Below are positions 1 to 64,000 of a stretch of DNA of 64,000 nt, one piece after another. Position 1 is the first letter of the stretch. Each line of letters begins with the position of its first letter. Made by a program: the position numbers and the translations under genes. Source of the DNA: Tomocerus qinae (lineage: Eukaryota; Arthropoda; Collembola; Entomobryomorpha; Tomoceridae); assembly GCA_020055645.1 (NCBI GenBank), contig CM034546.1, positions 37,324,001 through 37,388,000 of the forward strand. The letters are read 5' to 3'. The notes under the pieces are model-generated. The model had not been told where the DNA came from. It saw nothing but the letters and a program-made list of their open reading frames with translations, and did not search any database.

Positions 1-2
1 GT

Positions 3-1031
3 GAAGCCAACCCTCGATTCCTCGCCATCCCTCTGACAGTTCTGATTCAAAATACATTTGATGATTATTGCTGGTGGCTGATATTTTCGCTATTCCCGAT
101 TTCATTTTATGCTTTAGGCTTTAGAATTTCTACTTTCTACAAGAAATTTGAGTTCATTTTTGTATCCACAATAGCCGTCCTTTTAAATCAGGATGTTTCC
201 AATAAAAGGAGAAACATTTTGTATTTGATAATTGTGTCCATGGGATTTGTAATTGCTACTCAATATGAAACGTGGATAACAAGCGAGATCATTGCTCCGC
301 CAGACAGAAAGCAATTTAAAGACTTTAAAGATCTCGTGGAAAATGGATATAAAATGTTTTTGCAGAAAGACATACGAAGGGCTTTTAATATGATCCCAAG
401 AGGGAAAAAAACTTTTGAAAAATATAAAATTCTGGGCAAAATGAACTCCAGTGTCTTCATATTTGATTGGCAATCCGATGCAACATCTGAACAGAAAAAA
501 ATGAACATTCGGACATTTACTATGAAAATGTTGACCACCTTCTCAATTAAACTATTTGGTACATATGATAAAGCAAGAAGTCAATACACTGTGCCCTTAA
601 TACCGTCTCAAGTATCTTCTGACGGAATTTGCATGACTGTCAAGGAAACAGATCTCGCTGTTCCAATGTCTTATCTTTTCAAACATTGTTACCGTTATAA
701 ATTCCAATTATATTATCTGATCATGCAGGAGAGAGGTTTTCTAAAATATTTCAAACAACAAGGCGATTTCGCTTTTGATTTGGAAGGTATAGTAGCCCAT
801 TCAAAACTGAAGCATAAAGAATCTCAGACATTGCCTATTAGTCTATCCATGAAAATCCATACAATTTTCTTCGTTTGTGGATACTTTCTAATTGCATCAT
901 TCATCATTCTTCTTCTGGAATGGTTGTGGCACTGTAGATTAACTCTGAAAATGCACATCATCCATCTTCTAAACAAACTAAAAACCGTCTCCAAATATGT
1001 TCGAAGAGGAAATCAAGTTTCCGATGTATGA
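3..1031 (+). CDS. Divergent ionotropic receptor, 5'-partial
   Basis: The frame is open from base 3 to a TGA at 1,029-1,031, giving about 342 readable residues with the N-terminus outside the window. The layout is that of the iGluR/IR channel half. M1 is the hydrophobic stretch after NTFDDYCWW (about bases 60-125). A pore-loop segment follows, then M3 around GFVIATQYETWITSEI (about 243-290). A soluble S2 half comes next, then M4 (IHTIFFVCGYFLIASF onward, about 855-930) with a short cytoplasmic tail. The M3 end and the following PPDRKQFKDFKDLVENGY match the type 3 receptors further right (YETYITGEL, then KNFKELIDNNY), so it is a distant paralog. Its expected role is a ligand-gated cation channel in the plasma membrane, probably chemosensory. 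No break is seen. A start codon inside the window (TTG 219 or later) would remove M1 and is not credible. Confidence 0.8.
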   Translation, partial: EANPRFLAIPLTVLIQNTFDDYCWWLIFSLFPISFYALGFRISTFYKKFEFIFVSTIAVLLNQDVSNKRRNILYLIIVSMGFVIATQYETWITSEIIAPPDRKQFKDFKDLVENGYKMFLQKDIRRAFNMIPRGKKTFEKYKILGKMNSSVFIFDWQSDATSEQKKMNIRTFTMKMLTTFSIKLFGTYDKARSQYTVPLIPSQVSSDGICMTVKETDLAVPMSYLFKHCYRYKFQLYYLIMQERGFLKYFKQQGDFAFDLEGIVAHSKLKHKESQTLPISLSMKIHTIFFVCGYFLIASFIILLLEWLWHCRLTLKMHIIHLLNKLKTVSKYVRRGNQVSDV

Positions 1032-1719
1032 TGTAAGAATCGACTTGAGTAACATATTTTATTATCTTTATTTAAAAGTTTTGTTAATATGGGTATTTTA
1101 TTTAAAACAAAATGTCATTTTTGTGGTATACTGGCGCCCCTGCTGTACCACATACCTAATAATATGTGATTCATGCATGGTATTTAGTATAAGTAAGATG
1201 TAGTAGTAGTACTATTTACGATTTATTCACGCTCATATTCATAAATCAAATGAGTAATCATCTACTAATAACATCATAGCTCATCTAACACTAAGTACAC
1301 TTCGCAACAGTGGGGTCCACGAGGCCCCATCTAACACAATGTAAAGTAAGAATTAAGATGTTAATTTGTGGCTATCGCACGGACATTATCAGAGTTCAAC
1401 TAGCCGGTAGGTAGTGGGTAGGTGGCTAAGGGGCAAAAGTGGCTAGTGGGCGGGCAAATGTCAGGTGGCTAGTGGGCGAAAGGGGTAAAAGTAAAACTTT
1501 TCAACCATAACCCAGTTAAATTGGAAAACGGAGTGAATTATATCGCAATGAGCTTGTTTTTAGGCACATATAAACGAAGAGGCATCGATACGACATCTAC
1601 ATTAGGTAAAGAACTAACGATTTAGACTGAATTTCGATTCGGAAAACTAATAGTCAAGAATTGATTTTTTAGGAGGAATCAAATTTGCCGTGATGTAGAT
1701 AACTTAGCATTCAAAGTAT
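1032..1719. other. Intergenic, short G-rich repeats
   Basis: No gene recognised. Around 1,400-1,490 there are imperfect repeats of GTGGCTAGTGGGCG and GTAGGTGG type. The rest is AT-rich unique sequence. Confidence 0.4.
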
Positions 1720-2345
1720 TTTGGGTAATATCATATATTAAGGTAGATAATTGAGAAAGTTTGTTGGTATTTGATTATGAATTTTTTGAAGGTATGGAAA
1801 GAATGGTAAATTAAACTGCGTTATTGAAACTTGACTTGCCGATTGGGGAATTTTAATCAATTATCAAAGATTATAATTTAATCCATTATATTAATTGGCT
1901 TTCAGCTCTGCTTTATTTAAATTGCAACGATAAACATGAATTCAATATTTTATATTTTAACCCTTGGTTGTTAAGTGACGTTTCTCAAGAGTTTTAAGGT
2001 TATTAAATTTCCATTCAGTGTACCTATAGATATTATTATGTTCTACACAACTTATACACGTGTAATACTTTACACGATATAATTCCAGGTATTTTCAGGC
2101 GAACTGTAAATAAGTAGTGCAGACATACGACTGTCTCCATACAACTAATCACACGTTGCAATTTACCATTGTATTTCTTCTAAAATTGCATAATGTGTCT
2201 TAAACTCTATTACTTTCTTCTTCAACTATGCTTTGGAATAGTTATTATAACCATGATACCTACAGTTCAGTTTGCATTATTATGCCTTGGATATAATACA
2301 GTACATTTCAGAGTCTAAACATATTTAGGCCAGGAAACCTTTACA
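1720..2345 (+). repeat. Duplicated 5' flank of the type 1 receptor
   Basis: This stretch resembles the reverse complement of about 16,127-16,750, the upstream flank of the intact minus-strand receptor. Shared pieces include AAACATATTTAG followed by CCAGGAAAC just before the ATG, and GAATTTTTTGAAGG further out. It marks an inverted segmental duplication that included the promoter side of the gene. Confidence 0.6.
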
Positions 2346-2745
2346 ATGTTTCTAATCAAATCAAATCTATTGGTACTTTTTTTACTTTTACAACTTTCAA
2401 AAATAAATTCTTCAGCTCTCTCCTATTCACAAATTAAAATAAACGATTTGGAGTTATTAGTCAGCAAATATTCAGATTGCGCTGTCGTTTTTATTTGTGA
2501 TAATAAGTTCCCGACAATAGATGGGAGTTTACAAATCCCGATTACGATTTTGAACTTTAAAAAGCTGAAACGTCTATCATTTCACAGAAAATGGGTATTT
2601 CCATATTTAAGGGTGACGTTACATGTTACATTTTGATTCTGATCCACAATCATTTAAGAATATTTACGCCCGCTGTAATTATAAAAGTAACAAACCCGAA
2701 TATTGCTACAAATCCTTCGGTTATCATATTTAAATTTCTCCTTCT
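2346..2745 (+). pseudogene. Type 1 ionotropic receptor, N-terminal pseudogene fragment
   Basis: The first 96 codons align with residues 1-95 of the intact receptor at 13,952-16,126: signal peptide, SSALSYSQ, VVFICDNKFP, GSLQIP and RKWVFPYLRVTLH. The frame is then lost because a 7-bp unit (GTTACAT) is tandemly duplicated near 2,622-2,635. Downstream the homology continues in another frame (DPQSFKNIY-like, then GYHI) and meets a stop where the intact gene has Tyr. Similarity ends near 2,745. The matching C-terminal piece lies 8 kb away at 10.9-11.8 kb on the same strand. Confidence 0.85.
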
Positions 2746-4727
2746 TGTACACGTATTTTCTATACTGGTACAGTCACCAGGTTGGTATGGATCATTGGTA
2801 CGGTGGATTATTTGGATTTATGTCCTGGAGATATTCTTACTTTCTATGAATAACTGTGGTAAGCTGTTTTATAGCTCAAGGTTTAGGATTTTTAATAGGA
2901 ATACTCTGTGTAAAGTCATTTAACGTCACGGTTATCTTATCCAGTTCCGTCCTTTTGTTTTTGTTTCTATTTTCGGGCTTTTTTGTTAAAGTTGTTGTAA
3001 TGGGGCCGCATGTTGAGTAGATCACTTATCTTTCCTTTATTAGATTCAGCTTTTGAATCTCTCCTTATTTCTATTTATGGATTTCGACGTTGTACTCTTC
3101 TCTATGGCAATTTCGAAGCCAGTTCTACCATTTTGTACATATTTGATCTCCAAGAATCAGACCTACGAAAAAATGTATAATGGCCATACGTCGGAATTTT
3201 ATTTATTTAAAATCGCAAAAAATTTACACAAAAATTTACCAAAAAATGGCAAAAATTTTTCTTAAAATTTTACCAAAAATGGCAAAAAAATTTTTTTAAA
3301 AATTTATCAAAAATGGAAAGAATTTGCTCTAAACAAGTTTATTTTGATTTCGGTAAAAATATTATCTATAATACAACATATTGAAAAATCAAAAGCCAGA
3401 AACTCTGCCTAAATAATCAAGTGATAAGAATTGTACATTTAATCTTCAATTTTAAATTCCAAACTTACCATCTTAAAATCATACACATTTCAATAATATA
3501 AAAATTTAATCCAAACTTACCATCTTAAAATCATATAAACTGTAATATTAAAATTTAACCCAAACTTAATATCGAATCTTAACTTTTTAAATTCAAGACT
3601 AATTTAAAATCGAATATTACCATAAAATTAAATCTAAACGTAATATCGTGCTTATTATCTTAAATTAAACTTTTAAAATTGAAATTAAATAAAGTCAACA
3701 AAACGGTCAAAATTACACCCATGGCAAAATCATGTGGATAAATAATAAGGGGAAACCATTGACATTTCAATATTTTCCATATTACATTTTTTTGTCGCCG
3801 TGGACTCAAAAATGTCTTGAGCATTCTAAAATATTATACCAATAATTGGTATAATAGAATAAATTCAATCAACAAGAAATAAAGACGAAAATTGTCTGCA
3901 TTTTGTAATTTTTCTTGTAATTCAACTCCAACTACAGCGACACTAAAATGTAATGTTTGAAAACCCCTCTTAACCTTGGATAGTCTTGGTCACTGTAGGC
4001 TTATTGAAAAGATAATTTATGCAAATGCATTTATTTTATTGTGTTTCATTTTGAGAATTTTGGCAAAAAATTTTGAATACCTATACAATACTCTGGAAAT
4101 TGCCAAAATATTTTCTTAAGATTTTTTTATGTCGAAAATTTTATGTAAACTTTTTTTTATATAAAAAAATTTACTAAAACTTTAAATTTTTTTATAACTC
4201 AAAAGTGTAAAAAAGTTTACTAACACTTTTATATTTTTGAAATCCTCAGTGCATGATTCGTGTAGATACGAAGTCTCAGAACTCTATGAGAAGGCTGTAA
4301 AAATTTTACTTAAAAAAAATTCCGACGTCTGATAATGGCTATTTGGTCATTTAATTGTGACAAGATTAGTAGCCTTCGTTCTCCTCAAAATTAAGGCCGA
4401 ACCCAATTTCTTAGCCCTAAAGAATTTATTTATGGTTTTATTACTTCTGTCTCAAGATTACTCTCTACGATTAAGCCTTTATTTACTGGATTTGGTACAG
4501 TTATGAATTTTATTATTAAATGTCTCATGATTATGGTCCTTCTTCAAATATTGGCAGGGCTTGGTGTACTTATAGCAAAGTTATTTTAGTAATTAAAACT
4601 AAAAATGCTGCTGTACTTAAGCGCTAACCTTTTTGGTTTATTTTTCACAATAACTCTCACATTACTGTATCATGTATGAAACTATTTATCGCTTTAAAAA
4701 ATAAAATCAACACAAGAAAATACAATT
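2746..4727. other. AT-rich intergenic, low complexity
   Basis: No gene supported. From about 3,200 to 4,320 the DNA is a low-complexity mix of AAAATTTTACCAAAAATGGC-like and AAACTTACCATCTTAAAATC-like short repeats. ORFs here are short and lack recognisable features. Confidence 0.4.
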
Positions 4728-5180
4728 TAAGTCTTTTTATTATTTATTTGCATGTGACATTTATTTGCTGATGGGCTTATTTACCAGTTTTAGTTTGATT
4801 ACTTTATTTATCTGCTAAAACTTAACACAAATGCATATTCTGTAACTGAACTCAGACACATATCAAGGAATTTGACCAAGGAGGGGGGCACCAAAATATT
4901 TTGGTAAACCGAAGATATGTTCACGCGAAGCGTGAAAAATTTTTGGATTTTTAACTTTGGTTGACAAAAAAATCGTCTTTTTCTGGAAACTTAGTGGGGG
5001 CGAGCACCCATGCCCCCCCTCTGGATACGTGCTTGCTGTAACTCCACTTACTGATCGGTCTTTTTATTATTTATCAATATTTATCTGTATATCACATTTT
5101 ATAGGCTTATTTATCAATTTTAGTTTGATTACTTTATTTATCTGCCAAAACTTGACACAAATCCATTTTCTGTAACTCCA
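4728..5180. repeat. Direct repeat flanking a hAT-like MITE remnant
   Basis: Two copies of a stretch of roughly 125 bp (about 4,728-4,855 and 5,058-5,180) share GTTTGATTACTTTATTTATC and nearby bases. Between them (about 4,861-5,045) is a copy of a dispersed repeat. It has a G-rich left part, a TTCACGCGAAGCGTGAAA palindrome, and a C-rich right end finishing CTGGATACGTGCTTG. The same type of end appears at 12.6, 13.2 and 43.7 kb. Confidence 0.55.
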
Positions 5181-6666
5181 CATAATAATCGGTATGACCT
5201 TAGTTATAAATTGTAGCTGTGACTGTGACCGTATCACAATGTAATTTACATGGTGATACGGTCCCAAATTGCAATGTTTATTGTAATTGTGATGGATAAA
5301 GGAAGTGCAATATACTAGATAATAATAAAGCAATAAACTTACCTGTCTGTATATGAATGTACGTGTGGTAGGGTGCTTCTGAATTCAAAATGAGCAAGCG
5401 CTTATTCATTTCATATTATATAAAAGAATGAGCCAGGTAATTATTAGTATTTTAATTGTTCAATGTAATGTCAATAATATTTTTACACATTTCAATATTG
5501 CATTCAAAATAATAATATTCGGACTGATGTGCATTGTCTAGTCAGTGCGTCTTGCACTTGCATGTTTGGTGGTTTACTCTACTTCACGGTCTCCATGAAC
5601 ATATTTTTAGGTTTAGTAATACTCAGGCCTACCTCACGTTATGCCTCTTTCGGTATTGATATGAATACGGATGAATACAGGATATTTTATACATCTAAAC
5701 GATACTGTTAAAAAATGAGCTGGGCGAATAATATAATTTAGATACTCATTAAATATTATAATAAAAATTGTATACAAATTTATGAATGGAAGAATCCCAA
5801 TTTGTCACTTTTATAACCAACGCAATTTAAATTATTAGTTTTCAAAATTATTTAAATACAAAGTATATTTTAAATTAATATACTTTTATCTTCTACAGTA
5901 GTTGGTAAAATTTGCTGTAGCCCCAACTTCCTGATAAAAAGGAATTTCCTACACCAAAATAATAACTGTAGATCGTAGCATCAAATACAGGGAACAATGA
6001 AAGACCTTTTTGAAAAAAACTTCCACAAAGTTACCAAAAAGCTCCTTTTTAAATTCGAAAAAATAAGATTCCCTCTAGGATTTTGGAAAAACGTACAAAT
6101 CCCATGCGTACAACTTACGAATAAATATTTTTAAAGAATAAATAGTGGCTCCCAGTACTGTTATTTAATTCTACAAAACGATGTCCCAACTGGCACAAAG
6201 GAATCAAGAGTGTAGTAAAAAGTAAACCCAGCTCTACTAAAAAGTGTTGAATAAGTTTGTCGATATATAGCAGAACCAATTTGGATTAAAAGTTTTGAAA
6301 TGCTATTTAATACGCATAATATTACGATCATTACTAAATGGTCCCTTTCGCTAATCATTTCCATTCGATCCCCACTCACCATTCAACCTTCTTATGTAAA
6401 TTTATATTATTATTTTGATGTTATAATAATAATATGAAACGACTCATTTCGTTGGTTTAGAGGAATTGGGCTTGCGCATTTTGCTTTTTTGCTTTCAAGG
6501 AGCCTGTATATATTACGTGTGCAGTTGATGGGAGGAGGAGGTACTCAAAAGTGTTGCAGTCAGCACTTGTGCTACACATGGGGGAGGGGGTTTTGCATTA
6601 CGTAATATATGCAGGTTTCCTAGATTCTCCCTACCATACGTACATATATATAAATATATGGAAGGA
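5181..6666. other. Intergenic, no gene seen
   Basis: AT-rich DNA without a supportable gene. A short motif reading CACCCTACCACACGTAC, followed by ACAGGTAAATTTATTGC-type sequence, occurs here on the minus strand (about 5,333-5,380) and on the plus strand near 6,625-6,650/7,436 and 8,048-8,095. This suggests a dispersed repeat whose middle copy was later interrupted by the element at 6,667-7,422. Confidence 0.4.
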
Positions 6667-7422
6667 CCCCTATTTGTCAACACCTTTTTGTCAACACCTT
6701 TTTGTCAACAAATTATTTTTGAGATCCCTTTTTGTCAACACGTAACTCGCTTTTTGTCAACACGTAACACCCTTTTTGTCAACAGAATGTCTATGTGTAT
6801 ATAATGTAGCACACCTTCCAATTTAAGTTGTACATTGTGAGACAAGATGTATAGTTTTAACTAAGCTACTCACTACCCTTGCCACTCGGCCTAGCAGATG
6901 CAAGTTTATGGAGTACAGTTCCTGGTTTAAAAAGATCAGCACCTAACCGAGACTACATTAATCCGCATCTATGTGCAAAACACTTTTCCTAACAAAAATT
7001 ATCTTGAAACTCCACAGTATTTTTTAAAAATGTTAAAAAGATTATTAAAAACTGATCTAAAATGTCTTTCTCTGCATGGATCAATACGGGACTTGAAAAA
7101 ATACAAAGCTATCCCCCTTGAATTTAGCTAATGATAGGGTACGTACAAGACAGTACATTCTTACAGTCTTGTTATTATCTCATCTGCTTATTTAACTAAT
7201 TAATTATTGTGAACAGAACATTTTCCAAGTGCTTATCTGATTTATTACCTCATACTTATTTAATATGCCAGAAATAAACCTCTATAGAAGTGGTGTTGAC
7301 AAAAAGGGAAATTGCTGTTGACAAAAAAGAAAGTGGTGTTGACAAAAAAGAAAACGGTGTTGACAAAAAGGTTTTTTGATTTTTTTGGCACTGTTGACAT
7401 TTTAGTGTTGACAAAAAGGGGG
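6667..7422. mobile_element. Non-autonomous element with inverted arrays of a 14-mer
   Basis: The left end carries six copies of TTTTTGTCAACAC-like units (6,667-6,786). The right end carries six copies of the reverse complement, GTGTTGACAAAAAG (7,293-7,422). The outer ends are CCCC and GGGGG. Flanks contain ATATATA on both sides, a possible target duplication, and the outer flanks join into the sequence of the uninterrupted related copy near 8,050-8,100. There is no internal ORF. The repeated subterminal motif would suit a transposase binding array; no known family could be assigned. Confidence 0.65.
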
Positions 7423-8233
7423 TGAATCAAATATATATAGACAGGTAAATTTATTGCTTTATCAAGTCTACGATTAATACAGATTGGCTTAGATGTAATG
7501 TCTCAGGAGATGTAGTTGTGCAATGTACATAGTACATACACATATTGCATAATGATGTTCTCTACCATCCACGGATTACGAAAATAAAATTATATTATTA
7601 TTAATCGCCCTCAAAAATTAATTTCAGATCTAAGATGCATTAATTAATCTTTAAGATTGCAGGGCTTAATTTGCTTAGATGAAAAACACGTTGAATATTT
7701 CTTTTAAAAGTGTGATATGGCAGTCGAAAAGGAAAATTACACTGCCACAGCTGCCTACAAACCCAGACACTATTCACGCATTCGAGTTGCGTTTTAGGCG
7801 TTGGAAAGAGTGCTTTGCATATTATGAAACAAACAATTTGTTTTTCGAGTTGCGTTTTAGGCATTGGAAAGAGTGCTTTGCATATTATGAAACCAACAAT
7901 TTATGTTTGGGTATTGGATAATCTGGGCTGCACTGTGTATGTTCCAATGTCCAATGCCAATTCCAAACTTGCTTAATATTTACTTACTTACTTTACGTGC
8001 TCCGATGGCTTAGAAAAAGTGAACATGCGCATTTTGAATTTGGAATCACCCTACCACACGTACAGACATAGACAGGTAAATTTATTGCTTTCTCAAGTCT
8101 AAGATTATAATATAGATTGTATCCAAATAATTATTTTGAAGGTTAACACATATGCCTAAATAGTATATACCTGATGTATTTCCACATTTATGATTTAAAA
8201 AAATTGGCTTGTTTTTGCTTTCAATGTTATGAG
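7423..8233. other. Intergenic with possible retroelement Gag fragment
   Basis: At 7,735-7,915 the plus strand reads LPTNPDTIHAFELRFRRWKE and then CFAYYETNNL. This resembles the N-terminal Gag motif of some LTR retroelements (W..CF..Y...NL). A block of about 70 bp coding for FELRFRHWKECFAYYETNNL is tandemly duplicated. There is no protease, RT or LTR nearby. The assignment is weak. Confidence 0.25.
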
Positions 8234-9741
8234 TTATGACATCTTCACTTTTGCCCAGGTATGGTCCCAAAATTCCATTCGGTCCTTAAAGGGACTTTGC
8301 AATAAATCTGGCTGTAAATTCAGGTTGAACCAATATTGGTGATCAGTGGAGAATGGCAACCAGTTAACCATCTTTTCATGCTTAAACTCCGGTTTTCTAT
8401 AGGAATTTTAACACAAACGTTATCAAATCCCAATATTAATCCACCGATTTTGCATAAAATTAATTTTGTGTACCCTGTCGTTGCAAACTGTACTACTGTT
8501 GAAACAAAAAGCTTAGACATCTTCTCATCGTCAGAGTTAGGAGTCAATTTGAGAGGACTATTATTATCAAAGAGATAAAGCATATCGTCTACGTGGCCAA
8601 CTCCTAAAAATTGAAAAAAATATAGCAATAAATATATAACGTGATTGTTTGGAAAATCTAAACATGAATCTTTTACCGAAAGTTTGATTGAATCCGAGCA
8701 TGACGGTAAACGAGTGATTCCCTCGGTAAGTAAGAACTGCATTGTAAACTTTCGTGTGTTTAGCAAAAAGTAGGGCAGTCTTGTGAACAGGATGAATAAA
8801 CCAACCGTCAGAGTACATATTTGTCAGATTAGTAAATGTTTCTTCTCCAATATTTTTATGACCGAAGTAGAATTTCTTAACTTCGGTGGATATATGACTC
8901 TTCTGATATTCAGATAATCCTACGACAAAAAATTCAATAGAAAAAGAAACGACTCGATAAAAGTGAGAATGACAATCACAAAAATGGTAGTTTTTATGTA
9001 TACTCAAAAATTACAGAATGTATAATGGTTCCGCTGCCACAGTTCTCTCTGTGTATTCGAAAGACAATGGATCATATGTTGCATTACAATGGACCTCCCA
9101 CGTTGATTTGCTCGACTCGAAGTTTGCGCTGAAGTTAAGTCTTTGTATTGCAACATATGACCCATTGTCTTTCGAATACAAAGAGAGAACTGTGGCAGCG
9201 GAACGATTATAACATTGCATTTAATCCCTATAAAGGTATATTTATTCTGTAGAGTTGTGGATCGGGGTTTTTAAGGGTTGGGTCTTTTTGACAAAACCCC
9301 TGACCCGCTTTACTTAAAAAGCTGGGTTTTTCGATACCTTACTCCTTTGCTCATGTCATTCTGAAATGAGTTTACTCTTTAGGAATAAGATAAATTGTCA
9401 ACCTATGTCATCATAGTAGAGTGTTATGGGTAAAATGCGATGCCAGTCTTTGTTGATTTCCTTAGTCAAATTTTGTGATTTAACCACATTCAATGAATTA
9501 AAAAAGAGACCTTCGTCCTATACAAAAATTAACGACCCATATATACTACAATGGCTTAATTAATTTATAAATGGTACCAGGTTATTGAAATACTTACCTT
9601 ACAAACAGTAATTAAAATAGGAACTTTATTAAAATTTCCTTTTTCCATGGATACCAGAGGAGATTCAGGAACAAAAATTAGTTTACTTTTTGGAGAATCT
9701 TTAACTGGGTAGAACGTTAGTATTGGATCATTGTTCCATTT
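8234..9741 (-). CDS. Carboxylesterase type B, C-terminal half (five exons)
   Basis: Minus-strand exons are 9,598-9,741, 9,403-9,517, 8,677-8,919, 8,474-8,603 and 8,234-8,396 (TAA at 8,234-8,236). All GT-AG junctions keep phase. The family is the alpha/beta-hydrolase carboxylesterase/cholinesterase fold (COesterase). The first exon has FYPVKD, FVPESPL and FNKVPILITVCK. The second opens DEGLFF, so KDEG places the catalytic Glu. The third has NLTNMYSDGWF and a TYRGNHSFTV strand. The fourth has GVGHVDDMLYLF with the catalytic His and FATTGKPEF across its 3' junction. The last has WLPFSTDHQYW and RMEFWDHTW. The nucleophile-elbow serine (GxSxG) and the N-terminal half are not found; next upstream lies a LINE fragment. 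It may be a broken gene or one with distant 5' exons. Substrate is unknown; juvenile-hormone-esterase-like is possible. Confidence 0.85.
9021..9211. mobile_element. Foldback MITE in an esterase intron
   Basis: Two inverted arms of about 70 bp surround a short centre. The left arm begins TATAATGGTTCCGCTGCCAC and the right arm ends with the near-perfect reverse complement. It sits in the 483-bp intron between the second and third listed esterase exons; the other introns there are 73-85 bp. A TA target duplication is possible. The ORFs on both strands here are by-products of the palindrome. Confidence 0.75.
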
Positions 9742-9819
9742 CTAAAACATTTATAAAGTAATTGTTGCATGGTTATAAATTTAAAGTTTTATAAATATAG
9801 ATAAATGGAATCCGCTAAC

Positions 9820-10840
9820 CTTTGTTTCGAAGTAAATAATATTATCGGTATTATAATTTTCAATGGTATCTCTATTTACTATGGAAGGACTCTTTTTAAA
9901 AAATTTATAGGCTTTGTCTCTCAGTCTTTTAATTTTTGTAGCTTCCTTTGTAAGAATCTTTTTTATAGGCCTGCAGGTAATTACTTTGGTTTTGATAGGT
10001 GCATATTTATTAAGCAGTTTGATTACATTATAGCACGGACTTTCATAATTATTGTCAAGAGTATCACTAGTTATCCATCTTATATCGTCAAGTTCTTTTA
10101 AGAACGGATCATTATCTATACATTTATAATTACGGTAATAAATGCGTTTCCTCGGAAAGATAGGTTTTTCAAAATTTAAATTGGCTAGCACTGATCTGTG
10201 ATCTGATAGGTGAGGCTCTACAACAGTTAGTTTGTTTACAGTACTAGTATCATTTGTAATAAATAAATCTAATATATGTTTACCTCTTGTAGGTTCGTTT
10301 ACCATTTGAGTTAGAAAATTACTTATTAAGACATTTTCTAATTTAGCATATGAGGCAGGTGTTCTAAGGTTAAAATCTCCGTAAATGAAAAAAATTTTAT
10401 TACCCTTTTTTAATTCTGCGAATATCGTAATTAGGGAATCAATGTCAAGATCTATTTGCGCGGTTTTGTAGTCAGGAATTCTATATATACAAACAATTAA
10501 AAATGAATTGTTAAACTTGTTTTGTACTGTAGTAGCGGTATATTCTAAGTTATTGTTTTTAGTTAAATTATCACTATCTATGGAATAGATAAGCTTTAGT
10601 TTTTAGATTATTACGAATAAATAGGGCCATACCACCGTGGCCTTTGTACTGTCTATCTGTTTTAAGGATATTATAACCGGCACACATTGGGGCGCTTGTA
10701 CCTTCTTTCCAAAATGTTTCTGTTATACAGCATATGTCCAAATTTTTGTCGGTAAGAAAATTATTGAATAAGAAGAATTTTTTACGAATAGATTGGATGT
10801 TGATATGCGCCGTTTTCAGATGGTAGGACTTCGGTTGGTT
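9820..10840 (-). mobile_element. Non-LTR retrotransposon (LINE) endonuclease fragment
   Basis: The minus strand encodes most of an APE-type endonuclease domain. Pieces in order are AHINIQSIRKKF, then ICCITETFW (catalytic Glu motif), DRQYKGHGGMALFIRNN, IYGDFNLRTPASYAKLE, VNEPTRGKHILDLFITN and PHLSDHRSV (catalytic His). A one-base frameshift lies near 10,600 within an A-run. The upstream ORF1 and the downstream reverse transcriptase are absent, so the copy is a dead internal fragment. It lies directly upstream of the remaining esterase exons on the same strand, and its 3' limit (about 9,820) is uncertain because a possible splice donor (AAAG/GTTAGC) is there. Confidence 0.8.
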
Positions 10841-10899
10841 TGAGGAGGATTTCGGGATAAAAAATTTTGCTGAATTAGAGCACTATTTACTACTTTCCA

Positions 10900-11765
10900 A
10901 ATTACAACATTGACTAATAAGTAAAGATACATTACTATATTCCTCAAACGTAGTTTTAAAAATACCAAATTACATTATAAAGCAACAACTCTACGTTGAT
11001 AGCCTTTACTTCATGAATTCTGAAATCAATGAATTTTTTCTAAATTGGGACCTTTATCTTAACAGAAAAATTGCATTAAACTCATCCACATGAAATAAAA
11101 ATGAATTGGACAACCAAATTTCAAGTCTTGATTCTAAATCAGCACACTATTTTTATATTTATGTTTCTTGCTACGCTATATCTTTTTGCTTCATTAACTT
11201 TTTTAATAGAAAAACTTCCAGCCAGTGTACAAAATACCATTTGTGGTTTTTAATGGTATTTAACGTTAAATACCACTACCTGAAAAGTAATGGTAAGTGG
11301 TATAAATGGTAAAAAATAGTTTTAAAATATTGATAAGTGTTCAACAATCGGAATTGGATTCACTAATAGCCGTTATTTGCCTATTGAGAAATTAATTGCA
11401 ATTAAATTAGCATCAAATTTAAATGGGCGATACCAAATACAATCTTTCTTCATTTTTGATAACTTTGATACAATCAAATAAATGTGATTAATTTAATTGA
11501 TTAAGGGGCTAATTGGAAATATTTCATAGAAAATAAAGTTTTAAAACTTATATTTTAGGAATTCTAGTGTATCTGTACTCAGCTGTCTAATCAATCACTA
11601 AAATTTACCATTTTTACCATTAAATGCATTTTTACCATTAAGTGCATTTTTACCACTGTGATGGTAAAAAAGGCTAAAAAGTGGTAAATTTTGTACACTG
11701 CTTCCAGCCTATATTAAAGCTACCTTTGTGATATGGTTGCTTAGTGAAGAAAGAAATGTGCAAAT
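10900..11765 (+). pseudogene. Type 1 ionotropic receptor, C-terminal pseudogene fragment
   Basis: This aligns with the last 110 or so residues of the intact receptor at 13,952-16,126. The pieces are SKDTLLY, LKIPNYIIKQQLYVD, YFMNSEINEFFLNWD, LDSKSAHYF and the M4 region ending FFNRK. It contains stops and frame breaks. Inside M4/tail it is split by the hAT-like insertion at 11,223-11,700, after which YIKATFVIWLL resumes at about 11,708-11,745. With the N-terminal fragment at 2,346-2,745 it may represent one gene copy whose middle was replaced or lost. Confidence 0.85.
11223..11700. mobile_element. hAT-like MITE with 8-bp target duplication
   Basis: This 478-bp element has terminal inverted repeats CAGTGTACAAAAT and its complement, flanked by a perfect 8-bp direct repeat CTTCCAGC (11,215-11,222 and 11,701-11,708). 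Eight-bp duplications and CA..TG ends are the hAT hallmark. The interior is rich in short TACCA/TGGTA motifs and has no transposase. Removing the element and one repeat rejoins receptor homology on both sides. Confidence 0.93.
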
Positions 11766-12571
11766 CTAGATTTAAATGGTACAATTTCCAACTAAGCCTT
11801 CAGAATATTAGTCGGCTTGGGCAAGCATGAATCAAGATTTTTCAGGGAAGCATCTACCCGATTTTCGAAAAACATTTTTAGCTCTTCCCGTCCTAGCTTG
11901 AAAATTCGTTTTGTACTTTGAGAACGAAACACTTGTGTAAGATACATTTCAATTCAGCTTTTCTAAACATACACGTGGAACAAGTATATTGTAACACTTT
12001 TCTTATGATCCTAATATTGGAATTCTGAATCAATTTATTCTTATACTGCAGACAATAAAACTTTTAGAAAGTTGCCTTAAAGTTTGAGAATAGATTTTCT
12101 TCTTGGAATATTCTACGAATTCGATTATTCATTGTAGTGTACCACACTTGCTTGATTGTGGTCTAATATTAAATGTGGACTAATTAAAGCAGAACCACTC
12201 TAAAGGCAAAATGGTTTTACAAACCCATTTATATATTTGCGTGCGTTTTAATACGAAAATAAAGATTTAAATGAAAGAAAACCATTCAAAAATCAATTGG
12301 AAGCACACATTTTGATGAAATTCTATTGCATCTGTGAAGTAATAGGAAATTAGGACTTAGCCTTTTAGAGGAATGAAAAAATAATGGACTCTGGCATAGT
12401 CATTCCGGTTCGTCTAAAATAATTTACATCAATTTTATGTAAACTACGTAAAATATACACTGAATAAAAGCGGTATGCAAGTTTTTAAAACTAGTTTTTC
12501 TTACTCTACCAGTCGTTATACATATTTGCCTTCTTTCAGCATAATAATGATTGTTTGGTTAAGGGACGATC

Positions 12572-12749
12572 AGGCACGTATCCAGAAATTTGGTTAAGGG
12601 AGGCACAACCAAAAATAATGTCAAAAGTACTAGGACATATACGCGCGAAAAGTTTTGGAATGTTTGACCTGCTTTGGAAAAAATCTTCGTTTTTTCTCAG
12701 ATGAAGGGGGCGCTACTTCCCTCCAGCCCCCCCTACTGGATACCTGCTT
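12572..12749. mobile_element. hAT-like MITE relic
   Basis: It starts CAGGCACGTATCCAG and ends CTGGATACCTGCTTG, near-complementary ends. The inside has a GCGCGAAAAG segment and a C-rich right end. No clean 8-bp target duplication remains. Confidence 0.6.
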
Positions 12750-13185
12750 GCCCACAACATACATACAAAGAAACAAACAAAATAAATAATACGTTAAATT
12801 TTGGTGTCAGTTTTATTATGTGGGATAATACTTGTCCGCAATGTTTTGTAATAAGTTTGTAATGCAGTTATTACATAAGTGTTTACAATGAGTTTGTTAT
12901 TATATTTAACTTAATCCACTATTTATCAGTAATGACTTGCGTCGGTGATTGATTTTTCCAGGCATGTACCTAGGAATTTGAGCAAGGGGGATGCACAAAA
13001 ATATTATTATACTGTTACTAATAGCGCTAGTTTGCGCGCATTGCGACTTTATTCGATTATTTACCTTTTTTGACAAAAAATTATCTTTCTGAGAATTACG
13101 TCTAGTACTATCACTCTGCAATGCAATGAGACACTAAAACCAATATATAACTAACATACATCTATACATATAATAACCAAGCACG

Positions 13186-13363
13186 TATTTAGTAGGGGGC
13201 GGGGGGGGCGCAGCGTCCCCTAAATCTGAGAAAAAGAGAATTTTTTTTATCAAAAATGGCTTAAAATTGCAAAATTTTCTTGCGCTTCGCGCGAATAAGT
13301 CTTATTTTTGGTATAATTTTTGCTTCCGCCCCCCCTTGAACAAATTTCTAGATACGTGCCTGC
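13186..13363. mobile_element. hAT-like MITE relic
   Basis: The ends CAAGCACGTATTTAG and CTAGATACGTGCCTG are imperfect inverted repeats. The interior has a G-run, a TTGCGCTTCGCGCGAA palindrome and a C-run. Flanks ATAATAAC and CATATAAC are only partly alike. It belongs with the copies at 4.9, 12.6, 38.2 and 43.7 kb. A further partial copy begins near 12,960. Confidence 0.6.
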
Positions 13364-13951
13364 ATATAACTATAACCAATGTTTCTTAGAACTTATTTAT
13401 GGGATTTACTTAAAATCAATCTTAAAGAGATGTAGATGTTCATTCAATTATTTGATATAAATAATAAAAAATTATGTCGGTTTAAGGCTTTACCGTGGAT
13501 GTGCACAACATTAATAACACAATCCTACTTGCATGGGGAATGAAATGTCATATATTTTAAAATATGAAACATTTATTTTCTAAGGGGTTTTGATGGCCCC
13601 TTTTCTAAAAACGTCCCTGCGTTTTTTCCAAGTTGAAGAGTTTCTTAAGTGGGAGAAATGGATGCGAATTTGATAAACTTGACTCGTACTTTGCATGATG
13701 TATGAAACAATAAAAGAAATTGGGCCTCCAGAATTTTGTATCCTATTATTTGTGGAACAGAATTTTGAAATATGTTACCCAAATTGGGATTATCAATATT
13801 TTGTGCTTTCCTATCCCTTTCCTTAGGTTACACTAGATTGTGTTAATTTTTACTACGGAGAGGAAAGGCCATTTTAATAAATACGCCCTATTCTACAGTT
13901 TACTGACTGGGTTTTTTCAATTCAACATCAAGCACTTCCAACTCAAATCAC

Positions 13952-16126
13952 TCATATCTTTTCGTTACTAAGCAACCATATCACGGATGTAGCTTTGATA
14001 TAGGCTGAAAGTTTTTCTATTAAAAAAGTTAAGAAAGCAATAAGATATACCGAAGCGATAAAAGCAGAAATATGGAAATAGTGTGCTGATTTAGAATCAA
14101 GATGTGATGTTCTATAGTCTACTTGATTTTTATTTGATGTGGATGAATTTAAAACAACTTTATTGTTGAAGAAAAGGTCCCAATGTAGAAACAATTCATT
14201 GATTCCAGAATTCATGAAGTAAAGCATATCAACGTAGAGTTGTTGTTTAATAATATAATTGGGTATTTTTAAAATTACGTTCGACGTGTATAGTAATGTA
14301 TCTTTACTGATAATAAATCTTCTGTCATTGAAATATTTTAGATGGATATTCAATTGACTCTCATGGCCAATGTAAGCTCTTTTCACAGAACAGTCACTCA
14401 AAAAGGATTTTACGTGCTGTAAGAAGAATTCTAAGGTGGTACCGCAACGTTGGTGTTGAGCACCAAATATAATACTGGGAGCTAAGAATTGTAATTCAGT
14501 TCGAATAGACGATCCTTTTGAAGTTAATTCAAACCATACCCATTCAGTTATGTCTTTTCTTAAAATATTTTTATCCGTAAATATTCTTTTACTTTTATTG
14601 AAACTGTCATAATGGGATTGTCTACCACGATAAGTATCTATATAGAAACACGTTTGTCTATCAAATGGTCCGCATGAATCCTGTCCGCCATACTCTTCCC
14701 AATCAGAGCCACAAGGATGATAAGACAGGTAAGTCCACGGACTATTGATGGCATGGTCATCAGTCATTATAAATATCACTTCTTGGTGTCCAATAAGAGT
14801 GAAGTTGCCAAGATCTTTGAAAAACTCAATTGAATGTTTAAGTGGAGGTGGGACTGTCATCTGGCTGAACATTATTCCTTTGTATCCATTACTGAAAACC
14901 ATTCCACAGAGTATCCAAATCCCAAAAGTCAAAGCCAGTTTTCTCCTATCCATTTTTCTTCCAATTTTAGCAGATTGTTCAATGAGAGGGGCAAAGAAAC
15001 ATATCAAACTGTAGTAAACGGTTTCTGCAATATTTCTGTGAACGTTTACCTGTAAGTACAAAGCGAAGAACAATGGAAGTAAAATCATTGACAACATAAG
15101 AAGGATCCATGAATATGCATCGTATGGAGAGAGGTATAATTTCCAAATAGCATCTTTATCTGCACCAGCACAGGTCACGAATTTTAAATTATCAGTTTTG
15201 TATGCTATGTGAAATGTAGATAAACTGATATCATTCCTACGACCTCCTCGAATTTCTCCTCGCACATTTCCAGGTGAACCATGTTTAATATTCACTGGTG
15301 TAATTACATGGTAAGACCTCCATATAAAGGTATAGAGTACATGTTGATGATCCAGACTTTGGGTACTCAGCGGCTGAAAAGGATTCATCCAGCTTGTACC
15401 AATTATCGATTGATTAAGTTTTGATAATTTTTGCAAGTTTGTTAGAGCAAATATAAATCTCGAATCGTAAAATGTTTTCACATAGCTACGAAATTGTAGC
15501 ACAGTGTGTCTTCTCATTTCAGAATTGGCTGGGATTTGTAACATATCTGTTACATTTTCAAGAAGGTTGGAAGAACCATAACTATATCCAAAGAGAACGC
15601 AAGGGCAATGAATACAAACAGTTTGCGTATTTGTTATTACGAAAGGTAAGAATTCCTTTCGGGGCTCTTCTTGTTTGTCAGTTGTCAAAATTAAAGAAAA
15701 TCCATTGGGAATTGCAACAGATGAAATAAAAGAAGGGGAAATGTAGATATGATAACCCAAGGATTCGTAGCAAAATTCGGGTTTGTAATTTTTATTATTA
15801 CAGCGGGTGTAAATATTCTTAAATGATTGTGGGTCAAAATCAAAATGTAACGTTACTCTTAAATATGGAAATACCCATTTTCTGTGAACTGATAGGCGTT
15901 CTAGCTTTTTGAAGTGCAAAATCGTAACCGGGATTTGTAAACTCCCATCTATTGCGGGGAATTTATTATCACAGATGAAAACGACAGTGCAATCTAAAAA
16001 TTCGTTGATTATTAACTCCAAATCATCTATTTTGGTTTGTGAATAGGAGAGAGCTGAAGAATTTACTTTTGTGAGTTGAAAAAGTAAAAACAGTGCCAAT
16101 AGATTTGATTTGATTATTAGTAACAT
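13952..16126 (-). CDS. Divergent ionotropic receptor, type 1, intact
   Basis: A single 724-residue frame with no intron. Residues 1-24 are a signal peptide (cleavage near VNSSA). A long, Cys-containing extracellular N-terminal and S1 region follows. M1 is at about 337-358 (AYSWILLMLSMILLPLFFAL). The re-entrant pore segment is about 364-384 (ETVYYSLICFFAPLIEQS). M3 is about 397-423 (FGIWILCGMVFSNGYKGIMF). The S2 lobe follows, and M4 is near 680-705 before a short tail. This order is that of iGluR/IR channels, and the length fits divergent insect IRs. The ligand is unknown and a chemosensory role is inferred. The first ATG is used because the signal peptide starts there and the copy at 2,346 begins at the same codon. 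The next receptor lies 1.1 kb upstream on the same strand. Confidence 0.88.
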   Translation of the reverse strand: MLLIIKSNLLALFLLFQLTKVNSSALSYSQTKIDDLELIINEFLDCTVVFICDNKFPAIDGSLQIPVTILHFKKLERLSVHRKWVFPYLRVTLHFDFDPQSFKNIYTRCNNKNYKPEFCYESLGYHIYISPSFISSVAIPNGFSLILTTDKQEEPRKEFLPFVITNTQTVCIHCPCVLFGYSYGSSNLLENVTDMLQIPANSEMRRHTVLQFRSYVKTFYDSRFIFALTNLQKLSKLNQSIIGTSWMNPFQPLSTQSLDHQHVLYTFIWRSYHVITPVNIKHGSPGNVRGEIRGGRRNDISLSTFHIAYKTDNLKFVTCAGADKDAIWKLYLSPYDAYSWILLMLSMILLPLFFALYLQVNVHRNIAETVYYSLICFFAPLIEQSAKIGRKMDRRKLALTFGIWILCGMVFSNGYKGIMFSQMTVPPPLKHSIEFFKDLGNFTLIGHQEVIFIMTDDHAINSPWTYLSYHPCGSDWEEYGGQDSCGPFDRQTCFYIDTYRGRQSHYDSFNKSKRIFTDKNILRKDITEWVWFELTSKGSSIRTELQFLAPSIIFGAQHQRCGTTLEFFLQHVKSFLSDCSVKRAYIGHESQLNIHLKYFNDRRFIISKDTLLYTSNVILKIPNYIIKQQLYVDMLYFMNSGINELFLHWDLFFNNKVVLNSSTSNKNQVDYRTSHLDSKSAHYFHISAFIASVYLIAFLTFLIEKLSAYIKATSVIWLLSNEKI

Positions 16127-17231
16127 TGCAAAGAGTTTCCTGGTCTAAATATGTTTAGACTGATAATATACTCTGAAGTATCCTGTACTAAATACAAAGT
16201 ATGATAATCTGAAGGTTTCATAGTAAAAAATAAGTTTCCCGTTCGACGAAGTAGTATATAGTTTAAGAAATTATGTACAATTTTAGAAGAAATACAATGG
16301 TATCATATATCCAATGATTAGCTGCATGGAGACTTTGGAGACAGTCGTATGTCTGCAACCATTTGCATTTTGCAGGAAAATACCAGGTAAATTATTACAG
16401 GTGCATAAGTTGTATAGAACACTACATAATGCATGGCCACACGCCACATTGAATAGTAATTTAAAAACCTTGAAACTCTTGGGAAACATTATATAACAAC
16501 AAAGCTCTAAATTATGCCTATTGAAAAATTCATTTTTACAGCAGAAATTAAAGCCAATTAATATAATTTAATAAATTATAATTTAGTCAATGTAATTACA
16601 TAATTGCATACTATTACCTCATATTAATGGGCAGGAAAAGTTTCAGATTATTTTAATTTATACCGAAACACTCACACTTCTTTCCATATGCCTTCAAAAA
16701 TTCCACTTATAAATACTAGCAAACTTTTTCAATGATCTAATATTACCCAAAATACTTTGAATGCAAAGTAATATAAATAGATCGCGTAGTTAAATAGTAT
16801 ACACAGAAAGTATAATATTTATCAAGGTTACCGGTTAAAATTTTCCTTTCAAATAGAATTGAAGGTTTCTCAATCGCTTCCAATTAACAACAAAGTATTC
16901 TCACATTCCGCGAATCCTATCTTAGTCCTGTGACGTCGATAGGATTCGAGAGAAAGTAGAAAGATTCCTCGTATAGTAGCTCATTAATCTAATCTTTTCC
17001 TGGACTTAAAACTAGAATGGCTCCTCCTTATCGACGTAGATACTTTATAAATTCTTCATAAATTAAAAATATTTTTGCGTTGAACTGTGAGGTCATTTTC
17101 AAAAGATGATTAAATAATTCATGAAGGTACAAAATTATTATTACTGCATTATTATATCTTTAGTAAGACTTTAATGTCACATTTTTAATTGTACAAATAT
17201 ACTCTCCACTAAATAATCTAGATTCAGAATT
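16127..17231. other. Intergenic between two minus-strand receptors
   Basis: AT-rich with no gene supported. The part next to 16,127 is the upstream flank shared with 1,720-2,345. A TGACGTCG sequence at about 16,931 is CRE-like but isolated. Confidence 0.4.
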
Positions 17232-19065
17232 TTACAAATAAGTAACAATAATATTATTTCGATTTTGGGATTTAAATATAAAAATTTCTACTAAAAACAT
17301 AAGCAAGCTTGCTAAATATCCATAAGCTGCCATCAAAAATACTACTTTCATTGAAGAATGCAGAGAAAGTCCTTTCTGTCGATTTGGATCGGATTTCCTA
17401 GGAAATATTTTAGACATGTGACCATTAATAAAGCGTTCTGTGTACCAAAAATCAATGATTCCAGCCATTTTTAATTTATCGAGCGTCCTTTTGACACTTT
17501 TAGCCAAACTAAGGCTGATTTCCCACCAGATAGGATCGTTACCCCAATCAGTTTTGACAACACTGCAACTGACATTTAGATCTTGCTGTGACATCTTGAT
17601 GTAGGCGGTATAGCTATGATACAATTTGTCAGGAATAACAACAATTCCCTTCCTTTTAGCAAGTTGTTGAAAAATTCTGGGAGATTTGGAAATGAACGCA
17701 AGTTCATCTCCCGGAAATATAATCAACATATCAGCAGAAATATTTATTTTGTGGAATTTCGCTTTATATTGCAGATAATTAATTCCCTTAATCTCTTCGC
17801 CAAGTTTAGAGCCGAAAATTTTGTACCCAGCATCAAAAATGTCTCTAGGAGTTAGAAATGTTATTAGCCGTTGAGGCACAAAAATATTGGTAGTTATAAC
17901 AGACTGATAAACATTACTGAGAAGGCTTATCATTGCAAAAACAAGAGCAATCCATTTGCAAGACCATTTCTTTTGACAGCTCTGAGATATAAAAACGAAA
18001 ATAATATCCAAGCCAAAACTAATATTTTGAAAAATGAAAGAAACAAAAATAACAATTAATAATATTCCTAACCAAACTTCGAACTCGAAAGGATCAATAA
18101 AGAAATTCATGCCTGGTATCCCAAAATTATTTTTGAACACGCAATATAATAACTGATACTTCAATGACATTTGGATAAAGTTCTCTTTGTAATAGGAAGG
18201 AAGACTTTGGCCTGAGAATTTGCAGTGCGTGCACAATGCTAGAGAAATGTTGCTTTTTTCGGTTTTCGGAACGATTCCCTTTTCCCATGTCAAATTGTGA
18301 AATTTTGCTAGGATTTCTAAGCTTATTGCATCTTGTTCGCAGTAATTTACGTTTTTGAAATATGCTCTTGTTTCACAATCTTGAAATGGTTTGTAAATAA
18401 AGAAATTTGTTTCAAATATTGCCAATTTTTGTATGCCATTCCGAAATTTGTTGCTGCACACATTTTTTAATTTCATCGTTGTTTTAATATCCGATAGAAA
18501 AGTACTATCTTGAGAATAATAATTAGGACAAACCACATATAAAGATGAGTTTTGTGATTTAATGCTATAATATCCAAACAAAATGCCATTTTCTGATTCA
18601 AATAACTTTAGTAAATTCTGGTTCAACGGTAGCGTTTCAAAAACAACAAAAGTGACAATTATATCCTTTGATACTTTCTTCTTCTTGAAACTGAATCGTA
18701 AAATTGTCTGTTGAATGGCTTCCATTTGAGTTTCAAATATTAAAAATGTATCATGAGTTGATTGGCAATACTTGGGATAAATGTTAAATTTCATAGCAGT
18801 AATTGCACTGGGATCAATATCTGAGAGCACTTTTCACCGGAAGGTAATCATATTTTAAGTTGTATATAAACGTTTTTGCTAAATCAGAATTATTATTAGA
18901 ATCGGTAGAGAAAATATTTAAAAAACAATTGGTAGTTTTATAATTAATTGAAATTGTATTGTGTCTCACAGATTCATTGACATTTGTGGTAGCAAGTGTC
19001 TCTGCATCGATAAAGGCAAATGCAAAAATATAAATTTTAAAGTTGAACACTTTTTTGGTTTTCAT
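17232..19065 (-). CDS. Divergent ionotropic receptor, type 2, one frame break
   Basis: Two overlapping frames form one receptor. The upstream frame starts at 19,065 with a signal-peptide-like N-terminus (MKTKKVFNFKIYIFAFAF), and the downstream one runs from 18,830 to 17,232. They join if the AAAA run (plus-strand TTTT at 18,831-18,834) loses one base, giving about 609 residues. M1 lies at FEFEVWLGILLIVIFVSF, M3 at WIALVFAMISLLSNVYQSV ending ITTNIFVP, and M4 at MKVVFLMAAYGYLASLLMF near the C-terminus. The S2 region has WGNDPIWWEISLSLAKSV and the distinctive FINGHMSKIFPRKSDPN. Either a young pseudogene, an allele or a sequence error is possible; an intron is unlikely. Parts recur as decayed copies at 37.3, 42.7, 47.9-48.6 and 50.9-51.3 kb. 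Confidence 0.8.
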
Positions 19066-20680
19066 TTTTTTACATGTTTTTGCAAACTTTTGTATCGATG
19101 ATTTTAATTTATGCTTTGTAGTTATTAAAAATCACATTTTGAACCATATTATTCTCCACGTGTGTTTCTCTTGCTTAAGTATACCTTGAGTAGTAGCGAA
19201 GACTTGAGTTTAAATGTAATTTTGAATTTTATATGAATATCTGCCACATAAATAATTTCAGGTTTTTATTTCGGATTGCAGGGCAGGAAAGTATTGCGTG
19301 AGCACTAATATAATTACCTACCACTGTATAGTTACAACTATAATTACATGGACAGTAAAACTTTGAAACACTGGTTTATATTATCTAACTTTTGGAATCC
19401 CGAACTTTATTCTATTTTTCTTGCAATGCAGACAATAAAACTATTTTTTAGAAAGTTGCCTTAAAACTTTATTTTTAATGACTACTTTTGATTTTAGTTT
19501 TTGAATATTCGATTAACTCTATTGTTCATTGTATTCCATTATACTCCCTGCTGGATTATTTTCCATATAGTTAAGTTGAATTAAACTAGAATTGTTTATT
19601 TACAAACAAGATAACCTATTTGGGTGTGTTATTTCACATTAAAATAAACATGCAGATTCTTAAGTATAAGAAACTTCAAAAATAAAGAAGAGATGGGGAC
19701 AATTGAATAAAATTCTATTGAAGTTGGAAATTTTTTCTTCTTGAAGAAAGACATAAATGACTGAAAACCCAATAATTCTTAAGCTTAACTGTTAATACAA
19801 TTGTGTGTGTAAACTTTGTCAAATATCTTTGGATAAAACTAGTTTTTCTTACTGTAACAGTTGTTCATAAATGCCTCTTTACAATATTATTTATTATTGC
19901 TGTTTGTTTAAACACACTTTTGTATCATGCTGGAGTTGCAATTCGTTTGAAGCGGATTGTAATAGCTTGTTACTTGGAATTTATTGGCAATGAAATATTT
20001 GAATGGTAAAAGGACAGGGACATAAACACAAAAATTTAGGTAAACATTGATTCAGTATACATATGAAGTTATCACTAGATTTAGAATGATTATACATTAT
20101 ACGATGTTCCATATTTTTATCTTCAGAAGTTTAGACACCCTATTAGTAACTGTCAACTGTCGACAAAAAATATAGGCTCTAATTGAACAGTCAACAATCC
20201 ACAAAACTCTAACAAGTGTATACTAACTTGTGAATGACATAACATTGTGCAGTATGCTATTTAAAATCAAACATCATTATCCTTTTTTTTGAGTATTTAT
20301 CCACCCATCTGTACCGATGTATACGATTGTAAATATTCAACATTCGAACAATACAAAAAATGAGTTCAACCATTTACTGATATAATTACATTATATTAGT
20401 AATATACCATAATATATGCTAAATGTTGCATTCTTTCCTTGGCGGGTGGATTGTTTTGGAGTGTACATGATTCAACACTATTTGCCTGTACCTACCTATA
20501 ACTTTATATCGAAAATGGCTAATAAATAAATAAAGTGCATAATTTTTTTTCGGCATGCTAAGTGAAGGGCGTTTTATAAAATATGTTTGAATTAATTTGC
20601 TAATTGGACACTCTAGTTGACTCATTCAAGCATCATAGGACTAGTACTAGTAGACAATAGTAATTATAGTAACTTAAGAC
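19066..20680. repeat. Type 2 receptor upstream flank, duplicated near 53 kb
   Basis: No gene. Segments match 52,800-54,260 (for example the ATTCTCCACGTG/CTTCTTTTGC region, GAAAGTTGCCTTAAA, and the CAACTGTTCATAA-like stretch), and about 20,140-20,280 also recurs in reverse near 58,380-58,500. This shows that the flank moved together with receptor copies. Confidence 0.55.
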
Positions 20681-20682
20681 AA

Positions 20683-21990
20683 TGAAGGTTGGCTAACCCA
20701 AAAAAGCGGAACGGCAGAGCCTGTCCATTCTGGCCAAAATGTATGTCTCATTCGATCGCAAGAAAGCGGTACGATTGTTGTTTGAGTAATTCCTCTCGAA
20801 GTTCAGATACCGAAGTATTCCATAATATTTGAGCCAAAAGAACTAAAGCTCGGCAGTCAGTTGTCAGTTTCATTCCATTTTGCACCTAAAAAATAACCAT
20901 TCTCTCCGAGCTCGCGTTCTGCATTGTCACTGCTTGAAATAGCATCCAGATTTAAAACGACTAAGTAGTTCATGATTATTACCCAATTTGACCCTTATTA
21001 CAAGATATTTCTCAACCTCCTCACATAATTCACAAACTTAGGTATCTATTTCCTTCTTCCAGAGATTTGCAACTGCGACCTATAATCAACGCATATATAA
21101 CTGAGACTCCAAGACTTCCAGTTTGAATATTTTTTGAAAATTGACAATCAAAACGCGTGTTAAATTTTCGTATCATTAGCACTACGTTCCGACGAGTCTC
21201 ACTTTTAAATGCGTCTGTAATATATAAAAACCATTTTTAAAATTTATTATTATATAATAATTTCCAAAATTCAACAATTAATAAACATCCATTAAAACCC
21301 GAAACCATCTGCAGGATTACCCAATGACAAAATGGCGAAAATCTCATCATCGTCCTCAATTAACTGCTTAACTGCTTGAGCATATTATTCAATTTGGTAT
21401 TTTAATTTTCTTTCATCAAATACCAGGTTAACCATTTTCTACAACATAACGTAATAATCTTCATAATCTTGGCCACCCAGAAAATATACTCTGACAACGC
21501 CCATTGAAATGATAGGTTTGTTGCAAAAAGGGCATGTCAAGGGTAACCTGTAATAGTATTTCAAAAAGGAATTAAATATTATGATATGATTATGATTTTT
21601 TGCCAACAGATAATTCCTAATTCTATCTCTGGTGTATTATACTGGGGTGTAAATTGTATTCATTTCAAACGACTTCAAAATAACCTTCGCATTAAATATA
21701 AATATCTTTTTAATGTAATACAGCTGAGATGACAGAATAGGAGTAACGCAATTCCCTACTACTAGCCTTACTAGCTTACTTTTCTGAACTCTTAATATAC
21801 CGCTGTAGGCGTTATGAGTATGATTCATACACATTTAATCATTTGTAAAGTTTGACAATTATGTGAAATAAAAACAGCGACTACCATATTAAAATGTGCA
21901 TGCTTACAAAATAAAATGACTTTTAGTATCCAGCAGCCATGTAGACAAACAGAAGTGGTTGAAAACATAGAGTGAAATATGACACCATTT
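20683..21990 (-). pseudogene. RING/FAXC-like pseudogene 1
   Basis: Reading the minus strand, pieces of all four exons of the gene at 55,640-57,657 are found in order. An exon 1 tail is at about 21,920-21,985 (FSTTSVCLHGCWI in a shifted frame). Exon 2 with the CPFCN RING end is at about 21,300-21,546. Exon 3 is at about 20,965-21,085. The exon 4 end (LLAQILWNTS, FWPEW, PLFWVSQPS) is at about 20,683-20,875. The first RING cysteines, the exon 1 donor and most of exon 4 are deleted. Its exon 2 keeps CAAGATTATGAAG where the 55-kb gene carries a 4-bp insertion. Confidence 0.8.
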
Positions 21991-22598
21991 AAAAACATTT
22001 CTTAAACTGATTCGATAATGTACATTATATGATAATATATGATAGAATGGAAACACAATATTGGACTTGGCAGGACACATAGTGGTCGAAATTTTGCACG
22101 TCTCCTTCATAATTTACAATTTTATTGTATATTCTATTATTACTGCTCATAGTAATCTTAAATATTATAACATCCATAATGTTTTGGATCTTATATTTCC
22201 ATTTTTGATTTTTTCGATTTCTGAGGTTCACAGTAATTTCTTTACCAATGTAATTAAAACAGAGGAAGACGGAGATATTGGGTGACGCTTGCATGCAATA
22301 ACTCCGATACCAACATCCAAATTATTCAAACGAGACAGCTTAAGACAGGAATCGATAATCATTATTTGTTTTATTTCTATACGTATCTCTGCTTGCACTA
22401 CCTTTATTGGTTTATTCGACTACTTCCCAGAAGACTCAGAACAAGCGCAAGGTGAGACTATACATTACTCGATGCTAGTTAAGTCTAAATATATAAGAAT
22501 TATTTTGTAGCAAACTGTTTTGCAAACTACTATGTTGTTTAAAAGAGCTTTCACATGCAAAGGAAATGTTTTGACGTTACTATGGGCCAGCGCCCCTC

Positions 22599-22692
22599 TG
22601 ACGTCAATTGTGTTGAATGTGATATGATATAAATGGAATGGCAGAATTAACATTTATGTTTTGTTATACATTACTGTTCAGTACGTCGATCA
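22599..22692 (+). promoter_or_regulatory. Type 3 receptor promoter module (unit A)
   Basis: CRE-like TGACGTCA at 22,599-22,606, TATACA at 22,665-22,670 and an initiator TCAGTT whose A is 22,692, 27 bp after the TATA start. It sits in front of a dead receptor start (22,748), so the module has outlived its gene. Confidence 0.6.
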
Positions 22693-22747
22693 GTTTGAAA
22701 AACATTAAACGATAAGATACTTGTGCAAAAATATTTTTCATTACAAC

Positions 22748-22865
22748 ATGAATTTGAAAACGTGTTTATAATTTATTATTATTACGTTGTATTAACATTT
22801 TTGGAAACGTAAATTTGCTTTCAAATATTGTTTGTGGCTTTACATATTTTATACATCTCCAAATA
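22748..22865 (+). pseudogene. Type 3 receptor signal-peptide stub (unit A)
   Basis: The ATG and about 110 bp resemble the start of the type 3 receptors, but codon 8 is a stop (TTA TAA). After this stub the sequence changes to a block of about 270 bp, containing GGGATAAAAATCATTTAAA, that is also found in the units before C, E, F and H. Confidence 0.65.
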
Positions 22866-23302
22866 TTGTATGGGATAAAAATCATTTAAACCCTCCGTTG
22901 TTGCACTTTTAACTATTTCAACATTATTAGTGTGTAACAGCTTATATTACTGTTTAGTACTAGCAAATGTGTTGTGGTATTCATTAGTTGAACTGTCCTC
23001 TTCGCACTTCGCAATGGAAGTATCATTTTACACAGCGAAATTTCAGGTTTTCGTTGAAACACAAGGGTATACACAGATCTCCCTCTGTCGAACATGCAAC
23101 GAGATTGCTATAGCAGCGACATAATTTGCCAAGTAAAAAATTGTCGATTAAATAATTAAATTGGCAATTCTTATTTACTAAACGGATTTGGCGTGGCGGT
23201 ACAATATTTAAATAACCTATAAGTGAATATATACTTCAAAGTTAAAACAACATTTAATCTGCCTAGTCTATACTGTAAGTACTTACTTGTATCTATTAAT
23301 TG

Positions 23303-23385
23303 TTGTAATTTACCACTTTTCCATTACGTACATTTATAGCACCTTGATTGTGAATTAAAAGTGGTAAATTTTGGTGTAAATTTAG
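23303..23385. repeat. Short inverted-repeat relic
   Basis: GTAATTTACCACTTTTCC is inverted as AAAAGTGGTAAATTTT about 65 bp later. Matching relics stand at 34,095-34,175 and 38,445-38,520, in the same place in each duplicated unit. They predate the duplications and resemble the ends of the 11.2-kb hAT MITE interior. Confidence 0.5.
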
Positions 23386-24025
23386 CGATTCATTCGAGCT
23401 GTTGGGAACAAAGCGGTTACGTTAAAACATTAATTTAGTTAATTACCCAAATATAATACCATTCAAAAGCTTTTTAACTGATTCGGTTAAACCACAATAA
23501 TGATCTTGAAAGACGGACAGGTCTAGCCAAGGTTTGTGTTTCACTTCATAATGTACAAATTGTGTTGTAAATTCCATATTACTTTTTACACTAATCATAA
23601 ATATTATAAATTTTCTAATGCTTTGGTTATTTTAGTTCCTATTTTAATTATTCTCATTTCTATGTTCTACGGCTCGCAGTAATTTTCTTGCAACTACAAA
23701 TTAACGCAGCCAGACAGTAACATTGGATAATGCTTGTACGCAGTAACTTCGCTCAGACATCCAAATTATTCAAATGAGACAGAAATCGATAATCACTGTT
23801 TTGTTTCTATTTATCTTTTCTTGGACTAGTTTTGAGGTTTCGGCGACTTCCCAGTGATATCACACTTGAACATTACAATAGGGGAGACTAAATAACTCGA
23901 TAAAGGAATTACACCAAATAACTCTTATACTTGGACTTAATATGTGCGCAAATTATTTTGCAAAGGGGCCTTGACCTGGAATGGAAATGTTAATGTTGTT
24001 ATACTACTATGAGTCAGAGCCACTT

Positions 24026-24120
24026 TGACGTCAATTGTGTTAATTTGGCATGATATAAATGGATTGGCAGAATCAACATTTGTGTTTTGTTATATATGCC
24101 TGTGTAGTACATGCTTCAGT
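24026..24120 (+). promoter_or_regulatory. Promoter of receptor B
   Basis: TGACGTCA at 24,026-24,033, TATATAT from 24,091 and TCAGT with its A at 24,118, 27 bp apart, then 43 bp to the ATG at 24,161. Same order and spacing as in units A, E and F. Confidence 0.6.
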
Positions 24121-24160
24121 GGGAAAAAATTAAACGCTTAGCCATAAAATACTTTCCAAT

Positions 24161-26170
24161 ATGCATTTGAAAATTTGTTCATATTATTACGTTGCATTAG
24201 CAATTATGAGTTTTGGAGAAGACGTAAATTGCATTCGAAATTTATCTTTGTTCAACAACTGCGATTTCAACTTGATTCGATTTCCAAATTCCAAATGGCT
24301 GGAATTGTTCTTGGAGAGAAATCAGAATGGTCAACCTTGGACCATCGCCACGTCGGAAAATAAAACTTTCGACGAAGTTGACAAAGTGACATTTAGGGAT
24401 TTGTCGAAAAGTCTTTGCAGTGTGAATATCATTGCTGAACAAGATAACACATTTTGGAGTCTAACTCAATATTTTGGCCAGAAGATCTCTAGGCCGAATT
24501 TCATAACTATATTTCTTTATCACGGCGGACCTGAAAATGTTTATAGTAAATGGCTTTTGAAACCCATTGAACAGCCCATTGCAGACATTTACTACATCTT
24601 GATAAAAAATGAGACTACATTCTCAATTTGGACAATATGCATTTATTGTAACGCGTTTCCTGCCAGCTTCTTTGTAGCTACTGAAATTAAACCTACACTG
24701 AATGAAATTGAATGGAAACACATCTGGAATATTTATGATAGACAACTTTATGGAAATAAGGTTGCAGTGTTTGACCCTAATGGGTATAGAAATCGGTTTA
24801 TTACATTGTTTAAGTGTAGAACTTCGGCTTATGACCTGATTAGACATAAACTTTCTTGCGGGTCAGGGGAAAAAGCAGTAGAGACGATGGCCAAGCGATT
24901 TAACTTTTTCTGCTGAATATTATGATGGAATGCATGCTGGATTGTCTACGGCTTACACGAAATTGGCAGGACCTGAATATATTTCCTATATAGCATTAAT
25001 AAATGATTACGCTTTTAATGGCTTTTTGTTCAACAGGCACATTTTTGTGGATGATGTTGAATATTTCCTAGTTTATTGTAAAGAAAGGGAATCATTCTAC
25101 AATCTTCCTCTCCACGTCATAATTCAAAACACATTCGATTTAGCCAGTTGGATTTTGATCATCATTCTCTTACCCGCAGCATATTGAATTTCGTCTCACA
25201 AGATCCAAATGCGTTCATTGTATGCCAGAGTGGAACGAGTGATAACGTCAACTGTGGCTATTGCGTTGGCCCAATTTGACATCACGCGAGAAAAAAGAAA
25301 TTTCTGTCTACTCACCATCATTGTGGCTTTTGTAATCAGGTGTCATTATGAAACATACATAACGGGGGAATTAATTGTGCCACTTGAAAAGAAAAGTTAC
25401 AAAAATTTTATTGAACTTATTGACAACAATTATAATTTTTTACATCAGATCGGATATTATACTGGACTTGATGATCATAATTACTCCGTCGATATATTTT
25501 ACAAATATAATTTAGAAAACAAGATTAGTACAAACTTGCATGTTTACAACTGGCATAAAGAAAAATCTGCTACGGAATACAGAAAAAAAGGCTATACTGT
25601 GTTTGATTTAAATGTCGAACTAATCATGAAACCGGGGGGGCTAAACTGTTTGTACCATATTGGAAATCTAAGTTAGCACGAATATTTTCTAAAATACTAA
25701 ACAAAGACGAGAAGGCAATTTGCAAAACAGCAGATGAAAAGGTTTCAGATAAATTACGATCTTATTTCTTTAAATTTGCTTTTCGGAATCAATTTCAAAA
25801 CTTTTTTGGCACGCTGTTTGAGTCGGGGTTTATGAAACTGTGGAGAGACCTTGATGATGTACATGAATTCTATTCCTATTGGGAGAAGGAGGAAAAAGCA
25901 AAATATGAAAACAATCAAGCTGTACCAATCAGTCTTGGCATGAAAATTCACGTAATATTCTTTTGGTATTTATTCCTGCTAGCTGGCTCATCTGTTATCT
26001 TTCTGTTGGAACTGTGTTGTCGACGATTTCAATGGATTTGTTCGGACATGGATAAAATGAAAAATATTGCTGTTCACTTTCTGCCTAGTTTAAAAATATT
26101 AAGGAAAAAAATCCAATTTGGTGGCATCACTAAGACTCCTCAGGAAACTGTTTCACAGGGGGCAGACTAG
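24161..26170 (+). pseudogene. Type 3 ionotropic receptor B, pseudogene
   Basis: Homologous over its whole length to receptors D, E, F and H but broken three times. One T is inserted in the run coding FNFSAEY (about 24,903), so the first frame stops after 251 residues. A TGG codon of the M1 end (AYWISSH) has become TGA at about 25,185. Two extra G residues lie in the MKPGAKL codons (about 25,635). All motifs remain legible around the lesions: the signal peptide, WTIATSENKTF, the M1 after SWILIIILLP, the pore region RVITSTVAIALAQFDITREK, YETYITGEL, and M4 (FWYLFLLAGSSVIFLLELCC). The decay is recent, since the rest is close to D. Confidence 0.92.
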
Positions 26171-28725
26171 GTTTGATGTATGGTTTAAACACGTTTTCTC
26201 AAAACCGTCAAAAATCACCTCTTTAAAATGCAGACAAGAATATTCTTAGAATTGTAGCTGATGAATCACTAAATGAAAATAACAAAATATAAATGGATTT
26301 ATGAACATTTATGTCAAATATCTTTGGATAGACAATTGATTATAAAGAAATCTTTCCATTACATTGTTGAAGATTTAAGAGTTCTTCCAATCTCAGTCTC
26401 TAGTTAACTTTAGTTTTATGAACTAAAGTTTAAAAGCACACTATTAGTACCCATTACCCATACTTATCATATTTACTCACATTAATTTTTAATTGGCTTA
26501 ATTTGTAATACTCATCTTTAGAAATTAGCACCCCCTAGATTCAATTTCTAGATACTACTTGGGTCAATGAAAACGGGAGTCGTGAAACAATCAATTGGGT
26601 GTACTTAATTTTTACACGTCCTTAAGCCTTTCAGTTGTTATTTTGAAATTAGTAGATGTAGTAGTTATTTTTTTATAACATGCTTTTTGAGGTAAATTTC
26701 AGATACCAATTTTTGTATACGAAAGTTTAATCATAACTTACGACTTAATTAACAATACAATACCATAATTTATATAGCTTGTGATGGATATAATAAAATA
26801 ATATTGTTACCTAGGCATATTACTGATTTCATTTCGTGCAACTGAATGGCCCATTTTGTCATTGAAATGAATTTTAATCAATTATTTAATGTGAGTGAGA
26901 ATCTATAGATATATATCTTAGGAGTTACCTGTTAGTAAAGTATTCCACCCATATAAGTAAGCTCAACAAAGACATGCACATGCACAAAAATTTTGATAAA
27001 ATATGGGCTATGTTCTATAAATATAAATATTATTATGATTACTCGTTGAAACCTAGCACATAAGATGTGCTAGAACAATGTTGAAACATGTAATATTCTA
27101 GCGACTGCATATTATGACTCAATTGGAATTTTCATATTATGACTATTATGATTCAATGACAGGCCGAAGATTTAAACCGCATAAAATTTCATAAATTCGG
27201 ACGTACTAACACGAATTTCATCCATCCGCCTATTTAATGCGCAATTCCACCTCAGCTTGATACTAACTATTGGTATGATATAGATAGGTAGGTCATTGAT
27301 GAATATCATTTGATAAACATCCCATCGAACCCATCATGACATCCGGATGGGAAGGTATTGGTTCTCATCCAGCACACCAAACATATTCGATATCAAAGCT
27401 TAGAAGCTTAAAGAATATTTCATAACAGGTATCCACGTACAGGTTACTTAATTAGAACATTTGTTTCTATTTGTTTGAACGCTAATTAGGAAAATAACTT
27501 GTCATTTCTAACGGTCGGCTATTTCGAACCTTATAGTCATAAAAGTAAGCTTCTTAGATAATATGGTGCTTTTTGCTTGCCTAAAGCATATTCGGTTAAC
27601 TCCAAAGTATGTGACACCCAACCCCATTTCATGCAGTCTGTCACTACCACCCAGGCTACTGTACCCATTCATCCATCGAACCCATTACAAATGAAATAAC
27701 AGAGGAGTAAGGCAGACTGTATAGTAATCACTATATATATTGTTTAGGAGTAACCATGCACTGCATTTTTCTAGTTTGTCTCATTGAACTCATTTTCAGT
27801 TTCAAAACAAAGTAAGTTGTGTTCAATGCTCGACATTTCATTGTCATTCTTTAAGCTTTCTGCTGTCAGAAATGTTTTTTGCTATAAGATTTGTGTACAC
27901 TGCACACAATGAGCACAAATCCATCCAACTGGATTTCAAAACTAAGCAAATTAAGTTCAGTAGTCTAGAGTGGAAAAATATCGTTAACGACTGTGTTTTA
28001 CTAATCCCAAACTACATTCATTACAGTGGAATTCCTTATTTCTTCATTCCCAATATTTTGAAAGCACTTCGTAATATGAAATTTTTAGAAAAGTATCATT
28101 AATGTGCTCATAAGCATCTCATTAGCAAAATAAAGATTTATCTCTTTTCAAAAAGATTCAAGATGGTGAAATGGCCATCAAACTCGAAGTTGCAATGTCT
28201 AATTCTTCTATTGGAATTTGTGACTTTCGTGAAGATGAAAATTCGAGGGTTAGTCTTAAACTAAATATTAGATTATCTTTTCTATACCTACCTATGAACA
28301 ACATTATTATCAATTTTTACATCATTTTAAACTAAATTATTTTAGCAAATAAATAATAATAAACTCAAGCAAGCGCCCAAATTGCAAGAAAAAATATTTA
28401 AGGTAGGGCCTTATTTATTTCAAAAAATTAAATGTGGCATCATACTTAAAATGAATAAATGTAATTTGAAAACGTTGTACTTTGTTAATCAGTACTACCA
28501 GGAAATTTATTTAATATTCGAAAAATATTTTATCCTACAGGATGAAGTTCAATATACACGGTGAAATAACCATATAATTATTTAGCCATTGGCTGGCAGA
28601 CGCCGGTATTATAGAAGCATCATAGCATCAACATTAGTGAAAACTAAACAATTGTTGCCAGCTAAAAGCTGAAAATGTTACTTCATTTTCTTACAATTCC
28701 GGTTTAAATTGAAAAACAAATAAAA
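26171..28725. other. Intergenic, no gene supported
   Basis: AT-rich. About 26,330-26,440 resembles 59,070-59,170 (GAAGATTTAAGA followed by a CTTCCA-containing stretch), which is receptor flank. At 27,756 a start with MHCIFLVCLIELIFSFK looks like a signal peptide and is followed by GTAAGT, and a 76-codon frame lies at 27,872-28,102. The phases do not join into one protein, so no gene is called. Confidence 0.35.
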
Positions 28726-28733
28726 ATTAGGAT

Positions 28734-29763
28734 CAGGGCAGGAAAAACCGAAAAACCTGGGTTTTTTATTGTATGTATGTATGTATGTATGGGGTTTTAT
28801 TTCAGAAAAGTCATAGGCAGTCAATCATTATTACTTATACATACTTATTGAATAGGCACATACATTATAATAACTTCAACGGAAATTACAACTTTGAAGT
28901 ACAATAACTTATAGGATTGAGTTACAGACAAAACAAAAAACTATTTCACTGGTATTTTTTGCAGAGGCAAAACAAAGAAATCGAATTTAAGAATTATAAG
29001 GGAACAGCCTTAAATGTAAGGAATGAGGCCGAGGCCGAAAACCCGCGCAAATTGCAGTAGGAGCTTACATTCACCCTGCCAGCTTATTCGAAGCTTCTTT
29101 GGATAATAAATACTTATACATATATAAATTTATATTTGTAATGCAATTACAACTATATTGCCGAATTTTATAAGTAACATTAATGTTATCTATTACCTTA
29201 CACTTTACACCCAACTTCACAGAGTTGGGGGAGCCGAGTCGTGCTTTGCATTCTGGTTAATTTACGTATACGTAGACGGATTAGTACTGAGCGAACTATG
29301 AGTACGTGTGTATAACTGTTATCACCTTGAGTTGAGAGCGTCGTGGCTGGAGAAGAGAGACGACTGTGCTCTGTCTTTGATAAGCACAATTTGAATATTT
29401 TCAGCTAAGCTTCATGGTCAAACTTCGTTCTTTCAATCAGTCAGCACCAATAATTCACACTATCAAACGGCATGCCAATTTCAGTTAAATCCCGATTTTA
29501 TCAAAAAAGCTGCCTTTTTAGAAATCGATGACTGCATGTCCAGTTATATCTTCAGATGGGGCAAATTTTGACTCCAAATTCTGTAATGTAGCGGAAATTT
29601 TAGGCTAGTAAATGACGAATTGAACGGAGCTCCAAAACACACGTACTCACCTCGACCAAAGCAACGACTCGACTATTGGGTTGTTGGGTAGCAAAAAACC
29701 AAAACACGGCTTTTTGGGTTGGGGTTTTGGTTACCAAAAATCACATGGGGTTTTCATGCCCTG
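28734..29763. mobile_element. hAT-like non-autonomous element, 1.03 kb
   Basis: Ends CAGGGCAGGAAAAACC and the near-complement of GGTTTTCATGCCCTG are flanked by a perfect 8-bp duplication ATTAGGAT (28,726-28,733 and 29,764-29,771). Subterminal GGGTTTT/AAAACCC-like motifs occur at both ends. A short (TATG)n microsatellite lies at about 28,773-28,792. No transposase frame is present. Confidence 0.92.
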
Positions 29764-30072
29764 ATTAGGATTCTGTGTATAATAGTAAATTTAATGTGAT
29801 CAAAATTTTGGAAATAAATGGTTTTATCTGAATAATAAAATGCTGTGATAAATGTAAATGTAGATATCCAGTTAATTACAGAAATCTAACTTACGGAGCA
29901 TTTATTTTGAAACCAGTATAGTATGTTCCTCGAGTCAGGGCATTCGTTATCCAACGACGAATAGTCGACGAGTCGTGACCATAGTTCAAGAAGGCTTACG
30001 GAAAGGACTGACAATAAAAGCCTTTGGATCTCGATATTCGATAACAGACATCAATTGCACAGAAGGCGACAA

Positions 30073-31150
30073 AGTAGTTCATGATTATTACCCAATTCGA
30101 CTCTCTTTACAAGACATTTCTCTGCCTCCTCACATTATTCACAAACTTAGGTATTTGTTTCTTTCTTCCAGAGATTTGCAAATGCGACCTATAATCAACG
30201 CTTAAATAACCGAGAATCCAAGCTTGAATATTTTTGAATATTGACTATCAAAACGCGTGTTAAATTTACGTATCAATAGTACTAAGTTCCGAGCAGTCTC
30301 ACATTTTTACGCCTCTGTAGTATATAAAAGCCATCTCTAAAAATATATTATTAAATAATAATGTCCCAAATTCAAAAATTAATAAATATTCATTAGAAGC
30401 CGAAACCATCTCCAGGATTTCCCAGTGACAAAATGGCACTTTCTTGTTCTTTAATTTTTGTAGCCAACTTAATCATCATCTCATGATCTTCCTCAATTAC
30501 TTGCTTAACTGCTATATTGCCAAAGACTAATAACAATAGAGGGCGTTAGTAAAGTTGTAAAGGTAGATGTCGTTTTCTGTGCTATATTGCATGCAACTAT
30601 TTTCGGCACTATTTTCTCTTTTAATTTTCTTTCATCTTATACCAGGTTATCCATTCTCTTCAACAAAACGTAACAATTTTCATAATCTTGGCCACTCAGA
30701 AAATATATACTCTAACAACAGCCATTGAAATAACAGGTTCGTTGCAAAAAGGACATGTCAAGTTAACCTGTAATAGTATTTCAAAAAGTAATTAAACATT
30801 ATGATATGATTATGATTTTTGTGCTAACAACAGATAATTCCTAATTCCAGCTCTGATGTAATGTATTAGGGTGTAAACTGATATCATTTCAAAAGACTTC
30901 AAAATCACCTTCGCATTAAATATGGAGTAATATTACCATTAGTAAAGTTTAACATAATTATGTGAAATAAAACAGCGACTACTATATTAAAAATGTGCAT
31001 GCTTGGAAAGTAAATGACTTACTCCTTTCCTTTTTTAGTATCCAGCAGCCATGTAGACAAACAGAAGTGGTTGAAAACATGCCCACAGAATGTTACAGGA
31101 GCGAATTCTGTTGGTTGTTACAACGGATAAACGAAGATTTATGTGAGCTG
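30073..31150 (-). pseudogene. RING/FAXC-like pseudogene 2
   Basis: Minus-strand pieces are exon 1 (about 31,033-31,140, with FCGHVFNHFCLSTWLLDTKK), exon 2 (about 30,400-30,772, with TCPFCNEP) and exon 3 (about 30,073-30,195). Exon 1 ends at a normal GTAAGT donor (minus-strand AAAGGA/GTAAGT). This copy therefore shows the ancestral GT at the site where the 55-kb gene has GC. The start of exon 1 and all of exon 4 are missing, and exon 2 carries an insert of about 90 bp and stops. Confidence 0.8.
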
Positions 31151-31547
31151 TAGAGTGAAATATGACACTTTCAAAAACATTTATAAACTGATTCAATTAA
31201 ACCACAACATTGGATTTGAAAGATGGACAGGACAAATTTTGGTCGAAAGTTTGCAAGTCTCTCTTTACTCTTTATAATTTACAATTTTTATTGTACATTG
31301 TATTATTATTGTTCATAGTAATCTTAAATATTATAACATTCATAATGCTTTGAATCTTTTAGTTCCCTTTTTGATGATTTCGATTTCTGAAGTTCACAGT
31401 AATTTCTTTGCCAATGTAATTAACAGAAGAAGACGGACATATTGGGTGATGCTTGCATGCAATAACTGCGCTACCAAGATCCAAAATTTTCAAACGAGAC
31501 AGCCTAAGACAGGAATCGATAATCATTATTTGTTTAATTTGTATATG

Positions 31548-33122
31548 CAGTAGACTGTGAGGGATAGGATACTAGGAGGGATATAATGTCCCTCTAAGAC
31601 TAGACTGTAAGGGATAGCTCTATACCGCTATAGGTCCCGAACCATGAGGTTTCAGTCTGGGAGGGATATGTCGTAATCGATTGATATGAATGATCCTATG
31701 GGTACAAGTGCCACAAATATTGCAAATTTTAGGTTACTCTTCCATTTTCATTTTCATCATTATTTTCTATAATATTCATAAATATTAAGTATATTGCACT
31801 TTCTGTATCAGTATAATGCTGCTATAATTATTATTAATTGATATTTTTTCCAAAGCCAGGAGTTCAATTATCTAAATTTTTGCAAGAACTGCTGCTGCCG
31901 TTATAGCATTTAGGACCACCATCATTCTTTTTACAGGGACGTTTACTTAATATTTATGAATATTATAGAAAAACCTACGGCAAGCCGTAATAAAAGCCCG
32001 CCTGAGTGAAGGAGACCGTGTACAAATTTTTTGTGGTATAATAATACATTTATTTTGAATAATAAAATGTAATTCATATTAGATCAATATTTATAATTAT
32101 TGAAAAAACCTTCAAAATCAACGGAAAATCAAAATTGATTAATAATGACTATCAAAATTAACAGAAAAACAAAATTGATTAATGTTGACTATCAAAATTA
32201 ACAGAAAATCAAAATTGATTAATATTGACTATCAAAATTAACAGAAAATCAAAATTGATTAATATTGACTATCAAAATTAACAGAAAAGCAAAATGGATT
32301 AATGTTGACTTTGACTATGAAAATCAACATAAAATCAAAATTTATTAATGTTGACTATGAAAATCAACAGAAAATCAAAAATGATTTATATTAACTATGA
32401 AAATCAACAGAAAATCAAAATTGATTTATGTTGACTATGAAAATCAAAAGAGAATCAAAATCAGTCAATATTAATTATCAAAACTAAAAGTAAATCGAAA
32501 AATGGAAATTTGACTATAAAATTGAATATAAATCCAAAATAGATTTATTTCCATTGTCTAATAGTTATTTTCCAGTTTTATTTGCTTTATCATAAATTTT
32601 TAAATTTGGCAGAAGCGGAGTAAAATATTTTGTACTATCTTACTAACAGTTTATAGGAAACGCAATTGAACTTTTTTAATGCTTATTTTCCACTTTGACT
32701 ATCAAAATGAAGACAAAGTGAGCGCACAGTACCTCAGCAACCTATCAACTGATTTGAACCAAAATAAATGGGGTTCGTCACTGGTCTATAAGCAATGCTG
32801 TTACCATGTTTGGTCAACTTCCGTCATTGTGCTCAAAAGTTATCGTGATAACTGTGGTACGGACGGACGGACGAAGACGACGGACTATGCGGTTCTATAA
32901 GCTGCCTTATTCAGGCAACCTAAAAAATGTAAAAACCTAAAATCTGCGTTATTTGTCACCCTATACATATAGAATTATTCGTATCAATTACGACATATCC
33001 CTTCCATCCCAGACTGAAACCTCATGGTTCGGTACCGCTAGCGAAACAGAGCTATTCCTCCCAGTTTAGTCTGAGAGGGACATTATATCCCTCGTAGTCT
33101 TCTATCTCTCCTAGTCTACTAC
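31548..33122. mobile_element. Long-TIR non-autonomous element with internal satellite
   Basis: Terminal inverted repeats of about 150 bp: left TAGACTGTGAGGGATAGG onward, including GAACCATGAGGTTTCAGTCT, and right the complement ending CTAGTCTACTA. The element interrupts duplicated receptor flank: TTTATTTCTATACGTATCTC in unit A corresponds to sequence on both sides here. TATATG is on both sides, a possible 6-bp duplication. There is no transposase. Confidence 0.82.
32105..32500. repeat. 40-bp tandem repeat
   Basis: About ten head-to-tail copies of a unit of about 40 bp containing AATCAAAATTGATTAATATT and GACTATCAAAATTAACAGAA. Copies are most alike in the middle of the array. It lies wholly inside the TIR element. 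Confidence 0.9.
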
Positions 33123-33501
33123 ATATATGTATCTCTGCTTGCACTACCTTTATTGGTTTATTCGAGGAAGCAACTACTTCCCAGAAGACTCAGACACGAA
33201 CAAGCACAAGGAGAGACTATGACTATATATTACTCGATGCTAGTTAACTCACAGTTAGACTATAATTTTGTAGCAAACTGTCTTGCAACCACAATGTTGG
33301 ATAAAAGAGCCTTGATATGGAATGGAAATAGGAAATGTTACTATGGGCCAGCGCACCTCTGACGTCGATTGTGGAGAATTTGATATGATAAAAATGGAAT
33401 GGCAGAATTAACATTTATGTTTTGTTATATACCTTACTGTTCAGTACGTCAATCAGTTTGAAATGATAAGCTACCTGTGTGAATATACTTTCCATTACAA
33501 C

Positions 33502-33615
33502 ATGAATTTAAAAATTTGTTTATATTTTATTGTTACGCTGTAGTAACATTTTAATTTCTGGGACGTAAATTGCGTTCAAATATTGTCTGTTACTCTACAT
33601 GTACATCTCAAAATA
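33502..33615 (+). pseudogene. Type 3 receptor signal-peptide stub (unit C)
   Basis: The start ATG and about 110 bp match the beginnings of D and E (AATTTAAAAATTTGTTTATA onward), with a stop at codon 14. The upstream CRE is degraded to TGACGTCG at about 33,360. The same downstream filler block as in unit A follows. Confidence 0.65.
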
Positions 33616-34827
33616 TTGTGCATGGGATAAAAATCATTTAAACTCTCCGTTGTTGCACTTTTAAACTATTTCAACATTATTAGTGTGTAAACGCTTATAT
33701 TATACTGTTTAGTACTAGCACAAGTGTTGTGGTATTCAACAGCCAAACTGTCCTCTTCGTACCACGCACTTCGCAATGGAAGTATCTTTTTACACAGCGA
33801 AATTTCAGATTTTCGGTAGAACACTGAGTCATACACAGATCTCATCTCCCTCTCTGTCAAAAATACAACGAGACTCCATTTACAGTGACATAACTTGCCA
33901 AGAAAAAGATTGTCAATTAAATAATTAAATTCGGTTAAATTGGCAATTCTTATTAACTAAACTAACGAATTTGGCGTGGAGGTACTATAATAAAAAATGG
34001 CGTTTAAATGAATATATAAATTAAAACACAACATTACATATTACTTTAATCTGCCTTGTCTGTACTGTAAGCACTTACTATTATCTATTAATTGTTGTAA
34101 TTTACCATTTTTCCATTTCGTACAATTTTATCACCTTGACTGTGCCTTAAAAGTGGTAAATTTTATTATACACTTAATAATTCTTTCGAGATGTTGGGGT
34201 CAAAGCGTCTAATGTAAAATATTAATTTAGTTTATTACCCAAATATCACACCATTAAAAACGTTTTTAACTGATTCGATTCGGTAAATCCACAATAATGA
34301 TCTTGAAAGACGTTCAGGTCCAAGTTTGTGTTTCACTTCATAATGTAAAAATTTTGTTGTAAATTCCATATTACTTTTTACGCTATTCATAAATATTATA
34401 AATTTTCTATTGCTTTGGATATTTTAGTTCCTATGTTAATAATTCTCATTTCTATGTTTTTAAGGCTCACAGTAATTTACTTGCAAATACAAATTAACGG
34501 AGCAAGACGGAAATATTGGGTAATGCTTGTACGCAGTAACTCCGCTCAACATCCAAATTATTCAAACGAGACAGAAATCGATAATCATTATTTGCTTTGT
34601 TTCAATTTATCTTCGCTTGTACTAGTTTTATTCGTATATTCGAGGCCTCGACTACTTCCCAGTAGCCTCACACACGAACATTACAATAAGTGAGACTACA
34701 TCACTCGATAAAGGAATTACATCAGTTAACTCTTTGGTTTGGACTTAATTTGTGCGCAAATTATTTTCCAAAGGGGCCATGACATGGAATAGAAATGTTG
34801 TTATACTACTATGAGCCAGAGCCCCTT

Positions 34828-34925
34828 TAACGTCAATTGTGTTAATTTCACACGATATAATTGGATCGGCAGAATCACCATTTGCGTTTTGTTACATATT
34901 AGGCTTGTGTAAAACGTGCTTCAGT
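34828..34925 (+). promoter_or_regulatory. Promoter region of receptor D
   Basis: The CRE-like site is changed to TAACGTCA (34,828-34,835), the TATA is weak (TTACATATTA) and the initiator TCAGTT has its A at 34,923, 56 bp before the ATG. Confidence 0.5.
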
Positions 34926-34978
34926 TGAAAATAAGATAAACGATTGGCCATTTGTGTGAAAATACTTTACAATAAAAT

Positions 34979-37009
34979 ATGCATTTGAAAATAGGTTTAT
35001 ATTATTACGCTGCATTAACCATTTTGAGTTTTGGAGGATACGTAAATTGCATTCGAAATTTGTCTTCGTTTAACAACTGCGATTTCAACTTGATTCGATT
35101 TCCAAATTCCAAATGGCTGGAATTGTTCTTGGAGAGAAATCAGAATGGCCAACCTTGGACGATCGCCACGTCGGAAAATAAAACTTTCAAAGAAGTTGAC
35201 AAAGTTACATTTAAAGATTTGTCGAAAAGTCTTTGCAGTGTGAATATCATTGCTGAACATGATGAAACATTTTGGAGTGTAGGTCAATATTTTGGCCAGA
35301 AAATCTCTAGGCCGAATTTCATAATTATATTTCTTTATGACGGGGGACCTGAAAATATTTATACTGACTGGCTTTTGTCACCCTTTGAACAGCCCATGGC
35401 AGACATTTACTATGTCGTCATAACTAACGAGTCTACATTCTCAATTTGGACAATATGCATTTATTGTTTCTTTGAAGTGATTGAAATTAAGTCTACATTG
35501 AATGAAATTGAATGGAAACACATCTGGAATAGTTATGATAGACAACTGTATGGAAATAAGGTTGCAGTGTTTGAAACTTCTGGGTTTAGAAGTCGGTCTA
35601 TTACATTGTTTAAGTGTAGAACTTCGGCTTATGACCTGATTAGACATAAACTTTCTTGTGGGTCAGGTGGAAAAGCAGTAGAGACAATGGCCGAGCGATT
35701 TAACTTTTCTGCTGAATATGATGGAATAAATGGATGGTCTAAGACTTTCTCGAAATTGACAAGATCTATATACGTTTCTGATATAGTGTTAATAAAAGAT
35801 TACACTTTTAATGGCTATTTGTTGAACAGGCACATTTTTGTGGATGATGCTGAATTTGTCCTAGTTTATTGTGAAGAACGGGAATCATTCCACAATCTCC
35901 CTCTTCACGTTATAATTCAAAACACGTTCGATCTACCCAGTTGGATTTTGATCATCATTCTGTTGCCTTCAGCGTATTGGATTTCATCTCACAAGATCCA
36001 AATGCGTTCTTTGTATGCCAGAGTGGAACGAGTGATAACGTCAACTGTGGCTATTGCGTTGGCCCAGTTTGACATCACGCGAGAAAAGCGAAATTTCTGT
36101 CTGTTGCTTTTGATTGCGGCTTTCGTCATTAGGTGCCAATATGAAACTTACATAACAGGGGAGTTAATTATGCCACTTGAAAAGAGAAACTACAAAAATT
36201 TCAAAGAACTTATTGACAACAATTACAAATTTTTACATCAAATCGGATATCATACTGGACTTGATGATCATAATTACTCCGTCGATATATTTTACAAATA
36301 TAATTTAGAAAGCAAGATTAGTACAAACTTGTATGTTTACAACTGGCATAAAGAAAAATCTGCTATGGAATACAGAAAAAAAGGCTATACTGTGTTTGAT
36401 TTAAATGTTGAACTAGTCATGAAACTGGGGGCTAAACTGTTTGTACCATATATGAAATCTAAGTTAGCACAAATATTTTCTACAATACTAGACAAAGACG
36501 AGAAGGCAATTTGCAAAACGGCAGATGAAAAAGTTGCAGAAAGTATGTTTTCTTATACTTTTCAATATGCTTTTCGAAATAAGTTTAAAATTTTTTTCGG
36601 TACCCTTTTTGAGTCGGGGTTTATAAAACTGTGGAGCGACCTAGTTGATGAACAGATTTTCTATTCCCATTGGGAAAAGGAGGAAAAATCAAAATATGAA
36701 AAAAATCAGGCTGTACCAATCAGCCTTGGCATGAAAATTCACGTAATATTCCTTTGGTATTTATTTCTGCTCGCTGGCTCATCTGTTATCTTTCTGTTGG
36801 AATTTTGTTGTCGACGATTTCAATGCCTTTGTTTGGACATGGATAATCTGAAAAATATTGCTGGTCACTTTCTGTCTACTTTCAAAAACCTGAAGAAAAA
36901 ATTCAATTTGGTAACATCACGAGAAATGTCAAACAGGAGACTGTTTGACAGGTCACAGACTAGGATTGAATTATGGTTTACACAAAATCGTCAAAAATCA
37001 CCTGTTTAA
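34979..37009 (+). CDS. Type 3 ionotropic receptor D, intact
   Basis: A single 676-residue frame without intron. A signal peptide (1-24, MHLKIGLYYYAALTILSFGG) is followed by an extracellular region with many N-glycosylation sequons (NKT, NES, NFS). M1 is at 320-336 (SWILIIILLPSAYWIS). The pore segment is about 346-366 and M3 371-396 ending RCQYETYITGEL, the counterpart of the iGluR SYTANLAAF gate. The S2 lobe contains KNFKELIDNNY and ICKTADEKV. M4 is 588-610, with a cytoplasmic tail of about 65 residues. Compared with E, F and H it lacks about seven residues after IYC (near 163). It most likely forms a cation channel with other IR subunits in sensory neurons (inferred). The best-preserved D-type copy; B is its dead sister. 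Confidence 0.9.
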   Translation: MHLKIGLYYYAALTILSFGGYVNCIRNLSSFNNCDFNLIRFPNSKWLELFLERNQNGQPWTIATSENKTFKEVDKVTFKDLSKSLCSVNIIAEHDETFWSVGQYFGQKISRPNFIIIFLYDGGPENIYTDWLLSPFEQPMADIYYVVITNESTFSIWTICIYCFFEVIEIKSTLNEIEWKHIWNSYDRQLYGNKVAVFETSGFRSRSITLFKCRTSAYDLIRHKLSCGSGGKAVETMAERFNFSAEYDGINGWSKTFSKLTRSIYVSDIVLIKDYTFNGYLLNRHIFVDDAEFVLVYCEERESFHNLPLHVIIQNTFDLPSWILIIILLPSAYWISSHKIQMRSLYARVERVITSTVAIALAQFDITREKRNFCLLLLIAAFVIRCQYETYITGELIMPLEKRNYKNFKELIDNNYKFLHQIGYHTGLDDHNYSVDIFYKYNLESKISTNLYVYNWHKEKSAMEYRKKGYTVFDLNVELVMKLGAKLFVPYMKSKLAQIFSTILDKDEKAICKTADEKVAESMFSYTFQYAFRNKFKIFFGTLFESGFIKLWSDLVDEQIFYSHWEKEEKSKYEKNQAVPISLGMKIHVIFLWYLFLLAGSSVIFLLEFCCRRFQCLCLDMDNLKNIAGHFLSTFKNLKKKFNLVTSREMSNRRLFDRSQTRIELWFTQNRQKSPV

Positions 37010-38162
37010 AACTGAGAAAATGCAGAAAAGAACATTTTTAGAATTGTAGCTGATTAATGACTAAATGAAAACAACAAAATATAAATGGATTTATAAACAT
37101 TATACATTTTTTAAGAAATGAAAATATATTTTTTGTTTGCTGGTTATTTTTAGATATAATTCAAAATAATTTGCGAAACAACAAAATGGTGATTTAGGCC
37201 TAAATTAAATTACCTGTGCAAACATTTGTGTAATAAATATTTTACAAAGTTTTACTCAAATAATTAACGGAGATATAAGTTTCTTTCGATTTTAATCATA
37301 TTTACCAGGTATTGTAGATATTATGACCATTAACAAAGTTAACGTTCTGTGTAATAAAGGTCAGTTTTTAATTTAATGCAAGGTAAAGGGAATTTTATAA
37401 AAGGTTCAAATTCATTGGCACCTTTTTGCTTCGTTAACTTTTTTAATAGAAAATCTTTCAAGCTACCTCGATAATACGGTTGCTGACGTCAATTGTGTTA
37501 TGTATTGATATATAAACGGAATGGCAGAATTAACATTTGTGTTGTGCTATATATTATTGTCTACTACGTCCCTCAGTTTGAAAAAAAAACATTAAACGAG
37601 TAGTCATTAGTCCAAAAAATTACTTTCCACTATAACACAAATTTGAAAATTTGTTTATACTATTCCGGTTCAGTAACCATTTTTTGAAAACTCCGTAAAT
37701 TATATCAAAAATCTTTCTGTGGTTTTACATACGTCTTTAAGTATTGTGCATATGATAAAAATCACTCGGTTGTACTTTTAACTATTTCAACATTATTTGT
37801 GTTAAAACGTTTACATTACTGTTTAGTACCACCATACTTTGTTGTGGTAAATCAACAGTTGAACTGTCCACTTCGTACCACTTTAAAATGGAAGTATATT
37901 TTTATCTCAGAATTTCAGATTACATACAAATACCTCCCTCTGTAAAATATACGAGACTCTCAACATAACTAGGCAAGTAAAAAAATTGTATTTCGATGTC
38001 GAGTCGATTAAATTAAATTTGGCAATTCTTACAAACTAAACGAAGTTGGCATGGCGGTACAATATGTGAGTAAATGTCGTTTAAAAGATAAAATATTTAT
38101 ATTTTAATTCTACATTTTATAAGTTAAAATATAACATTAAATATTTTTAATGTGCCTTGTCT
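37010..38162. other. Receptor flank with fragments of all three receptor types
   Basis: Contains a type 2 scrap on the minus strand at about 37,300-37,370 (the GACCATTAA...TTCTGTGTA region of FWYTERFINGH). A type 1 C-terminal scrap lies at about 37,415-37,483 (CFVNFFNRKSFKLPR). A CRE at 37,484-37,491 and a type 3 signal-peptide stub without ATG at about 37,638-37,745 follow. No expressed gene is likely. Confidence 0.6.
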
Positions 38163-38411
38163 CAGTACTGTATTTAGAAATCGATTTCGGTGGGGGCTAT
38201 GATATCATAGGACAATATCTATTAGGCATAATCGCGCGAAGCGCGAAAATTTTTGGCTTATTTTGTCTAAAATGAGTCAAAAATAGCCTAAAAATCACAT
38301 AAAATCGCGCGATGCGCGAAATTTTTTGGTATTTTGAAAAAAATTTTCCTTTTTTCTTGGATTTCGGGGGGGGCTTTAGCCCCCAAAGCCCACCCCCTCA
38401 ATACAGCCTTG
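38163..38411. mobile_element. hAT-like MITE, 249 bp, with empty paralogous sites
   Basis: Flanked by a perfect 8-bp duplication CCTTGTCT (38,155-38,162 and 38,412-38,419). The ends CAGTACTGTATT and AATACAGCCTTG are imperfect inverted repeats. The inside has two GCGCGAAGCGCGAAA-type palindromic motifs and a G-run/C-run pair. Units B (about 23,262) and D (about 34,060) show the uninterrupted site once, so this insertion is younger than the unit duplication. Confidence 0.93.
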
Positions 38412-38888
38412 CCTTGTCTGTACCGTACGTGTATCCATTAATTGTTGTAGTTTACCATTTTTCCATCAAGTACATTTTCAATAATATGATGGGGCCTTCA
38501 AAGTGGTAAATTTTATACACTACTCATGGCGTCTGCATTAAAATATTAATGCACCTAGTCAGTGCATGGCTAGTAAAACTCTGTCACTGATACCATCATC
38601 CAAATTATTCAAACGAGACTGGAATCGATAATCATTATTTGTTCTATTCCTATATTTATCACAGTTTGGACTAGTTTTAATCGCTTATTCGAGGCTGCCA
38701 CTAATTTCCAGAAGACTTAGATACAAACAGTACAATATGTAAAACTGCTTTACTTCATAGAAAATTCTAAATAGTTAACTCGCAGTTAGACTTATTTTGT
38801 AGGAAACTGTTTTGCAAACCACAGTATTGTATAAAGGTCTTGACATGCAATGGAAATGTTGTGACGTTACTATGAGCCAGCGCCCCTC

Positions 38889-38990
38889 TGACGTCAATTG
38901 AATTGAATGTGATATGATGTATTATATGCAATTGCAGAATTAATGTTTGTGTTTTGTTATACATTACTGTTCATACTACGAAGCTCAGTT
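38889..38990 (+). promoter_or_regulatory. Promoter of receptor E
   Basis: TGACGTCA at 38,889-38,896, TATAC at 38,958-38,962 and TCAGTT with its A at 38,987. The TATA-to-initiator spacing is 29 bp, and the 5' leader to the ATG at 39,038 would be 51 nt. Confidence 0.65.
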
Positions 38991-39037
38991 TGAAAAAACA
39001 TTACGACAGTTGTGACTTTGATATTTTCCATCACAAT

Positions 39038-41221
39038 ATGCATTTGAAAATTTCTTTAAATTATTATCTAGCCTTAACCATTTTGAGTTTTGGAGGATAC
39101 GTAAATTGCACTCGAAATTTGTCTTTGTTTAACAACTGCGATTTCAATTTGATTCGGTTTCCAAATTCCAAATGGCTGGAATTGTTTTTGGAGAGAAATC
39201 AGAATGGCCAACCTTGGACCATCGCCACGTCGGAAAATAAAACTTTCGACGAAGTTGACAAAGTGACATTTAAGGATTTGTCGAAAAGTCTTTGCAATGT
39301 GAATATAATTGCAGAACCCGATCGAACATTTTGGAATCTAACTCAATATTTTGGCCAGAAGATCTCTCGTCCGAATTTCATAACTATATTTCTTTATGAC
39401 GGGAGACCTAAAGATGGTAATTCTAAATGGCTTTTGGAATTCATTGATCATCCCATGACAGACATTTACTATATCCTCATAACAAACGAGTCTACATATT
39501 CAATTGTGACAATATGCCTTTATTGTAACACTTTTCCGGTTAGATCCTTTGTAGCTACTTTAATTAAACCTACACTGAACGAAATTGAATGGAAACAAAT
39601 TTGGAATAGTTATGATAGACAGCTTTATGGAAATAAGGTTGCAGTGTTTTTAAATGATGCGAGTAATAAACGACCTTTTACATTACGTTTATGTAAAACA
39701 TCGGCTTATAATTTGATTAAATACAGACACGCTTATTGCTATTCCAGTGCAAAAGCAATAGAGACAATGGCCGAGCGGTTTAACTTTTCTGCTGAATATG
39801 ATGACATAAGTAATTGGCATAAAACTTATGCGGCATTGGCAAGACCTAAATACGTTTCTGACATTTACTGGATCAACGATTACACCTTTTATGGATACTG
39901 GTTCAACAGGCACATTTTTGTGGATAATCATGAATATGTCTTAGTTTATTGTGAAGAACAGGAATCATTCTACAATCTTCCTTTTCGCGTTATAATTACA
40001 AACACATTCGATATATCCAGTTGGATTTTGATTATCATTCTTTTATCTTCAGCGTATTGGATCTCGTCTCACAAGATCCAAATGCGTTCATTGTACGTCA
40101 GAGTGGAACGAGTGATAACGTCAACTGTGGCTATTGCGTTGGCCCAATTTGACATCACGCGAGAAAAAAGAAGTTTCTGTCTTCTGATTGTTATTGTAGC
40201 TTTTGTCATCAGGTGTCATTATGAAACTTACATAACGGGAGAATTAGTTGTGCCACTTGACAAGAAGATTTACAGAAACTTCAAAGAATTGATTGACAAC
40301 AATTACAGATTTTCACATCAAATGGGATATCATACTGGATATCCCGAAAGTAATGTCTCAGTTGATTTATTTTACAAATTTCATTTGGAAAGCAAGATTA
40401 GTACAAATTTATATATTTACAACTGGCAAAGCGAAAAATCTGCTACGGAATACAGAAAAAAAGGTCATTCTCAATATACTTTAAATGTCGAACTAATCAT
40501 GAAACCGGGGGCTAAATTATTTTTACAATATCCTAAATCGAGATTAGGAGAAATCTTTTCTGAAATACTAAAACGAGACGACAAGGCAATTTGCAAAACG
40601 GCAGATGAAAAGGTTTCAGATAAACTACGATCTTATCTCTTTAGATTTGCCTTTCGGAATAAATTTAAAATTTTTTTTGGTACGCTTTTTGAGTCAGGGT
40701 TTATAAAACTGTGGAGAGACCTGGATGATGTACAGTTATTCTATTCCTATTGGGAGAAGGAGCAAAAATCAAAATATGAAAACAATCAAGCTGTACCAAT
40801 CGATCTTGGCATGAAAATTCATGTAATATTCCTTTGGTATCTATTTCTGCTCTGTGGCTCATCTGTTATCTTTCTGTTGGAATTGGGTTGTCGACGATTT
40901 CAATGCCTTTGTTTGGACACGGATAAACTAAAAAATATTGGTCGTCGCCTTCTGTCTAGTCCTAAAAGCCTAAAGAAATATATCATAGTAAGTATGAAAA
41001 ATCTTTGTGCGATTGTGCTTAATATTGTAGCATCACCACGAGAAATGCTCAGCAGCTTATTTCAAAGGTCGTTGACTAGGGTTGAACCGTGGCTTACACC
41101 GGTGTTTCCTCAAAACCGTCCAAAATCACCTGTTCAAATCGCAGAAAGTTCAGACAATAATATTCTTAGAATAGTAGCTGATTTATCTATCTGCGTTAAT
41201 ATAATGATGACACAGATGTAA
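39038..41221 (+). CDS. Type 3 ionotropic receptor E, intact
   Basis: A 727-residue intronless receptor. The ATG at 39,038 is chosen over the in-frame ATG at 38,954, because the predicted start site is at 38,987 and paralogs begin at the same MHLK. The signal peptide is MHLKISLNYYLALTILSFGG. The ligand domain, M1 (SSWILIIILLSSAYWIS), pore block, M3 (RCHYETYITGELVVPLD) and M4 (IFLWYLFLLCGSSVIFLLEL) are all in place. The tail is longer than in D (about 120 residues after M4) and includes IIVSMKNLCAIVLNIV, an amphipathic or membrane-near stretch also present in F and H. Regions around residues 95-160 and 200-260 differ most from D, while the pore block is nearly the same. Function as for D (inferred). 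Confidence 0.9.
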   Translation: MHLKISLNYYLALTILSFGGYVNCTRNLSLFNNCDFNLIRFPNSKWLELFLERNQNGQPWTIATSENKTFDEVDKVTFKDLSKSLCNVNIIAEPDRTFWNLTQYFGQKISRPNFITIFLYDGRPKDGNSKWLLEFIDHPMTDIYYILITNESTYSIVTICLYCNTFPVRSFVATLIKPTLNEIEWKQIWNSYDRQLYGNKVAVFLNDASNKRPFTLRLCKTSAYNLIKYRHAYCYSSAKAIETMAERFNFSAEYDDISNWHKTYAALARPKYVSDIYWINDYTFYGYWFNRHIFVDNHEYVLVYCEEQESFYNLPFRVIITNTFDISSWILIIILLSSAYWISSHKIQMRSLYVRVERVITSTVAIALAQFDITREKRSFCLLIVIVAFVIRCHYETYITGELVVPLDKKIYRNFKELIDNNYRFSHQMGYHTGYPESNVSVDLFYKFHLESKISTNLYIYNWQSEKSATEYRKKGHSQYTLNVELIMKPGAKLFLQYPKSRLGEIFSEILKRDDKAICKTADEKVSDKLRSYLFRFAFRNKFKIFFGTLFESGFIKLWRDLDDVQLFYSYWEKEQKSKYENNQAVPIDLGMKIHVIFLWYLFLLCGSSVIFLLELGCRRFQCLCLDTDKLKNIGRRLLSSPKSLKKYIIVSMKNLCAIVLNIVASPREMLSSLFQRSLTRVEPWLTPVFPQNRPKSPVQIAESSDNNILRIVADLSICVNIMMTQM

Positions 41222-42670
41222 ATACATAAATTTAATAGTTACTAGTAAGCCATAGCAATAAAAAATAAAAAATAAATAATAAATAATAAATAAATAATAA
41301 AAATGTATATACATTCGATATGTAGGTTTTTATTAAATGAAAAAAATGTGAAAATATAAATGGATTTTTGAACATTATATATTTTTCAAGAAATTAAATT
41401 ACATTTGTTAGCACATTTGATATAGCTAAATATAATTCAAAATGATCTGTGAAAGAATAAAATTCACAGACGTAAATATATAATAGTTATTATTAAGCAA
41501 TACAAATATAAATAGTGAAGTAGACTCTATTTAAATGAAAACAAGAAAACGTAAATAGATTTATGAACATTATACATTTATCAAGAAATGAAAATACATT
41601 TTTTATCAGCAGCACATTATGGTTATTCCTAAATATAATGCAAACTTATTTGGGAAAGACCAAAATGGTTATTTCGGAATAAATTATTTTTAGTTGTCCT
41701 TTAATGATGCAACTTAACTTGTAAAAATTTTTTCGCTTCTAGATAGATAGGTAGATATTTATTCAAAGTTCCCATCGAGACATTGGCCCATAGAACAGTA
41801 TACAAAAATTCAGAACGTACATGTGTATTACAAATAAAATACATTAAGTCATAAGCCGATTAACTGATAATTTTGAAGAAAAATTTCTGATGCATACTCA
41901 ATGCCCTCTACTACCTCTAATATATTATTGCATATCATTTACGTTTACATTACACACAGCAAATGACTTACAATGATAAAGAATTCACATGACACTATGC
42001 TAAACTTCATAATATCTTAAGACAGCGTAACTACTTGGTTTTCAATTCTGCACTTCCATATTATGTACATTAAGGCTACTAACATACTTAGCTTCATCAA
42101 GTACAATTTTCGCCAACCCAGCCCCTTACATAGGTAACTATACTAGCCAAGATGCACATTTCTGTAGACATAATAGAGCTAAATTACAACAGTTATTAAA
42201 CTTAGGCATGTTTAGTCAGTGTGTTACTACACTGCTAGTGCTATTACAATATATAAAGACTTTTAATAGTATACAAATTGACATTACAATATTATATTTT
42301 GTACCCAGTGCATGTCAACCACCAATGCAATTGATGGAAGGAGTCTGGTTGAACTGTGATAACATTTCGCTTTTTTATGTACCTGTGCGATAAAATCGAA
42401 ATTGAAAATGACTGACTCCCACTCCGCAGCAATGTTGATATGTTCAGGAATGTCTTCAGACGAGTTACACCTTAATGTCAAATTCAACCATGTAGGTACC
42501 CCTTCAGCGCGCAACGGGTCCAAAATCAGTTCTCCATGGAGCGCTACGGCACATGTATCTCCTCATTCATGACTTTAACCAAACTTTACCATGCTACTAA
42601 AAATTACAATGTTTTACAAATAAGACAGCAATATTATTTTTATTTTATATTTTGTACTAGAAAGATAAGC
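41222..42670. other. Intergenic, AT-rich, no gene seen
   Basis: Starts with an AATAAATAATAAATA microsatellite (about 41,260-41,310) containing AATAAA signals suitable for 3'-end processing of E. A stretch of about 90 bp resembles 47,580-47,680 (E and F share 3' flank). A TAGATAGATAGGTAGATATT run is near 41,741. Confidence 0.4.
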
Positions 42671-42674
42671 TTAC

Positions 42675-43065
42675 TCTCGCTTGAGATCACATTTCTTAGG
42701 AAATACGGTAGATATATGATCATTAATATTAAAACGTTCTCTGTAACAAAAGTCAGTTTTTAATTTATCGATAGTCTTTTTAGCAAATTTACACTTTTGC
42801 CAAACTGGTGCTGATTCCCCACCAGATAGGGTCGTTACCCCAACCGGTTTTGACAACAGTGTAACTTACATTTAGATCTTGCGGGAAAGTGATGTGGGCA
42901 GTATATCTGTGATGTAATTTATTAGGTCTGACAACGATTCCATTTATTTTAGCCATTTGCAATTATTGAAAAATTGAGATTTTTGAATAAAAGCGAGTTC
43001 ATTTCCTGTAAATATTATAATCATGTCAGTGGAAAGATTTACCTTAAAAAATTTATTGTATCAAC
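42675..43065 (-). pseudogene. Type 2 receptor, S2-region pseudogene fragment
   Basis: The minus strand shows RYTAHITFPQDLNVSYTVVK, a WGNDPIWW-like segment, KKTIDKLKTDF and FNINDHISTVFPKKCD in several frames. These match the S2 region of the type 2 receptor at 17,400-17,760. Frame breaks and stops are present. Confidence 0.75.
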
Positions 43066-43169
43066 ACTCTAAATTTTTTCTATTTTGCATCACAAATGAC
43101 TTCAAATCACCTTCGCATTAATTAGGAGTGGAGTAAAACTAGCATTAGTAAAATTTGACATCATTAAAT

Positions 43170-43379
43170 GTAGAATAAAATAATCGTTACTCCATTAAAA
43201 TGTGCGGATAAAAGAAATGACTTTTTCCTTCCAGACGTAGACAAACAGAAATTGTGGAAAATATGCCCACAGAATGTTCCGAGTTCCGACTCTGTAATAA
43301 ATGTAGTTCCTTGAGCAACTTCTGTTGGTTCCATTAGGAAATCAAAAAAAATTGGGCAAATATAGCAGTTCATTTTCAA
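43170..43379 (-). pseudogene. RING/FAXC-like exon 1 fragment (pseudogene 3)
   Basis: The minus strand reads MNCYICPIFFDFLMEPTE, then TFCGHIFHNFCLSTS. The second RING Cys is lost (Phe in FF), and the TKKGKG end with its splice donor is deleted. Exons 2-4 are not found nearby. Confidence 0.75.
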
Positions 43380-43599
43380 TGTAATCTTCTATAGATCAGA
43401 ATGCAGCAGGAACACAACAGGAGAGAATGTAGAGAAACTTCGTCGATATTTGACTGTTTATTTCTTTAGGTGTGATTTTCCGACTTTTCGTCCGAACTGA
43501 ATAGATCCACGAGCTCTACTTACATATTGGATTTTAAAGAAGTTTTGTAATAATTATTACCATTGGAGTGAACTGCTCAGTCGTATCGAGAAATCAAAT

Positions 43600-43740
43600 T
43601 TAGGTGGTGCTTAAATATTTGAGCAGATTTTTCTTGTGTATAAAACTAGTTTTTGTTAAACTTTGAGAGTATCTAGTGTGTTTTCTGGAGAATTAGGGGG
43701 TGCTTAAGCACGCTAGCACCCCCCTAAATACGTCCCTGCT
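43600..43740. repeat. hAT-like MITE relic end
   Basis: AGGGGGTGCTTAAGCACGCT, then ACCCCCCTAAATACGTCCCTG, the G/C-run and TACGT-C-CTG end typical of the dispersed MITE family. No target duplication found. Confidence 0.4.
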
Positions 43741-44380
43741 CAGTCGCCCTTTTGTTATACACACATTTAAAAATAATTTGCATGAATAGGAGGTAATGGC
43801 GTACGTAACCCCCAACCCACCAATACTGAATCTCCCTTCATAATTTACAATTTACATATTGTAAGTTACACACAAGTTACACACAAGTTACATATTATTG
43901 TACATTCTATTATTACTCTTCATAGTAATCGTAAGTATAACATTCATAATGTGGTAAACCTTTTAGTTCCCTTTATGAGAATTCTCATTTCTAAGGCTCA
44001 CAGTAATTGTTTAACAATGTAATTAACGCAGTAATAAGGAGATAATAATAGACATACATAGACTTACATGTAATAACTCTAACTCCGCTTACAACATCCA
44101 AATTATTCAAACGAGACAGGAATCAATTTCCTTAGACTTTCCTTGCACAATACAGCCTTATTGGGCTATTCGATGCTACGACTACTACCTAGAAGACTCA
44201 GACACGAACCATAGCATATAGGTGTGAGGTAAAACTATACACTATACGATAGACGAAATACTAGTTAACTCGTAGTTAGACTTATTTTGTAGGCAAACTG
44301 TGCAAACCACAATGTTGATGTAAAATAGCTTGACAAGCAGTAGAAATGTTTTGTGATGTTTCTATGAGCCAGCGCCCCTC

Positions 44381-44620
44381 TGACGTCAATAGTATTGAAT
44401 GTATTGATTTAACAGGAATGGCAGAATCAGCATTTGGGTTTTGCTATATATGATTGTCTGGTACGTCGCTCAATTTTAAAAAGAAACATTAAACGAGTAG
44501 CCATTTGTCGTATTACTTTCCACTACAAAACGAATTTCAAAATTTGTTTTTGTTATTCCATTCCATTAACCATTTTAATTTTTGGAAAATTCCTAAATTA
44601 CCTTGTGATAAAAATCATTT
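44381..44620 (+). pseudogene. Promoter module and receptor stub before F
   Basis: CRE TGACGTCA at 44,381-44,388, then a degraded start about 44,530-44,610 (AAATTTGTTTTTGTTATTCC and CATTAACCATTTT) matching the receptor signal-peptide region, without ATG. It is nearly the same as the stub at 61,030-61,140 before H. Confidence 0.55.
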
Positions 44621-45234
44621 AAACACACTTCTGTAATTTTTACTATTTCAACATTAGTTGTGTGAAAACGCTTACATTACTGTTTAGTACCAGCAGACTT
44701 TGCTGTGGTAGCCAAAAGTTGAACTGTCCACTTCGTACCACTTTGTAATGGACGTATCACTTTACACCTCAAAATTTCAGATTTACATACAAAAACCTCT
44801 CTGTTGTAATGGCCTGGAGGGGCATACAAATATCTTACTCCATCAAACTATGCAAACATACTCCCTTAAAAGCGACATAATTTGCCAAGTAAAAAATTGT
44901 CGCTTAAATTAAATTTCAATTAGATGGACAATCCTTATATTGTATGTAATAAATTATTCATACGAGACAGGAATCGATAATCATTGTTTGTTCTATTCCT
45001 AATATTTATCACAGATTGGACTAGTTTCATTCGCTTACCCGTAGCTACCAATATATACCAGAAGACTTAAATATGTAAAAAAAATATACGAAACTCATTT
45101 TCAATAGAAAATTCTAAATAGTTAATTGGTAGTTAGACTTATTTTGTAGCAAACCGTTTGGCAAACTAAAATATTGTATAAAAGAACCTTGATATCGAAT
45201 GGAAATGTCACGTTATTATAAACTAGCGCCCCTC

Positions 45235-45330
45235 TGACGTCATTTGTGTGAATGTGATATGATATATATGGAATTGCAGAACTAACGTTTGTTTTGTTAT
45301 ACTTTACTGTTCAGTAGGTCGTTCAGTTTG
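45235..45330 (+). promoter_or_regulatory. Promoter of receptor F
   Basis: TGACGTCA at 45,235-45,242, TATAC at 45,298-45,302 and TCAGTT with its A at 45,325. The leader to the ATG at 45,381 would be 56 nt. Confidence 0.65.
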
Positions 45331-45380
45331 AAAAAACATTAACGACATTTGTGTCTTACTTTGATACTTTCCATTACAAT

Positions 45381-47428
45381 ATGCATTTGAAATTTTATTT
45401 AAACTATTACCTAGCCTTAACCATTTTGAGTTTTGGAGGATACGTAAATTGCATTCGAAATTTGTCTTCGTTCAACAACTGCGATTTCAACTTGATTCGA
45501 TTTCCAAACTCCAAATGGCTGGAATTGTTTTTGGAGAGAAATCAGAATGGTCAACCTTGGACAATCGCCACGTCAAAAAATAAAACTTTCAATGAAGTTG
45601 ACAAAGTTACATTTAAGGATTTGTCGAAAAGTCTTTGCAGTGTAAATATCATTGCTGAACCCGATAAAACATTTTGGGGTCTACCTCATTATTTTGGCCA
45701 GAAGATCTCTCGTCCGAATTTCATAACTATATTCCTTTATGACGGGGGACCTGAAGATGGTAATTCTAATTGGCTTTTGAAACCCATTAAACATCCCATG
45801 GCAGACATTTACTATATCCTCATAACAAACGAGTATACATTCTCAATTTGGACAACGTGCATTTATTGTAATACTTTCCCCGTAAGTTTCTTTGTATCTA
45901 CTGAAATTAAACCTACACTAAATGAAATTGAATGGAAACACATCTGGAATAGTTATGATAGACAGCTTTATGGAAATAAGGTTGCAGTGTTTGAAAATGC
46001 TGCGGGTAGGAAACAATCTATTACATTATCTTTTTGCAGAATGTCGGCTTATGATGTCATTAAATATAAACACGTTTGTAATTCCGGTGCAAAAGCAGTA
46101 GAGACAATGGCCGGGCGGTTTAACTTTTCTGCTGAATATGATGACATAAGTAATTGGGCCAAAACTTATGCGGCATTGGCAAGACCTAAATATGTTTCTG
46201 AAATTTACTTGATTAATGACTACATCTTTTATGGATACTGGTTCAACAGGCACATTTTTGTGGATGATGTTGAATATGTCCTAGTTTATTGTGAAGAAAG
46301 GGAATTATTCGACAATCTTCCTCTTCACGTTATAATTACAAACACATTCGATCTATCCAGTTGGATTTTGATTATTATTCTGTTACCTTCAGCGTATTGG
46401 ATCTCGTCTCACAAGATCCAAATGCGTTCATTGTATGCCAGAGTGGAACGAGTGATAACGTCAACTGTGGCTATTGCGTTGGCCCAATTTGACATCACGC
46501 GAGAAAAAAGAAGTTTCTGTCTTCTGATTGTTATTGTAGCTTTTGTCATCAGGTGTCAATATGAAACTTATATAACCGAAAAATTAGTTGTACCACTTGA
46601 AAAGAAGAGTTACAGAAACTTCCAAGAATTAATTGACAACAATTACAGATTTTCCCATCAAATGGGATATTATACTGGATATGGCGAAGGCAATTTTTCA
46701 GTTGATTTATTTTACAAATTTCATTTAGAAAGCAAGATTAGTACAAATTTATATATTTACAACTGGCAAAGCGAAAAATCTGCTACGGAATACAGAGCAA
46801 AAGGCTACTCTCAATATACTTTAAATGTGGAACTAATCATGAAACCAGGGTCTAAATTGTTTTTACAATATCCTAAATCGAGATTAGGACAAATATTTTC
46901 TGAAATACTAAAAAGAAACGACAAGGCAATTTGCAAAACGGCAGATGAAAAGGTTTCAGATAAACTACGATCTTATCACTTTAGATTCGCCTTTCGGAAT
47001 AAATTTCAAATTTTTTTTGGTACGCTTTTTGAATCGGGGTTTATGAAACTGTGGAAAGACCTAGATGACGTACGGGATTACTATACCTATTGGCAGACGG
47101 AGGAAAATCAAAATACGAAAACAATCAAGCTGTACCAATCAGCCTTGGCATGAAAACTCACGAAATCTTCATTTGGTATCTATTTCTGCTAGCTGGTTCA
47201 TCCTTTATCTTTCTGTTGGAATTGTGTTGTCGACGATTTCAATGCCATTGTTTGGACATGGATATACTGAAAGATGTTGTTGGTCGCCTTCTGTCTAGTC
47301 TTAAAAACCAAAAAATATATATCATAGTAAGTATGAAAAGTCTTTGGGCGACTGTACACAATACTGTTGCGTCACAGGAAATGCTCCGGAACCTATATCA
47401 AAGGTCGCAGACTAGGGTTGGATCGTAG
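45381..47428 (+). pseudogene. Type 3 ionotropic receptor F, single frameshift
   Basis: Intact from the ATG at 45,381 through signal peptide, ligand domain, M1, pore and M3 (RCQYETYITEKLVVPL) to the end of S2. One A is then missing from the run in the EEKSKYEN codons (about 47,101-47,107). The frame goes off and stops at 47,153, before M4. M4 and the tail (IFIWYLFLLAGSSFIFLLEL onward) are intact in the next frame to 47,428. A channel without M4 would not be expected to work. With just one lesion in a homopolymer this may equally be a sequencing error, a segregating null allele or a very young pseudogene. It is closest to H and E. Confidence 0.88.
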
Positions 47429-47880
47429 TTTACACCTGTTGCTTTCTCCAAATCGTCAAAAATCGCATGTTCAAATCGCAGAAAAACCACATAATAATAT
47501 TTTCAGAGTAGTAATTGATTAATCTATATGCGTTAATTCACAGACGTAAATATATAATAGTTATTATTAAAAAAGCAATATAAATAGTTAAGTATATGGA
47601 CTCTATTTAAATGAAAACAAGAAAACATAAATAGATTTATGAACATTATACATTTATCAAGAAATGAAAATACATTTGTTAGCAGTAGCACATTGGTTAT
47701 TCCTAAATATAACGCAAAACTATTTGGGAAATACCAAAATAGTTATTTCGGAATAAATTCATTGTTACCTTAGCTGTATTTAAGCTTAACTTGTGTACCA
47801 ATATTTTCGCTACCAAATATTTTTACAATATTTTACAAATAAAGTAACAGAAACATTGTTTAGATTTTATATTTTCTACT
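47429..47880. other. 3' flank of receptor F
   Basis: Resembles 41,450-41,720 downstream of E (CATTTATCAAGAAATGAAAA and neighbours). No gene. Confidence 0.5.
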
Positions 47881-47884
47881 AGAA

Positions 47885-48725
47885 AAGTAAGCTTTCTGTC
47901 CATGACCATTAATAAAGCATTAGTGTATCAAAAAGCCAGTTTACCGATCGACCTTTTCATATTTTAGGCCCAACTGATACTGTTTTCTCAACATAAAATT
48001 GTTACCCCAAACGGTTTTGACAGCATTGTAAATTACATTAGATCTTGCTTCTTTGACGTCTTCATGTGGGCAGTATAGCTTAGTAAAAGAGCTTTTGGAA
48101 AAAAGGGAAGAAAAAGGGAAGAAGGAAGGGAAAAATGAGAAGAAACAACCGCTACGGTAATTTCTTGCGCTACGCGCAATTTTATCTTGGTTTCCTTTAA
48201 ATTTTTCTCTTCTAAACTGAGAAAAATTCTTGCGCTACTCACAATTTTATCCGGTTTTCCTCTGAATTTTTCGATTCTAAATTGCAAAAAGTTTAATGCG
48301 CTACGCGCAATTTTATCCTACTTTCTTTGACTTTTTGCTTTTAAATAGCAATATTTTACCACTTCGTATTAATTCTTATCAATTTTCCCCTTCTGAATGC
48401 CAAAAACCTTTAGGGCGTAGCGCAACTACATATTTTTATTCGTACCCCAAAACCGGGAAAAATTTTCCCCCAAAACTGGGAAGAATTTTGTTGATACTTT
48501 GGATACCGGGAAGAAACATAATTTCCACCAGCGTAGCTTACTTCCATTGCTAAATGCAGAGAAAGTCGTTTCTGTCGATTTGAATTTGACTTTCTAGGAA
48601 ATATTTTAGACATGTGACCATTAATAATTATTGAGTAGTAAACTTGTAAAGTCGGTTCTTTAGCAATTTCTGTTGGTTCCATTCCATTAGCAAATCGATA
48701 CAAATTGCGCAAATATAGTAGATCA
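47885..48725 (-). pseudogene. Type 2 receptor scraps fused to a RING exon 1 scrap
   Basis: Minus strand, in order: a RING exon 1 piece (about 48,650-48,725; MEPTEIAKEP), then INGHMSKIFPRKSNSNRQK and LSLH of the type 2 receptor (about 48,545-48,635), and further S2 scraps at about 47,890-48,050. The junction between RING and receptor scraps makes one accidental open frame. Confidence 0.65.
48170..48430. repeat. Imperfect tandem repeat with GCGCTACGCGCAA palindrome
   Basis: Three to four units of roughly 60 bp, each with TTGCGCTACGCGCAATTTTA and a T-rich remainder (48,174, about 48,229, 48,295, and a trace at about 48,412). The palindrome differs from the GCGCGAAGCGCGAAA of the MITE family. 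Confidence 0.65.
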
Positions 48726-49319
48726 TCTTAAATGTAATCTTCTATCTATATTAATCAGAATGCAATACATACATAACTGGAAAGAAAGTAGTAACTTTGT
48801 CAATATTTGACTGTTTATTTGTTTTCATATGACTGATTTAACCACAATGAATCAATCACGATTTTTCGGCCATATACTGAACAGAGCCATGAGCTCCACT
48901 TAGGTGTTACGTTTTAAAAGAAGGTTTGTAATAATTCTTAAGATTGGGGTGAACTCGTCAACTATGCGCAATCGCCATCTAGTTTTATACACATTTCAAA
49001 ATAATATGCATGAAATAGAATCATATTATGTATATTATTCAAAAAATGTCAACATTATGCAGTTGTTACAGTTTTAACTATTTCAGCATTATTATTGTGA
49101 TTGTTTGAAATGACGTGCAATAACAGCGGCCATATCATCCGAAGACAAGCACAATCATTTTTAATTGTGGTTAATGTCACGAGAGAATGGATAGAAGAAG
49201 GTTGATGTGACCTGATGAGGGCATTATTATTATTATTTATTGGTTTCCTTCAGACGATGTGACCTTTGATCTTTACGTCCAATACAGTGTTTTTTAACAA
49301 TGCATGATGACAACCTGAT

Positions 49320-49600
49320 GAGGGTAATATCATACCATTCAAAAGCATTTCTTAAACGGATTCGATTGAACCACAATATTAGACTTGAACGATAGACAGG
49401 ACAAATATTGGTGGAAAGATTACACGTCTCTCTTTATAATTTTTATTGTACATTCTATTATTACTGCTCATAGTAATCTTAAATATTATAACATTCATAA
49501 TGTTTTGAATCTTTTAGTTCCCTTTTTGATGATTTCGATTTCTGAGATTCATACTGATTTCTTTACCAATGTAATCAACAGAAGGAAGAGGCAGGCATCG
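49320..49600 (+). repeat. Receptor-unit upstream flank, truncated copy (unit G)
   Basis: Matches the start of other units at 22,000, 31,190, 43,840 and 60,260: CCATTCAAAAGCATTTCTTA and TTAAATATTATAACATTCAT. The promoter and receptor expected next are missing; from about 49,600 the sequence is unrelated and leads into the minisatellite. Confidence 0.65.
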
Positions 49601-49846
49601 AAAATCTCTTGCAACCTTGCAACCTGGTTGCTGTGGAAATTAGACCTTGCTCCTCCCACACTAAGCCCCGCCCCCGAAATTTAAAAACTGGAAATCGGAA
49701 AGTTGGGCTCGGGAAAAACGTTGTCATGCCCCCGCAGGGGCATGAAAATTGTTTTGTCCGTTTAAAATTTTTTTAAATTGAATGGAAATGGGTTTTTTGT
49801 ATGAAACACATCAAAGATGAGTATGACGTATGAGTCGAGTAAAAAT

Positions 49847-50905
49847 TTGGAGAAAACTGGAACTTTGGGGAAAAATTACATATTTGGAGAAAATTGGAAA
49901 TTAGGAGAACAATTGAAATTTGGAGAGAAACTGAAAAAGTGCGACAAAACTGGAAATTTGGGAAAAAACCAGAGTTTGCGTTGTCAGGATGAAATTGGTA
50001 TTGTCCACTGGACAAAACCATATCGTCCACTAGACATAACCATTTTGTGCAGATGAAATTAATTTTATCCAGAAAAAATCATTTTTTCCAGTGGACAAAA
50101 ACCATTTTATCCAATTTGTCCACACCTCCCTTTCCGAATACCGCAACCCTGGAAAACACTAGAAATTTGGGTGAAAAATGGAAATTTTGGGAAAAACTGG
50201 AAACTGAGAATATTCGACAAAACTGGAAATTTGGGGGAAACTGGAAATTTGGAGGAACATGATAATTTAGAAAAAACTGGACAATTAAAAAAACTGGAAA
50301 TTTGATAGAAATTATAAATTAAGGAAAAACTGAAAATTTGGGGTACAAATGGAAATTTGTCAAAAGACTAGAAATTTGGGTGAAAATGGAAATTTAGGGG
50401 AAAACTGGAAATTTAGGAGGAAACTAATTATATGCGACAAAACTGAAAATTTGGGGGAACCTGATAATTTGGAAAAAAACTGGAGAATTTAAAAAAACTG
50501 GAAATTCGATAGAAATCATAAATTTAGGAAAAAACTGGAAATTTGAGGTACAAATGGAAATTTGGCAAAAGACTAGAAATTTGGATGAAAATGGAAATTT
50601 AGGGAAAAACTGGATGTTTAGGGGGAAACTGAAAATATGGGACAAAAGTTGAAACTTGGAAAAAAATGAAAATTTGGAGTAAAGATAAAAATTTCTGAAA
50701 AACTGGAAATTTGGTGGATGCTGGAAATTCGGAGGAACTTGAAAATTTGGGAGAAACTGGAAAACTTTAAAAAAACTGGAAATTTTAATGAAAATATAAA
50801 TTTAGGAAAAAGCTGGAAATTTGGAAGAATACTGGCAATTTGGAAAATAACTGGCAATTTGGAAAAAAACTGGCAATTTGGAAAAAAACTGGCAATTTGC
50901 AATTT
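49847..50905. repeat. Minisatellite, about 17-bp unit, 1 kb
   Basis: Dozens of diverged copies of AAACTGGAAATTTGGGG. Two stretches offset by about 202 bp (from about 50,261 and 50,463) are much alike, including the rarer variants, so there is a higher-order unit. Apparent antisense frames rich in FPKFPVF repeats are by-products. It lies inside the remains of a type 2 receptor copy. Confidence 0.9.
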
Positions 50906-50919
50906 TTTATTAGCGCTGA

Positions 50920-51335
50920 GGTACAAAAATGTTAGTTTTTATATAACAGACTGATAAACATTACTGAAGAAAATTATCATTGCAAAACATCGCTTGATGT
51001 TTATTTGTTCTTAAATTTTAATAGCCTAGTCATAATTGTGCTGGCAACTATATTACATTTGAGATCAATTTTAACGAAAGGTAAACATTTTCAAGTTAGT
51101 TGTATATAAAAGCTTTTGCTGAAAAAGAATAATGTTAGATTCAGTAGTGAAAATATTTTTAAAAAAAACTATTGCTAATTTTATATTTAACTGAATTTAT
51201 ATTATTGTGTCTCACAGAATCATTGGAATTTTTAATTGCAAAGGAAATGCAAAACTATAATCAGTGACATGAAGTTCAATAATTCTTTGGTTTTCAATTT
51301 TCTTTTCGGTTAACGTGAGGGTGCATGGAAACTCA
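50920..51335 (-). pseudogene. Type 2 receptor, M3 and N-terminal scraps
   Basis: About 50,920-51,000 matches the M3 end at 17,870-17,950 (AACAGACTGATAAACATTAC). About 51,065-51,335 matches 18,835-19,050, the N-terminal coding region (TGTGTCTCACAGA-TCATTG). The middle of the gene is lost. With the scraps at 48.5 kb this outlines one decayed type 2 copy. Confidence 0.75.
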
Positions 51336-51375
51336 AATCATATCTTGACTATCATATTCCATGTTAAATTTCTTT

Positions 51376-51689
51376 TAGCAAAAGCGATATAAGTGGAAGA
51401 ATACTGGACCGAAAATTACAAGATTGGTATCGCCAGAAAGCCCGATTCTTCATTGACAACGACATTAAGAGACATTTTCATTTGATAGCCTAGGTTGGAA
51501 GTAATTGATGTTTCCCTAAAAAATGGCATTTTTTGGCTATATTTGATGGTTAAAATATCAATTACTTCTAACATAGACCATCAAATGAAAATGTCTCTTA
51601 ATGTCGTTGTCAATGAAGAATCGGGCTTTCTGGCGATACCAATCTTGTAATTTTCGGTCCAGTATTCTTCCACTTATATCGCTTTTGCC
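51376..51689. mobile_element. Large foldback (palindromic) element
   Basis: Two arms of about 130 bp, almost perfectly complementary, from AGCAAAAGCGATATAAGTGG on the left to CCACTTATATCGCTTTTGCC on the right, with a centre of about 50 bp. No ORF and no clear target duplication. The arms are so alike that insertion or formation must be recent. Confidence 0.85.
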
Positions 51690-52118
51690 AAAAAAAGTGG
51701 TCATTTATGCAACTCTCTTTCTCGGTCATAGGGCTTATTGAGAAAAGTGTCTGTCCTTGGTAACAATGTGCTGTTGCGCTAAATTTGAAATAATACATCT
51801 CCATCTAATAACTACAAACTATTATGATCAGACTTTCATTGTCATTTTCATGCAATCCAAATCTGAAATCTGACTGCCTGTGCTGTGCGTATATGGTGTT
51901 CTATAAAAAAGGTGAATATCTTTCTTCTATCTCAGTTAGTCCGACTGTTTTCAGTGTTTTTTGGGAAGGACAATAGGTAGGGCACAAGGGGGGTACATGC
52001 ATAATAAACTATTGTAATGGAATAACTAGCTTGCGAAAAACTCAACATTCCACCACCGCACATGCACGCATAGTGCATCTTTGTATATCTTGTCTAATGT
52101 CTTGCGGTTACATAGTGT

Positions 52119-52529
52119 ATGGAATCAGTAAAAAAGCAGCCCTGGGGCAAAATGGGACGGATTTCATTGGCAAAGTTCTTTTTAAGTAGGGAACACTGGC
52201 TAACCAATTTTTTATCACACATTTATACAAATTTGTCTGTAAATTGGATTGCCCACCCGATGATTGCTGATCTTACACATAGCATACTAATTGTTAACAG
52301 CAAAAAATGGACTTTTGTCATTTTTGTCTCTTCTGTGTGTATCAGTGTATCTTTTGAAGTAGTGGCAGCTGGAGTTTTTTTCAAAATATTCTGCCAAATG
52401 TTACCATTTTTAAGCCGAATTAAAATGGTGGGTAGTGGTGGGGTTATATATGGAATTGGGAAAATTTTGTCTACAGTAGGACAGACTGTTAGGGCCGTTC
52501 ACAATAGCTTACGATATTTAGTAAGCTAA
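52119..52529 (+). CDS. Unrecognised 136-codon frame
   Basis: An open frame with one hydrophobic stretch (TFVIFVSSVCISVSFEVVAA) and a Gly-rich part (VGSGGVIYGIGKILSTVG). I do not recognise a family and see no splice partner or promoter. It may be chance. Confidence 0.15.
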   Translation: MESVKKQPWGKMGRISLAKFFLSREHWLTNFLSHIYTNLSVNWIAHPMIADLTHSILIVNSKKWTFVIFVSSVCISVSFEVVAAGVFFKIFCQMLPFLSRIKMVGSGGVIYGIGKILSTVGQTVRAVHNSLRYLVS

Positions 52530-54755
52530 TAAATTTTAGATGATTGTGGTGATATCGGATTGGTATTTTTATATGTCATTTATACAGACTGGCTTTCATA
52601 AACAGACCCTGGACGGGCTCTGTGAATCTACATTGACTTAGTTTAGTTGTTTACTTTTTTTGTTAGATACATAGCAACATCCCCAATTGTGGCATAAACA
52701 ATCAGAGTATTTTATGTATGCACTATGACCTTAACGTTTTAATTCTACAGTCAACTTACGCTTTCAAGTTTGATGTATTATTTTAGATTTAGTATTATTG
52801 TTTTTTATCACAGTAATATCATTCTCCACGTCCTTCTTTTGCATGCTTGTAGTCTTTGAATAATTTCAAAGACTTGAAATGAAAAGTAATTATGCGTTTT
52901 ATACGAAGCTTATAAATAATTTCACTTAATTATTTCAGATTGTGTGGTCGCTAAGAATTGCGTGAGTTTAAAAACTTTAGTTTAGTTTTAATTATAAATA
53001 CAAGTTCCACGGCAGCCTTTTTGTAAACATACACGTGTCATGTCATAGTCATAAGTATTACTTAATTGAAACACTTTTCCTACGATCCCAATTTTGGATT
53101 TCCGAACCTTTTTATTTATGTACTGCAGATATTGAAACATTTGCAAAGTTGCCTTAAAACACTAGAATGGCCACTTAGATTTTCTTCTTGGAATATTCGA
53201 TGAATTCTATTATACTCGCTAAATTAAAATTGTTCCAAAAGTACAAACTCAATTACATAATTGCGTGTTGCGTGCGTTTTCACACGAAAATAATCGTCCG
53301 TTAAAGAAGGAAGCAGCCAATTTACTTTTTGTTTAGTACAGGGATATCCATTTTTCTTTTATTACATGAAATAGCCTAACTCCACTAACAAATGTATGGA
53401 TATAGGCTTTCTCCTGAACCAAAAAGAAAATGAATATTGGCTTTTTTCTGTACCAAGCAATAAATGTGGGCGGTCCAATACAATACAGTGATCTAGTAAG
53501 TGTGCAGTATAGTAGTAACCCCATTCCTTACTACTAGCCTTACTCTACATTTCTGGACTCTTAGTAGCTCATAACTCATAAATGAATATTGGATTTTTCC
53601 TGTACCAATCTAAAAGTAGATAGAGGCTTTTTCCGTCCTTATATAAGGAACGTTATGCGCTTTTCCAATGTAAGAAAAATTCAAAAATAAATAGGATACG
53701 AGGACATTTGGATGAAATTTTCACACGGCTGTAAAGTACATAGAAATTTGGAACTGGACTTTCATGGCGAGGAAAAATACAGGAACGGGTGTTGTTAGTC
53801 TAGTTCACCGAAAATGTTAATTTACACTCGTTTATGAAAACTTGGTCAAGTATACTCTAAATAAAAGTGATATTATTCTGTATGTTTTGAAAACAAGTTT
53901 TTCATATTGTACCAGCTGTTCATAATTTCCTTCTTTTAGCATAACTATGTGATGCTAAAAATATTTTTGTATCATATTCGAGTGCAATTAGTTTGAGGCA
54001 GATATTAATTATTGTTATTTCGAATATATTGGCAATGAAATATATTTGAACAGTGAAAGGACTGACAGGGACATACACTTCATAAGTTTAGATCCTAATA
54101 CTAACTCTGACATACAAAATGTAGGCTTTAATTGGACAGTCAACAATCGACAGAACTTTAACAAATGTATACTTGTGCTGACATAACATCGTACAGTAGG
54201 CTGAAGAAAATCAAACATTTTATCCTTGATACTTGAGTATTAGTCCACCTTTCTGTATACACCAAAGTAATGCAAGGGTGGAAAATATTCAATTTTGCAA
54301 TTACTAAAATCATGCATGTTCAAAAATGGGCTGTTTTCTAGACAAATAGACTAACTTTGAATATTCATATGGTATAGTAAAGTAATTGCACTAAATCGTA
54401 GACTTTTATAAAGCACTAAAGGCTATATAAATGGAATCATAAAAATCTATACGGCATGCAAGATGAAGTCCACATTATAAACAGTTAGAACTGATGTACT
54501 AATTGAATAAGCTAATTGATTTCGTATATTATGACTGTGACTACCATCAAATAAAACAGTTCGATTGATTAACCCTAGAAGGATCTGGGGGTTGTGGGGT
54601 GGATACCTTATATAGGATTCAAGTCGAGAAATATATTACTAAATTAATCAATACTAATTACTAAATCATCAATATCAACATAAATACTAAATTGCCAAAG
54701 TTTATGAATTGCTTTTTATATTTCCTCCAATGCGTACAGATTATCCGATGAAAGA
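52530..54755. repeat. Duplicated type 2 receptor upstream flank
   Basis: Interrupted matches to 19,100-20,300 run through 52,800-53,200 and 53,680-54,260. At 53,340-53,660 there is a repeat-like insert with GGCTTTTTTCTGTACCA-type units. No gene. Confidence 0.5.
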
Positions 54756-54875
54756 TGCAAGGAAAAATGACAAACTATAGTAAACAGTTTCTGCCAGATT
54801 TCTGAGAGCGTTTACCTGTAAACATAAAGCAAAGAAAACAAAAGGTAAAATCATTTGACAACATTAATACGTTCA
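54756..54875 (-). pseudogene. Type 1 receptor scrap (M1-pore region)
   Basis: Matches 14,995-15,105 of the intact type 1 gene (GTAAACAGTTTCTGCCAG and CGTTTACCTGTAA). Confidence 0.7.
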
Positions 54876-55639
54876 GCAACTAGAAGACTACTTTAGCTAC
54901 GTAGTTATTCTGTTACAACTTCTGACAACTGACTTTCAATTCAAGGCCAACATGATCAATACAATTAATTTGGTCCTCAGCTTTTAGTCAATAATGCTGT
55001 ATCCGAGTATTGACGGAGGTTTGATTCAAAGCGATGAAAAAATGTTTTATGTAAGAAGAACCTGCTATTCCATGAAAGCAAAAAGAAATAGAGTGTGACG
55101 AAACTTTAAAATTACGGCCTGTGAATATGGCATAGTGTCTTGACTACTCGTAAACATAAACATTGTGTCATTCAAAATAATATATTATTATATCCGATGG
55201 AGTTCAGTTTCAATTGACATCAAAATTCGTTCGCGGCATTGAGCACAAGCAAAAATTATTTTATTATTCGGATGATACGACACTGTGATTGCATTTGGTA
55301 TCAAAGAAACCTATCACACACTAATAATACCGAAATAACTAAAAGTCCAACAATACTGCATAGTATGCAAATGATTCTACTTGGTTCATATTATTTTGAA
55401 ATGCATGGAAATCTACAATGCAACTGCGCATTGTACGCGAGTTCACAAAAATGATTTGAATTATTACTAAAATTCCTTAATGTAATTCCTAAGTTGAGCT
55501 CTTGGCTCTGTTCACTTCGGGCGAAAAACTCGGTTGATTCCCCAAAACAAATAAACAGTATTCAAATATCAACAGAGTTTTTGCCTTCCCTCCAGTATTT
55601 TGCTGTTACTTTTTGATCTTTATATGTAGAAGATTCAAA
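54876..55639. other. Upstream region of the RING/FAXC-like gene
   Basis: No gene called. The last 150 bp (GAGCTCTTGGCTCTGTTCAC, GACTTTTCG-like and AAATAAACAGT motifs) also stand, inverted, beside the RING exon 1 fragments at 43.4-43.5, 48.8-48.9 and 59.6-59.8 kb. So the 5' flank was copied with exon 1. Confidence 0.55.
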
Positions 55640-57657
55640 ATGAGCTGCTATATTTGCCTAATTTGTTTTGATTTGCTATTAGAACCAACAGAATTTGCTC
55701 CAGGAACGACTTCACAAGTTTATTACCCAGTTGGAACATTCTGTGGCCACGTTTTCCACCATATCTGTTTGTCTACATGGCTAGACACTAAAAAAGGAAA
55801 GGGGCAAGTCATTTCTTTTATCAGCATATTTTAATATTGTAGCTTTTGCTTTATTCCATATTTAATTATGTCAAGATTTTACTAATGATGGGTGATATGA
55901 TACAGTAGTAAACTGTAATGAATACAGTTTACTACCTCAAAGTAATATATCAAAGATAAAATTAGGGTGTACAAGTACATGTTGATAAAAAATCATTTCA
56001 TTAATTTTCTTTATGAAATAATATTGACTACAGGTTACCCTTGACTTGTCCTTTTTGCAACGAACCTATCCTTATAATGGACGTTGTCAGAATGTATTTT
56101 CTTGGCAGCCAAGAAAATTTATGAAGATTATTACTCTTTTTTGAAGAAAAGGGATATTGTGATCTTGGATGAAAGACCATTAAAAGAGGAAATGGAATTG
56201 GCGAAAATAGACACACATGAACTTCAACAGGCAATCGAGGACGATTATTATATGATAATTGAGTTGGCTGTAAACATTGAACGACAGGAGAATGTCATTT
56301 TGTCATTCGGCAATCCTGCAGGAAGTTTCAGGTGATAATAAATATTTATTGAATCTTGGAAATTATTATTTAATAGTGTATCTTTTGGCAATGACTTTAT
56401 TCACTTTATTAGTGGTCCCAGTTGCAAATCTTTGGAAGAAGAACATAAATTTCTAACTGAATTATGTGAAGAGGCTGAGAAATATCTTGCAATGCAAGTC
56501 GAATTGGAAAATCATCATGAACTTCTTCGTCGTTTCGCTTCTGATACTATTTCAAGCAATGACAATGCTGAACGAGTATCCGTTAATTCCGATGACAAAA
56601 ATACAGCCACAGACGATATCCCAGAGGAAATGTTGGAACAAATTAATCAGCTTGAAATGTAAGTAGTGCAAATTATTGTTTGAAATACAAAGAATTAAAT
56701 TATCCCTTTCAATACGAATTAACCATTTAAACTTATTTCAGAAAGCAAGAAATTTGTACCGAGAAGGAAAGGGCTTTGGAAAATTTAATGAAAAACTATT
56801 TCGATACAGATTCATCGCTGTCTATTGCTAATATAATCAGAACCACAACAATTGGAAGTTCGTTAGGTTTCACTGAAAAACGGACAGTTGAAGAATGCAT
56901 GCAAAATCGATATTTTAAATTCCCCATTTCAAAAAAGCAAGTCATTATTTACCTTCCACGAGGAAATTCCTACTTCCCAACGCTTGAGCTGCTCCAATTA
57001 CAACTCGTTGCATTTTTAAAAGTGTCTAAAATCCGATACAAATTTAAAACCATAAAACCCGATGTTCAAAATTGTCCTGTCCTAAGAATTGGTAACAAAA
57101 ATATTTACGACCCGAACATTTGCTGCGAATTAATAAAGAAAATGTATTGCAAGATACCAAAGGAGAAAAAAAGACACTACAAATGGATTAAATTGTGCAA
57201 TATTTTCTCCACTAAGATGATTTGGGGGATTCTACTCTGGCAATGGGTTTACAGTGACGAAGATCCAATGATGTTTCCCAAAAATGACAATTCGAAAATG
57301 ATTGCTGCAGCTATTAAAATACAAATCCAAGAAAAGGCGAGAGAAGAATCATTATTTGGCTTCCTGGAAAAAGAAAAAGTCATTCAAATTGTCATCCACG
57401 ATTTTAAAGTACTTTCGAGGGAACTCGGAGAGAATGACTACTTTTTTGGAGCAAAACCAAATGAAATTGACTGCTGCGCTTTCGTTCTATTGGCTCAAAT
57501 ATTATGGAATACTCCTGGATCTGAACTTCGAGAGGAATTAATCAAGCAAGACAATCTGATCGCTTTCGTCAAACGGATGAGACAAACATTTTGGCCAGAA
57601 TGGATGGCAGGCTCTGCTGTTCCTCTTTTTTGGGTTAGTCAACCTTCATGTCGTTAA
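55640..57657 (+). CDS. RING-H2 finger fused to FAXC/metaxin-type GST fold
   Basis: Exons 55,640-55,803, 56,034-56,331, 56,413-56,658 and 56,742-57,657; about 539 residues if one 4-bp insertion is discounted. Residues 1-65 form a RING-H2: C6, C9, C35, H37, H40, C43, then C60-P-F-C63 across intron 1. A charged, probably coiled middle (about 75-235) follows. Exon 4 encodes a thioredoxin-like N-half (KKQVIIYLPRG, cis-Pro in NCPVLRIGN) and a GST C-half ending FFGAKPNEIDCCAFVLLAQI, typical of failed-axon-connections/metaxin proteins (GST_N_4/GST_C_6). A role as an E3 ubiquitin ligase using the GST fold for binding is inferred. Intron 1 uses GC (GGG/GCAAGT). In exon 2, CAAGAAAATTTATGAAG has four extra bases compared with both pseudogenes (CAAGATTATGAAG), breaking the frame near 56,112. 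The gene may be newly dead or mis-sequenced. Confidence 0.8.
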
Positions 57658-58685
57658 GTTATCAGTTGCCACTTGCATAAACCTTCTTCATTCAAATGAT
57701 GCTTGAACTTTGTGTTGTATTAACTGTTTTATTTGAAGATAGTAAATGTCATTCGCAAAGTCAATTAACATGTTCAATTAGCAAATCAATTCTATTTTTT
57801 TATAAAATACCCTTCACCTTGCATGCCATTTAGATCTGTACGCTTATATAAATATCCATCGTCATCGTAGATATAAATTCAGTCGCCGGTGTTCAATTTA
57901 AGAGATACTTGATAGGGAAGATATGGGTTGACATAGTTATATGTAAGCATAGGTAGGTGGTGTTGAATCATACGCCAACACACTCCATTTCTCTAGAAAA
58001 TAATGCATTAAAGCATATCGTCTTTAAGGAACGATTTAGCTTCTATACGCTTTTTATTTTGTGTACTAAATAGCCTCAAAGTACAATGCTTCAAACAAGA
58101 AGTACAGTAATGCTGTTTCGTCACAAAACGAAAAATGCAGTGAAGTTAAATCGTTCCTGGACTTGGAGAGGGACGATATACATATTGTATTTAATGCAAG
58201 TACTAGTATATCTTTGAACTCAGTTTTATTAATATTATTAGAATATTGGATATTTACAACCCTTGCATTACTTTGGTTCACAGATAGGTAGACAAATACA
58301 CAAACAACTAAGGTTCTTTATGCTTGAATTTAGTTAGCCTACTGCACAAATTTATTTCAGCATAACAAATTAGCATACACTTGTTTCAGTTCAGTGGATT
58401 GTTGACTGTACAATTAGAGCCTACCTTTTGTGTCGACAGTTACTAATAAGGTCTAAACTTCTGAATATAAAAATATGGAACATCGTATAATGTATAGCCA
58501 ATATAGGATTTATTGTGTGTCATTGTAGACTTGCTTTGCTTAATAGCGGTATTAGTTTGGATTTATTCTTATGACCAGCAAAATAATTTTTACCGACAGT
58601 TCTGCGTAATGAGCGTCCGAAGATTTATTATAAAAAACGATACATTATTATATTTGTCTACTTAAATAAAAAAATTCATATTTAA
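57658..58685. other. Intergenic
   Basis: No gene. About 58,380-58,500 is an inverted match to 20,130-20,270 (GTTGACTGTACAATTAGAGC). The rest is unrecognised AT-rich sequence. Confidence 0.45.
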
Positions 58686-58975
58686 CTTATAAAACAATAA
58701 CTGTACGTGGATGTGCTTTATTTCATGAATTCGGAAATCAACGAATTGCTTCTAAAGTGGGACCTTTTTCTCAACAGAAAATTTGTTTTCAAACTCATCC
58801 TCATCAAATAAAAATGAAGCGCACAAAAGAACGTTAAACCTTGATTCTAAATCAGCCCTCCAGATTCCTATTTCTTTTTTATCGATACTTTTCTGATCTA
58901 CCAACTTTTTCATTTGAAAAACTTTCAAGATATCAAAGTACTTAAATATATGGCACTACTACAAGGTGAGTTCAT
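58686..58975 (+). pseudogene. Type 1 receptor C-terminal scrap
   Basis: Matches the last 90 codons before and through M4: FMNSEINELLLKWDLFLNRK, a SSSSNKNEAHK-like segment, LDSKSAL and a degraded M4 ending FEKLSRYQ. Stops and frame shifts are present. Confidence 0.75.
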
Positions 58976-59416
58976 TCTTAAAATTTGGAGTGAGGCACGA
59001 GTTACTAAACTTAGTATAATATCTTTTGATAGTACAGTTGCGGTTATTTATAAATAATGTTGGAAAATATCATCATTAATTTATTGAAGATTTAAGAATC
59101 CTTCCAGGCTCAGTTTCTAATTAAATTTTAACTAAAGTATTCAAATAAATTTGTAATGAGGTCTTAATTTGTAATATTCATCTTTTCATAGAACAGAGAA
59201 CGAGACGGGTTGAACTCCCATGAATTTCTCCCACTTCAAAAACTATTAAATTTTGAAAAATAAACTGACTTAAATAAAATTTATGAAATGACATTGTATT
59301 CCAAATTTTTTTCTATTTTTGCATCACAAACGACTTTAAAACCACCTTAATTATGGGGTAAAACTAGCATTTGTAAAATTTGACTTCATTAAATGTGAAA
59401 TGAAACAATTGTTACT

Positions 59417-59625
59417 CTATTCAAATGTGCTGATAAAAGAAATGACCCTTTCCTCTTTCAGTATCCAGCCGTAGACAAACAGAAATGGTGGAAAATATGC
59501 CAAGAATGTTCCGAGTTTCGACTGGGTAATAAACTTCGTCGTTCCTGGAGCAATTTCTGTTGGCTCCATTAGCAAATCAAAACAAATTGCGCAAATATAG
59601 CAGTTCATCTTGGATGTAATCTTCT
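59417..59625 (-). pseudogene. RING/FAXC-like exon 1 fragment (pseudogene 5)
   Basis: The minus strand gives MNCYICAICFDLLMEPTE, then APGTTKFITQSKLGTF. The CGHVFHH part is then scrambled by a small deletion, and the splice donor is deleted (AAAGGG runs straight into TCATTTC). The first RING Cys pair is intact. Exons 2-4 are absent. Confidence 0.8.
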
Positions 59626-60239
59626 ATAGATCTATATGAATCAGAATGCAGCAGGAACACACTGGGGATAATGTAGAAAAAAGATATTTGACTGTTTATT
59701 TCTTTTGGTGCGATTTTCCGACTTTTCGTCCTAACTGAAAAGAGCCACGAGCTCTACTTAGATATTGCATTTTAAGGAAGTTTTGTAATAATTGTTACCA
59801 TTTGGGTGAACATGTCTACATTGCCCAAAGTCACCTTTTTGTTTTACACACATTTCAAAATAATATGTACGAATGGGGTGCACCGGGGTACGTTACCCCC
59901 ACTCCCCGAAATCGAAATAAATAAAGAAATTAAAAACGCAAAAAGTTACGAAAATTATTATAGTATTACTTGGTGCCCACGAAATTTTTTTATGGCTGCG
60001 ATGCTGTCAGTATTAAACATAGTATTATTCAAAATAATATATATATTATACAGTTGCAGTTTGAACTATTTCAGCATTATTATTTTGTAATGTGTGTGTA
60101 ATAACTGTTTCGATATTATCTGAAGACAAGCACAATCATTTTTGATTTGTGCTTATTAATGCCACGAGAGAATGTTGATTATGAAAGCCAAATGAAATTG
60201 AAATCCATCGGAAGTGAAAAGTAGATAACAGAAGGTTTA

Positions 60240-61393
60240 TGTGAGTTGATGGCTGAGACCATTCAAAAGCATTTCTTAAACTGATTCGATTAAACCACAA
60301 TATTGGACTTGAAAGATGAACACGACAAAAGTTGGGCGAAAGTTTTCTCATCTCCATCTCCCTTCATAATTTACAATTTATATTACATATTGTACATCCT
60401 ATTATTATTGTTCAGTGTTCATAGTAATCTTAAATATTATAACATTCATAATGTTTTGAATCTTTTGGTTCGTTTTTTGATAATTTTCATTTCTAATGCT
60501 AACAGTAATTTTTTACCAATGTATTAACACAGCAAGAAGAAGATATTGAGTGACGTTTGCATGCAATAACTCTAACTCCGCTTTCAACATCCAAATTATT
60601 CAAACGAGACAGGAATCGATTTCCTTTGCCTTTGCTTGCTTGCACAATACAGCTTATTGGTATATTCGAGGTTGCGACTACTATCTAGAAGACTCAGACA
60701 CGAACCATACTATATAGGTGTGAGGTAAAACTATACACTATAGACGAAATACTAGTTAACTCGCAGTTAGACTTATTTTGTAGGCAAACTGTGCAAACCA
60801 CAATATTGAGTAAAAGAGCTTAACAAGGAATAGAAATGTTTTGTGATGTTTCTATGAGCCAGCGCCCCTCTGACGTCAATTGTATAATATAGTATTGAAT
60901 GTATTGATTTAAACGGAATGATAGAGTTAACATTTGGGTTTTGAATATATTATATTATTGTCTAGTACGTCACTCAGTTTGAAAAAGAAACATTAAACGA
61001 GTAGCCATTTGTAGAATTAGTTTCTACTACAAAACGAATTTTAAAATTTGTTTTTGTTATTCCATTCCATTAACCATTTTAATTTTTGGAAAAATCGCAA
61101 ATTACATTCAAACTCTGTATGTAGTTTTACATTCATCTCAAAATATTGTGCATGGGATAAAAATCATTTAAAAACTCCGTTGTACTTTTTATTATTTCAA
61201 CATTAGTTGTGTGAAAACGCTTACATTAGTGTTTAGTACCAACATAAACATACTTTGCTGTGGTAGTCAACAGTTGAACTGTCCACTTCGTACCACTTTG
61301 TAATTGAGGTATCATTTTACATCTGAGAATTTGTTTGGAAAAGCATTAAACGATAAGACAATTGTGTACTACTTTGACATTTTCCATTGCAAT
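60240..61393 (+). promoter_or_regulatory. Upstream region of receptor H with promoter module and stub
   Basis: CRE TGACGTCA at 60,871-60,878 and TCAGTT with its A near 60,977 lie before a signal-peptide stub at about 61,030-61,140. The filler block follows and leads almost directly into the H coding sequence. The second promoter module that E and F have just before their ATG is missing here, so H transcription probably starts near 60,977 or from an unrecognised site. Confidence 0.5.
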
Positions 61394-63355
61394 ATGCATT
61401 TGAAAATTTATTTAAATTATTACTTTATCATTTTGAGTTTTGGAGGATACGTAAATTGCATTCAAAATTTGTCTTCGTTCAACAACTGCGATTTCAACTT
61501 GATTCGATTTCCAAATTCCAAATGGCTGGAATTGTTCTTGGAGAGAAATCAGAATGGCCAACCTTGGACCATCGCCACGTCGGAAAATAAAAGTTTGGAC
61601 GAAGTTGACAAAGTGACATTTAAGGATTTGTCGAAAAGTCTTTGCAGTGTGAATATCATTGCTGAACACGATAAAAATTTTTGGAATCTAACTCAATATT
61701 TTGGCCAGAAGATCTCTCGTCCGAATTTCATAACTATATTTCTTTATGACGGGGGACCTGAAAATGTTTATAAATCGTGGCTATCGAAACCCATTAATCA
61801 TCCTGTGGCAGACATTTACTACATCTTTATTAGAAATTGGTTTACATTCTCAATTTGGAAAATGTGCATTTATTGTAATACTTTTCCTGTCAGCTACTTT
61901 GCATCCACTGAAATTAAACCTACATTGAATGAAATTGAATGGAAGCACATTTGGGATAGTTATGATAGACAGCTTTATGGAAATAAGGTTGCTGTGCTTT
62001 TAAATGCTGCGGGCAGTAAACAATCTTTTACATTATCTTTTTGTAAAACATCGGCTTATAATGTCGTTAAATACAGATACGTTTATTGCTATTCCGGTGC
62101 AAAAGCAACAGAGACAATGGCCGAGCGGTTTAAGTTTTCTGCTGAATATGATGACATAATGAATTGGCATAAAACTTACTCGGGATTAGAAAGACCTAAA
62201 TACGTTTCTGAAATTTACTTGATCAATGATTACATCTTTTATGGTTACGGGTTAAACAGGCACATTTTTGTGGATGATATTGAATATGTCCTAGTTTATT
62301 GTGAAGAAAGGGAATCATTCTACAATCTTCCTCTTTACGTTATAATTACAAACACATTCGATATATCCAGTTGGATTTTGATTATCATTCTGTTACCTTC
62401 AGCGTATTGGATCTCGTCTCACAAGATCCAAATGCGTTCATTGTATGCCAGAGTGGAACGAGTGATAACGTCAACTGTGGCTATTGTGTTGGACCAATTT
62501 GACATCACGCGAGAAAAAAGAAATTTCTGTCTTCTGATCGTTATTGTAGCTTTTGTCATCAGGTGTCATTATGAAACTTATATAACGGAAAATTTAGTTG
62601 TGCCACTTAGAAAGAAGAGTTACAGAAACTTCAAAGAATTAATTGACAACAATTATAGATTTTCGCATCAAATGGGATATTATACTGGATATCCCACAAA
62701 TAATGTCTCAGTTGATTTATTTAACAAATTTCATTTAGAAAGCAAGATTAATACAAATTTATATATTTACACCTGGCAAAACGAAATATCTGCTACGGAA
62801 TACAGAGCAAAAGGCTATTCTCAATTTTCTTTAAATGTCGAACTAATCATGAAACCGGGGGCTAAATTATTTTTACAATATCCTAAATCGAGATTAGGAC
62901 AAATATTTTATGAAATACTAAAAAGAGATGACAAGGCAATTTGCAAAACGGCAGATGAAAAAGTTTCAGATAAACTACGATCTTATCTTTTTGCATTTGC
63001 CTTTCGGAATAAATTTCAAATCTTTTTTGGCACGCTTTTTGAATCGGGATTTATGAAACTGTGGAGAGACCTGGATGATGTACGGGATTTCTATTCCTAT
63101 TGGGAGAAGGAGGAGAAATCAAAATATGAAAATAATCAAGCTGTACCAATCAGCCTTGGCATGAAAACTCACGAAATTTTCATTTGGTATTTATTTCTGC
63201 TAGCTGGCTCATTCTTTATGTTTCTGTTGGAATTATGTTGTCGACGATTTCAATGCAATTGTTTGGACATGGATAAATTGAAAAATATTGCTGGTCGCCT
63301 TCTGTCTAGTCTTAAAAACCTAAAGACATATCGTCTGCCTAATATTACAACGTAA
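61394..63355 (+). CDS. Type 3 ionotropic receptor H, tail altered by insertion
   Basis: A 653-residue intronless receptor from the MHLK start shared by its paralogs (an in-frame ATG at 61,304 is upstream of all homology). The signal peptide is about three residues shorter than in E. M1 (SSWILIIILLPSAYWIS), pore, M3 (RCHYETYITENLVVPL) and M4 (IFIWYLFLLAGSFFMFLLEL) are complete. The pore block has a change found only here (IVLDQFDITREK versus IALAQFDITREK in the others). The last seven codons (RLPNITT) come from the foldback element inserted at 63,332, which replaces the tail seen in E and F. Since M4 is kept, the channel core should still form. Confidence 0.88.
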   Translation: MHLKIYLNYYFIILSFGGYVNCIQNLSSFNNCDFNLIRFPNSKWLELFLERNQNGQPWTIATSENKSLDEVDKVTFKDLSKSLCSVNIIAEHDKNFWNLTQYFGQKISRPNFITIFLYDGGPENVYKSWLSKPINHPVADIYYIFIRNWFTFSIWKMCIYCNTFPVSYFASTEIKPTLNEIEWKHIWDSYDRQLYGNKVAVLLNAAGSKQSFTLSFCKTSAYNVVKYRYVYCYSGAKATETMAERFKFSAEYDDIMNWHKTYSGLERPKYVSEIYLINDYIFYGYGLNRHIFVDDIEYVLVYCEERESFYNLPLYVIITNTFDISSWILIIILLPSAYWISSHKIQMRSLYARVERVITSTVAIVLDQFDITREKRNFCLLIVIVAFVIRCHYETYITENLVVPLRKKSYRNFKELIDNNYRFSHQMGYYTGYPTNNVSVDLFNKFHLESKINTNLYIYTWQNEISATEYRAKGYSQFSLNVELIMKPGAKLFLQYPKSRLGQIFYEILKRDDKAICKTADEKVSDKLRSYLFAFAFRNKFQIFFGTLFESGFMKLWRDLDDVRDFYSYWEKEEKSKYENNQAVPISLGMKTHEIFIWYLFLLAGSFFMFLLELCCRRFQCNCLDMDKLKNIAGRLLSSLKNLKTYRLPNITT

Positions 63356-63599
63356 CAAGCCATTTCATCATGACTGCTACAAAGTAACAAACCATTTTAT
63401 CATGGCTGAGACAAAGTAACAAACCATTTTATCATGACCGCGACAATGTAGCAAACCAATGTATCAGGAGTTAGGTTTGTTACATTGTCGCAGCCATGAT
63501 AAAATGGTTTGTTACTTTGTCTCAGGCATGATAAAATGGTTTGTTACTTTGTAGCAGTCATGATAAAATGGCTTGTTACGTTGTAATATTAGGCAGACG
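63332..63599. mobile_element. Foldback MITE with internal short repeats
   Basis: A 268-bp near-perfect palindrome: CGTCTGCCTAATATTACAAC on the left, its complement ending GGCAGACG on the right. Each arm holds three to four units of about 33 bp with AGTAACAAACCATTTTATCA. ATAT stands on both sides, a possible target duplication. Paralogs E and F lack it at this codon. Confidence 0.92.
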
Positions 63600-63756
63600 A
63601 TATATCATAGTATGTATTAAAAATCTTTGGGCGACTGTACCCAATATTGTAGCATCACGAGAAATGCTCAGGAGCCTATATCAAGGTCGCAGACAAGGGT
63701 TGAATCCGCGATGTCTAAGAAACGAGAATGTTACGCCAGACGACCGCTCTACCTGA
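63600..63756 (+). pseudogene. Displaced C-terminal tail of receptor H
   Basis: Continues the homology of E and F after the insertion: IKNLWATVPNIVASREMLRS and then LYQ. It is cut off from the receptor frame by the stop inside the element and loses the E frame soon after (near 63,685). Confidence 0.8.
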
Positions 63757-64000
63757 GGAAATGGTTAGGTCTTTATCCTACGGTTGCACTAAGAATAGCC
63801 TTAATTTACTCGGTAGCTTATACAGCGTTGCCGTGTTTTATCTACGCACTTCAGTTAAGTGCTAGCAACCACCACTAATAATATTTTGTGTGTATTACTT
63901 TAAGTCAGTGTGGTACAAAGTACAACTATTGTTGCACGCATTAAAAAGCCAATTTAGTGTCTATCACATACGTTTATTGCATTGTAATGATTAATATCAC
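63757..64000. other. 3' flank of receptor H
   Basis: A short frame continues to 63,878 without recognisable features. No gene. Confidence 0.3.

Follow-up and report, generated by a model that had tools for sequence, protein, structure and literature searches.

RING-type E3 ubiquitin ligases contact their E2 through hydrophobic and Trp positions of the RING, and an Arg linchpin after the last RING ligand is common among them, though not universal. In TRAIP/no poles, an N-terminal RING is followed by a coiled coil, and the protein carries a C-terminal PCNA-binding motif. FAXC (failed axon connections) has been described as an outlying member of the metaxin family that is predicted to pair with MTX2 (PMC10452860). 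Experimental data on FAXC are scarce according to the same source, and the portion of that article considered here does not mention a RING for FAXC. A search of the open literature, covering titles and abstract openings, found no protein in which a RING and a FAXC/metaxin-type GST domain are combined.

We have analysed a window of 64,000 nucleotides (C1:37324001-37388000) from the genome of the collembolan Tomocerus qinae (334 Mb, 115 contigs), in which a RING-H2 and a FAXC-type domain follow one another on the same strand. This unit, copy A, was compared with two intact paralogs, B and C, with a broken copy, D, and with degraded copies, c1 to c5, in the window itself. Its parts are as follows.

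55640 to 55803, plus strand: exon 1, first part of the RING-H2 (ligands C6 to C43), with a GC-AG donor (GGG/GCAAGT), phase 2
56034 to 56331, plus strand: exon 2 as conserved in B and C, with the last RING ligands (CPFC) and a coiled-coil-like stretch; donor CAG/GTGATA, phase 2 in B and C
56113 to 56124, plus strand: four-base length excess relative to B, C, D, c1 and c2, and the resulting stop TGA at 56122-56124 (codon 85)
56413 to 56658, plus strand: exon 3, coiled-coil-like, both ends phase 2 in B and C
56742 to 57657, plus strand: exon 4, with a linker followed by the complete FAXC/metaxin-type GST domain, without intron, with the terminal stop
56998 to 57255, plus strand: weak GST_N_4 match, E=0.098, below the cut-off
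57397 to 57579, plus strand: GST_C_6 match, E=5.2e-17, above the cut-off

The initial annotation had named eight RING ligands (C6, C9, C35, H37, H40, C43, C60, C63), and these are borne out: they stand in the C3H2C3 order of a RING-H2, and several Pfam RING models match exon 1 alone as well as exons 1 and 2 joined, some of them over the cut-off. In view of these matches and of homologous RINGs elsewhere in the genome, we rejected a chance origin of the pattern. The failed-axon-connections-like domain that had been proposed at the C-terminus is found as well, since the exon 4 protein of copy A reaches 61.8 bits against GST_C_6 (cut-off 28), but the thioredoxin-like half, GST_N_4, is matched weakly in A and C (E=0.0099 in C), is unlisted at E<=0.01 for B, and stays below its 30-bit cut-off in all three copies. 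None of the 12 matches listed when the genome was searched for GST_N_4 falls within the RING-FAXC stretch. A PDB search with exon 4 returned one marginal GST (E=0.081), and an AlphaFold prediction of exon 4 alone from the single sequence gave a mean pLDDT of 35, too low to confirm a GST fold. Rfam yielded no match at gathering scores across the 64-kb window, and no relatives of exon 4 were seen in plasmids and viral contigs at the settings used.

From the GC donor at 55804, copy A continues into the exon 2 frame LPLTCPFCNEPI. Copies A, B and D share a GC donor at intron 1; C has GT at the matching place, which supports the GC donor. A GT at 55808 (phase 0) was considered as the donor and rejected, as exon 2 would then no longer be read in the frame that gives CPFC.

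When the genome was searched with the exon 4 protein, at least 19 matches were obtained, among them those of copy B (C1:36783308-36784219, 92% identity) and copy C (C1:36855557-36856474, 84% identity), which both cover all 304 residues without stops. B and C lie 0.5-0.6 Mb from copy A on the same chromosome, and the broken copy D, which was aligned with the three, lies at C1:37.40 Mb. The spliced genes run from ATG to stop over four exons and encode 539 (B) and 541 (C) amino acids, with all three introns in phase 2; the stop codon of B is completed just beyond an alignment gap. Their splice sites are kept in the alignment with A and D, and each single protein exceeds the Pfam cut-off for GST_C_6 (59.9 bits in B, 54.7 in C, cut-off 28) as well as that of one or more RING models. 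The earlier suggestion that the fusion is no accident of one copy thus stands, with open frames in B and C and collinear remains in the degraded copies. B and C differ at 167 of 1611 aligned coding bases. Their coding indels (3, 3, 6, 3 and 3) are all five multiples of three, as are two of the seven intron indels (32, 24, 2, 8, 2, 1 and 6), and when random substitution was simulated at the B-C level, with indels not counted, the frame stayed open in 6 of 5000 cases.

These observations bear on the question whether the unit might be not one fusion but two adjoining genes, a short RING gene followed by a fax gene that lacks introns. This genome does have a RING gene that stands alone, L047, with a product of 171 aa, and the middle exons of the unit are weakly constrained, as would fit such an arrangement. 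However, both parts of B and of C fall into a single open frame with three phase-2 introns, the coding indels between the two copies are in frame throughout, and the exon 3 donor and exon 4 acceptor are kept in four of the four aligned copies (A, B, C and D). We regard two separate genes as very unlikely and favour a single fused gene, whose transcript, judging from the sequence, would join exons 1-2 to exons 3-4.

For an estimate of selection, dN/dS was obtained by a Nei-Gojobori count over whole codons, with the disrupted exon 2 stretch of copy A omitted and with one-sided Fisher p values; comparisons with the broken copy D (0.32 to 1.34) were kept out of the argument. Constraint is seen at the RING and FAXC ends. 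For the FAXC part (237 codons), the ratio was 0.17 for A-B (p 9.7e-7), 0.28 for A-C (p 1e-5) and 0.46 for B-C (p 0.012), the last value being uncertain because the B-C synonymous divergence of this part, 0.117, is low compared to the B-C divergence of the introns (0.18-0.30). Whole exon 4 gave 0.27 (A-B), 0.34 (A-C) and 0.56 (B-C), and the RING (78 codons) gave 0.61 for A-B (p 0.23, not significant), 0.36 for A-C (p 0.02) and 0.39 for B-C (p 0.013). The middle exons are not clearly constrained, with values of 0.88, 0.61 and 0.52 for exon 2b and of 0.61, 0.41 and 0.64 for exon 3 in the same order of pairs (B-C p 0.12 and 0.2, respectively). Intron divergences are scattered (A-B 0.12, 0.02 and 0.25; B-C 0.18, 0.20 and 0.30), such that the neutral level is poorly fixed.

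Under the exon structure conserved in B and C, the reading frame of copy A is disrupted in the assembly, a feature that the initial annotation had not noted in its account of a four-exon gene with consistent phases. The conserved exon 2 measures 298 nt in A versus 294 in B and 291 in C, and an excess of four bases near 56113-56119 makes A longer than all five copies that can be aligned there (B, C, D, c1 and c2); c3, c4 and c5 end short of the site and lie outside that comparison. The stop at codon 85 results from these extra bases shifting the frame, and beyond them exon 2 of A stays open in a different frame, which is the one translated by B and C. If the length difference were an assembly or sequencing error, A would be as intact as B and C, and its other exons are indeed open and its splice sites kept. 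An excess of four bases is not, however, the simple miscount of one homopolymer, and an error of this kind seems to us quite doubtful.

There is another way in which copy A could be a working gene. If exon 2 ended at 56093 (AAT/GTATTT), the frame-shifted part would be skipped and A would read in frame to the final stop as a protein of 461 aa, and this may have been the gene model of the initial annotation. The GT after 56093 is also present in the broken copy D, exon 4 of A has an open frame of 304 codons, and the FAXC part of that exon is strongly constrained in the comparison with B. Yet this GT is missing from B and C, which implies that the longer form of exon 2 is the one used in the intact paralogs, and the CAG/GTGATA donor is still present in A. 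Moreover, the A-B constraint covers both lineages and the time preceding any loss. An alternatively spliced working gene is therefore unlikely, if less so than some other readings of this locus. In our preferred reading, copy A would be a recent pseudogene and is probably not the working copy, and the notion of an intact gene at 55640-57657 does not hold; it could be upheld if splicing took the alternative donor, or if the four bases were erroneous.

The window contains further, degraded copies of the unit.

20552 to 21966, minus strand: c1, with RING remnant, exons 2 and 3, the C-terminal end of FAXC and 3' flank; a large deletion runs from exon 3 into exon 4
30067 to 31097, minus strand: c2, with RING part and exons 2 and 3
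43143 to 43574, minus strand: c3, a 5' fragment with upstream region, exon 1 and the start of intron 1
48632 to 49024, minus strand: c5, a 5' fragment with upstream region and part of exon 1
59368 to 59873, minus strand: c4, a 5' fragment with upstream region, exon 1 and the start of intron 1

Copy c1 is presumably the pseudogene in which the same exon order had been reported, and its collinear RING remnant, exons 2 and 3 and FAXC end agree with that report. Among the matches listed in the searches of the genome, every joined RING-FAXC copy lies within one stretch of 0.62 Mb. Such a cluster of intact and dead copies shows a chimeric gene whose birth and death are still under way, and the many dead copies suggest that constraint on the family is weak. 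Two smaller pieces were also seen, a lone 74% match at 54445-54561 (minus strand) to the sequence that directly follows the RING-FAXC gene on its 3' side, and a broken FAXC fragment at C1:37.39 Mb (L043:5415-5780) that adjoins a receptor-like match starting at L043:5775.

Receptor-like sequences are also found within the window. Five dispersed copies of an open frame of about 2 kb lie on the plus strand (24134-26170, 34976-37009, 38918-41221, 45318-47153 and 61304-63355), with blocks that share 64-94% identity with a reference copy, the 24134 copy being split into several frames. These long frames resemble divergent insect-type ionotropic receptors; Pfam gave no match for the two of the five that were tested, nor for two more long receptor-like open frames on the minus strand (13952-16144 and 17232-18833). 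Relatives of the 17232-18833 frame occur in the stretches that contain copies C and D (L029 and L030), which suggests a shared segmental duplication. The window further holds an endonuclease-reverse transcriptase domain at 9781-10602 on the minus strand (Exo_endo_phos_2, E=2e-6), probably of a non-LTR retrotransposon, a tandem array at 32034-32540 with mostly 40-base spacing, and inverted repeats at 51370-51696 (arm 144 nt, spacer 39) and 63325-63606 (arm 133 nt, spacer 16), both 95% complementary.

With respect to the origin of the two halves, a RING search of the genome gave at least 22 matches, 12 of them in C1 36.78-37.40 Mb and 10 elsewhere. By eye, and among the matches listed, none of these 10 outside RINGs lies within 1 Mb of the 10 outside fax-like matches or of the 12 GST_N_4 matches. 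Of these 10 RINGs, three (L047-L049) were retrieved, and the exon structure was worked out for L047 (C2:43.55 Mb). In this stand-alone gene, exon 1 encodes the first half of the RING and is followed by a phase-2 intron at the matching place; exon 2 completes the RING and continues into a coiled-coil-like part, and after a second intron, also in phase 2, a short exon ends the gene. Its RING is 52% identical to that of B over 52 aa.

On the side of the FAXC domain, 12 fax- or metaxin-like stretches (L031-L042) were examined. Eight of them (L031, L032, L033, L034, L035, L038, L040 and L041) match the FAXC part of B or C at E<=1, L031 reaching only E 0.39, and four (L036, L037, L039 and L042) show none at this threshold. 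The possibility that ordinary fax loci also bear a RING was discarded: none was found in the 12 stretches, either by tblastn with B and C (E<=1) or by the RING pattern, searches that an intron-split or unusual RING would escape. In L032, the best-read fax-like locus and the one whose exon structure enters the comparison, introns divide the domain among several exons, and exon 4 of the fused gene holds it whole. Taken together with the L047-like 5' half, this fits the fusion of a RING-coiled-coil gene with an intronless fax copy. The simplest history would be that such a copy joined the 3' end of the RING-coiled-coil gene; alternatively, exon 4 could have become intronless by intron loss after a fusion at the DNA level, and not by retroposition.

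We thus consider it probable that the unit belongs to a chimeric RING-FAXC family that was duplicated locally and whose intact product acts as a RING E3. In this scenario, a gene with RING-H2 and coiled-coil-like parts (exons 1-3, with phase-2 introns) would have gained a FAXC-type GST domain as a single 3' exon, whose source was probably an intronless (retroposed or intron-stripped) fax copy. Duplication within 0.62 Mb of one chromosome would then have given rise to at least two intact genes, B and C, to the frame-disrupted copy A and to several fragments. The intact product, if expressed, would most likely be a RING-type E3 ubiquitin ligase, in which the RING would bind E2~ubiquitin, the middle part would oligomerise and the FAXC domain would dock a partner or substrate.

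That the protein is an E3 ligase can be fairly predicted from the RING and its Trp. Ile8 and Trp47 of the copy A RING align with an Ile and a Trp of HRD1, which suggests E2 binding. The Arg that follows the last ligand in HRD1 is replaced by Asn in A, B and C, and ligase activity could for this reason be weaker or modest. As a conjecture, the fused protein may act on fax or metaxin partners. A more specific version, to which we give a small chance, is that of a young, lineage-restricted E3 family made of RING-coiled-coil and retroposed fax, in which the FAXC domain would bind partners of the fax or metaxin-2 type and thereby direct ubiquitin towards targets in axons or on the outer membrane of mitochondria. 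Given how scarce experimental data on FAXC are, a fusion of the domain with an E3-type module, arisen in nature, would point to a role in protein docking.

In comparison with described proteins, the fused gene resembles parts of several. Closest to its 5' half within the same genome is L047, with which it shares the N-terminal RING, the place of intron 1, phase-2 introns (both of those in L047) and a coiled-coil-like tail, but L047 ends at 171 aa without a FAXC domain. The L047-type RING is reminiscent of TRAIP/no poles. In the fused product, the RING comes first and a charged stretch follows. With FAXC and the metaxins, the fused protein shares GST_C_6 over the cut-off, and its GST_N_4 match, weak and below the cut-off, lies in the right order; the fax/metaxin-like loci of its own genome differ, with no RING in the 12 stretches and with the intron-split domain of L032. 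The eight-ligand RING-H2 is common to HRD1 and RBX1, and the best PDB matches of the RING include an E3 RING (6f98, E=3.4e-5) whose aligned sequence is the same as that of HRD1. From HRD1, the fused protein differs by its Asn after the last ligand and by its C-terminal partner, which is a FAXC-type GST domain.
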